Below the pieces are notes generated by a model that had not been told where the DNA came from, searched no databases, and saw only the letters and a program-made list of their open reading frames with translations. Source: Spirogloea muscicola (lineage: Eukaryota > Streptophyta > Zygnematophyceae > Spirogloeales > Spirogloeaceae). Taken from it: a stretch of DNA of 51,293 nt. Below, piece after piece: positions 1 through 51,293 of this stretch. Location of the stretch: NCBI GenBank assembly GCA_009602725.1, contig WELB01000030.1, positions 290,158-341,450 of the forward strand, written 5' to 3'. Position numbers and translations under genes: made by a program. Numbering within the stretch: position 1 is the first letter of the stretch; each line of letters opens with the position of its first letter.

Positions 1-6
1 GGGCGA

Positions 7-38
<32 letters not shown>

Positions 39-2007
39 TCGCCGCGAGCTGGGCTGGAGCACAACCAGGTGAGGGCGCTGGCCCGCTGCGGCCGATCGGG
101 CAGGCCCGCCGCAATCGCCTTAACCATTTATGACCACTAGCCTCGCACGACGGCAACGGCGTCGTCCTCGGCGGCGCAGATCCTGGCGACGGCGACGGCG
201 GCCTGCCTCTTCGCGCAGGCCCTGAAGCCCGTCACGGCCGCCATCGCCGGCCAGGGCTTCAACCCGCGCCTGATCATCAAGTCGGGCGGCATGCCGTCCT
301 CCCACTCCGCCGTACGACCGCCTCTCAGCCCGAGCAGACCCACATTGCCCGCATGCCCAAGCATGCCCAAGGAGCAGCTCAGCCTGCTACTTGCTCGCAC
401 ACTGTACCATGTTCCGCTTGTCTTCCTAGTACTGGCGCCAAATTGGCCACATATTCTGCAGCTCTGCTTGATGCGGCAGTGGAAACTCTGCCGCTGTTAT
501 CGCAGCTTGTTGGCCGAGCACGTTCGCTTCAGTCCGCGTGAGGGCTTGCTGACAAGCTGCACCCTCTGGGCGTGAGTGTCCTGCAGGTGGTGACCAGCGC
601 CGCGACTGCGTATGGCCTACAGAGGTGAGAGACGCGGAGAGCTCAGGCAATCCTGAGGCATATACGAGGTCCCGAAGCAGACTGACTGCAGCTGCCATAC
701 TTCCAACCAGCTTGATGGCGAGATTGTCAATGGCCTCCTTGCAACACGCTTGAAATTTGAGCGGCGTGAGCCTGTGACTGGCCACCCTGCGCAAGGAGCA
801 TTGGGGAAAGCTTACTTTGCAGTCGAGGTTTGTGATGGAGCGTGGCCTCCAGGGGATTGGAGGACCCTGTCTTTGGCGTCCTGGTGGTGTTTGCCTGCAT
901 TGTCATGTACGACGCCCAGGTCCGCCCTCCGATGCCATTTCGCCCAAGGCAGCGGCCGCCTCAGCGTGTGGCCATTCAGCAGCAATACATAACGCAAATG
1001 ATGTATCACAAGGACTTGCAGGTACCTCCTAAGTTGATGTACTTAGATATTGACATTGATCTGGTTCATTGCACCCCCCCTCAGCACCCAATGCTGCCAA
1101 CTGCTGCCAGGGCGTGCGGCGGGCGGTTGGCAAGCAGGCGGAAGTCATCAACACGCTGGTTGTGCCGGAGCTTGATCGCCCTTGTCAGCCCATAGACTTG
1201 GGGCAGGTGGGGGCCGGAGAAAGCCCGCCGTTGCCGCGCGCTGCCAGCGGCGTACAGCTAGCCCAGGAGCCGCAGCTAGCTGAGCTCGCCTTTGTCGCCA
1301 ACAGCGATGATGGGGTGAGGGACGATGTTGGTGATCGGCTGCTTGCAAACATTCCCGCTGCGCCGGCTGGCGTGGAGCTCGCACAGGAGCCCAAGCGGGC
1401 CGAGCTGGCCTTCATGCAGGCTGGCGAGCAGCCAGGCCCCAGCGCCAGGACGAGCGTGCTGCCTCGAGCCCCTGCGTCGCCAGTTGCGGATGCTGGCCCG
1501 CACGACGATCTTTCTGAGTCCAGCAACGGCTCGCCCGCGTCGCTCGGCACCACGATGTCCAGTCTGCCACGGTGGCTGGTGGAGGAGGTCCGAGGAAAGG
1601 CCTTCTTCAAGTCAGCAGAAGAGAAGCCTGCCATGAAGCAGGGGCTTGTTGAGAAGCAGGTAAGCATCTCGTCGCTCGTGCATCTTCGGTTTCACCATCA
1701 TCTCAAACGATCGGCATACCTAATTAGCCTTTGGCTCTGCAGGACAGGCTAATCACAAGCCAGCAAGTGCATGCAGCCAGGCAGTGCTCGCTGCACATAA
1801 GATGAAGCTCCTGGTAATTCCTTCCACGGGCTTCTCACCCCTTCCAGCCGCATTTGTGCCATGAAGGAGCTAAGCGAACTGGAGGGGTGGAGGCACATCC
1901 CATTGAAAGAGAGCGTTGGCCACACCAAGCTCGAAGTGCTCGTGGGGGGCTGCGCTGGCATCGCCCTAGCCATGTTCTTGCACACTACAAGCAATCCCTC
2001 CATTTGA
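1..2007 (+). CDS. Divergent PAP2 / DUF212 membrane protein, 5' partial
   Basis: Resembles the plant and bacterial (YuiD-type) DUF212 family, also called acid phosphatase/vanadium haloperoxidase-related, a small integral membrane protein of uncertain activity. Exons seen: about 141-311 (FNPRLIIKSGGMPSSHSA), 587-624 (VVTSAATAYGLQR), 853-919 (GLEDPVFGVLVVFACIVMYDA), 1111-1659 (GVRRAVGKQAEVINTL) and 1848-2007 (MKELSELEGWRHIPLKESVG, GHTKLEVLVGGCAGIALAMF). The GGMPSSHSA, MYDA-GVRR and GHT motifs are family hallmarks. Introns are GT-AG. An earlier exon may end at 68, so the start lies outside the window. Exon 4 carries an insertion of about 140 residues, absent from the compact family, with an internal repeat. 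Joining 1659 to 1848 does not keep phase, so a small exon or another splice site is missing from my model. Membership is secure; activity is not established. Confidence 0.8.
8..35. repeat. (GCC)n microsatellite
   Basis: About nine GCC units at the left edge, possibly coding for a Pro or Ala run in an upstream exon of the DUF212 gene. Confidence 0.7.
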
Positions 2008-2401
2008 GCAAGGACAGGTGTTGACTGTCCATTAGCGACGTGTTCTTGAGGCCCTCCAGCATGAATCGATATATATATCAAGTAGATAAGCTCACGTGCG
2101 TTTGTGAGCTCTGTTCTGGACGTAGAATTGTGAGCTCTCGACGCCCATCTCAAATTTCAAGAAATGTCCAAGCATGGAGGGTTGTTACTAGCGTATAGCC
2201 TTATCAAGGAAGCGTCATCGATGCGTTTCCATACCAGAAACAAGAGTAAGGCACCATGGGACTGAAGAACAGTGCCACTTGTGAGAGGTAAGCTGACAAC
2301 TTAGGCCTGCTTTTAATGCATGATTTGACACACATGTATGGATGCTGGGGTTATGCATAGGAGTTGTTCCAGAACAACGAATTGTAGTGTCGGTAAGAAG
2401 T
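2008..2401. other. Convergent intergenic spacer
   Basis: Short spacer between the 3' ends of the DUF212 gene (+) and the AP endonuclease gene (-). No further gene or repeat is seen. I found no TGTAA signal for either gene here. Confidence 0.6.
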
Positions 2402-5400
2402 CTAAGCTGCTCGGAAAATCAACCCAAGCGGGCAGTGATCGCTCCCTGGAAAGTCAGGGATGGTGTACGAGTCTAGGACTCGGTCGTACAAATGCTCAGA
2501 AACGAGGAAGTAGTCCAGCCTCCATCCTGCAAAGCAGGAAACAGGTTGCTTATCAGATTTTTTGCAGCTCACTACATTCATTGAGGAAGCTTGCAGCCCA
2601 CAACTGCTCGAATTCGGTGGAGGTACAGAGCAGATTTCAAATAGAGCAGTTGAGCACAAACATTACATTGACGTGGCCACTTCCCAACCTTGGTTCTTGG
2701 GCCTGGTCTTCATGCGGTAACCCCAGTACGTGTATGCAACCTTCTTGGGGTGCTGCCTCCTAAAGGTATCCACAAACCCATTCTGCAGGTAGTGCTTTGC
2801 AAAGCTCTCCCGCTCTTCAACTGTAAAACCTGCACTTCTCTTGTTACCCTGCAGATAGGAAGAGGGCATCAACCCCACAACTTTATGTAGCATGAATATA
2901 GGAGGGCAGTGGCGTTCTACTCAATAGTTTGAGGTGCTAAGTACAATTTGACTGGCAATACAAGCCAGCAAACAACAATCTCGGCCTTCAGCTTGTGAAC
3001 AAACTGACATAAGACGGTCAATGCTTCTAAATGAGGTGAGGTCATGCCTGTGCTTCTTGGGAACTGTAGGCATGCTAGTTGCAGATTTTAAGACAGTTTG
3101 CACTGGACCAATGACAACAGTTGACTGTGCCCACCATGGGGTTGTAGATAACAATTTCCTCATAGGCGCAGTTGAGATCACCAGTCAAGATCACAGGCTT
3201 CGTCTGCTCCAGCATCTGCAGAAGGCGGCTAGCTACTGCATTCAATGACCTCACACCAGCGATACTGCCTATCAGGGAAGGTACTAGCTGTAAGTGACTT
3301 AGTGAAAACTCCTGCCATATAGTGAGCAATAGCCAGATGTGGTTCTGCTAGTGTCCCAGGAGCAGAGTGCTTGCTGCAGGGCCCTCAGCACAGGCTGTTT
3401 TGATTGGCTCCCTGAAAAAGCATTGAGTGTAGTGACGAATTGCCAGTACACGGTATGGCATTTGATCCGAGTCAGTATTACATACTTACCTTCAGGTACG
3501 CTGAGAGAGAGCAATCCCACTGATGCTGCCGGTAGTCCTGCGCCACAATTCAATGAAAAGAATAAGCCAGGACTTTGTGGACTCAAATATATTAGTCTTC
3601 AAGCAGCCTGATTTCCAGAAAGCGGGAACCAAATGCAACAAGTCATGGCAGCTGCTACTGGCAAACCTTGCACCACTTCCATGAGGGCTCAAAGCATGAA
3701 AGTACCAAGCGGACAAGCTGGTCCCCAGAGTTGGGGACGTAACAGACCACAACATAGTGGCCCTCGTATTCAGCAGTAATGAGCCTGCCTTCCTTGTCGT
3801 GGTCATCTATGCCCATCCCACACCTCACTGAGATGGGCTCTTCCTGCAAGTCGCACGATGCAGGCTTGTCAGAGTGACTGCACGTCCTCCGTAAGTCAGT
3901 ACTTCACTCTTTCAGACGCCCGATGGGCATAGGGACATCGGATCAAGATCAGAATAAATGATCCACTATGCTTTCTTCGAAGATTGTGAGAGGCTGATGC
4001 AATAATGATGCAGGACAAAGTTGAAATCAGGCAGATAATTTACCTTTGACAGCAGCGCGGTGCCGGAGTACCCGAGCCTTGCGTTGCTGCAGTTCCAGTA
4101 GGTGCTCTTGTAGCTCAATGGCACCTGGCTCCTGACTTTGTCCACGTCCTTGTCCTGATATTCAAGGACAAGCGTCATGGATGCTGTGAGCATTCCTCTT
4201 GCCTATTGACACGCTTCAGAATGCTTCATGTGCCCTCTGTTTCCCGGTTTCGCACACAAATTTGGCAAATTTGCACAAACCATGCTATGTGACTGGTTGT
4301 ATGCAACAAGCGGTCCATTGACACGACCAGGACAAGTGACCAGAATGTCCTGACCTTGTCATACATGCACATGCTAATTTGTACAATAACCCTGAGACCT
4401 ACGGCTTTTCTCCAAATTCCTGCTGCTATGTGGCAAGTGTCCAGCAGCCAAAACCTCGTCGACTGTGCTGCTGTTCACGCATAACAACCTGCAGCTTTGT
4501 CTCCTGAAGGCAGATGACGTCAGGGTCCTCCCGCAGCACGAGTTCTTCCAGCAGACGCGCCTGCTCGTCTCCGTCGCCACCCTCAGACACCGCCCGCATC
4601 ACAGCGCGGAGGCCATTGACGTTCCACGACACAACCTTCACCAGACCGTGCCGCTCGTCTGGCAGCAGAGGCCGCATGGTTGCTGGATTGTAGGCCACCC
4701 AGTCTTCTGCGGGCCTCCTGAAACAAAGGCAGTAATAAGCTCAAGTATAGGTTTGCAGCGATGATCTAGATTGATTTAGGTGTCAGGAAATAGTTTTCTA
4801 CTTCCTTTGTCCTTATCAAACTCGGAATCCAGTGCTCAAAGTGAAGGATGTGAACCATATGCCTTCAATGAACATGCCAACTAAGCCATATACTTGACAA
4901 TGCGCATACAGAGGAAGACCACGTGACAAATACGGACTTGTGCACAAGCCTAGTCCAGGGCTCGGTGCTGGCCGCCTCCGCAGCCACCTGAGCGGTTTGA
5001 GCTGCTCCTGCCGAGTCCACAACATTGCTGGGCAAGCGAGGCTCCACGGCGGGCTTTGGCACCTGCTTGACTTGCCGCCGCTTCTTGGCTGGAGCAGGCA
5101 CCCCGGGCTCGGCTTCCACCACAGTGCTCGTCGCTTGAGCACCAGCCTTTTTCCTGCCGGAAGACCGCGGCGCCCGCGCTGTCGCAGTTACCTCCACCTT
5201 GGCACGTGTCTTCGAAGCTGGCATACCATGGTGCAGCTTGGTTGCGGGGGCGGTCTCCTCGATGGGTTCGTTGAGCACCAGCGCCGATTTCCTGCCCCGC
5301 TGCCGCACCTGTACCTCGACCGATCTCAGCTTTCCTTCCACGGGCTTCTCGGGTTCCGATGCATGGCGGGCTGCAGGCTGGCCTCGCCGCCGCGCCGCGA

Positions 5401-5563
5401 CGGGCTTCCCTTGTTTGCCGCCGTCGCCATTTGCGGCCAGCGATCCATCTGCAGCCGGCAGCTCAGCCTCCTCCTTGGAGCTGCCCGTCCCCTTGTCGCC
5501 ACCATTACTCTGTACGCGGAGGCTGGCCCGCGTGATCCTTCTAGCGCTGCGCACCAGCAGCAT
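2402..5563 (-). CDS. ARP: AP endonuclease (ExoIII/APE1 family, plant ARP type)
   Basis: Cuts DNA 5' of abasic sites in base excision repair. Eight exons (5563-4920, 4717-4489, 4154-4044, 3843-3706, 3537-3490, 3215-3135, 2848-2689, 2526-2402) sum to 1536 nt, exactly 512 codons. The product is 511 aa, close to plant ARP length. The N-terminus [18 protein letters not shown] is Arg/Ser-rich without acids, like an organelle transit peptide. A basic tail with AKKRRQVK could be nuclear. The EEP core keeps [68 protein letters not shown] and PGSDHCP. These hold the metal Asn and Glu, Tyr, Asp-x-Asn, Asp and catalytic His, so an active enzyme is expected. It lies head-to-head with the KCS gene. The exon 1 donor (gtcttc at 4919) is weak but gives the right phase and length. 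Confidence 0.9.
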
Positions 5564-7058
5564 CTGCCCCCACCCTCATGACGCGCATGAGAACCGAGCT
5601 TCACTGGCGAGCCACACAGAGCAGGCATGCGTGCTTAAGAGCAGCAAACGAAGCAATGCGCCGGGGACAGCAATGGAAGGACAAGCTCCTTCGCCTATGT
5701 TCAGGAGGGCGGCGTTCTGGGTCACAGTATCAAGGGCCCGAGGTTGAGGGTCAGAGGACAACAGGCTACTCTTGAGACGCTCATAGGATACTGTCTCAGA
5801 ATTCCAGTGACCCTCAAGCGTCATCGCAGGCCTGGCACTCGTGCTGCAATAGTAAAGGCTGCATCGTTGAACCACTCACCGTCATGGGCAGCTTCGCAGC
5901 TGTGCGACGAGTCCCTGCATCCCCACGCTGTCTCCAGCACACCGGCACCGCCGGAGCGGCAGTGGTGTCCGGATGCGCGGAGGAGCCCACGATCCACCAA
6001 GACGCCCAGCGAGCTGCCCCAAAGCGAGTGCCAGAGCTCGATGGCGAGAAGGGGCAGGCCGTCGTGGGCCCTTCTTTGCGGAGCCCGCGCGCCAGCAGCA
6101 GCGGTGTGGCGACGGCGGCGGCGCGGGCTCTCAGCTCGGCGGCTGCGGGGGAGGCCCTGGAGAGGGACGCCAAGAGCATGGGGCTCAGGCTGCTCAGTTG
6201 CGCCACGCCTCGCCACAGTGGGCCGCCACGACGGGGCTCGCCGCGGGCTCAGTGCTTGGCAGCCGCCATCTGGGACGAGCCAGACCCCGAGGACCAGCCG
6301 CCACAGTGGAGCTCCCGGCTGCGTCGCTCGAAAGCCTCGATCGCTAGCTGGGTCCCCACGTTGGTTGCGGCGCGGGAGAGCCCAATTGGCGACGCCGAAG
6401 CGTCGTCGGGGAGCTGGAGGCCGAGGAAGACGGCTGGCGCGAGGGACTCTCCCCACCAGCCCCAGCACCGCCGCCGCGGCGGTCCTGGCAACGTGGCTGC
6501 GTCGGGCCGGCGTTGGCGGTGCCGGCTCTGCCGCGGCGGCTGGAAGCGGAGGGGAAGGGAAGGGCGCCCAGACGGAATGGCGAATTGTAAAGGATCGCTG
6601 GACGCGGCGTAAGATGCGGCGCGTAACGCGGCGTCGAGTGCGGCGTGGAAGGCGGCGGGAAACGCGGCGGCGGCGCGGGAGTTGGAGCTGGCCGCGTGGC
6701 GAGCAGCCCGGGTGCGGGGGAGACGGAGGGCTAGGAGACAAAATCCTCTGCGGGGCCCGGGCACGAGGTGAGCCGGCGTGTACCCGGGCGCGACGACGTT
6801 TCCCAACCGGGGGCTGCCCGCGAAAGCGGGGCGGCAGCGCGGCCGGGCGGCAAGACCCGCAGAGGACGCGGGGTTGCCACGTGGCGCGCGGCTGGGCCAA
6901 GGCGCGCCGCCACGCGCCGGGCCGTGGAGCGGCGCACGTGCGAGAGGCGCCCCCAACGGCCCGACAGGGGAGTGGTTCCAGCCAGCCCGGCCGCACTGCT
7001 TCCCCCTTCGCCGCGGTTTCTCTGCCGGCGGCGGCTCGCGGCGGCGGGCGCGGGCGCC
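5564..7058. promoter_or_regulatory. GC-rich divergent spacer between AP endonuclease and KCS
   Basis: About 1.5 kb separates the two divergent start codons, so promoter and leader sequence of both genes must lie here. From about 6000 it is very GC-rich. That depletes stop codons and yields long overlapping reading frames on both strands, Arg/Pro/Ala-rich and without any family signature. A 5' UTR of KCS immediately upstream of 7059 is likely. No TATA box is evident. Confidence 0.5.
5814..6206 (-). CDS. Possible small ORF with presequence-like N-terminus
   Basis: An open frame of 130 codons starts MAQLSSLSPMLLASLSRASP and continues Ala/Arg/Ser-rich, like a mitochondrial or plastid presequence, then WASWWIVGS. 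It ends HECQACDDA. A strong-looking donor (acg|gtgagt) and a ctattgcag acceptor lie only 36 nt apart near 5850-5890, too short for a normal intron, and the frame stays open either way. I do not recognise the product. GC-rich DNA makes chance ORFs common here, so this is only a candidate. Confidence 0.2.
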   Translation of the reverse strand: MAQLSSLSPMLLASLSRASPAAAELRARAAAVATPLLLARGLRKEGPTTACPFSPSSSGTRFGAARWASWWIVGSSAHPDTTAAPAVPVCWRQRGDAGTRRTAAKLPMTVSGSTMQPLLLQHECQACDDA

Positions 7059-8636
7059 ATGGCCAAGGGCGGCGACGGCGGCGGGATGCGCGGTGGCGGC
7101 GACGCCGGCGGCAACGGGCCGTCGGTGGTGATCGGCATCGGGCGGCGGGGCGGGCGGGCGATCATGCCGGACTTCCTGCAGAGCGTGAACCTGAAGCACG
7201 TGAAGCTGGGGTACCACATCCTGGTGTCCCACGCCGTCACGCTGTGCCTCCTGCCGCTGGTGCTCAGCGCCGGCGCGGAGCTGGCGCGCATGGGCCCCGT
7301 CAGGCTCGCCCGCCTCAGCGACGCGCTGCGCTACAACTTCGCGTCCACGCTCGTCTGCCTAGCTGCGCTGGTCTTCGGCGCGACGGTGTGGGCGCTGGCG
7401 CGGCCGCGGCCCGTGTACCTCGTCGACCACTCGTGCTACCGCCCCGACGACGAGCTGCGGTCCCCCGCGTCCATGTTCAAGGCCCACAGCGCGGCGTCGG
7501 GGTTCTTCGACGAGACGAGCCTGGAGTTCCAGGCCAAGATCCTGGAGCGCAGCGGGCTGGGCGACGGCACGTACCTGCCCGCCGGCGTGCGCGCCATCCC
7601 GCCGGACCCCTGCATGGCCAATGCCCGCGCCGAGGCCGAGGCCGTGATGTTCGGCGCCATCGACGACCTCCTGGCGCGCACCGCCGTGAGCCCCAAGGAC
7701 GTGGGCATCGTCGTCGTCAACTGCTCGCTCTTCAACCCCACGCCCTCGCTGTCTGCCATGGTCGTCAACCGCTACTCCATGCGCGGCTCCACGCGCACCT
7801 ACAACCTCGGCGGCATGGGCTGCTCCGCCGGCGTCATCGCCGTCGACCTCGCCCGCGACCTCCTCCAGGTCCACGGCGGCACGTACGCGCTCGTCGTGTC
7901 CACCGAGAACATCACCCAGAACTGGTACTTCGGCAATCGCCGCGCCATGCTCATCCCCAACTGCCTCTTCCGCATGGGCGGCGCCGCGGTGCTGCTCTCG
8001 AACCGCCGCGCCGACTCCCGGCGCGCCAAGTACGAGCTCGTGCACACGGTGCGCACGCACAAGGGCGCGGACGACAAGTGCTACCAGGTGGTGTACCAGG
8101 AGCAGGACGAGAGCGGCCAGATGGGCGTGCGGCTCTCCAAGGACCTCATGGCCATCGCGGGCGACGCGCTCAAGACCAACATCACGACGCTCGGCCCGCT
8201 GGTGCTCCCGCTGTCGGAGCAGCTCCTCTTCTTTGCCGTGCTCGTCGCGCGCCGCGTGCTGCGCCTTAAGGGCATCAAGCCGTACATCCCCGACTTCAAG
8301 CTCGCGTTCGAGCATTTCTGCATCCACGCCGGCGGGCGCGCAGTGCTCGACGAGCTCGAGAAGAACCTGCAGCTCACACCGGCGCACGTCGAGCCGTCGC
8401 GCATGACGCTCTACCGCTGGGGCAACACCTCCTCCTCCTCCATCTGGTACGAGCTCGCGTACTTGGAGGCCAGGGGACGCGTGCGCCGTGGCGACCGCGT
8501 CTGGCAGATTGCCTTTGGCTCGGGGTTCAAGTGTAACAGCGCTGTCTGGCGCGCCCGCCGCACCATCAAGCCCGAGACACGCTGGCCCTGGCTCGACGAC
8601 ATTGACAAGCTTCCAGTCAAACTCCCTGAATTCTAG
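7059..8636 (+). CDS. KCS: 3-ketoacyl-CoA synthase (FAE1 type)
   Basis: Condensing enzyme of very-long-chain fatty acid elongation in the ER: joins malonyl-CoA to long-chain acyl-CoA. Single uninterrupted frame, 525 aa, normal length. The start MAKGGDGGGMRGGGDAGG is the first ATG before the conserved region. Two N-terminal hydrophobic segments (about residues 50-70, 90-115) match the usual membrane anchors. Then come PVYLVDHSCY, the active-site Cys in NLGGMGCSAGVIAVDLA, STENITQNWY, FRMGGAA, the His in FEHFCIHAGGRAV and the Asn in YRWGNTSSSSIWYELAY, completing the Cys-His-Asn triad. It ends WLDDIDKLPVKLPEF. Unlike every other recognised gene here it has no intron, which is common for plant KCS genes. 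A TGTAA signal follows about 60 nt after the stop. Confidence 0.97.
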   Translation: MAKGGDGGGMRGGGDAGGNGPSVVIGIGRRGGRAIMPDFLQSVNLKHVKLGYHILVSHAVTLCLLPLVLSAGAELARMGPVRLARLSDALRYNFASTLVCLAALVFGATVWALARPRPVYLVDHSCYRPDDELRSPASMFKAHSAASGFFDETSLEFQAKILERSGLGDGTYLPAGVRAIPPDPCMANARAEAEAVMFGAIDDLLARTAVSPKDVGIVVVNCSLFNPTPSLSAMVVNRYSMRGSTRTYNLGGMGCSAGVIAVDLARDLLQVHGGTYALVVSTENITQNWYFGNRRAMLIPNCLFRMGGAAVLLSNRRADSRRAKYELVHTVRTHKGADDKCYQVVYQEQDESGQMGVRLSKDLMAIAGDALKTNITTLGPLVLPLSEQLLFFAVLVARRVLRLKGIKPYIPDFKLAFEHFCIHAGGRAVLDELEKNLQLTPAHVEPSRMTLYRWGNTSSSSIWYELAYLEARGRVRRGDRVWQIAFGSGFKCNSAVWRARRTIKPETRWPWLDDIDKLPVKLPEF

Positions 8637-8694
8637 GCCTCGGTAAGTCACCATGGCTTATCTCTTACGGTGTACACTTCAGTGCAGCTACAGG

Positions 8695-8699
8695 TGTAA
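8695..8699 (+). terminator. TGTAA polyadenylation signal of KCS
   Basis: TGTAA, the usual chlorophyte polyadenylation signal, 58 nt after the KCS stop codon. Confidence 0.55.
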
Positions 8700-8873
8700 A
8701 AGAACGGACAGTCACATGAAGAGCCAACTTGTGTTTGTTGCAAAGCAGCAAGAGTAGTTGCTATGACCTCTATGCTGTACCAGAAGGCCTGGGCCCGTGA
8801 ACGCATTTGCAGATACCAATATGTCTCAATAATGGCTGACTTTGGCATTCAGCAGCACTAAGCAATGTTCTGA

Positions 8874-10441
8874 ATGGAAAGTTCGGATTCCCTTGTCCTC
8901 ACCGCTTGTTATCTCCTGCTGGTGCTGCTTCTTATTGCCAGGGGTTGCAGCTTTTGGAAGCTCCCAATTGATTGCTGCAGCATACTGCAGCCAGCCGACA
9001 CGCTGCCAAGGAAGACAGCGTGGGCTTTTGGACGGCATTCGGTGGACTCCCCCGTCGAAGTGACGGGTAGCCCTCCGGCGCCCAATGATGCCTCAGGCAG
9101 AGCATTCAAGCTCTAACTAGGGCCAAGGCTGAGCTGTCCTGAGCTGGATATCGACGAGGGCATCCTTCGAGCGCTGTTGTCTGCATGGAGAGTGCCGGGG
9201 AGACCCACAACCGCCCTAAGGGTAGGCCTCGTCAGATGCTGCGCCTACAAAGAGAGGACGCCATGAATAATGAGGCAGCCCAAGCTGGCTCTGGAGGTCA
9301 TGTGAGCTGAGACTCTAGCTTAAATTGCGCCAGATTCATCCCTTCCAACATGCTCATGTGCAGAATGTGGCACATGGCAATTTATTGCATCAGACCTCAA
9401 ATTTGCAAGCGATGAATTGTCATACCGCAAGCTGCTCTGTGTGCCCCTGCCTGTTATTGGTAGAAGGTGGTGCAATCTGGACTTTGGCAAGTCTTGCTTA
9501 TTACTCTGTTTGGGCAAGATCTGGTCACAGGTAAGAGTCCTGGACGTGCTGAGCCTCTAATTGGTCAACTCTTGCCTAGCTCTTGCCTAGCTTATGCCTA
9601 AGTTGCAGCATGCAACCAAACACCCCATCTACTTTCTCCGATGTCTCCCCGAGGCATATTGAATCTCTTGACATTCATCTGCCTTCAGGCATGTCTTAAG
9701 TGTAAAGTGCTCCTGTTGGGATCCTTTTTGATTTTCTGGCTGAAAGTCAGTGACAGTAGTCCTCCTGCACTTACAGCCAACAAGGTTACAAGGTCATGCA
9801 AAGTGTAGTTGCACTTCAGGTGCTGGCTTGCAACATGATGATCCTGATCAGAACCATGTCCTCGTCGATGATGACAATGTTGCAATTCGACCCTTAGTTT
9901 CAAAAGAAGAGGCTAGGAATCAGCAATTTGATGATCGCTTGAGCACCCTAAGCACATACTACGAAAACAATGTCATGACTGCGTATCTCCAGTGTTTCAC
10001 GTGATTGTAGAATGTGCACACATGCAAGATGCACTGTGCAGGATTGGGTAGCAAGTCTTCGCCTGCAGCTTTCAGATATACATCTTGTGCATATTTCTGT
10101 CCTTTCCTGCTGGGTTCAACATGAAGACATTGTATGTAAGGTTTACAGCTTGTCCACCAGGAGACAAAGGCAGAGCAGCCTTCAAGTTGTGGCGGCCTTG
10201 TGTCACATGGACAGATTGATTCCGAACTGAGAAGACTTTTGACGAGATTATGCAGAGATTGGAGCCGATTATATTGCACACACAGTACATCAATGTACCA
10301 CCAGATATGAAAGTAGCACAAGATGTTAAGGACATCCATATGCAAATTGTCTGTCACGGAAAAGTTTGTAGATGTTGTGGAATCATCGATGAAGTACAAG
10401 TCCAGTGGCGGATGCGAAAGGGCTCGGTAAGACCACCTTTT
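8874..10441 (+). CDS. Unidentified spliced gene (boundaries uncertain)
   Basis: Several exon-like stretches with good splice signals lie on this strand, but I do not recognise the product. A possible first exon opens MESSDSLVLTACYLLLVLLL, a hydrophobic segment. An exon ending at the strong donor cacag|gtaagagt (9531) reads FIASDLKFASDELSYRKLL in one frame. It joins in phase to an exon after cttcag at about 9689 (ACLKCKVLLLGSFLIFWLKV). Another, from about 9820, reads DDDNVAIRPLVSKEEARNQQ then FDDRLSTLSTYYENNVM. A last stretch ends at gctcg|gtaaga (10425). A 221-codon frame on the opposite strand (9959-10624) overlaps and could be the real one. I cannot assemble one consistent protein. Confidence 0.35.
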
Positions 10442-10449
10442 CTTCAGTA

Positions 10450-11902
10450 AGCAAGTCCACCTTGGTGGGAGTGGTGCAGGGCCAGAGAACAACTCCAGGT
10501 TGTCTGCTTCTCTAGGCAGTAAGCAGCCACAGGCCTGTGGCGTTCCCAATATGAAGCTGCAGCAACAACCTCCCACTGGCTCATTCATGTGCTGCAGATA
10601 CCTAGATAAGGACGCAGAAAGCATTCAACACAATACAGTTTCGGATGTAGCACAACGCAGATGCACAACCTGGGTCAGTGATGGCAAGGCCAGGGCGCGG
10701 AAATGCAGCCAGGCTGAGCACAGCGGCCTTCCAGGCCAGGACCATGGCCTGGAGGACGATGCCGCCGGCCAGCTACCTGGCACGTACAGCTGAGATTTTG
10801 CAGCGCAGCATATGGCAGACGTGCGGCGCGATGACATGAGTGCCAAGCTGGAGGACATGGTGGGCACCGTTGGCAAGACTGCAGCATGTGACCATGGGCG
10901 TGGACGAGCACGCGGGAGAGATAAGCCGTGGCCACCAATCAGCGCCGACAGTGCGACGAACCATTTAGCCATGGCGGCCCATGCCAGGCGGTTGGCTGCG
11001 TCCATGACGCGTTGGCGACCACCCATAATTGCTGCCACCACGAGGCCTGTGACGCCTGTCAAGGAGGGTGCCGGAGGCCGCCCGGATGGTGCCCATCAAG
11101 TAGGCTCGCTCTGGCTGCCACGGCGCTGGTGACCTCTTCCAGGCAAGTGATGCATGCCACAAGGAGGGCGTACTGAGCGTGGCAAAGGTGGCCTGCCGGC
11201 AGGCCCAGCATTGCTCCGCAACAGAAGCTCGCCTCCCACCCTCCTCCTCCTGTCTCCTCTGCCTCTGCCACCATCTTTGCAATGCTGAGCTTGCTTGGCT
11301 ACAAGGAGGGTCACTGCCGACAACGTAGACCATGCCACGACCAGCGCCGCTCTCGCAGCATGCCAACGTGCTGCCTGGCGGCTGGCAGGCCAAGGAACGA
11401 CGGCCCTGGCGGTCCACATGATCATCCCCACAGCGCTGCCCAGCCGCGGGCTGCTGGCGGCCACCTTGCCCGGCAGGAGGTCCTCGTCAAGCGAGGAACT
11501 GAGCCGCTGCTGCAGAGCCATTGGCGGGCGCATCCGTTGCCACTGGCCATCACGTCTTGCAGGCGGTGGCAGCCTTGTCGGTCGGCATTGGGGCCGGCCT
11601 TTTGCGCCGCACCGCCTGACGCTGCAGGGGCTCGTTGAGAAGAGCGCGCCCGCGGGGGATGGCTGAGAACGGCATGGCAAGGCGTGGCAAGGCTTGGCGA
11701 GGCTCACGGCAGCTCCCGGGGGGGGAGGCAGGGAGCGGCTTGGGAAGGCATGCCCGTCCCGCACATGGCTTGCAATGGCTTGCCGAGGCTGGGCTGCTGC
11801 CGGGCCGGTGCTGGACCGGCCCGGAATGGCATGCCCGCATACGGCCCGGGCAAGGCTTGGCGAGGCTGTTGGACCGGATACGGCCAGCCTGAAGCAGCTG
11901 GG
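10450..11902 (-). other. Unassigned region with hydrophobic minus-strand frames
   Basis: Read on the minus strand, several short open stretches are hydrophobic, for example ARAALVVAWSTLSAVTLLVA near 11300, HLCHAQYALLVACITCLEEV near 11160 and LTGVTGLVVAAIMGGRQ near 11040. They sit in different frames and would need splicing to join. This may be a small membrane-protein gene, unidentified. The 11640-11880 part is low-complexity, with repeated GGCAAGGC and GGCATGGC words, and does not look coding. Confidence 0.25.
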
Positions 11903-12029
11903 AGAGAAGGCGCGCGGAGCGCATGAACTGAAAAGGAGGCCAATCCAAGCCGATACATTGTTCAAGCAGAATTTAGTGCAAAAGAAACAAGGCTACATGA
12001 AGCGGAAGCCCTAAGCTAAGGTGTCTAAG
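11903..12029 (+). repeat. Dispersed repeat with GCGCGC-box, copy 1
   Basis: Starts gagagaaggcgcgcgg and continues to ctaaggt. The whole stretch of about 125 bases is repeated, with some changes, at 38479-38609. Its first 40 bases also recur at 18674, 20606 (reverse), 21806, 37799 (reverse) and 45404. Confidence 0.7.
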
Positions 12030-12260
12030 GTAAACAGAGAGCAGGAGAACAGCTCTTCCGCAGTGGCTGTGAGAGGCCAGCCCAAAGGGATGTACAAAGG
12101 AAGTGCTCGCCCGTAGAAGGTAGGGAATGTACAAGGTCTGAGAGGGCCGGATGGCGCAGATAGCAGGACATTAGTCTCCAGGACTAGTCTTCGAAGAATG
12201 AAACGAGGCTTCCAGGAGAGGGCGGTGCTGTGAGGCCAGCCCAGATGTCCTGGCGGTGAC
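12030..12260 (-). mobile_element. Retroelement 3' UTR fragments with hairpins
   Basis: Two reverse-orientation copies of the GGGCTGGC...CAGCC hairpin (12068-12086, 12228-12243) in degenerate sequence related to the element 3' ends at 36 kb and 49 kb. No coding remains. Confidence 0.55.
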
Positions 12261-13033
12261 TTTACTGTGTCGGTGGCGTAGTAGCTGTCCCCACAAAGGG
12301 CGCAGCCACAGCACTTACAGAGAGCCGGCGAGGCCCGCAGCGACGAGCTGCGGCGACGGGCTGAGCAGCAGGCGCCAGCAGCAGAGCTGTGGCGGCGGCT
12401 GCGGCAGCAGGCGGCAGCAGGGCTGTGCCTCTCTCTGAGCGTCACTGGTCTGCCACTCCTCCCCGGAGGCTGTGACGAGGTAGCCCAAAGGTCTGAAGGT
12501 TGGGAATACGTATCGGTGCGCGACACGACGTGGCGCTTCAGCTGTACAACTGCCGGAGACACGAAGCGGCGCCTCCTGGGCGGTGCAAGCGCGGTACGAA
12601 GCCCGGGGCCTCGGACCGTACTTATTAGCCACACATGCAGTGGGGCACGCTTACCGGTGCCGTTTGGGATTGCCAAGCGGCAGCTCCGATAGGATCATGT
12701 AAGGTTACCGGCACTGTTGGCACTCCCAAACGGAGGGAACGTTACAGCCCCCATTCCGGAGAGCCGTGGCTTCTCTGCAAAGAGGCTGCTGGCTTGGCTT
12801 GGCTTCCAAAGAGAGCTTTTGTTCGACCGACGCACCGAAGGAACAGTCGTCAGCCATGTACAAGCAAGCCATAATGTCAACCACTTGCTTCGCTTGTCCG
12901 AGTTTTCATAAGTCGCTTGTGAAATTTGGCCGGACCTTTGTACTTTTGCTTGGGTGGCTGCAGGCCACGTTCAAGAAAGAGAGTTGAGCTCTACGTTGTG
13001 CTTTGGAGTGCACGATCACCTATCTACTAACAT
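12261..13033. other. Spacer without recognised gene
   Basis: GC-rich, CAG/GCG-rich sequence to about 12440, then ordinary sequence. A spaced 10-base inverted repeat (CCGTTTGGGA at 12660-12669, TCCCAAACGG at 12724-12733) is visible. The right part may include the 3' UTR of the GH5 gene. Confidence 0.4.
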
Positions 13034-13038
13034 TTACA
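13034..13038 (-). terminator. Possible TGTAA polyadenylation signal of GH5 gene
   Basis: TTACA on the plus strand, TGTAA on the minus strand, about 355 nt past the stop. This is far but the nearest copy I noticed. Confidence 0.3.
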
Positions 13039-13392
13039 AGTAAATCAGGCTTGTACTGCTTGTTGAGGTGCCTGATAGGAAAGAGGCTCTTGCTCCTAGA
13101 ACTAGGACTCGAAAGTGCACTTGGGGACTGCTAATCACCTAAGTTTATCGCAGCTGCTATGTTATAGCGCTCAGCTGCAACTTTTTGTCTACTGAACACA
13201 CCAAGCACCACTTCAGTGCGGGTGGACTGATCAACTACTTCTACACTCGATGTCGCCTTCTCAGCAGGACTCCAACATGGGGGGAGGGGGGGTGGAGTCT
13301 CTAAGCTACAATCTGAGAGGGAATGATTTAAGCACAAGTCTATTGAGGTCCATTTGGCAGCGTCTCTGCCTCTTGTCGGTCAGGGCCGGCCT

Positions 13393-16300
13393 TCAGGGCC
13401 AGCCGCCGCCGGGCTTCTGCTGCAGCCAACCATATGAGTCCGACTTCTGAAAGTTCCATTCGTTGTAGCCCCAACGGTTGACCTTCAGAGACCAGAAGAA
13501 CCAGCCCGCGCTGGTGCCTCCATACGTCTGCGCAGCAAGATGAGGCCATCACAGCTTGCCCAGTAAGCGAGCAGATCGTAAGTCTTCCATGTCTATTCAG
13601 GACATTCCTCCACATGCACACATATATCAGCGTCGTGTTGGCCAGTCTTCACAGTGCAGGTACAGCCGTACAGAGCAGCCGCAATGTGGCCTTGCAAGCC
13701 AGCCTAGCTCACCTCGAGCTGTGCAGTTCCAAAGTCGGCAGTGTCTTGGGATGTGGCTTGAGCATCCCCATACATCGCAAGTGACCACTCGCCCACCATA
13801 ACGAGATGCCCTCCCTGCAACATGGGCATTAACACAGTCAGCACAAGGCTGCTGCTTCTGGGGAAGACCTGATGACACAGTGCTCATATCCTCCTCGAAA
13901 CCGACTGGCTCATATGGGTGACGCAGCTGCTTGGCTGTGCTTTGCTTGCTCGAAGACTCACCTTCTCAAGTCCCTTGAGATAGTCAACCGAAGTGGTTCT
14001 TGTATAGTCGATGTTGTACGCTGCGCTCTTATTAGTGAAAGTGCCATCGAAGACGTGGTAGACATGCGCATCAAAGATGACATTGTTGTACCCCTGCCTC
14101 ACAGTCATGAAGTCCTGCATACAAGTGACCACAAAGCAGACAGCTGAATGAGCTCGGAGCTCTGCTGCTTACCTATGCTCTTGTGATTGATCTTGCATGC
14201 TTAACACTAGCACATCATGGACGTGGGTAGCTGATTACGTACATCGAAGGCAGAGTCTGGTGAGTCAGTCAATGGCGAAAATGAAACATATGCGCAGGGT
14301 GAGTAGCTCCGAACAATGTCATAAGCCTGCACAGGCACAGGAAGAATCGGTGGTGAGTGATGCTTATAGAGTACGCGATTGGGCCGTCTCCCTGAGTGCT
14401 TGCTGAGCCAGAGGAGTGGCCGCGCCCTTGTGCTAAGATCGAACATATGAAGTGCTGCTGTGCATGTCGACTTCAGGTGGCGCTGACCTTGATGTAGTAG
14501 TCCTGTAGTATGGACATCGGGATATAGTCGCCAAGGGGCTCATTCAAGAGCCCAATGCCCAAGAACATTGGCAGCTGTGCATATCTGGAGCTGAGCCAAT
14601 GGATTGCATCGAGGCTCTGAGCGACGTTCTCAGGGAAATAGGCCCAGTCGGTTTTGCCATCACGTGGTGCGCTGTGCTCATAGCCATTCTGGAAATCACG
14701 AAGCAAATCCATTTCACCACAGTCAGCAACTGCTTTCCCCAGCTTGCGTTGTTACAACTTGCATAAAATGAGCAGCACATCATCGAGTAGACATGATTTA
14801 CCTGAGATCCTGGAGCTGCGTGGAAGCTGATCATGATTCGTACACCGTAATGCTCCGCCCATGCAAATGCTTGGTCGAGGTAGGCTTCCGTGCCAGCGAT
14901 GAATGGTGACTCGTTTGACGCTATCCAATAGCCCACTGGCACTCTCACAGCATTGATGTTCCTTGACTTCAGGTACTGCAAAGGGGATGAGAATATCAAC
15001 GTCGGGTTCACAGACAGGTTCACACGCGATAGAATAGGACAGAAAGACTGTCGCACAAATGAAAGCAAAGGCACAATGCTGCATATAAGACATGGGACTG
15101 TGGAAGATGAGCAAGTAGCAAGCAGAATACAGTTACAGTAAAAGCGAGCACCACTTTACCTGGAAGTCTGCCTCAGTGATAAACGATGAGTGGTGCTGGG
15201 TCATGACAGAGGTGGCATTCTCCCCCGCGCTGGCCACAAGCTGGTACTCCCCATCCACATTGCTCACCTGCACAAGGCGTGAGGTGGCACAACAGCTCTC
15301 TGTGAGCTCGTTCGACTTGCTATGGCAATTGCTGAGAGCAAAAGCATTCTTTTCTTCACAGGCATTCTTGTGCTCTCAATCAGAGATAGTATGCACAGGT
15401 CGATTGGGCTAAAGAGCACATCCTAATGGTAGAATTTCAATCTTGCATGGGAAATTCCAGACTCACAGCGTGCCAGTAGAATACTGTGGGGCCATGCCAG
15501 GCAGCAGGGTCTGTGAGCTGCACAGACGCCGGGTCAACGTCGGCAGTGATATTGCCGCCAGGTGTGGCCTGGAGGTACATCCCATTGGGCGCTTGGATCA
15601 TGATCAAGGAGCTATTGTTGGGGTTGGCGACAAATCGGAAGTCCTCCAGCCCCTGCATGCTCAGCACACTCGAATTGTCAGTCATGCCTTAGCAGACACT
15701 GGCGCTTGACTGAGGAGCCGCAACGAAGCAGATGGATGTGAGGGCGCAGAGATGAGAAGCGGAGTCCCACCACGCTGCCAGCTTGCAGCTGGTCGGCGAC
15801 GACCAGGAGCCCGTTGCCGCTCTTCATGGACCAGGACTCCTCGTTGAACACGCGCAGCTGGAAGACACCGGAGGGGTCCGTCCTGCGCAGGTTGAACGTC
15901 TCCCACCCGCTCGGCGAGTTGCGGTTGCACAGAACCTGGCATCCGAGCATGTCGACCTCAGGGCCACGCCCCACTAGCCTAAAAGTGGAGCCACAAAGGT
16001 GGCCTTTCCAAAGATTGCTGATAGTGAGTACCGATCATCGCAGTGGTGATGCATGCATGTTGCTGCACATAGTCAGCAGTGAAGGAGATGCAGCCCATGG
16101 AGCACTCGCAAGCTGCGGTGCGCACCTGTGTACCGCCGCTGTTTTCAGCCACCACCCAGTAGCCCGTGTAAACGGACTGAAGCTGGATCTGTGGGGTGCA
16201 GAACAAGGATCATTAGAATTGCTTTGTCTACCATAGTGAACCTTCGGAGTCCTACAAAGGCCCGGGCAAGAAAATTGCTTGGCGAACTGCGGCACGCACC

Positions 16301-17215
16301 TGGGTGCCGTCAATGAGCACGGGTACGTTTGTGAAGAGGTCAGGCTGCATCCAGGCCTCGTACACGAGCCAGCCGCCGAGATTGACGCCCCGGATGGCAG
16401 GCACCTGCATGGCCTCGCGCACCGTGAAGGTCTCCCACGAGTACGCGTTGGCGCCCCACCGCGCCAGCCACCCATTCTGCGAGCAGCTGCCGTTGCAGGA
16501 GCAATGCGTGGCCATTTTGCATGTCAGTACTTGCAGGACCTCAGGTAGGGGCACAAGGGCATGGTGCATGCACTTTGTTTGTTTGTAAGAGTCGCCACAT
16601 TAGTCAGGATTTGAAAGCAAGTCGTCGTAAGCGGGGCTTGATTCTACTGGAAAGAGCAGCAATGGTCTCACCTGACAAACAGGTTGTCGAAGGCCTTGAC
16701 TTGGATCTGCTCGTCACCTACAAATTGAATTGTAAAAACGGCCGCGGGGTCTGTGTTGTCGGATGTGACGCCAATTGTCTTGCCTGAGTCCATGTTGGCC
16801 TTGAGCCAAGCGCCAGTGGGGGCCTGGAACATAACCTGCACATTCATGGAAATCTTCTCATGAGATTCTAGCAAATGAAGGCTTGTGATTACAGTGGCGC
16901 TAATCACAGACCCTCAGTCATGTAGATGGTCATCTTCATAAGTGGCCCAGTAAAGTTTGCAACAATCAAGGCCCACGGACCTGGGAAGCGCTGAGCCGGT
17001 GGATGGTGAGGGCCGTGGTCACGGGAGGCGCAGTGGTGTTCATGGCGGTGACGTACGATGTCCAGTTGGAGGCGGGGTATGCGTCCCACCACGTTGCAAA
17101 GTACGTCTCGAGCTGCACCGTGGCGCCGTCGGCGAGGCCGTTGGACCACCAGAAGGACGGCATGGTGGGCTGGCCCAGCGAGACCGTCGGCGGGCTGCTC
17201 GAGCAGCATTGACCA
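13393..17215 (-). CDS. GH5 exo-1,3-beta-glucanase-like protein with fascin-like domains, 5' partial
   Basis: Plant-type GH5 glucan hydrolase with a fascin-like insertion, probably acting on cell-wall beta-glucan. Exons (descending): 17215-16981, 16835-16677, 16539-16300, 16188-16032, 15973-15771, 15652-15467, 15267-15160, 14975-14802, 14688-14488, 14326-14243, 14114-13962, 13814-13713, 13527-13393. From 16835 they total 634 codons and stay in frame; nearly all introns are phase 0. In order: VTAMNTTAPPVTTALTIHRL; a fascin-like half (VMFQAPTGAWLKAN); GVNLGGWLVYEAWMQPDLF, the GH5 start; fascin-like modules (SGWETFNLRRTDPSGVFQLR, MIQAPNGMYLQATPGG); INAVRVPVGYW; IMISFHAAPGSQ; acid/base Glu in LLNEPLGDY; nucleophile Glu in MVGEWSLAMYG; GWFFWSLKV; end KPGGGWP. 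Both catalytic Glu are present. The true N-terminus (expected signal peptide) lies in the GC-rich or gapped DNA upstream. The splice between 16677 and 16539 is the least certain. Confidence 0.88.
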
Positions 17216-17484
17216 CTGCAGGTGAAGGGGGACCCAGTCGGAGCGGGGGCCGGAGGGAGGGAGAGGCTGGGTGCCTGAGGTGGAGGTGGAGGAGGGGGGA
17301 GGGGCGCCGACGGCGGCGGCGGCGGCGGCGGCGGCGGAGGCGGCGAAAATGCCAGGCGCCGTGCGCTCGCGCGTCTTTCCGGGCCGCGATTTGTCGGAGG
17401 CGGTGGCGGCGGCCGACGCCCGCAAGATCGGAGGTGGCGCTGGCGCGGCGGCGGCGGCAGCGGCGGCGCCGCCGAACCCGGACT
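17216..17484. other. GC-rich, GGC-repeat sequence flanking the gap
   Basis: Contains (GGC)n near 17310-17335 and strongly purine/GC-biased sequence. It probably includes first-exon or promoter sequence of the GH5 gene, but no reading frame can be trusted because of the bias and the adjoining gap. Confidence 0.4.
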
Positions 17485-18120
17485 NNNNNNNNNNNNNNNN
17501 NNNNNNNNNNNNNNNNNNNNNNNNNNNNNNNNNNNNNNNNNNNNNNNNNNNNNNNNNNNNNNNNNNNNNNNNNNNNNNNNNNNNNNNNNNNNNNNNNNNN
17601 NNNNNNNNNNNNNNNNNNNNNNNNNNNNNNNNNNNNNNNNNNNNNNNNNNNNNNNNNNNNNNNNNNNNNNNNNNNNNNNNNNNNNNNNNNNNNNNNNNNN
17701 NNNNNNNNNNNNNNNNNNNNNNNNNNNNNNNNNNNNNNNNNNNNNNNNNNNNNNNNNNNNNNNNNNNNNNNNNNNNNNNNNNNNNNNNNNNNNNNNNNNN
17801 NNNNNNNNNNNNNNNNNNNNNNNNNNNNNNNNNNNNNNNNNNNNNNNNNNNNNNNNNNNNNNNNNNNNNNNNNNNNNNNNNNNNNNNNNNNNNNNNNNNN
17901 NNNNNNNNNNNNNNNNNNNNNNNNNNNNNNNNNNNNNNNNNNNNNNNNNNNNNNNNNNNNNNNNNNNNNNNNNNNNNNNNNNNNNNNNNNNNNNNNNNNN
18001 NNNNNNNNNNNNNNNNNNNNNNNNNNNNNNNNNNNNNNNNNNNNNNNNNNNNNNNNNNNNNNNNNNNNNNNNNNNNNNNNNNNNNNNNNNNNNNNNNNNN
18101 NNNNNNNNNNNNNNNNNNNN
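17485..18120. other. Assembly gap (636 Ns)
   Basis: Run of N. Frames that run through it are artefacts. GGC-rich sequence on both sides suggests a GC-rich stretch that failed to sequence. Confidence 0.99.
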
Positions 18121-18673
18121 TGCGGCGGCGGCAGCCATGGCGGCGCCTTGCCGGCGGCGGCTGCGCTGGCCTGCACGCTGCGAGGCGCGGGGGGCGAAAC
18201 CAGAGGATTTCAGCGGAGCGCACGAGGCGAGGGCTCGCGGCGCACAGCAACCGATGCTTCACCGCAACGACGGTGGTCGCCGGAGCCAGCGCCATTACCT
18301 GCAGAAGACGAGCAGCGCGGCGAGGAAGGCCGCCGCAGCTGCCGCGCTGCGTCCAGACGGACATGTCCTGGCGCCACCAGCAGCTGAGGCTGCTGGCCTG
18401 TCCATGGGGTTCGCCGTAGCGGGCCCGCGCTCCGCTAGCTCATGCTAGTGCGGCAGGCCGGTGCGGGCACGCAGTGGTGCCGTGGCTCTGCGGTGCAGCC
18501 TGCGCTGAGCTGAGCGGCCGCGTCGGCGCGAGGCCCTGCTGCGGCATGAGGGTGGCGGCTCCAGCGAGAGGCGGCTGAGTGGCACCAGGCCCTGCGCTGC
18601 AAGTGGGGAAGGGGGGAGCTGGGAGTAGGCCGGCAAGCCGCGGCGGCGAGATGGGGGTAGCCCTGCTGCAGGA
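18121..18673. other. GC-rich sequence, no gene assigned
   Basis: CpG-rich sequence right of the gap with open frames on both strands and no family signature. It may be the 5' end of the GH5 gene (minus strand) or of nothing. Confidence 0.35.
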
Positions 18674-18713
18674 GGAGAAGGCGCGCGGTGCGCATGGAAT
18701 GAGAGGGTGGCCG
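18674..18713 (+). repeat. GCGCGC-box repeat copy
   Basis: gagaaggcgcgcggtgcgcat followed by gaatgaga: the shared 40-base core of the dispersed repeat also at 11903 and 38479. Confidence 0.6.
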
Positions 18714-19303
18714 ATTCACGCCAGTGAATCATTGACCAGGCAAGCGGGCTGAGCAGGGAGAGGACGGGGGGTGGAGGAGAAATCGGCTGCTGATGTTTTA
18801 AAGAGCGGCAGTAAAAGCCAGCCAGGTGCTGGCAGAGTGTGGTCATGACTGAATTGACCATCCTTGGAGCCATATTGGAGCCACAGGCTAGAGGCTAGGG
18901 GGTGGGAGGGGGTGGCCCTGCTGCAGCCTGCAAGCGGGCTGCAAGCAGGGGAGGAGGGAGTGAGGAGGGGGGGGGGGCCGCGGGGATAGGGAGGGGCGGC
19001 GGCCGGTCGGGATTGGCACCCTCCCCGGGGGAAGTGGGGGTGCTGTTTCGGTCGCCCTCGCACGTGCCACGGCCGCGCCGGGCAGGACCTGCCCTCAGGG
19101 TCCCTGCTTGCAGCAGAGCTTTGGCGCCTTCTGGCTGCTCCCGGCAACCCCCGCACCCGGATTGGCTGCCCTGCCCCGGCGGTCCTTGTTGTCAGCGCCA
19201 CGTGATCTGCTTTTTACACCTGAGGGCAGCCGAGCACGGCCGCGCACGTCGCCTGCGGGGAGGAGCTGCAGCGTGTCCGTGAACGTCGCCTTGTCCACAG
19301 CAG
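18714..19303. other. Spacer, no gene seen
   Basis: G-rich sequence with a G run near 18970. No homology recognised and no convincing reading frame. Confidence 0.4.
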
Positions 19304-19313
19304 CCATGTATCG

Positions 19314-19528
19314 AGGGACCTTGCAGCGGTCCATGGCCCACGCTCTGCATCTGCGAGCTGGCCGTGCTCTCGCTGCGGGCTCTGGCTTTCGTCAGGGTGA
19401 TAGCTTCCCGGCAGCTAGTCTGTCGGATCTGAGGCTCCTCACTCGTACTTATTGAGTGATCCATCCTCCCCCTGTTTTACCATTGCATCCTCAGGCCCCT
19501 TTGTAGCTGCTCACCGCTCTTAGGCCCC
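19314..19528 (+). mobile_element. 5'-truncated retroelement copy (C-terminal tail plus 3' UTR)
   Basis: From about 19323 nearly identical (I see one difference over about 200 bases) to 51028-51233. It encodes SMAHALHLRAGRALAAGSGF, then RQGDSFPAASLSDLRLLTRT and a final Tyr-stop, then the 3' UTR gtgatccatcctccccc. It is bounded by the 10-base direct repeat CCATGTATCG at 19304-19313 and 19529-19538, a possible target-site duplication. It stops before the hairpin found in longer copies. Confidence 0.75.
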
Positions 19529-19909
19529 CCATGTATCGCGCCTGCGCCTGCGAGTCGGAGGTGTGGGCGAGGTGAGCGAAGGGGCCGCCACGCTCTCTGC
19601 AAGGGCCGACGTAAGCCCCCCCAGTGCGCGCTGCCCCCGCAGGCGGCAGTCGGCTCCCGTCGACGGCTCCTGGCGACAGCAGAGAGCTGTCTGTGGGCCA
19701 GCGGCCAAAGGCCCGGGGAAGCAGTGCCCCCGGCCCTGCTCCCAGTACTGCTCCGAGAGCAGCTCCTCCCTCCCCAGGATGCGTCCAAGGATGGTCCCAC
19801 AGTCACTGTGGCGACGGTAACTGTGCCCATGCGACGTGTTCGGAGCGTCGTTGCCATTGGCGGCAACACTGCGCAGCGGATGCTTGGGAGGCGAGTGCAC
19901 CTCATCACT

Positions 19910-20240
19910 AGGCCGGCAAAGTGGGAAGATGGAGAGCAGCTATTACCAATGGAAGCGATGACAGTGGAAGTAGTAGTAGCTCTTCCGGAAGGGGCGAGGG
20001 CTGCAAAAGCCAGCCCACATGGCTGTGGAGGCCAGCCCGGGTGACGCTTTTCCGGCCTCTCGTTACTCCAATCTGCACTTGCTGACTAGAGGTTATTGAG
20101 TGTCCACGCTGAAGTCACGAAGAGTGATTTCGTCTTTTGCACCTTCCGGCCTTTCGAGTTTTGTTCAATCTCTATGCTGGCCTTTACAGCCATTGCCTTC
20201 CATTGAAAGAGCAGTTTCTCAGAAGAAACTGCTCTACATA
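19910..20240. mobile_element. Two opposed retroelement 3' fragments
   Basis: 19910-20044 is a reverse-orientation 3' end with two hairpins (19999-20016, 20021-20038). 20045-20240 is a forward fragment encoding FPASRYSNLHLLTRGY-stop (stop about 20097), followed by its 3' UTR with a degenerate hairpin near 20177 and a 12-bp palindromic stem at 20208-20235. Confidence 0.6.
20208..20235. repeat. Perfect 12-bp stem-loop
   Basis: agagcagtttct, four-base loop caga, then agaaactgctct: a perfect 12-bp hairpin in the 3' flank of the retroelement fragment ending near 20097. Confidence 0.85.
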
Positions 20241-20369
20241 CATATGCGGCGGCTACGGAACGAAGTGGTCTTCCTTCCTCAATGGGCGAGCCCTTCTTCC
20301 TCCATCGCCTGGCACAGCATGTCGATGCCCGCCGACGTAGTCTGGCGGGTAGCTTAGGGCATTCTAGTG

Positions 20370-20549
20370 TCCCGCAAGCCATCGTTGCCTGCTATAGAAT
20401 GCGGCTATCATTGAGTCTACAGCGCTCCTACTCGCGATACACCAGCGTGCTGGGCGTGCATTGAGCCAGGCGAATGGCTTCCGTGGTGGTGGCCTGGCTC
20501 CTCAGCTTAGCTTGTCAGATATGTATGTGCTCACTCGCGGATATTAGTG
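20370..20549 (+). mobile_element. Degenerate retroelement tail
   Basis: CYRMRLSLSLQRSYSRY is readable, then stops and frame changes. The end ctcgcggatattag aligns with the LTRGY-stop end of intact copies. A decayed relative of 51000-51161. Confidence 0.6.
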
Positions 20550-20605
20550 TCCCCCTTAGCCAGCTCATTACCCCGTTACCAGGACATTCGTAAGGCTGGA
20601 ATTGG

Positions 20606-20760
20606 CCTCCCTTTCAATTTCATGCGCACCGCTCGCCTTCTCTCTGAGAGCTATGGGTGGGGGAGTGGCGAGTCGCGTGAGTGGGAGACCTGATTGCTGC
20701 AAAGAGAGGAATAATTCTTGCAAGATAGGCGGTGGCTGTAAAAGGCCAGCCCAGAACGAA
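20606..20760 (-). repeat. GCGCGC-box repeat and hairpin, reverse orientation
   Basis: 20606-20650 is the reverse of the GCGCGC-box core (ttcatgcgcaccgctcgcc). 20732-20751 is a reverse-orientation ggctg...ccagccc hairpin. Confidence 0.55.
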
Positions 20761-20959
20761 TGGACAACACCTACGGGGAAGCCCCAACACAGGATACGCA
20801 TCCACTCAGCTTATTTTGGCTACTACAGATAGCCACTCGGGAAGCATTGGTCCACAGCTGCAAGTCAAACGATTAGCAGCAGGGACAGAACCGCTCTGCC
20901 GATGTCCTGAGGCAGCAGCCAATGCACGGCCAGCACGCAGATGAAGAGTGAGAGCCCGG

Positions 20960-21586
20960 GTTATTACTTGCAGGAGTCAGTCAGGAGCTCGCTGATGCAC
21001 TGAAAGTTTGCCCTGCCCCTCCACAAAGGAGCAATAGGGTCAGTAGGCTTGGTAGGCCTACTGGTACATGAACTTCAACTGGCCCTACACCGGCAAGAGC
21101 ATGTCCATGTTGCGATGCAAAAGGACCAAACAACCACGAAGTAAGCCTTGATATGAGCACCATGTCAAGTCTCCACAATCCGAGCAAATGGTGGTGACGC
21201 AGGGTTTGTAACCATCTCTCCCCTAGTTCAGCATCGGCCCACACTGCTGGACACGCAGTGGGATGTGCAGCACTACTGTGACTAACCCCGTAGCTATCAC
21301 CTCCTACCAGCCGCATGGGTTCTCGTTTTAATACTCTAGTTGAGAGCATCGCAAGTCCAGGATATGCACGGCGTGAGGATATGTTCCCAGCCGACGAGAT
21401 GGGCATGCCGGCAGCCTATTTGTCGGTTTTGCGCCGTTGTTTGTCAGCCTGTTTGCAGCGAGCTCAGGCTCATGCTTTGCACAAGAAGGCTGTTTAGCTT
21501 TAGCTGGTGGCACAAGGGCCTGTCAACTGCCTTCCGGTAGTCGGGCATCAGTTAGCGACCTCTATGTGCTGCCTCGTGGTTACTGA
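20960..21586 (+). mobile_element. Longer degenerate retroelement copy
   Basis: Near 21100 a Cys-rich stretch reads CPCCDAKG. This could be the decayed Cys/His knuckle that follows the reverse transcriptase in R2-type LINEs, though the frame is broken. Downstream SVLRRCLSACLQRAQAHALH (about 21420-21480) and SDLYVLPRGY-stop (21555-21587) align with the element C-terminus. Several stops interrupt it. Confidence 0.5.
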
Positions 21587-21805
21587 GCGGGCCAGCTTAG
21601 CAGCGGGTGCTGATCATCTGTCCATGCGCTTGCCTTAGTACTTGGCCACTCAGGCCCTCCATCACTCAATACACACCTCCAAATCCCTCGCAGCTTGAGG
21701 TACTCAGGGAACAGCTGCGTTCAGGCATGGGAGGCCTTCCGCGCGCTCTTGCGTGCCGGTTGTCGGGGCGTTTACGTCTTGCATGAGTCGCGCTATTGAA
21801 ACCGT

Positions 21806-21850
21806 GAAGAGAAAGGCGCGCGGTGCGCATGACAATTGAAGGGAGGCCAA
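21806..21850 (+). repeat. GCGCGC-box repeat copy
   Basis: aaaggcgcgcggtgcgcatg then acaattgaagggaggccaaa; same core as at 11903, 18674 and 38479. Confidence 0.6.
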
Positions 21851-22370
21851 ATTCGAGATTTACCAAAGCTATGGCAACGGGGCAGTGAGCTTGCTGAGGG
21901 GGTCTATGGTACTTCCGAAAGAGCACATACATATCCGAGAGCTAAGCAAGACAGTAGTGAAGGGAGATAGCGGCAGCCTGCAACATTGGCTTCTCGAGAC
22001 CCGGTTTTGGGGGAGTGCCTGCAGGAGTGCGGTGATAGGGACAGGGAGAGTGTACTTAGTGATGGAGAGCTTGATAGGACGCTCAGTATGCCCACCCGAG
22101 GAGCCCAGTGGCCGCCGCAAAAGGCTGGATGGCGTTCAGTCAGCGACCACAAGGTGGGCACGGTGGAAAGATTCTTGCTGACTTGCGAGCGTGCTGGCAA
22201 GCAGCAGCTCTGACAGCAGCAGAAAACGGCGGGGCGACAACAGGCAGCTGCAATTGCCGCAGCTGACCAACGTTGGCAAGAGGCTCCTGCTCATGCACCA
22301 ATGTAGCTGCGGAGTGGAGGCTGGCGGCAGCAGCGGCGGCGGCACTGGTGGCGGCGCACTGCGGACGCGG

Positions 22371-25042
22371 ATGATGCGCCTTTTTCCTTCCTCAGCGCAG
22401 AACTGGCCCGCCGTGGGCGCCGCTGCGGCGGCGGCGCTCCTCCTCGTGGCAGCCGCGGTAACACAGCATGGGCAATCGGGCGGCCTCGTTGGCGCAGACG
22501 AGCGCGGCAGCTGTGCTGCTCAGCTCCGCGGCGCAGCCTGGCAGCTCCATGGCGGCCCGCCGCCTCCCTGGCCGGTGAGCTTCACAGCAAACCCTCTTGG
22601 CGACGTGCTCAGCCATGGCGGCCTGCCCATCTGCTGACACTTGCTGCGCTCCGTCGGCCAGCCGCTGGCGATGACGCCCAGGGTTGCCGCCGCGTCGGCG
22701 GCGGCACTGGCCGGCGGTGCGCTCTCGAGCGCCGTCGGGGCGGGCCGGGCCGGCCTCTTCGTGCCCATCTTCAGCCTGTTCCTCGGCTTCCGCCTCAGGA
22801 CGTCCGCGGCGCTGTCGCAAGGTGCCCACCATGGCCTGGCCTGCAGCCCACCAAGCGACCATGAATTTCTTTACCGTCAGTAATATTGTGTCATTTACTC
22901 CAGAGCTTACTTCAGCTTGACAACATATGGAATTTTGTCAAAGACTTGCGTACAGGATTGCTCGAACGTCACAACAGCTTATTGCAGGCAATTATGGAAG
23001 TCTCTGGCTCTGTAGCAGATTCTTGTCCTCCTCAGTCCCACACTTCTGACTGTGCTTTTGAGCATATGCAGCGATGATTGTGGGCAGCATGATACCAAAC
23101 TTCGCCTTCCACGGAGGCGGAGGCACCCAGCCCTTGACCGGCCTCTGATTGACTACGACAATGCGGCACTCGTCCTGCCAACGCTGCTGCTTGGCATCAG
23201 CCTTGGGGTTGCAAGCAATGGGGCCGCGCCCGCCTCGCTCATGGCTGCTCTGCTCACGCCCCTCCTCCTCTGTAAGTCAGCTCCAGCTTCACAGTGACTA
23301 GCCTGCACAGATTGCAGATGATTGAGTCCTCAAGGAAGAGTTTTTATTCTAAGCATAGCATCTCTCCAAGTTACTCTCGCATGCAATTAAAGGTGGCATG
23401 CTGCAGGTACTATTTAGTTGGACATCCTGCAGCACACTCAACTCCCCAAGGAATACATAGGAGATGCCGCTGAAATAGTGCTTGGACGTCCTTTGCCCTA
23501 CAGTTATGGCACTACAAACATACAAGTTGGCAAATGGCGCTTGCAAAGTAGAGAGAAGGCAGGTCAGTAGGCATGTTGTGCAGCTGTAAAATGCATGACT
23601 CCTTGCAGTGTTTTATCTGCACAATATCAACACTCTGCTCCATGTCTGTAGAATTCAAAGTTACGATTGCCTTGCTAAAGTCTGCACCGATATCTTGACC
23701 GCTTCTTATTACTTGGTGGACCACACTGATGCAATCAAGAATGTGACTGGAGACGCCTCTCAAAAAGCTTCTGAGAGAGCTAGCGGCAACACCAAAGAGG
23801 AAGCCGACCAGACAAATGTAATTTGTTCACCCACAGATGGACTTACTGCTATAGTTCTGAGTGTATTTCGACATTGTGCTGCTCAACCTGCTCTTGACAT
23901 TCCGATGTCATTCTAGTGCACACTCCGCAATGCCACTCATCTAATCTGATCACCTGTGAAGACTGTTGGCCTGAATTCCGTGTACCAGCAATCTGTGCTG
24001 TTCCTACTTGCAGTGTGGAGCTCCTTCCTCACCTTGCAGCTTCTGCAGGTATGGCTTCTCTGGCAAGTGATGAGCTTCATAAGCCAGGCCCGATCATGCA
24101 CGAGTTGCTGTCTTGCTCATGAATGTGTTGATATGAAGAAGTGTCGAGCTTCATGAGGTGCATCTTTCTCTACACCTGCCCATACTCTAGCTTCCAAGTT
24201 GCAGGTATACGCCAGCGAGGCCAGCCTTCGTTCCTGGACTTTGATGTTACTGCAGGTGAGCATGGTCCAAGATGCTCGGCAGACAAGCGGTTCCTTCGAA
24301 TCTGGTCACAGGCCCTCATAGACTGCCCCTAACAAGGCACCTGGCATCAGGCACATCGTAGGCTGCCTTGGCTCAGCTGTATTGACTGAGAAACAGGAAA
24401 TGAAGTGTTTTTGGCCTGTTGACATTTAATCACAGGATTGCTTTTGTGATTCATTGATGGATGCCTGATTGATTGCAGGTGCCCATCAGTCTGGCAGCCA
24501 CTTTGGTGAGCATGTTGCGGCTGCAGAAGCGGGCAACTTTGGTACCGACTGGCAATGCACAGTGGGGCTGGAAGGAGCTCCTAAGTGTCACCCTCTGCGG
24601 GCTCCCTGCCGGCTGCCTGGGCGCGATGCTGGGCCTTGGCGGCGCAATCATCATACGTCCCACCCTTCTCCAGGCTCGCGTCGATTCGCAGGTGTGACAT
24701 GACTGAAGGATAACAGCACTCTAAGAAGTTGTTACTTCATGTAGTCACATGAAATTATTGACTAGTTTAGTCACAAATTTACATGAGCCAGCAGCATCGA
24801 TCTGCAGGTGTGCTCTGCTACTATGGGGTTGTTGATCCTGCTGTCATCAACGCTGGCGCTTGTGGAGTACGCTATACTCGGCCAACTCCCCATGGACTGC
24901 GCAGCCTACTTCTTGGGGCTGAGCTTCATTGCAGCCATGCTCGGCATGTTTGCTGGACGATGGGTTTTGGCACGCTCAGGCTCGTTGTCAGCTGCCACGT
25001 TCATGCTCGCAGCCATCATCGGTGCCGGCGCCGTTGTCATAG
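22371..25042 (+). CDS. TauE/SafE-type anion transporter, frame disrupted
   Basis: Plant-type sulfite exporter TauE/SafE multi-pass membrane protein. A signal-like start MMRLFPSSAQNWPAVGAAAA at 22371 runs into an in-frame TGA at 22635. An alternative start MTPRVAAASAAALAGG lies at 22671. Exons: to 22821 (GRAGLFVPIFSLFLGFRLRT), 23072-23271, probably one ending 23817, about 23961-24048 (LFLLAVWSSFLTLQLLQ), 24479-24691 (CLGAMLGLGGAIIIRPTLL) and 24808-25042 (MGLLILLSSTLALVEYAILG). Exon 23072-23271 begins in phase with AMIVGSMIPNFAFH, but the conserved RHPALDRPLIDYDNAALVLP lies in another frame, so a one-base loss or two-base gain falls in 23111-23126. Topology matches the family (two repeats separated by a hydrophilic loop). 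A C-terminal exon was not identified. It could be a pseudogene or carry assembly errors. Confidence 0.75.
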
Positions 25043-26021
25043 GTGCGTCTCTACGCCTCTTCACCCTTTGCATAGCCAGTGCAGGCTCAGGCTCTCTTCC
25101 GCAAGAGTATCCTGACGTGGCCTGTGGGGCTGCGCATAGCTGCAAAGAAGGAGCTCAGAGGAGTAAGGCGAAATTAGCAACAGTTGGGAACTCCTGCGGT
25201 GTCTACACGTTATGCTTCTCTTGTCATGGCTCTCTCAAGGTCGCCAGCACCTGTGCGAGCTTTTCCAGGTTCCACCAGCGGCCTTCGCCAAGAGGAGACC
25301 ATGGAGAGTTGCACGTCCGCCAACCTCTAGCAAAAGAGCTTTGCTGGATCTCAGCCACCAAGCTCTGGTCCTCCCTTCCTCCTGGTAAGCCGTAGTATAA
25401 GCTCAGCTGTGGCCTTGTGGTCATTGGCGCAGCTGACGTCAAAGTTACATGCTCTGAAATGCAACTTGACCAGGGTTGAGGTAGCACAGCATGGGTCGTG
25501 TCTTTCTAGGGCCCTTATTTGTTGAGGCAAATTCGGATTGTGGTCACAGCAGCACTGCTTCGTGCAGAGGGGCGATAGGCCATCTTGTACTACACTAGCA
25601 CATGCCTTACGGCCAGACTCGTTGTCAATGCTTCAAGTAGCGTATTACCTACAAGGGGCTTGCTTATACAAGGTGCTTAAGTATTTATTGATATTTTGCA
25701 GTTCGAAGCAAGGTCCCTTAGCAATCCTTATATATCGGATTAGTCAGCTCATATTGACAATGCCGAAGGGCTTCTATGACTGAGCTTGACGCAAATATGC
25801 TGCCCTCTCTCTTTGATCTGCAGGAACCCTTACAGAAACACACAGACAAAAGCAGTGATGGGCAGACTTGCTTGCTAAGTGACTGAGGAGCCCAAGGAAA
25901 GCAATCTTGCACTATCAGCCATGATGATGATGTGGCCACAGTGGCTGATGCCACTTATTAAGCTGTACAATAGGAAATTGACTCTCAGGCTACCGAAGTA
26001 GAAATTGTGCAACATATGTGG
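25043..26021. other. 3' flank between convergent TauE/SafE and NF-YC
   Basis: Probably holds the unidentified last exon and 3' UTR of the transporter gene (an open frame continues to 25395) and the NF-YC 3' UTR. No repeat family member is seen. Confidence 0.4.
25830..25834 (-). terminator. TGTAA polyadenylation signal of NF-YC
   Basis: TTACA on the plus strand, about 190 nt past the NF-YC stop. Confidence 0.4.
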
Positions 26022-28250
26022 CTATTGCGGCAGGGGTTGCTGCCACTGCTGAACATACTGCACAGCAACACACGATGTTTGTCGTGAGCAAAGTCAAAGG
26101 TGAGCACAGATGATCGAACAAGTAGAGGTGCAAAGCACTGCGCATGAGAGGATGGACCATTGAGGAGCAAAGCTGATCATACAGGCAAGAGGGGAAGTTA
26201 GATTTACCTGTGGCTGGTACATCATCTGCATTGGCATTCCTGGTTGCCCAGCCATCACCTGATGTGACACATGTCCATTACACATAATCAAGCGGGAGAA
26301 TATTGTTGCTTAGACCCTAAGTAGCCAAAAAGCATCGACAAAGATTATACTTACACACCAGAGGATCGAGAAGATGTGAATCGAGTTGCTGATATCAAGT
26401 CATGCAAGCGTCTGGCGTTGTACCTGCGACCCGAGCTGCATGGTTGGAGCACCGGGCTGCTGCGGCAGGTAGTACACAGGGGTGTAGGGCACATCATTGG
26501 CGCCGCCAACTGGCACTGGCCGCGGACCAACAATCTCCTCCTGTGGTGCCAACAGTCTCATGAGTGCGGGGTCAATATGGAGGTGACTGGGAGCATGGCA
26601 ACCGGCCACTTCATTCTTTGGGCCAAGACCACGTGGCATCTCTAGCAGCTGATCAACCTGCAGCTTCTAGCTGGCCAGCCCGCATGTCGAATGCTAAACC
26701 AAGCTGTGAGGTAGGCCACATTGCAGGTACATGACATCCCAGCTTAATTGCCCTGGAAGCCCTGTCAAACTGATGACATCACAGTTCATCTTGGTCCTTG
26801 ACAAGAGCTCTGGGCGCCCGGGACGGATGTGGGCAGGCCCACCTTGGGGTCATCCCGCGGAACAATGTCAACAAGGAAGTCAAAGATATCAGTCCGAGTG
26901 ATGGCAGCGGCAATGTCGTTCCGCTGCAGCGTGCGGCGCTTGTTCTCCTCTGTGTGTATCCACGACCGAAGTGTGAGCTCCAGGATGAACATCTCGCACG
27001 CCTTAGCAAAGAGCACCGGAGCCTCTGCACTGATCATCTGCAGGAACCGGCACATTTGCCAAACACAACAAGCCCTCTAATATCAGCAGACTCAGATTGT
27101 GCACAATACCAGAGGAGGCCACACTGATCAAGGGCGGCCACCAGAGCTGTACAGTACTTTTTACAATGTACAGATGATCAAGGTCAATAGCCAACTTCAT
27201 TCGCTCTCTGCGACACTTGGCTGCTGCCATGGCTACGAAGTGGACCTCAATTTCGACACGCAGAGCCCGCCAGCATGCAGAGAATTTGCGCAGGGATTGC
27301 GTCATCATGAGGAGATGTGCAACAGGAACATACGCGGACGTCCTCATCTGACTTCATGATCTTCTTGATTCGGGCCAGCGGAAGCTGTTGACTCTTGAAA
27401 TCTGCAGCTGCAGACTCAAGACAGCACACAAGTGAAGATGTCAAAGCACGTCACAAAGTACTGTGTGTACTGTAGTCACCCTGCATTGGCAGGTCGTGGC
27501 TCTGCTGCAGGTGAGACAAGCTGGACCTTAAGAAGGTGTGGGCACTCTAGGTAATGCGGCAGCCTTTGCAAGAGCAACCAGAGCCTCTGTCGTCGCTCGG
27601 GTGCAGCTAGGGTGCTATGACTGTGAGCTTGTGCAAGGAAGTGCATCTCTGCCTCCTCTGATCAAGCCCTAGACCGGGGCCTAGGCAAGGCCAGCGCAGC
27701 AAAGGCGGGCGGGCTGAGGTTGGTCACCCGGAGGGCGTGGGCGTGGAGCGCCATACCTGTGCTTTGCTCCACCTCCTGCATCTGCTGCTGCCAGAAGAGC
27801 TGCATCTGCTGCCGCTGCTGCTGCTGGAGGTGCTGGTACTGCAGCTGCTGCGCCTGCATCTGCATCTGCGGCGCCGGGTACTCGCCCTGCGCAGCAGAGA
27901 CACAAGCCGTGGCGGCAGCAGGGCCATCATTGCCTGGAGCTCCGCGGCTGTGACTCAACCAGTATGATGACGCTCCAAAGGCGAAGGGCTCGGCAAGGCC
28001 CATTGGCAACGGCAGCCTGAGAGTGTCCCACTTGATGGGGCCATGGATGACACTAAGCACCGGAGCCTGCCAGGGGCTGGCCGCACACCTGGCCGTCGGG
28101 GTAGACGCCCTGGCCCGCCTGCGCGCCCTGCTGCGCATACGGCGCCTGCTGCATGCCACTGCCGTAGGGCGACTGCCCCTGCATCATCATGCCCTGCCCC
28201 GGCGCGGACTGCGCCTGCTGCGCCGCCGCCTGCTGCGCCTGATGGTCCAT
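26022..28250 (-). CDS. NF-YC: Nuclear transcription factor Y subunit C
   Basis: Histone-fold subunit of the CCAAT-binding NF-Y complex; pairs with NF-YB, then NF-YA. Seven exons (28250-28089, 27886-27757, 27401-27334, 27037-26843, 26540-26424, 26258-26208, 26048-26022) total 750 nt, giving 249 aa. The start is [21 protein letters not shown] Gln-rich N-terminal half ends in [15 protein letters not shown]. The core follows: [80 protein letters not shown], all matching plant NF-YC. The C-terminal tail is short and Gln/Pro-rich, and the last exon is only 27 nt (QWQQPLPQ-stop). Head-to-head with EDRF1 about 420 bp away. The exon sum dividing by three supports every splice choice. Confidence 0.95.
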
Positions 28251-28671
28251 GGCGGCGGCGGCGGCCCGCGCCGCTCCGTGCCGGCAACGGCGGCGGGCCT
28301 CAGCGCCGCCTTCCGCGCTGCCCTGCGGNGCGGGGGCCAAAGCCAGCGTGGGGGATGAGCCCGGGGATGGCCTTCGGGTCCTTTGAAAGTAACGGCAGGG
28401 CAAACAGGCTTGAGCGGGCGCTCGACGGCCCTCGGTTGAGGTGCATCGGACGGCCTCCCGCGGCCGCGGTTGCCGGCGCCCGTCGCCGCTTTACGCATGG
28501 GTAAGTTGTAGATAAGACCCCGGCTGGGCCCCCCCCCCCCGGCCAGCCGAGATGCAGCCATTTTAGCGGGAACTGCGTTTGTAACTGAAACTTAACCTGC
28601 ATGTAACTAATCTCACTGGCGCTCCTCGCTGCCGTCGCCACGGCGGCGGCGGCGGCGGCGGCGGCGGTCAG
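28251..28671. promoter_or_regulatory. Candidate bidirectional promoter, NF-YC / EDRF1
   Basis: 421 bases separate the two divergent start codons. It is GC-rich, with a C run near 28530, (GGC)n at 28640-28665 just before the EDRF1 start, and one N at 28329. Both transcripts must start here unless an untranslated first exon lies elsewhere. Confidence 0.5.
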
Positions 28672-31600
28672 ATGGAGGACGCCAAGGTGGCCTGCCTGCC
28701 GCTCACGCGGCCGCCGCAGCAGAGCCTCGTCATCGGCTCCCTCCCCGTCCCCGTCGACCCCGCGCTGCTCTCGCAGCAGTCGCCCGCCTGCGGCGCCTCC
28801 GCCGCTGCCGTCCTGCTGGACAGGTGCCTGTTCAAACTAGTCCTGCGTGCGCCGCTCTCTCCTTTTGAGCCTGCGCTACACGATCCTGTTCAGAACGCGA
28901 ATTGTGACCTGATCTCGAGCCGACTAAGTTAACATGTGTCTACCATTTCAAGTAGTTCTCCATGCTCTCCGATATGCCGAAATCACTCAGCACGGGCCAC
29001 CCGAATTGTCCCGCCAACAGGCCATTTGGTGCAAGGCTCCTGCGAGCTGAAGTGTGATCTATATTTGATATGTGATTACAGTCAGACACGAGCTTGAGCT
29101 GAGACGGTCTGTATAACTTCCTCCATACAGGCCCTGCGTATCAAATGACGGCCTCTTATCGGATGGAGCGGACTTGAAAGAACCACCACAAGCCTACCCA
29201 CTCTTTGAGGAGCGATGTTCCGCAGCTTTCGATAAGGCTGCAGGAGGTCAGTGGTGCTCGGCACAACGTAATCAACACTGTAAAGGATATTCACCTAACT
29301 TGGTGAAAGTGAACCCTCCTGCAGCTCTACGGAAACGTGTTGCCCACTGGTTTGCTCGCACCGCGGACCGCAAGTATGTAGCTATGAAGAGCCTGAGGAA
29401 TGCAAGGCTTACATGTGTCATGATTTGGGGTTCAGGTCCTTCACTTGGCACTTGGGGCGGCGGCTACTTTCAGAAGGCACTTGCTCGCAAGGGGGAGGCA
29501 CTTGCTGTCACGGGCTTGGCCGCATATGGGAGCGACATGGACGTAATTGCTCCCGCAGACCTCCTGAAGCAAATCTTTAAGGTGCCATACTGCAAGGCCA
29601 GGCTCTCCGTGGGCGTCCACCGTGTGGGGCGGACTTTGGTCCTCAACAGTGGGTCTGTTTTCAAGCTCTTCCGTGAACCTGCCTGAAGATGCACTCGTCA
29701 CAGCATAGTGGCTTATATCCTGGTGGGGACTCAGAGATGCATTCTCCATGACATGCTCTGTCTCAGTGGTGACACTGTTTTACCTGCTCTGGTGAAATGG
29801 TTGTGATTAGTGTGACTACTCTTATACCTGAAATGCAGGAAATCTAAGAGAAAGTGTCGTTGCCTGCAGGCCAGAAGCCTGTCAGAGTAATTTGAGAGAA
29901 AAGCCACGTCATGTCAAGGCCATGGAGAAGGTGTTTTTCTCTTGGTTTGCCATGCAGTCTAGGCTGAGTTTGGAAGATGAAACAGCTGGCGCCACTGCGA
30001 CATCAGACTTTGCGACCAAGAAACTGGGCCATAAGGGTGCACCTTGTGAGAGCACAGCTCAGGATACTATAGACAAGGTTGAGGTGCATCACGTGGCAGG
30101 CGCATCAGCTGACCAAGGCAATAGGAACCAGCAGATGCACAGCTTTACAAGCATGCTGTCTGACCTCCACAGTGTGCGAGCAAAGCAGGGAGGAGGAAGG
30201 CCACGCAGCAGTGCTTCTGCTTCAACCTGCTGCCAAGTCCCTGCAAATAATCAGGGTGAAGGTCACAAAAAGAACAAGGACAGCAGTGAAAGCCAAGGAA
30301 GGCCCGAGCTCGAAGGCTTCTTGCGCATAATCTTCTGGCAGTTCCGTCACCTTAGGATGCTGGTCGGAAGTGACGTCCTGCTATTCAGTAGCAGGGATCA
30401 CTCGGCCATCAGCCTCCATCTGATGGAAATTGGAGCAAAGGTGAGATGATGTGTCTCTTTGCCTTCTTGCTCATGCTCCGCAGGTGTTAAAATTGTCTAT
30501 CTTTTGAGTATCCTGTAAGCCGTCATCATGACGCATGTCATTGTTCTGCAAATATACGGCTCCACAGACCTCGTCATTAAGGTGGTCATCTGACAGGTAT
30601 TCGTGGGCGACAGGTCACTCCCCTTATGTGGCTGGATGCATGGCTGGATAACATAATGGCGTGCGTACCGGAGCTGGCAATCTGCTACCATGAAGATGGT
30701 GTTGTTCAGACCTTTGAACTCCTCAAGACGGACGAAATATACCTGTTAAAGGGCCTTGCTGAAGATGGCACAACCTTTTTCCATCCCCACATCGTACAGG
30801 AGAATGCTCTCTCGGTCTTCACATTCTTGCAAACCAACTGCACAAGTGACCCTGGCAGCTATTGGGTAAGGGCCAATGAAGCTTTGCTGCCAAGGGTATG
30901 ACTTACAGGAATTAGGACACATGCTCTGTATCTGTTAAGAGGGATTTGTGAGTCTGCTTGATAGGAGCAAGTATACATCAGCGGCTTTGAAACAACAGGA
31001 TTGTGGCGAGGTCAGTGCCAATATAGTTGAGGCACATATGCATAGCCTCATAGGCAGTTCAGTCACATTCTCAGTATTGCTACATTCAGTGGTCTGAGCT
31101 GCGCAAGGTACTCACTAGTATACCGTTTCTTGTGGATGTGACGACAGCTCTTCAAAAAGGCTGGTGATGATGTCATAAAATTGTTCGATTTGTCTGTCCT
31201 GGCCAAGGCTGCCACTTCGAGTCCTGCAGCCAGCAGGTGGCCATTGCCGAGCAGCACAAACGGCAGAGGCGACCTATCATTACCTCTTGCTATGTTACTG
31301 TATCGTCTTGCACTACTCCTCTCCAGCTCCCAGGTACCTAGGACTTCTTAGGATTCGTGGGTTGATGAAACATCGTAGTATCTCTTTGTGGCAGTTGATG
31401 TATGCGTTCTAGGTGGTGAAGATGGTGTACTGGACTATATAAGTTGATCATGATTCACAAGAGGGGATTCTCTCAGCTCTCAAACGTCATAGACCTTTGT
31501 CTTCTTAATTCGGCTTCTTCCTTTCCTGCCAGAATCAAGCAGAGCGGAAGAAGTGCGGGTCGTGGTTTGTGAAGAGTCTGCTGCTTATTGGCGAGCACGA

Positions 31601-34600
31601 CCATCCGGTAGGAGCACAAAAACTGCCTCCTTTACTCATCGCCCAAGATTGTATCGCTCAGTCGTATTCGTGGATGATACCAACATTGACGTGATGCGTT
31701 ATATGGATACAGATGCTATACTAGCACTTACTCTCATTTCATTAATAGCTTACTGGTAAAGTCAACACTTGAACACAAGCTCTCATACTCACACTGCAAT
31801 CTGCTGCACTGACAGGGCGTACGGGCTTTTGCTCATGAGCAAGTTGCACGACTGCTGCTAATATGGCGCAGTCACTGCATCGGTTGGATTGATGAAGCCA
31901 CTTTTCTGGAGTCAGCTAAAGCCATGGCACTATCACAACCTTCCAATGCAGAGACATTGCAGGAGCTATCCACGCTCTCATCCAGGGCAAGTGACCAAAA
32001 TGAGCCTGACAGTCAAGCTTTGAGGGGGGGAAGGGCACATCATAGCGAACCAGCAGATCGGCAGCTGTCTGGCCCTCTTCAAGAAGCGGATTTGCCTCAC
32101 CAGCTTTCATGTATTTCTAAGTCGACTTCATCGAACCAGCCCTCGAGTGCTGCTCAGGATGATAGTGTCAGCAGGGAAGAAATATTATCAGTCGACGTGG
32201 ACGGGGACAGGCATCACTCAAGAGACGAACTGACATGTGAGAAGGACAAAGTCCAGCCATGCACAAGCGAAGCTCTGCCTACTGCCAGGGATGACTCATG
32301 TGAGCAAGTCGCTGCTCGCCTCTCCGCTGTGCACCACATTTCACAGGCTATCAAGGCCTTGCAATGGCAGCGTCACCTTCTTGTGGACAACCAGCACAAT
32401 ATCGAGAAGGCTCAATGCCGCACAGCTAAGCGCCACGAGCTGCCAGTATGCGTGTGTGGTGAGCCTGCCTGCTTGCCATTCAGCTCAGATCCGCTCAATT
32501 GCCTCCTTGCTGGTGACAAGAAGCTCGGGGAGCTCATCATGCTTCTGGGCGAGTCGTACTTTGCGCTTGCCGAGGCCTACAAGGACTTCAGCGAGCTACT
32601 GAAGGCACTCAGAGCTGCCGAGCTGGCTGGGCTTGTCTGTGACTCCCTGCAAGAGAAGCTCTCTGAAAAGAGGGCAGCCGAGCTGAAGTTTGAGAGCTCA
32701 GCTGATCGTGGCTCCTCAGTGCTCGGCCATCAAGTAGCGGTGAGTAATGTCAAGCAGGGCCCCTTCTGGCACAAGCTGTGGGCTCTTGTTGGGGACCTGT
32801 ATGTTGAGATGACGAGGGACGCGGCCGAGGCACCCACGCAGCAAGAGGACGTGGCTGAGCTGAGCATCCCCAACCACGTGGTAAGGGAGGTGAAGCGGCT
32901 GAGGAAGAAAGCTGGTCAGGTCAGTACTTTGACTTGCAGCTTGCCACCTTCTTGTCAAGCGTGAGATGATGCGACAGCATGCTCATGTACAAGGCAGCGA
33001 CGTCTTGTATGTAGCAAGATATGCTACTGCCGCATAGAGCATGCACTTACTGCATCCCTTTGGCTGGCAGGAAAGGAGCACGTGCAGCAGCTGCAGAGAG
33101 GTGTCCTGCAGCTGCCTCAGTGACAGAGCCAGCAGTGGCAACAGCGCCAGCAGCAGTACGGAGAGCTCCACGGCTGGTGGTGGCACTGCGCGTGCCAGGC
33201 GTGGCCAGAAGCGAGTGGATAAGGAGATCAAGCAGAAAAGCAATGGCCGCAGACGATCAACTGCCGACGACTTGCCAGATGTTCAAGAGACACAAGCAAG
33301 TGACCCGCCAAGCTCAGAAGCTCAGGGGCTTTCTGCCAGCACCATTACAGCTGTAAGAGAGGAAGCTTGTGAACCTGCTGCTGGAGCATTGACAGATGTT
33401 CAGAAGCGTCCAGGGGATTGCTTGCTTGAAGTTGGAGTAGGCCTCTTCTCTAGTGACATAACAGATGCCTGCAGCAGTCTTGCTGCTGACAGTGAAGGGA
33501 CGTCATGCTGTGGACCTCAAGAGCGAGCAGAAAGAGTTCCCGCGAGCACGTCAAGTGCCACGGCAGGACAGCAGCAAGCAGTGAGTTGCTTCGGGCGCCC
33601 TGTGACTGCAAGTTGGAAGATCAACTTTGCAGCGGCGGCAAGCTGCTACGCAGCATCGGCGGCGGCTCTTGGTGAAGAAGCTGAGGCCAAAGAGGAGCGC
33701 GAGGCAGCACTCCGAAAGGAGGGCTGGGCAAGTAATGAGCTGGGGCGGCGATACCTGGCATGCAATCAGAGCGAGTTGGCTGAGGCAGCATTTGAGGCGG
33801 CTGCTCTGACTTTCAAGAAGGTCGGTGATGGAGCCAATGTGGCACTGATCTTCTGCAACATGGGGCACGGGAGGAGAGCAGCTGCAGAGGCTCTGGTTGC
33901 TGCTGCCGCTGCTGCAAGCAGGGCGTCTGATACTTTGAGCGCAGCTCAAGAAGCAAGCTTGAGAAGTGCAGCTTCTTCCAATGAGGCCCGGCAGTTGTAC
34001 ATAGAAGCTTTGACCTTCTACTCTGCGGCGCAGGCGGAGGTACATGCGAAGAAGGAGGGGCAGCAGGCTGGCTCCACTGGTGTCTGGAGAGAGGCTCACA
34101 TGCAGTATGCGCACACGTATCTCTGCCTGGGAATGTTACTTGCACGGCAGGAGCTGGATCCTGGACCAGATACTCAGAATGGAGTGCTCAGGGCGGCAGA
34201 TTTGACAGCATCTGGTAGACAGGGTTCACGTGTCAGGTGGAAGAGCATGCAAGGTCAGGTGCCGGAGAGGGTATCAACGGCAGATGAAGCTTTTGCCAGT
34301 GCAATATCGCATTATAAAGTGGTTGGGGCCACTTGCGACCAGGAGGTTGCATACGCGCAGTACCTCCTGGCCTGCTATCACAGGGACAAGGCTGTCTCAG
34401 CGCTTGTGCATGCCAGGATGGCGCCCAGGCAGCAACCAGTGTCTAGCAGGCCCAGGACTAGCATGTCTGACTTGGATCGGGTGCACAAGTCTGCAGCACT
34501 AGCTGATACTTCCTGGGAGGAGGCGCTGAAGTACTACAAGCCCGAGAAGTATCCAGACTTCTTTGTTGACATTGCAATTGAGCGAGCAGACTTACTTCTG

Positions 34601-35083
34601 AAGGCCTACTTCGAGCCAGACCAGCAGAAGGTAGCTAATCAGCCTTGCTTCCATATAGTACTCTGTTGCGCTGCCTTATTGACACTCGAGGTGTACTATC
34701 TGCAGGAAGTGACCACTTACTTTGCTACTGATTTTGTCCTGCTCGTGTTGTCTTTCCAGGCACATGGGGCAGCCTTTCGTCAGCTGCTGAACACGAGGAG
34801 GGCTTTGACGGTCAAACTTGCACCAGATGGCTCATCTAAGGGCTTTGAAGGAGGTCTTTCAGTCGATGTCCTCAAGCAATTATTGAGGAGACTGCAGAGC
34901 CTGCTGAAGGACATGCTGGGTGCCGCTTTGAAAACCTCCGAAGCACGCGGACCGGCGCAAAGTCAAGCTTCGCCAAAGGAGCAGGCGAAAGATCTCAAGC
35001 GGCTGAGGGATATGTACAGGCAGGCATTGTCGGCAACCGAGCAGCATGAGCTAGCCAGCCTTCTTGAGGCCTGGACATTCTAG
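28672..35083 (+). CDS. EDRF1: EDRF1-like TPR protein
   Basis: Homologue of erythroid differentiation-related factor 1, a large conserved TPR-containing protein of poorly defined function in plants. The start MEDAKVACLPLTRP is followed by LVIGSLPVPVD. Exons seen: 28672-28823, about 29436-29652 (DMDVIAPADLLKQIFKVPY, KARLSVGVHRVGRTLVLNSG), about 29892-30440 (GFLRIIFWQFRHLRMLVGSD), 30614-30865 (VTPLMWLDAWLDNIMACVPE), 31148-31333 (LFKKAGDDVIKLFDLSVL), 31533-31607, 31816-32919, 33071-34630 and 34760-35083. From 30614 every exon is a multiple of three and every intron phase 0. Ser-rich REVSCSCLSDRASSGNSASS matches plant homologues at the same place. Later parts are helical TPR-like repeats (EEALKYYKPEKYPDFFVDIA). 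The end is LASLLEAWTF. At least one small exon between 28823 and 29436 is unresolved. Confidence 0.9.
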
Positions 35084-35190
35084 GCCTCTGCAGGCATGTA
35101 CATAAGATTCTTGTCATGCACGGAAGTTTGCATGCCATTCTAGTTTGTTGCATTGCCATTCGAGTTTGTACACATTGCATTTCTCAGTTT

Positions 35191-35195
35191 TGTAA
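35191..35195 (+). terminator. TGTAA polyadenylation signal of EDRF1
   Basis: TGTAA about 108 nt after the EDRF1 stop codon. Confidence 0.5.
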
Positions 35196-35429
35196 CAAGG
35201 AGAGAGGTGCTGAGGATCAAATTTATACTTACATTTTGACAGCCTAGAATTACAGACACCCGTGAACATTTAGCACTTATCAGCAAGCTCGACTTCTTCT
35301 TCTTTGCACTTGAAGCTGCAGCTCAGAGGAGTGAATGTGTGCTGTAAGCATTCTATCTGAGCATTCCATCTGAGCATTCCAGCTCCTCCACCGGCTCACG
35401 CGCAGCGCTGTGTCCCGCCGTTACCACAG

Positions 35430-36250
35430 GAGCAGGCTGACTTCAACGCAGCAGGCTTTCTCGCTCAGGTGTATCGCATGCGCCTGTCTGTCTTGCTGCA
35501 GCGGTCAACAGCACGCACATTGCATGTGCGTGCCGGTGGCGCATTGGCTGCAGACTCTGGTTCTGGCCAGGGGACCTGCTACCCGGAGACTAGTTTCTCC
35601 GACCTGCGGCTGTTCAACAGAGGTTACTGAGTGCCTCGTGGCCACTTGATTCACTGTGTGCTTTAGCGCTTTCTCTGGCCCCTTCGAACTTTGTTCACTC
35701 TTTTGTCTGGGCTGGCCTCCCACAGCCCTCTACTGGATGTGTCTCTTCTTCTGATATTATTAAGGCAATATTGCCCACAAGCGAGGGAGTACCCCACAGA
35801 TTACAAGTCCGACAAGCAATCATACTGCTTGCCGCTACGGTCATGTGCTGTGCTTGTCTCGCTACCCTTGCATTGGTTTTCTGGTCTGGCCAATCACAGC
35901 CGACGGCCCCTTCTGGAAGATTTTATCTTCTTCTGCTCATTTCTTTTGGGCTGGCCGATCACAGCCATTGCCTTGATCTCAATGAGCTGTTTCCATTGGG
36001 CTGCTTCTCTCTCTTTCTTTCTCTCCATCACTCTTTGACTCTCCACCACTTATAATACACGTCATTCTTCCGTGGGCTGGCGGTTTACAGCTCTCTATGG
36101 GCGAGCCGTTTGATCCTACACCCATTCTGACAGAGCATATGGGCGAGCACTTCTTCTTTAGGCCCCTCCGTCATCTGCCCCCTTCAAACCTTTGTCAATT
36201 CTTTTCGGGCTGGCTTTTCACAGCCCTTGCCCCCACTGGGAGAGCCACTC
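35430..36250 (+). mobile_element. 5'-truncated retroelement with tandem 3' ends
   Basis: 35443-35630 encodes FLAQVYRMRLSVLLQRSTAR through SFSDLRLFNRGY-stop with no internal stop. The 3' UTR follows, with its hairpin at 35710-35733. Four more forward hairpin units follow (35882, 35948, 36075, 36207), each with gccccttc...tttgttcattcttttgggctgg-like context, so several 3' ends are stacked. Some units end gggcgagc plus pyrimidines. Confidence 0.75.
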
Positions 36251-36339
36251 CTTGTTTGGGTCGACAGTGGCGGCCAGCCGTACGACGCCTGAGATGCGCC
36301 TGGAGCGTGGGCAAGATTCTTCCAATGAAAGAGAGAAAG

Positions 36340-36530
36340 ACGCTTCCATGAGAGGGCGGTGGCTGGAGGAGGCCAGCCCAGAAGATAGATTCAACAAAGT
36401 TCTAAGGGCCAGGAAATGGAATGGTCCCATTGCTGTGATTGGAGACAGACAGAAATGTAAGGGTTGAATGGGGTTAAACGAGTCTCTGGGCGAGCACTTT
36501 CTTAGCAAAGCCAGCCCAAAATAGGCGCCG
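36340..36530 (-). mobile_element. Retroelement 3' fragment, reverse
   Basis: Reverse-orientation hairpins near 36361-36380 and 36508-36520 in degenerate 3' UTR sequence. No coding part. Confidence 0.5.
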
Positions 36531-36540
36531 GCGCCGCTTC

Positions 36541-36660
36541 CATGGAGCCGTCGCCGCAGAGAACGCCCGGGCCACCAGTGTCGTTGACGGGCACGCTCCC
36601 AAACGGCGTCATGCGGCGCGTGAACTTGGCGGGCCACTTGCACACCAGCTACGAGTCCCG
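36541..36660 (+). CDS. Orphan first-exon-like ORF
   Basis: MEPSPQRTPGPPVSLTGTLP then NGVMRRVNLAGHLHTSYESR, ending at a strong donor (cccg|gtgagg). It looks like a genuine first exon in unique GC-rich sequence between repeat fragments, but no downstream exon is recognisable. It may be a gene fragment stranded by retroelement insertions or captured by one. Product unknown. Confidence 0.3.
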
Positions 36661-36999
36661 GTGAGGAAACCGTTGCTCATTTTACCGTGCAGCCCCGTCC
36701 AATGCCTTCCCCGCTTTTCCTCGCTCCACCGGCAGCCCGGGCTTGGCGATCAACAGCATCGTTACAACAAGAGCCAGCAAAGCAGGCAATGTATCACGCC
36801 AACCATGATAAGGAAATCTCCCACAATGCTGCTAGTTCCAGGCAAGTCACATCTGCTGAATGGAAAAGCTCCTCGGAAGGGCATCACGCCCATGAGGAAG
36901 AAAATGAGGCCAGCCCACGAACCTTCACCTACACGACAACAGAGGTGCGCCCTTGTACACGGCAACTCCTGCCCCATACCCGCGTGCACCTTATCCCGA

Positions 37000-37260
37000 G
37001 CGGGTCTGCCTTCTGGTACTTCTCTTCTCGTACTTTGTTCATTCTTTTTTGGGCTGGCTTTTCCAGCCCCTATCCTGTGATCCATCCTCCCCCTGTGCTG
37101 ACATGACATCTTCCGGCCCCTCTGTAGCTGCTAAACGCTTGTCGGCACCTCCGAACCCTTGTCAATTCTTTTTGGGCTGGCTTATCACAGCCCTTGCCCC
37201 CATTTGGAGTGCCACTTCTTCTTCTTATCCTCAATGGGCGAGCCCTCCTTCTTTCTTCTG
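37000..37260 (+). mobile_element. Retroelement 3' UTR copies, forward
   Basis: Two hairpins: 37051-37070 (GGGCTGG, loop CTTTT, CCAGCCC) and 37174-37193 (GGGCTG...CAGCCC). Between them gtgatccatcctccccctg repeats the post-stop sequence of 19455 and 51162. The second unit ends gtgccacttcttcttct. Confidence 0.7.
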
Positions 37261-37500
37261 GGCACGTGCGCGAGTCGCCAACAAGCCGAGAGCTTCGAGC
37301 TTGGCCGCGGCGCAGAGGGCCGCGGCAGCCGCGGGGGAAGATGCGAGCGGGGATTTGCGGGGTGGGCCCCGCTTTCTTTGCGGCGTAGGCCGGTGGCGCC
37401 CCGGGGGGCCGCACGAGCCGCACGAGGAGCGCCTCCGGGAATGGCGCCCCACGTTATTGCCTGCTTTCGACCTTGCCAATCATATGGGGGCTTCACTTTC
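37261..37500. other. GC-rich segment between repeats
   Basis: GC-rich sequence with an open frame (SLAAAQRAAAAAGEDASGDL, HEERLREWRPTLLPAFD). It could be internal retroelement coding or a host fragment; no homology is recognised. Confidence 0.3.
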
Positions 37501-37504
37501 TCGC

Positions 37505-37770
37505 TTTAGGCCCCTCTGTAGCTGCTAAACGCTTGTCGGCCCCTCCGAACCCTTGTCAATTCTTTTTGGGCTGGCTTATCACAGCCTTTGCCCCCATTTG
37601 GAGTGCCACTTCTCTCGTAGTCCAGTAAAAGTGGCTTCCCTCTCTCCATTGTTTTTGGGCTGGCTTTGCCAGCCCCTCTTCTCTATGGGCGAGCACTTTC
37701 TTCTCTCTCGTCCTTGCCCCCACTGGGAGAGCCACTTCTCTCTCTTGCACTAGCTTTTGTCTGAACTGTG
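37505..37770 (+). mobile_element. Retroelement 3' UTR copies, forward
   Basis: Repeats of 37120-37220 and relatives: hairpins at about 37568-37588 and 37658-37677, each followed by ccacttctctc or gggcgagcactttcttc. No coding remains. Confidence 0.65.
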
Positions 37771-37798
37771 TGCTGGCTTAAATCTGGCTACCCTATAC

Positions 37799-37832
37799 AT
37801 TCATGCGCACCGCGCGCCCTCTCTCTTCTGGT
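37799..37832 (-). repeat. GCGCGC-box repeat copy, reverse
   Basis: tcatgcgcaccgcgcgccct then ctctctt; reverse of the core at 38479. Confidence 0.6.
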
Positions 37833-38325
37833 GGCTGGCCGTCTCTGCAGGCCTCGCCTTCTTCCAACATCAGCCCGCCAACGGCCCCCAGGGCGCCCAC
37901 GTGGGCCCCCTTTGTAGGAGTTTTTTCGTCGCCAGCTCCTCTTCTCTGTGGGTGAGCACTTTCTTCGTCGCCTACTGCACTTCGTCCGCGACCACATCGC
38001 CTCTACCATTGGCATTAGCCAGCGCTGGACGAGCACCTCCCTTTTCCATCCTTTGCCCTGGCTCTTTCTGCCCAACGTACGGCTCGGCTTGGGTTCCTGA
38101 CATGGAACGTGTGTGTAGCTGCTGTGTGTGTGTGTAGAGTTTCGTAGCTGCTTTGTCTTTTTGTGCTTGTTTTCTTAGCGCTTCCCCTGGCCCCCTATGG
38201 ACTTTACCCATTTGGTTGAGCTTATTTTTGTTCATTCGGAAGAGCTGTTTCTTGGATAGCGCTGTACGGCTTCCTCAGACCCTGTCAACTCCTTTGGGGC
38301 TGGCTTTTCACTGAAGATGAATTGG

Positions 38326-38399
38326 CAAAGTGGGTGAGGGCTGGAAGAGTTACAGAAGACTCTTCCAGTAGCAGACTCTTCCAGCCCTCACCCACTTTG
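38326..38399. repeat. Perfect 25-bp inverted repeat with 24-base loop
   Basis: Left arm 38326-38350 (begins caaagtgggtgagggctgg) is the exact reverse complement of the right arm 38375-38399. The loop 38351-38374 contains a partial copy of the arm end (agactcttccag). A transcript would fold into a 25-bp perfect hairpin. It lies between repeat fragments. Confidence 0.92.
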
Positions 38400-38478
38400 G
38401 TTGGGTTCACTTTTCGTTCTGGATGGTAACTGCCGTGGCGCACCCGGCGCGCCTTCTCCGCCCGGCTGGCCGCTCTGG

Positions 38479-38609
38479 CGAGAGAAGGCGCGTGGGGCGC
38501 ATGAAATGAAAGGGAGGCCAATGCAAGCCAATACATTGTTCAGGCAGAGTCTAGTGCAAACTAAACAAGGCTACATAATATGGAGACCTAAACTAAGGTG
38601 CCTAAGGTG
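38479..38609 (+). repeat. Dispersed repeat with GCGCGC-box, long copy
   Basis: About 130 bases collinear with 11903-12029, including gccaatacattgttcaggca and acaaggctacat. The two long copies define a unit whose first 40 bases are the dispersed core. Confidence 0.7.
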
Positions 38610-38789
38610 AAATTAACACCCATGGGTGAGCACAAACAAATTGACAAGCTGACTTGGGGAGCTGGAGCGCCGCCATGAAAGCCGGAGGCCTGACTTGGAG
38701 CGCGCCCTGCACGTTGATGAAGAGCCAATGCTCGCGTGCGCTGCAAACGAGCGAGAGCCGCATACTATAATATGCAACTAAGGCCTGCG

Positions 38790-39500
38790 ATAGTTAGTAG
38801 CTGCTTTGTTTTTTCTTGTGTGCTTCTTTCTTAGTGCTTCGCCTTAGTGCTTCGCCTGGCCCCCCTTCTTCTTGGGCTTCTTGTACTCTGCTCATTCTTT
38901 TTTGGGCTGGCTGTTCCAGCCCCTATCCTCAATGGGCGAGCTCTTTCTGCGATATGCTGGAGTGGCCCAAGCTGCCCCCCCGACTTCGACGACGCGCATC
39001 AACCACCCGGGCCAGATGCTGGATCAGGGAGGACCATTTCACGCACGGCGAGTGGCACTCCAAATGGGGGCAAGGGCTGTGAAAAGCCAGCCCGAAAAGA
39101 ATTGACAAAGGTTCGTAGGGGCCAAGAGCGCTCTGGCGGCGCAGCCTGGCGCGCCGCCTTTTGGCGGCCGAGCAGGCCCCGTGGTGGTGGCAGGCCCCAC
39201 CGCCAAGCTGAGGCTCCGGGTGGCCCGGCGCCGCCCTGGCGCCGGTGGGCCCACGCCGGGCGGCCGACCTGCCGCCCTCACCCCTCCCAGATGGAAGAAA
39301 GGGCTCGCTTTTTGGGCTGGCTTTTCGCAGCCCTTGCCCCCATTGGGAGTGCCACTTCTTCTTCATTGAGGATAGGGGCTGGACAAGCCAGCCCAAAAAA
39401 GAATGAACAAAGAACGAGAAGGGGGCCAGAGGAAGCCAGAGGAAGCGCTAAGAAACCAAAGCACACAAAGAAAGAAAGCAGCTACAAATTACTCAGTAAC
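38790..39500. mobile_element. Cluster of alternating retroelement 3' ends
   Basis: Forward hairpin at 38904-38924, reverse at 39068-39090, forward at 39314-39333, reverse at 39374-39394, so orientation alternates. The forward unit's tail ccacttcttcttc (39352-39364) directly abuts a reversed unit beginning attgaggataggggctgg. A decayed LTRGY-like end lies near 39490-39530, reverse. GC-rich unique sequence at 39120-39300 separates two units. Confidence 0.65.
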
Positions 39501-39654
39501 CCCTGCTAAGCAGCCGCAAATCAGAGAGGCTAGGCGTCCCAGATGACGCTCCTCCCGTTCTATCCACGTGCCACTTCTATCCTGCGCTTCTCGCGCCTTC
39601 CAGGATCGCGCCTTCGCGCCTTCGCGCACCCAGGATTCTTCTGTCCTTGTCCAT

Positions 39655-39855
39655 TCGTTTTGGGCTGGCCTCCCAGCCACCAGTCAAGAGGAATGAATCT
39701 AGCCCTCTTGGGGCTGGCCTCTCACAGCCAGCCAGTCGCCAGACGTGAAAGCGGCTGTTTCTCCCTTTTGATGTCAGCAGCCGCAGCCGTCTTTCGGAAG
39801 TGAGCGTGAGCGCGCCCAAAGGCGGCGGGGCCTGTGAAAAGCCCGCCCAGGAAGG
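39655..39855. mobile_element. Hairpin-bearing 3' fragments
   Basis: Forward hairpins at 39661-39680 and 39711-39730 and a weak reverse one at 39832-39849. Confidence 0.5.
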
Positions 39856-40754
39856 CTTTCCCTTTTCCTCTTTCCGCCCAACCCCCCCCCCCCGCCGCCG
39901 CCGCCGCCGCCGCCGCCAGCTGCGCCGCGCTCGGCGCGGCGCCTCCTCTGCCGCAGCCGCCAGGATGACAGGTTGCATGTGCTGGCCCTGCCTTGGAGCC
40001 GGTGATTCAGCGCTCAACGGCACTTTCTCATGCAGGGCGAGCAGGGCTTGCCACAGCTTGCACAAGGACATCTGGTAGTAGGCAAGATGCTGAAGCGAGG
40101 GCGAGTGTTCGGTTGCGAGGAGCACCGATATTCGACTTCTCTGAGACGGGGCCGGCGTGGTCAGCGTCAACGTCAGCTTGATAGATCAGCCGAGGATTTC
40201 GGACTTCCACAACGAAGCTAAGCATTCTGCAGTGTTTGCAACAGCGCGATCAGAGCAGCCAGCCAGCCCCTAGGTCTATCAGCGCGACGACTATGTGACA
40301 TCATCCAGCTGATCCGACAGTTGGACGGCAGCGCGGTGGCCCAAGCTCACCATCGGAACGGAGCGTGCCATTGTATTGATGCCGAGCTGAATCAACGAGG
40401 GCCTGCAGCGCCGGCAGATTGGCAGTGGCGGCCAGTGTGGCACCGTTCTCCGGTAAGTCTGGGGCCAGCCACTCCGCGAACCACCCGCGTTGCCAGCTGA
40501 TGGTCACCCTGTGGTGAGCGCGGCCGTGTCACAATCACATATACGCCATCAGTGGCGCACGTCGTGGAGACCTTCACCACACGTCTTCCATGCTGACGCG
40601 CAATGACAAGGTGTAGGGATGCTCACCAGGAGGCCTGGATCGTCAATTGGCGCCAATGTATGGCGTAAGTCCAGTCGCCGTTACTGGCGCAGATGTCACG
40701 CAGCAGCTCGTCGTACAACCGCTCGGCGTGCAACCGCCTCAAATCCATGCGGTT
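39856..40754. other. Unassigned; C run and (CCG)n, no clear gene
   Basis: 39882-39918 is a C run followed by (CCG)n. Beyond it both strands have short open stretches (minus: LQHLAYYQMSLCKLWQALLA; GATLAATANLPALQALVDSA) that may be exons of an unidentified minus-strand gene continuing from the duplicated gene to the right. Not recognised. Confidence 0.25.
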
Positions 40755-41791
40755 GCTGGTGCTGCTGGCTGCCTGGGCCATCAGAATGAGCAACACTGCC
40801 GATCATGAGCCTTGGTCGCTGGCTCGCCCAACCAGATTGTGCTCCACTACTGGAGCTTGGTCGACGAAGACAGTGTGGGCCCTGCCACAGGCAATGCGAG
40901 GGTCCTGCTCCCTTGTTGCAGCTGCTCCTGTCTTGCAGCCAGCAACTTTGACATGGCAAGCCCAGCAGCCTGTTGTTGTTCCGCCAGCTTCAGCAGAGTG
41001 TTCCTGGACCTTGGTGTCAGTGAGGCGGCCATTGAGACGAGCGTTGCCCTGCAAGGAGTGTGCCAGTGCTCACTCAGAAATCTCAAGTAAGCATCTTGAT
41101 CCACACTGCTGCAGAATACAGGGGGCTGTGCATGGGCTAGATGCTGGATAGACGAGGTGCTTTTGTAGATTACTACCAGGGCTTCCAAGCAGGGCTGGGC
41201 ATATGTCAGATAGCTGCAGCAGGTTTGCTGTCACTTACATAGATATGAAGCTTGTGCTGCCAACAGTAGCGCCCAAAGGGAAGCTGCCGCCTTGCATAGG
41301 CTCTGCTGAAAGCTCCTCCCTTGAGGGCCCACCAGTGGTACCGGGCTCGGTATAGCTGCCTGGCCCTGCTCAATGATCACGGGTGCAGCACTGGTGTACA
41401 ATGACACGTGGTCCGATGAGCTCCTTGTGGAGGATGAGGCTGCCGCTCTGCCACTTGTAGGTGCCATGGCCTGCGGCATCCGGGTGGCCTCGCAGGCCTG
41501 CCGGCCAAGAACTGGCCTGAACTGAGTGGCCAACTGCTGCTTTGCTGCCGCCTGCGCTGCTGCGGCCGTTGCTGGCGGTGCGTGCTGCAGCGGAGCTGCA
41601 GACGGAAGACCCGCTTGCTGCGGGGCTGACGGCGCCGCAGCTTCAGATTTGTGCTGGGGCGCTGCAGGCCTGTGGAGGTTGGCTGGAGGGGCCCTTGCCT
41701 GGGCAGCTCCAGCCAGCCTTGCTGCAACCTGATCCTGCCTCTCCTGAAGGCGCGCCTGTAGCCCCGCCAGATCCGCCTCCTCATGCGCCAC
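40755..41791 (-). pseudogene. Duplicated unidentified Gln/Ala-rich gene, copy 1 (frame-shifted relative to copy 2)
   Basis: The minus strand opens after a tgtag acceptor at about 41793 with VAHEEADLAGLQARLQERQD, a likely coiled coil. A long Ala/Pro/Gln stretch, SSSDHVSLYTSAAPVIIEQG, a GTAAGT donor near 41240 and a second exon from about 41054 follow, ending at 40847. 40755-41340 repeats 43215-43800 at an offset of about 2.46 kb. Relative to copy 2 there is one extra base near 41003 and one fewer near 41345, so upstream and downstream frames do not agree with copy 2. NTLLKLAEQQQAAGLAMSKL is the readable core of exon 2. No known family recognised. Calling it a pseudogene is inference; splicing could differ. 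Confidence 0.4.
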
Positions 41792-41829
41792 CTACATTGC
41801 CAAGGCATGCTGGTGCAAACCCACAGCAT

Positions 41830-42599
41830 GCCTTACCTCTTAGTCATACTTAAGAATAGGTGAATTGACTTAGTTGCTACCACTCATCGCCTAGGTGTAG
41901 CCTGATGTAGGTGTTACTACTTGTCTCACCCTAGCAGACAGTGGATTGAAACTTTAAATTCTTGAAAGGACAGATGAAGAACGATTCTTGAGTTTCTCAG
42001 GGAAATTGTATAAATGATGCGAGCATATGCCCCGACACCAAAGTGAGTGAATGGGGATGTGCTACTTAAGCTTTTATGTGTAAGATAGCTTATAGCAAGC
42101 CTTCAGCACATTGCTGCAGCTTAGAATGTTGACCAACAGTGAGACAGCGACTGAAAAGGCCACCATTCACTGTGGTGTTAGCATGGGGGCATAAGTCGTC
42201 TACGCATGATGCTTGCTGCCAGTACCTGCGAGCAGGCTAACTGGGACATCCAGTCACATCGATAAGATTCTCTTCAATTGGCTCCGCATCCAGGCTGCCC
42301 AGGAGCAGGAAAACGAGCGATCAACAGGGATGCCTGGAAGACTTTCTGCTCCAAACGCAGGCACAGGAGCGCCCAGAGCAGGAAGTCTTTGAGGTCACTT
42401 TCGGCTCGCTTCCTGTGCTCAGTCCCAAACTATCTCGTAACACGCAATGGCTAGTCTGGAAATTCAATATGACAAAGTTGCTCCAGTCTTAGAACGTTTG
42501 GACTGCTGTAGAGCCCACAGCAGATCGAGGGCTATGTCGGCCCTTCTCTCGAGAGAACACTCCTGCCTCAGCGAATCTTGTGGCGGATCTGTCTAACGA
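41830..42599. other. Spacer, no gene seen
   Basis: AT-richer sequence with frequent stops on all frames. It may hold eroded 5' parts of the Gag-related element to the right. Confidence 0.35.
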
Positions 42600-42800
42600 G
42601 GATTAGAGTTGTTAGCAAGTCTCTAGCAAGCGGGATCTGGCGGGAACATCTGGGTAAACAAGTTTGAAAACAGAGGAAATGACAGGACGTACTATCTCAG
42701 CATGAGATTGCGCGAATGCAGAAAGCAGGACGAGCCAGTACAAGAATTCGTGAACAGAGTGAAATCATTGGCTCTTCAGCTGCAGGACATTGGAAAGGGC
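42600..42800 (+). mobile_element. Ty1/copia-like Gag fragment
   Basis: From about 42643 the plus strand reads NIWVNKFENRGNDRTYYLSM then RLRECRKQDEPVQEFVNRVK and SLALQLQDIG. The pattern W-(x)n-YY/L-x-x-x-LR-x-x-(x)n-V-x-EFVNRVKSL-x-x-QL is that of retrotransposon Gag (UBN2-type) in copia elements. Upstream frames contain stops. No LTR, protease, integrase or RT seen. It sits between the two tandem gene copies. Confidence 0.45.
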
Positions 42801-43214
42801 TCCTCACGCTCGGGCTCCTCACGCTCCAGGCTGCTGATGCTCCATACTGGTGGAATCTTGTTGGCTCGGTTGTAGCTCCGCGGAGGCGCTGCCGGCGCCA
42901 GGTAAGGTCTGGCCCCCCGACTGGCCCATGTGGTCGAGCGGCTGCAGCTCAACCCAGCTGGGAATAGTGCCTTGCGACGGACTCGGCAGCAGACTTTGTG
43001 CCATTGCTGACGGCAGTGATGAAGGCAGCGGAGGCACCTCAAAGTGCATCATGCGGCCGCTTGTAAGGTGGCTGGCCCTGCTGCAGCATATTCAGGCCCT
43101 GGCTGCCGCTGCTATGACCGCTTGTTAAGTCTGCGGTGCTCTGCCAGTCCACTGCCTGCACGCTCTCGGGTCGAGTTGTTGGGGCATCCGCGACCATTAT
43201 ACTGACCAGCTGCT
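42801..43214 (-). other. Gln/Ser/Pro-rich minus-strand frames
   Basis: Minus strand reads GSQQHQLQQLVSIMVADAPT, LNMLQQGQPPYKRPHDAL and, in another frame, ELQPLDHMGQSGGQTLPGAG. Possibly further exons downstream of copy 2. Low complexity prevents assignment. Confidence 0.3.
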
Positions 43215-44013
43215 GGAGCTGGTGCTGCTGGCTGCCTGGGCCATCAGAATGAGCACTGCCGATCATGAGCCTTGGTCGCTGGCTCGGCCCACCAAATTGT
43301 GCTCAACTACTGGAGCTTGTCGTAAAGGCCAACGATGACAGTGTGGGCCCTGCCACAGGCAATGCGAGGGTCGTGCTCCGTTCTTGCAGCTGCTCCTGTC
43401 TTGCACCCAGAAACTTTGCTATGGCAAGCCCAGCAGCCTGTTGTAGCTCCGCCAGCTTCAGCAGAGCGTTCTGGACCTTGGTGGCAGTGAGGCGGCCATT
43501 GAGACGAGCGTTGCCCTGCAAGGAGTATGCTCACTCCTCATAATTCTCAAGCAGGCATCTTGATCTACATTGCTGCAAATCAGGGGGCCGTGCATGGGCC
43601 AAATGCTGGATAGACGAGGTGCTTTTGTTGTTTCTACCAGGGCTGTCGAGCAGGGCCGGGCATATATCAGATAGCTGCAGCAGATTTGCTGTCACCTATG
43701 TAGATATGGAGCTTGTGCTGCCAATAGTAGCGCCCGAAGGGAAGCTACCGCCTTGCATGGGCTCTGCTGAAAGCTCCTGCCTTGAGGGCCCACCACTGAT
43801 ACCGGGCTCTGGCGAAGCTGCCTGGCCCTGCTCAACTACTACGGGCGCAGCATGGTCCGATGAGCTTGTGGAGGTTGAGGCTGCCGCTCTGCTCAGTTGT
43901 CTCAGCTCTTGAGATGCTGACTTGCTAGGCTTCGTACTGAATGGCATCCGCTCTTCGCTACTGTGCCCATCTGAGACTCTCCACCCACGGGCAATCCCCA
44001 CAGCTGCCACCAT
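43215..44013 (-). CDS. Duplicated unidentified Gln/Ala-rich gene, copy 2
   Basis: An exon-like stretch from 44013 reads SASQELRQLSRAAASTSTSS, DHAAPVVVEQGQAASPEPG, GPSRQELSAEPMQGGSFPSG and reaches an in-frame TAG at the position of copy 1's donor. After a ccttgcag acceptor at about 43522, GNARLNGRLTATKVQNALLK and LAELQQAAGLAIAKFLGARQ lead to a stop at 43303. The amphipathic KLAELQQAAGLAIAKFL segment suggests a helix. The coiled-coil N-terminus of copy 1 is not found here. No family recognised. The tandem, same-strand arrangement indicates duplication. Confidence 0.4.
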
Positions 44014-44839
44014 CTGCTGCAGCTTTCAGCCGCTGCCCGGCCAACTGTGTTGGCCAGGCACGATGAGGACGCACAGCGGAGGTTAGAAAGAGGGGGTCAT
44101 GCGATGCGGGTCATCGCTGCTGCCGCCAAATAGCAGCACAAGCCGCAAAGGTGGAGCCTGGGCAGGCGGGCGAGCGAGCCAACGAGCAGCTGCGCTCAGA
44201 AGCAGGAGCTGAGGATTTTGGAAAGACCATGTTTTGAGTAAAACTCAATGCGGCTCAAATACAATGTTGACTGACGAGGGCCGGACTTTGGAAGCAAACC
44301 TACAATCTTAGGCCGCCAGTATGCTATGCTGACCCGCTCAGTAGCCGCTCAGCAGCTGGCAAAGAGACCGCTGCTGACATTTTTGGTTTCGGCTCTGAAA
44401 GCCAGCCAGGTTGTGGCTGTTGATTTGTATGACTGTGAGGTGAAAGCCACTTGCTTTGCCAAGTAATTTGCATTTCCAACCCCTTTGGACCCTGTCATGC
44501 TGCGTTGACCTGTTCGACCCCTGAAAGCCATCTGCCCTTTTAGGTGTAATATCTCTAATCATCTTCTAGCTGCATACAGGAAGTATCTGAAGAAACAGGG
44601 CGCTCTCCGTTAGTACCCCCCGTCTCAGCAATAGGAAGTCAGATGAGCAAGAAGGACGAACGGTGTAACCTGCAGCTCCCGGCGCACGTGGGGAGTCTTG
44701 GTATGCCACGCGGCGCCTCGGGCGGCCCGCCTTGCCGGGGGACGTACGCCCGGGAGGGAGGTGACAGACGGCGGGCCGTCCACGGTCAAAACGACGTCGA
44801 GACGGCGCGAGACGGCAATTGTGCATTTGGTTCGGAAGT
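44014..44839. other. Spacer, no gene assigned
   Basis: Mixed sequence. A minus-strand frame at 44338-44562 (SFHLTVIQINSHNLAGF-like) is short and unsupported. Confidence 0.3.
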
Positions 44840-45350
44840 CTGTTCGTTCTTTTTCTGGGCTGGCCAATAACAGCCGCCTCCGTCCACTGGACGAGTCTCT
44901 CTTCTCAATTGATTTCGACATTATTCGTGGTACTTGCATCGCTGTGTGATCCAGCGCTTTACCCGTCCCTTCGGACCTTGCCCATGGTTTTCTTTGTGGG
45001 GCTCGCACTCTACTGGTCCTTAAATTCTGGGCTGGCCTCTGACAGCGGAAGAAAGAGCTCGCCAATTGAGGATAGGGGCTGGAACAGCCAGCCCAGAATT
45101 TAGGGCGGCGGCTGGGACAGAAGAAGAAAGAAGAAAGACAGCCACCGCCCTCTCCTGGAAAGAAAGTGGCTCTCCTAATGGTGGCAAGGGCTGTGAGAAG
45201 CCAGCCCAAAAAATTGACGAGGTGCAAAGGGAAGCGTCTTCCTTCTTTCATTTCTTGTTCATTCAGCCCTCCCCCCTTCTCTATCAGAACTTGCACGTTC
45301 TGGGCTGGCCTCTCACAGCCATTGCCTCACAGTGGTAGAACTGTTGCTTC
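44840..45350. mobile_element. Retroelement 3' fragments, both orientations
   Basis: Forward hairpins at 44858-44877, 45028-45045 and 45301-45320; reverse at 45075-45095 (with attgaggatagggg context) and 45189-45208 (with cacuccc-like gtggcaagggctg context). Same units as at 39 kb and 49 kb. They end about 230 bases upstream of the lipase start. Confidence 0.65.
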
Positions 45351-45403
45351 TTACCAAATCCGAACGTTACTACGAGGAAAAGAAAGTAAGCCCCTTCAAA
45401 GCC

Positions 45404-45442
45404 AGAGAAGGCGCGCTGTGCGCATGACATGAAACGAGGCCA
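45404..45442 (+). repeat. GCGCGC-box repeat copy
   Basis: agagaaggcgcgctgtgcgc then atgacatgaaacgaggccaa; 135 bases upstream of the lipase start, probably within its promoter. Confidence 0.6.
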
Positions 45443-45576
45443 AACAAGCCACCACTAGAACGAGGAGGAAGATCATTTCCTTGAGAAACTGCAGACTGAC
45501 TGGCGGGGCCGATCGGGGCCCCCGGGGCGGCCGGGCCCCCACTCCCCGATCGGGCGTCCGGGGGCGCCGCCCCGGC

Positions 45577-48308
45577 ATGGCCGAGCGCCACGGCCGNGCG
45601 GCGACGGCGGCGCAGGCGCTGCTGCGCCGCGGCGGCGCTCGGCGCCGCCTTCCTCGCCCTCCTGTCCGCCTTCCCGCTCCCCGCGGCTGCGCAGCTTCCC
45701 TACGTCGCGAACGAGCCGCCCACGGACTTCTGCGCTACATATGTCACCAAGTCTGGGTACAAGTGCCGCGAGTTCCGAGTACGTCCCCGCCTGTGCGAGC
45801 ACGCCTCACAGAAGCTCGTAGCAGAGCAGAAGCAGAGTCTACAGTGTGCAATGACTGCAGGATGAGCCCGTCGTCCTCGCATCAAAGGAGTGTCGTACCG
45901 ATCATTATATCAGGCTCATCCTGCTGACATCAAGCTGGCTCTGGCCACGCATGTCGCTGCGCCAGGTTGTCACGCAGGATGGCTTCATACTCAACATGCA
46001 GCGGATCCGCAGCCAGAACTTCACCACTTCCGCAGTCCGGCCGCCTCCACAGCCAGCGCACAGTGCACGACCAAGCCCGCAAGGAAAGCAACCTTCGACG
46101 TCAGGAGCAGCCAGGACAAGGAGAGCCAACGTGACGACACGAGCACCACCACCACGCTCGACAAGTAATACGGCAAGCAGGCCAAGGAGAGCCAACGCTA
46201 CCAGACACGCAGCAACACCGGCCCCTACCCGCTCACGCTCGGTCTCACCGAAGCTGCCAGTGTTCTTAGACCACCCGGTGTTCATCGGCGGCAACTGGTG
46301 GTTTGGCTCGCGGAACAGCTCTATGAATGTAGGCATGACAAAGCCGCTGCCGCTGTTCCTAGCAGAACATGGCTATGAGGTTTGGATAGGGCACCACCGG
46401 GGCTCCGAGTGGTCACCAGATAGCACTCGTTACAGCCGGGATGACCGTGTAAGTAGTGCACAGCCTTGTCTCTCGAGTGTGCCCATGTATGTAAGCATAG
46501 ACAGACACGATCCCAACATGTGGTCCTGCTTCATATGATACGGGTGATATCTTATGCTTGCGCAGAGATTCTGGGACTGGAGCTTCGACGAGCTGGCACT
46601 TGATGACACCCCTGCTCAGATACGCCTCAGGGCTGGTATTAGTGGCCATCGAGTCCATTTTGTGGGGTACAACCAGGTCAGCACACTAGTACAGCTGCTC
46701 TCCTCGATCTCCGAGCAGTTTTAATGGCTTGCTCAAAGCTTATTTTCATTAGCATCATCGTTTCATGTACATCGCCGTGCTGCAATGAAGACACATACTT
46801 CGCTGCTTGTTGTAAGATGAACAAGCTTCAGCCAGCAATTCTGAGCACAAATAACCGTTCAGCATGATGCACCTTCCTGCCAAGCAGGGAGCAGTTGTTG
46901 GCATCATTGCTGCCAGCAGGCTGCAGGCTGTTCAGGAATGTCTTGCCTCGTTGACGATGATTGGACCAATTGCGTACTTGGTTGATGTCACGTCTACGGT
47001 ACTGCGGAATTGGGGGACCTCCTTCACACCTGATAGGGTAAGACGTACTTCATGCACATTGCCGTTGTCTCTGACATGTGTCATAAGCTTGTATACGTAT
47101 CACTCCTTGCTTAACAATCATTTGCCGTGTATTGTGAAGTCAAGGTAGCTGCTCAAACATGCTGCAGTCATTGCATCTATGCATGTACAAATAAGTGCCA
47201 AGATAGTGATGTATTTGCAAATAACTTTTTTTGCACACTTGCAACAGATGATATACGACACTGGATTGCTGGCAACGGAATACAATCTAACGAAGTAAGT
47301 AGTAGGTCTTCCTGCCCTCATGGTGCAGAAAGTAGGCGCTGTGTACGCTGTGTCTAGCTCGACTTGTCGGATTGATACAGATGTATTAAGCGAGTACCTG
47401 CCAAGCTGACCAATTGTCTCCAAGCGAGTAGGCTCTAGAAGAACCAACACAGTATTTCTGTATCAGTACACAGACGGTGGCCAATATTGTTAACAATTTC
47501 GGCATATCAATGACCAATGGTGCATCTCCAGAACAGTTCCTCAGCAATGTCACAGGTGTGTGAGCCGATCTGGTTTGCGCATGTCAAATGAACATCCTTG
47601 ATGCCGTCACAATCTGCTCGAATGGTCGATGAGAAAAGCAGCCATTGCCTGGTACTGTGTAGGACCAAACTGTTGCATCGACGCGAGTGCTGCTGTAGGC
47701 TATGCATACACTGGATCAGAGAGTGCGTGGATCGTGTCATCGTATCGTAACCTCATCCATATGCAACAAGGCACGTACAGCTGCAATACTGCACCAACTG
47801 ACTTGCTGTGTGACGAACCATGACTGCAATCAAGCAGAGAACTCAGTCTGGGCATGTATGCTCCTTATGCAACAATGCTCAAGAAGTGTGCAACTCAAGC
47901 ATGGAGCGTTCAACAATATAGTTAGCAGGGCATAAGTAGCGTAGCATGATCTTGGAACTCACAATCGCGTGGTGTGGGACTGCTCGTCATGCAGAAATCA
48001 ACCAAAGCCGCTTTCAGATGTGGGATTGGGCCAGCGCACAGCTCAACCAGCAGAACTATGGCAGTGCATTACCTCCTCAGTACGTTCCAGGCCTCGTCCC
48101 AGAGGTGCTGCCCAAGCTCATCATCAGTGGTGGCAATGACTGGTTTGCGGACAGCCACAATGTCGACCATTTGGCAGAGGCCTTGTCGGGCACACCTGAG
48201 CGTGTCGTCATCCCAGAGTATGCCCACCTGGACCTCATCTATAGCAGGCGTGTTGAGGACGATGTCAACCAACCCCTCCGGAAATTCCTAGACCGACACA
48301 ATTCCTAG
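45577..48308 (+). CDS. Acid lipase family alpha/beta hydrolase with Asn at nucleophile position
   Basis: Related to lysosomal/plant acid lipases. Exons: 45577-45778, 45966-46448, 46566-46676, 46888-47037, 47248-47294, about 47640-47790, 47995-48308. The start ATG is in frame only if the N at 45597 is a placeholder; it then gives an Arg-rich start and hydrophobic AALGAAFLALLSAFPLPAAA, a secretion signal. Motifs: KCREFRVVTQDGFILNMQRI; FLAEHGYEVWIGHHRGSEWS; RFWDWSFDELALDDTPAQIR; HFVGYNQ-GAVVG; GPNCCID; FQMWDWASAQLNQQNYGSAL; ISGGNDWFADSHNVDHLAEA (triad Asp); YAHLDLIY (triad His). The elbow is G-Y-N-Q-G where the family has G-H-S-x-G, so the Ser nucleophile is missing. The usual oxyanion HG region reads FLDHPVFIGG. 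An insertion of about 75 residues, Arg/Ala/Thr-rich and repetitive, lies in exon 2. Likely a secreted or vacuolar pseudoenzyme, if the sequence is right. Confidence 0.85.
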
Positions 48309-48612
48309 CTAGCCTCCTGTCAGATGTTTAATGGATAGAGCCTCACAAGTGTCTCACCTGTTAAACGATAGCTGCAGCTTGACTTGCACCAGCTGTGCAT
48401 TGGGTGCATTGGTAGCAATCAAGCATGTGCATGTCGTTATAGAAGGCATGTGCTTACACAACCGCGACAAGTATCTGCATTTATTTTCGGGATTGCAAGC
48501 TCGTATGACCTATTTAGCTGAGCATGCCTGTCAGTTTCATAACTGCAGCTTAACTTGCACCAGGTATGCAATGTCTGTATTGGTAGCCTTCAAGGGTTTA
48601 ACCATATAGGAA
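48309..48612. other. Lipase 3' flank
   Basis: Unique sequence containing an imperfect direct repeat (gctgcagcttgacttgcacc at 48370, ctgcagcttaacttgcacc at 48543). No gene seen. Confidence 0.4.
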
Positions 48613-49330
48613 GGCAGGGAAAGAAAGAGCGCGCCCATAGAGAAAGGGGGCCAGCAAAGCCAGCCCAGAAAGAATGGACAAAGGCAAAAGCCAAAAAAAC
48701 AAAACAAAACAAAAAGGCAAAAAACACACAGCTAGGCAGCTAGAGAAGAAGACACGACGAAATCACTGGAAGCTCAATACCCCCGGGTGAGCAACATCAG
48801 GTCGGAGTAGCTCGACGCAGGAAAAGATGCATCCAGACGCGACCCAGAAGCAGCCGCGATAGCGCGGCCCGCACGCGAGTGGACGGCATAGGCGAGGGAG
48901 CGTTGGAGGGAGACGGAGAGCCGCATCCGGAAGACCTGGGCCAGGGAGCCGGCCGCGTTGAAGCCGGGCAGCCTCCCTGGTAGACCCGGCCGCCGCTAAA
49001 TGGCCTGCCGGGCAAGCCGCTGGAGGAGGTCCAGCCAGCCACGGCCAAAGGCCCCGTGGACATCGATGGCCAGGGCTGCGAATTCGTCGGCAGGCGGGTG
49101 ATCAGCATATTTCCGTTCGCCGCGGGCCGCCACAGCGACCGCATGCCCAGCGGTCGTCGCCGACTTGGAGGGGTTAGCGGAGTCGACACAGTCGGCGGTC
49201 ACCACATCCGCGATGATGTGCGGACCGCCACCGCGCGGGATGGCGACGAGGTCAGCGCGCCGGGTGTGGATCCGGCCGTCGTCGTCGCGCAGGATGGGCA
49301 AGGAAAGCAAGCACAAAACGAAGCATAGCT
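48613..49330 (-). mobile_element. Longest retroelement copy: RLE-like C-terminal domain, tail and 3' end
   Basis: Reading leftward from about 49310: RRADLVAIPRGGGPHIIADV, AGHAVAVAARGERKYADHPP, DEFAALAIDVHGAFGRGWLD, one stop and about 30 residues, then FNAAGSLAQVFRMRLSVSLQ, RAIAAASGSRLDASFPASSY and SDLMLLTRGY-stop (48780). The (R)ADL-x(n)-DV and KY-x(n)-F-x-x-LA-x-D-x-x-G-x-x-G pattern resembles the restriction-like endonuclease end of R2-type LINEs. The 3' UTR has a T-rich stretch, a hairpin (48649-48664) and a gggcgcgctctttctttccc end at 48613, next to unique DNA. 5' truncated. Confidence 0.65.
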
Positions 49331-49339
49331 GTGAAACAA

Positions 49340-49595
49340 AATGAAAGAAGTGGCACTCCCAATGGGGGCAAGGGCTGCGAAAAGCCAGCCCAAAAAGAAT
49401 GCACAAAGGTTCAGAGGGGCCTAAGAGCGGTGAGCAGCTACAAAGGGGCCTGAGGATGCAATGGTAAAACAGGGGGAGGATGGATCACTCAATAAGTACG
49501 AGTGAGGAGCCTCAGATCCGACAGACTAGCTGCCGGGAAGCTATCACCCTGACGAAAGCCAGAGCCCGCAGCGAGAGCACGGCCAGCTCGCAAAA
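49340..49595 (-). mobile_element. 5'-truncated retroelement copy, inverted relative to 51040-51293
   Basis: Reverse complement of 51040-51293 almost base for base. It includes the AGRALAAGSGFRQGDSFPAA, SLSDLRLLTRTY-stop coding end (stop about 49489), the post-stop gtgatccatcctcccc and the hairpin at 49372-49390. It ends with the gccacttctttc tail at 49344. Confidence 0.8.
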
Positions 49596-49599
49596 GAGA

Positions 49600-49800
49600 A
49601 AGAGCTCGCCCATTGAGGATAGGGGCTGGAACAGCCAGCCCAAAAAAGAATGGACAAAGTACGAGAAGGGAGCCAGGGGAAGCGCTAGAAACAAGAAGAA
49701 AGGGCTCGCCCATTGAGGATAGGGGCTGGACAAGCCAGCCCAAAAAAGAATGAACAAAGAACGAGAAGGGGGCCAGAGGAAGCCAGAGGAAGCAGGAGGA
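49600..49800 (-). mobile_element. Two tandem hairpin units
   Basis: cgcccattgaggatagggg and the following hairpin and gaacaaag context occur twice (49610-49690, 49705-49790) and again at 39365-39440: stacked 3' ends of one subfamily. Confidence 0.65.
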
Positions 49801-49819
49801 GCGCTAGAAACAAGCTCTT

Positions 49820-50290
49820 CCGAAGTGGGCGACGGCTGTGAAAACCAGCCCGACAGAAAGGGAAAGAAATCCTCTGTGACGAGCAATTTCTTCTAGAGAG
49901 TGGGGGCTTCACCAAGAAGAAGAAGTGGCGCTCGCAATGGGGTCAAGGGCTGCGAAAAGCCAGCCCAAAAAGAATTGACAAAGGTTCGGAGGGGCCTACA
50001 AGTCCAGAAAGAATGGACAATGTCAAAAGCCAAAAAAAACAAGAAACAAAAAACACACAGCTAGGCAGCTAGAGAAGAAGACACGACGAAATTACAGGAA
50101 GCTCAATACCCCCTGGTGAGCAACATCAGGTCGGAGTAGCTCGACGCAGGAAAAGATGCATCCAGACGCGACCCAGAAGCAGCCGCGATAGCGCCCGGTC
50201 GGTGATGAGTTCGCGGCCCTGGCGATAGATGTTCACGGGGCCTTCGGCAGCCGCTGGCTGGATCTCCTCCACCGACAGCTTCCGGACGAA
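49820..50290. mobile_element. Retroelement 3' end joined to an inverted upstream segment
   Basis: 49827-49845 and 49947-49967 are reverse hairpins. 50028-50194 is a near copy of 48690-48850 (T-rich 3' UTR and the AIAAASGSRLDASFPASSYS, DLMLLTRGY end), minus orientation. At about 50195-50203 the sequence switches strand: 50203-50290 (+) encodes DEFAALAIDVHGAFGSRWLD, which belongs upstream of that tail in the 49 kb copy. Confidence 0.6.
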
Positions 50291-50294
50291 GGGC

Positions 50295-50695
50295 CCCATT
50301 ACTTCTGAGACCGGCTACGCTGTGAAGGTAGCCGAACGGAAGAAGCTGCACAAGTACAAGGACCACCCGGCGGGTGACACCTTTTACCCCCTGGCCATGG
50401 ACATCCAAGGGTGTTACGGGGGTCGGTGGTCCTCGTTACTTTCGCTGCTGGCCTCTCAAGCTGACCAGCGGCGCCGGGAGCAGGGTGCTGCCCTTCCCGG
50501 TGGCTCGGTGCCTTTGGGTCTGGTGTCCTGCTACCGTATGCGACTGTCTATGTCCCTGCAGCGCTCCCAAGCGCTTGCTTTGCACTGCCGCGCTGGTCGC
50601 GCCCTTGCAGCAGCCTCTGGCTTGCGCAGCGGGGTTGCTCTTCCTCCCCTCAGCTCATCTGACTTCCTACTGCTGACACGGGGGTATTGAGGGCG
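50295..50695 (+). mobile_element. 5'-truncated retroelement copy with longer C-terminal domain
   Basis: One open frame: TGYAVKVAERKKLHKYKDHP, AGDTFYPLAMDIQGCYGGRW, SLLASQADQRRREQG, CYRMRLSMSLQRSQALALHC, RAGRALAAASGLRSGVALPP, LSSSDFLLLTRGY-stop (50690). A diverged subfamily of the 48.6-49.3 kb copy, collinear with it. Confidence 0.7.
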
Positions 50696-50699
50696 CCCT

Positions 50700-51293
50700 G
50701 TCTGCCTAGCCTTTGGCTCCGTCATGAACACCTGTATGCATCTGGCTGGCATTTCACAGCCGATTCTTTCATATCAGCAGCCGCTTTCTTTCCAGCGGCT
50801 TGCTCGTCAGGCTATTGATCGGCGGTCGGGTCCGCCCGGGGCGCTGCCCGGCTTCAACGCCGCCGGGTCGCTCGCCCAGGTCTTTCGCGGGGCTCTTGGG
50901 TCCCAGTGGCTTGACCAATTGGCTAGGCTTGCGCGGCGGGCTGTGTTCCGCAGAGGCGGCGAGCCAGCCGACTTCAACGCCGCGGGCTCGTGGGCTCAGG
51001 TATATCGGATGCGCCTCTCTGTATCCCTGCAGCGGTCCATGGCCCACGCTCTGCATCTGCGAGCTGGCCGTGCTCTCGCTGCGGGCTCTGGCTTTCGTCA
51101 GGGTGATAGCTTCCCGGCCGCTAGTCTGTCGGATCTGAGGCTCCTCACTCGTACTTATTGAGTGATCCATCCTCCCCCTGTTTTACCATTGCATCCTCAG
51201 GCCCCTTTGTAGCTGCTCACCGCTCTTAGGCCCCTCTGAACCTTTGTGAATTCTTTTTGGGCTGGCTTTTCGCAGCCCTTGCCCCCATTGGGA
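50700..51293 (+). mobile_element. Retroelement copies, right edge
   Basis: A hairpin-like cggctg relic near 50750 is followed by two overlapping coding pieces: LARQAIDRRSGPPGALPGFN, AAGSLAQVFR (50800-50888), then LARLARRAVFRRGGEPADFN, AAGSWAQVYRMRLSVSLQRS through SLSDLRLLTRTY-stop (51161). The 3' UTR and hairpin (51259-51278) run to the window edge. The duplicated FNAAGS(L/W)AQV motif shows two joined copies. Confidence 0.75.

Follow-up and report, generated by a model that had tools for sequence, protein, structure and literature searches.

We analyzed a window of 51,293 nucleotides from the genome of Spirogloea muscicola (contig WELB01000030.1, positions 290,158 to 341,450) in which a single protein end recurs. 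The preliminary description had named ten places that share this end, at 19.3, 20.05, 20.4, 21.4, 35.5, 48.8, 49.5, 50.1, 50.6 and 51.1 kb. All ten were recovered by a tblastn search of the whole window with five C-terminal queries, in which non-overlapping rows were counted (the 21.4 kb place was located at 21.5 kb). The search returned 17 rows at E ≤ 0.05 and 14 at E ≤ 1.2e-4. The latter correspond to 13 places, since the copy at 20.4 kb is split over two rows, and they include three further, weaker places with the same end at 20.9, 38.7 and 39.5 kb. Reversed queries, used as a control, gave 3 rows with a best E of 0.003. Three rows lie above the stricter threshold. A stretch of 32 nt at 44.6 kb matches the G copy at 94%, which makes that row (E 0.010) probably real; the rows at 6.6 and 27.8 kb, both rich in Ala, look like chance.

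The protein end is thus common to these copies, as proposed, but they belong to several related families rather than to one. Depending on the family, the observed ends are LTRGY, LTRTY, LSRGY, FNRGY or LPRGY (A, B, G, K/E, F, H and I are family labels coined in the present analysis). The interval 35,430–51,293 to which the family had been assigned does hold many copies but omits those at 19–21.7 kb. In the A copy at 48.8 kb the frame is interrupted by one TAG and the first Lys of a KX2KY motif is missing, and the G copy at 50.6 kb is 99.2% identical to a full-length copy, L077. The window also holds 28 matches to a 3′ tail model, R1. A search of the whole window against Rfam gave nothing at the gathering score.

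Table 1 Copies and 3′ tail matches located in the window
Feature	Position	Strand	Details
Family B copy, LTRTY-stop	19319–19528	+	99% identity to the 51 kb copy; outside 35430–51293
Family I C-terminus and tail	19986–20243	+	tail match 20156–20221; outside 35430–51293
G-like C-terminus	20366–20544	+	frame change between its halves; outside 35430–51293
C-terminal relic, short	20872–20955	-	outside 35430–51293
Family F copy	21270–21676	+	protein end 21482–21583; outside 35430–51293
K/E-type copy, older	35447–35716	+	protein end 35448–35627; tail match 35686–35751
R1 tail match	36187–36254	+	
R1 tail cluster, n = 4	37030–37703	+	37030–37090, 37154–37221, 37548–37615, 37637–37703
G-like C-terminal piece, old	38642–38746	-	tblastn
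R1 tail match	38883–38950	+	
R1 tail match	39046–39113	-	
R1 tail match	39296–39361	+	
K/E-type copy	39365–39552	-	last 23 residues and 3′ UTR; tail match 39348–39415
G-like C-terminus, probable short relic	44617–44673	-	32 nt at 94% to G copy; protein match E 0.010
R1 tail matches, n = 2	45048–45225	-	45048–45113, 45159–45225
Subfamily A copy L001, 5′-truncated	48625–49300	-	RLE region to stop codon 48774–48776, 3′ UTR, tail; tail model match 48620–48686
Family B copy, 5′-truncated	49357–49592	-	end LTRTY-stop; tail match 49344–49411
R1 tail matches, n = 2, consecutive	49595–49762	-	49595–49662, 49695–49762; coincide with a TRF period-100 tandem repeat
R1 tail match	49919–49986	-	
Subfamily A copy	50001–50194	-	C-terminal residues and part of 3′ UTR
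Family G copy, 5′-truncated	50265–50790	+	frame open to stop 50688–50690
A-type copy, internal piece	50791–50887	+	adjoins G copy
Family B copy, LTRTY-stop	50961–51293	+	tail match from 51239; window end cuts copy

Longer copies elsewhere in the genome carry both the upstream reverse transcriptase (RT) and the Cys-rich motifs that the preliminary description had suggested looking for. Based on Pfam, RVT_1 is present in three of the six longer-copy proteins scanned (L015, 6.2e-11; L012, 1.3e-7; L011, 2.2e-7) and absent from the other three, that of L013 included. In full-length L077 it is found at 3.3e-17. When the RT region was searched as a profile against the PDB, the best matches were to R2Tg (2.8e-7 and 7e-7), followed by an RNA-directed DNA polymerase (8c8j, 0.075) and LINE-1 ORF2 entries (0.17 and worse). 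PDB searches with single proteins gave no useful match (one returned just YuiC, 0.88). N-terminal fingers of the form CX2CX12HX3C occur twice in L015 and once in L077. Along one open frame, the N-terminal fingers are followed by the RT, then by a Cys/His knuckle and lastly by an endonuclease-like region. A pattern scan for relatives among viral contigs gave two matches, neither of them related.

Three full-length G copies (L077–L079) were read. They are 4.1 kb long, have open frames and are 99.78–99.88% identical to one another, and all three carry the RT. At least 14 G matches, among the 150 listed and including these three, lie in frames of 1,199–1,488 codons. Because the full-length copies are near-identical and open, we conclude from their sequences that family G is young and that copies of intact appearance are present elsewhere in the genome. 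For the same reason the family may still be active.

The resemblance of the C-terminal region to the restriction-like endonuclease (RLE) of R2-type LINEs holds at the level of motifs, but GXW is strict in family G only, and neither a profile search against the PDB nor a structural model lent support to the fold. By motif reading, families A, D, G and K have R-x-D-L-V, another Asp 14 residues further along, KX2KY and an early His. The Pro of PD is replaced by Ala or Val, so that R-x-D stands instead of PD. GXW takes the form GRW in G, with GX2W alone in A, D and K. KX2KY, its Tyr, GXW after the fourth strand and the His are described as marks of LINE RLEs, and the knuckle upstream of the RLE as CX2-3CX7-8HX4C, in PMC5678591. 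The knuckle here is CX1CX12HX3C in A, D, G and K (in C by eye), a different spacing. The RLE region alone had no Pfam match and, as a profile against the PDB, matched nothing relevant (best 0.9, a phosphodiesterase). An AlphaFold model of the window's RLE piece, made from two window sequences, had a mean pLDDT of 38.5 and gave no support for the fold. On its motifs, the C-terminal region is probably an R2-type endonuclease.

Truncation at the 5′ end with a fixed 3′ end, evident between loci, is also seen among A copies genome-wide. We found 44 exact subfamily A 3′ ends and none with the reversed pattern; 41 of the 44 combine the fixed 3′ end with differing 5′ ends. The other three (L028, L045 and L048) are interrupted by N or by the end of a contig. 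Without L031, a duplicate of L020, 40 copies were measured. An exact flank word of at least 7 nt was present in 17 of 40 A copies, compared with 9.8% of mismatched pairings. Clear target-site duplications flank the A copies L003 (AATATCAT), L021 (AATTCCAAA), L035 (AATATCCC) and L044 (CTGAACAAGG) and the G copies L084 (14 nt), L086 and L137, and in clear cases they measure about 6–14 bp. At least five of the 17 flank words (L017, L025, L030, L034 and L046) may be tail rather than duplication because they are CT-rich. The flanks vary from copy to copy (40 A copies, 52 G 3′ ends), and therefore there is no single target.

Considering the fixed 3′ ends, varied 5′ ends, target duplications and upstream RT together, the earlier reading of a LINE propagated by target-primed reverse transcription is supported. 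We consider it highly likely that these are dead, mostly 5′-truncated insertions of several related non-LTR retrotransposon families, which encode finger(s), RT, knuckle and C-terminal RLE in one frame.

Insertions of A into the tails of relatives are about 5–7 times as frequent as in the background, a sample of 20 random loci drawn from 31 contigs of known length (30,000 bases; 23,675 without N). One explanation, which we rate at just under an even chance, is that this enrichment reflects regional clustering or survival at harmless landing sites and not a choice of target by the protein. The weaker pattern in family G is consistent with such an explanation. Its 3′ flanks lie in any relative in 12 of 52 cases, or 12 of 51 without one likely duplicate, counts that may be inflated because some sequences of the comparison library came from fetched loci (K from L023); the enrichment has p = 0.003 at the point background and 0.08 at the upper bound of the background. 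L077 was left out of the G nesting count (8/32), its own flank being in the library. With tails alone, G flanks gave 0 of 25 in a first set (L080 is in one by eye), and among 20 systematically sampled G copies two adjoin tails and four lie in any relative. Nesting is thus not upheld as a general property for G alone, and G landing in relatives is only suggested by these counts. Three details of the A insertions argue against mere clustering or survival. L002, L005 and L040 insert in B tails within ~15 nt of one another, the 3′ flanks of L008, L033 and L052 all start at E-tail position 60–61, and of 15 nested A copies, 12 point the same way as the host tail.

Copy lengths bear on a second alternative, in which the short copies made up of tail alone would belong to a distinct SINE-like, non-autonomous element that has a small RNA of its own and is mobilized by the LINE protein, instead of being LINE cDNAs that ended prematurely. 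Half of the measured A copies (20 of 40) are 34–84 nt long and the next length is 111 nt, with nothing between, and R1 tails occur about once per 2.4 kb in the random loci (10 in 20 loci); both observations fit a SINE. However, a constant 5′ end would be expected of a SINE, and the A copies range over 34–1442 nt without one. G copies likewise range from 41 to at least 1038 nt, with a median of 235 (n = 20, every fifth of the 100 copies listed among 322 exact G copies; seven of the lengths are minimum values because N or an end of the fetched stretch interrupts the copy). Two of these, L123 and L124, have most of one 3′ flank in common and are probably a single insertion event. We regard a separate SINE-like element as unlikely.

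The tails may form a stem-loop, as would be expected of a stringent-type LINE, in which the RT reads such a structure at the 3′ end. Those of A, B and E2 fold better than shuffled sequences (z = -2.4, -2.1 and -4.7, respectively), and those of I and G no better. The inner stem is retained in 91% of cells, with no inner pair changed on both sides. The covariation score of the whole structure was matched by 36 of 500 shuffles and the number of pairs changed on both sides by 354 of 500. As there is no clear covariation relative to shuffles, covariation was not upheld as proof of the stem.

Among green-algal LINEs, Dualen/RandI is the group in which an RLE is known. That the present families are of this type, with both an AP endonuclease and an RLE, is very improbable. 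The host does belong to the green lineage, and the CTTT-rich tails resemble the (CTTT)n 3′ repeat given in PMC3747384 for SINEX-2_CR, which is paired with RandI-2. On the other side, the 1338-codon frame of L077, the one full-length protein scanned, gave RVT_1 only, with no AP endonuclease, RNase H or Myb domain in Pfam to E 5 (HMMER filters lose most matches above ~0.1). No specific point favors a DNA transposon, or any other non-LINE repeat whose coding end is conserved, and this reading is extremely improbable, given the RT on longer copies, one fixed and one varied end and short target-site duplications. In the copies read, no pair of DNA-transposon termini came to light.

Under the LINE reading, the protein would bind the 3′ tail of its own RNA and the RLE would nick one strand of the target. 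The RT would then prime on the nick at the 3′ end, which ends in CTTTCTT, and copy towards the 5′ end, in keeping with the pattern of the copies. Copying would usually halt early, giving the fixed 3′ end, the varied 5′ end and, as in the clear cases, a target duplication of ~6–14 bp. Half of the A copies measured end within ~100 nt, so that little beyond the 3′ stem-loop is left; A also lands in the tails of other copies above expectation. A more far-reaching possibility, which we rate as less likely than not, is a green-lineage clade of RLE-only LINEs with an RT of low processivity that begins at a 3′ stem-loop common to the elements. Such a clade might have spread tens of thousands of tails of ~60–100 nt through the genome, and these tails might be preferred landing sites, yielding self-built nests away from genes.

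RLE-only LINEs are used to understand the origins of LINEs, and tools for gene insertion are being developed from them. The very short insertions described here document, in nature, the points at which reverse transcription ends. Concrete targets for a nicking assay are offered by the nested sites. Our literature search, with Repbase and Dfam outside its scope, found no description of these families.

Among known systems, R2 (R2Tg, PDB 9dou and 9nl3) has the same order of fingers, RT, knuckle and RLE in one frame, is the best PDB profile match of the RT and shares KX2KY and the early His. Unlike the R2 clade, with its one 28S rRNA site, the copies here are scattered with differing flanks; the knuckle spacing also differs, GXW is strict in G only and Pfam finds no Myb domain (L077). 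Zepp, a green-algal LINE, has an AP endonuclease. Zepp/ZeppL resembles the present families in occurring in nested clusters (PMC3446292, PMC8226300), but Zepp is described as an L1 with an (A)n tail (PMC3747384), in contrast to the RLE-type motifs and CTTT tail here. The NeSL clade, including Utopia, is described in PMC4640811 as encoding a single protein with one to three N-terminal fingers, RT, one finger and a C-terminal RLE, an architecture like that found here, although the A and G flanks vary from copy to copy. The same source reports Utopia from Amoebozoa, SAR and Opisthokonta. The CRE, R4 and HERO clades are likened by description only, as RLE-only LINEs, and HERO is credited with many non-specific families (PMC4640811). 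Dualen/RandI shares an RLE in a green-lineage LINE and, in one paired SINE, the (CTTT)n repeat (PMC3747384), and differs in that full-length L077 has no AP endonuclease. Because Table 3 of that review gives L1, RandI (Dualen) and RTEX as the LINE clades of green algae, confirmation of the RLE would establish a young RLE-only group in a host of the green lineage and so widen the range of RLE-only LINEs.

The protein end that the preliminary description had placed at ten sites is present at 13 places in the window with E ≤ 1.2e-4 (reversed queries reach 0.003 at best), and all ten are among them. These places had been read as one family, but they belong to several. The copy at 50.3 kb is a member of family G, one of a set of related LINE-like families labeled by letter, and the copy at 48.8 kb is dead, with an in-frame TAG and loss of the first Lys of KX2KY.

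We searched the 153-Mb assembly (471 contigs), in which the window spans G000:C30:290158-341450, for further copies. The 49310-48780 piece was used to retrieve eight loci, of which seven have one 3' end in common and differ in their 5' divergence points; the exception, L006, ends about 110 nt before the common 3' end. Genome-wide, 44 exact matches to the 31-nt 3' end of subfamily A were counted, 22 per strand, and none to the reversed pattern. In the 41 copies with readable flanks, starts lie 34 to 1442 nt before the 3' end. Removal of one duplicated locus leaves 40 copies with a median length of 97.5 nt, 20 of which are ≤84 nt. TCTT directly follows the common GCGCGCTCTT in 29 of the 40, and is succeeded by variable C/T letters. 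The two flanks have an exact word of ≥7 nt in common in 17/40 copies, compared with 9.8% when flanks from different copies are paired. At least five of the 17 words are plain CT runs; clear words are AATATCAT, AATTCCAAA, AATATCCC and CTGAACAAGG. The constant 3' end, the variable 5' end and the flank words are the pattern of target-primed reverse transcription, and the earlier claim of 5' truncation with a fixed 3' end is borne out by subfamily A.

Tails, the 3'-terminal pieces of the elements, cover 5.6% of random loci, 6.0% of the window and roughly one third of the 100-nt stretches flanking the 41 A copies. The A 3' flank begins inside a tail in 15/40 copies against a background of 5.6% (bootstrap 2.0–9.7%; p about 2e-6 at the upper bound), and inside any relative in our sequence library in 18/40 against 9.6% (4.2–15.3%; p about 8e-6 at the upper bound). 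The library was partly built from fetched loci, so that any-relative counts may be inflated and tail counts are safer. Orientation matches that of the host tail in 12 of the 15 nested copies. In B tails, three A insertions cluster in a span of about 15 nt; in E tails, three 3' flanks start at one same place. For G, 8/32 (L077 left out) and 4/20 copies lie in relatives, 12/52 in sum; without one likely duplicate the count is 12/51 (p = 0.003 at background, 0.08 at its upper bound). Counting tails alone gives 0/25 (though the G copy L080 is inside one by eye) and 2/20. Based on these flank counts and p values, nesting in relatives' tails is well supported for A, and nesting in relatives is only suggested for G. 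L111 and L118 (G000:C101, C270) are two G copies that lie within other G copies, at almost identical positions in the C-terminal coding end, either by repeated targeting or by duplication.

Eight tails, drawn from families A, B, C, D, E, I and J, can be aligned along some 65 nt that surround a GGCTG...CAGCC stem. A covariance model of these tails has 28 matches in the window. It has 10 in a sample of 20 random loci (1.5 kb each), from which 31,000–119,000 tails are estimated genome-wide (Poisson limits, if the random sample is fair). The window's G tail is absent from the model matches and has GGCTG...CAGCC in common with the model tails by eye only. The inner stem, intact in 91% of cells, hardly varies; no inner stem pair of the aligned tails shows a both-sided change, and covariation is not demonstrated, every measure being reached by shuffles at least 15 times in 500. 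Of five tails, A, B and E2 fold better than shuffles and I and G do not. We infer that the tail has a role in recognition by the reverse transcriptase (RT). At window 49597-49783, a period-100 tandem repeat coincides with two consecutive tail matches.

The preliminary description had suggested looking upstream for an RT and Cys-rich motifs, and both were found. Upstream walking extended families A, C and D to longer copies, which carry the RT motif YADD. Three of six proteins from longer copies match Pfam RVT_1 (L015, 6.2e-11; L012, 1.3e-7; L011, 2.2e-7), and the other three scanned, including that of L013, do not. The N-terminus carries one or two CX2CX12HX3C fingers. A family G protein search gave 17,685 first-look candidates; among the 150 scored and listed, 14 matches lie in frames of 1,199–1,488 codons. 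Three G copies read (L077–L079) are 99.78–99.88% identical across 4.1 kb, with open frames. The 1338-codon frame of L077 matches RVT_1 at 3.3e-17 and no other Pfam domain up to E 5. Against the PDB, a seven-row profile matched R2Tg at 2.8e-7 and 7e-7, mL68 at 0.006 over a Ser-rich stretch, 8c8j (RNA-directed DNA polymerase) at 0.075, and LINE-1 ORF2 at 0.17 and worse. Several equal top RVT_1 matches in frames of 1,172–1,237 codons (e.g., C33:908349, C170:276821, C235:98040) represent a different RT family, likely another young element.

The EDRF1-like exons directly precede the repeat-rich part of the window, the lipase match is close to several tail insertions, and the minus-strand open frame is probably a host gene. 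In the genome, nuclear RuBisCO small-subunit matches occur at four loci of two exons each. TTTAGGG arrays give 369 overlapping matches in the forward and 246 in the reverse direction; among those listed, the internal array at G000:C27:905790-906317, a forward block facing a reverse block, resembles a head-to-head telomere fusion. The RuBisCO matches, the TTTAGGG arrays and the FAE1-type synthase of the window indicate a green-lineage host, probably a green alga.

Non-LINE features of the window
Feature	Position	Strand	Match
FAE1-type ketoacyl-CoA synthase (host gene)	7050-8633	+	PF08392, 3.6e-137
Exons resembling EDRF1	29117-29683, 33038-35080	+	N-terminal, 5.5e-9; TPR, 4e-4 (below cut-off)
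Open frame, ExoIII/APE-type endonuclease	4426-4740	-	by eye
Alpha/beta-hydrolase lipase (weak)	45855-46535	+	7e-6, slightly under cut-off

RLE-encoding LINEs are an already known kind, comprising in one account the clades CRE, R2, R4, NeSL and HERO, together with Dualen (PMC4640811); for green algae, the LINE groups tabulated in a 2013 review are L1, RandI and RTEX (PMC3747384). A Dualen assignment is in conflict with the G copy tested. Marks described for the LINE restriction-like endonuclease (RLE) are KX2KY, with the first Lys catalytic, GXW and a His (PMC5678591). The R2-type likeness proposed earlier stands in part: in families A, D, G and K, the C-terminal region has R-x-D-L-V, a second Asp 14 residues on, KX2KY and an early His, but GXW is strict in G only (GX2W in A, D and K), and the fold was confirmed neither by a PDB profile search of the region nor by a structure model of the window copy (pLDDT 38.5). 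The knuckle directly upstream reads CX1CX12HX3C, whereas CX2-3CX7-8HX4C is given for LINE RLEs (PMC5678591). As a working classification from sequence, we class the elements as variant R2-group-like LINEs whose knuckle is atypical and whose insertions are unusually short.
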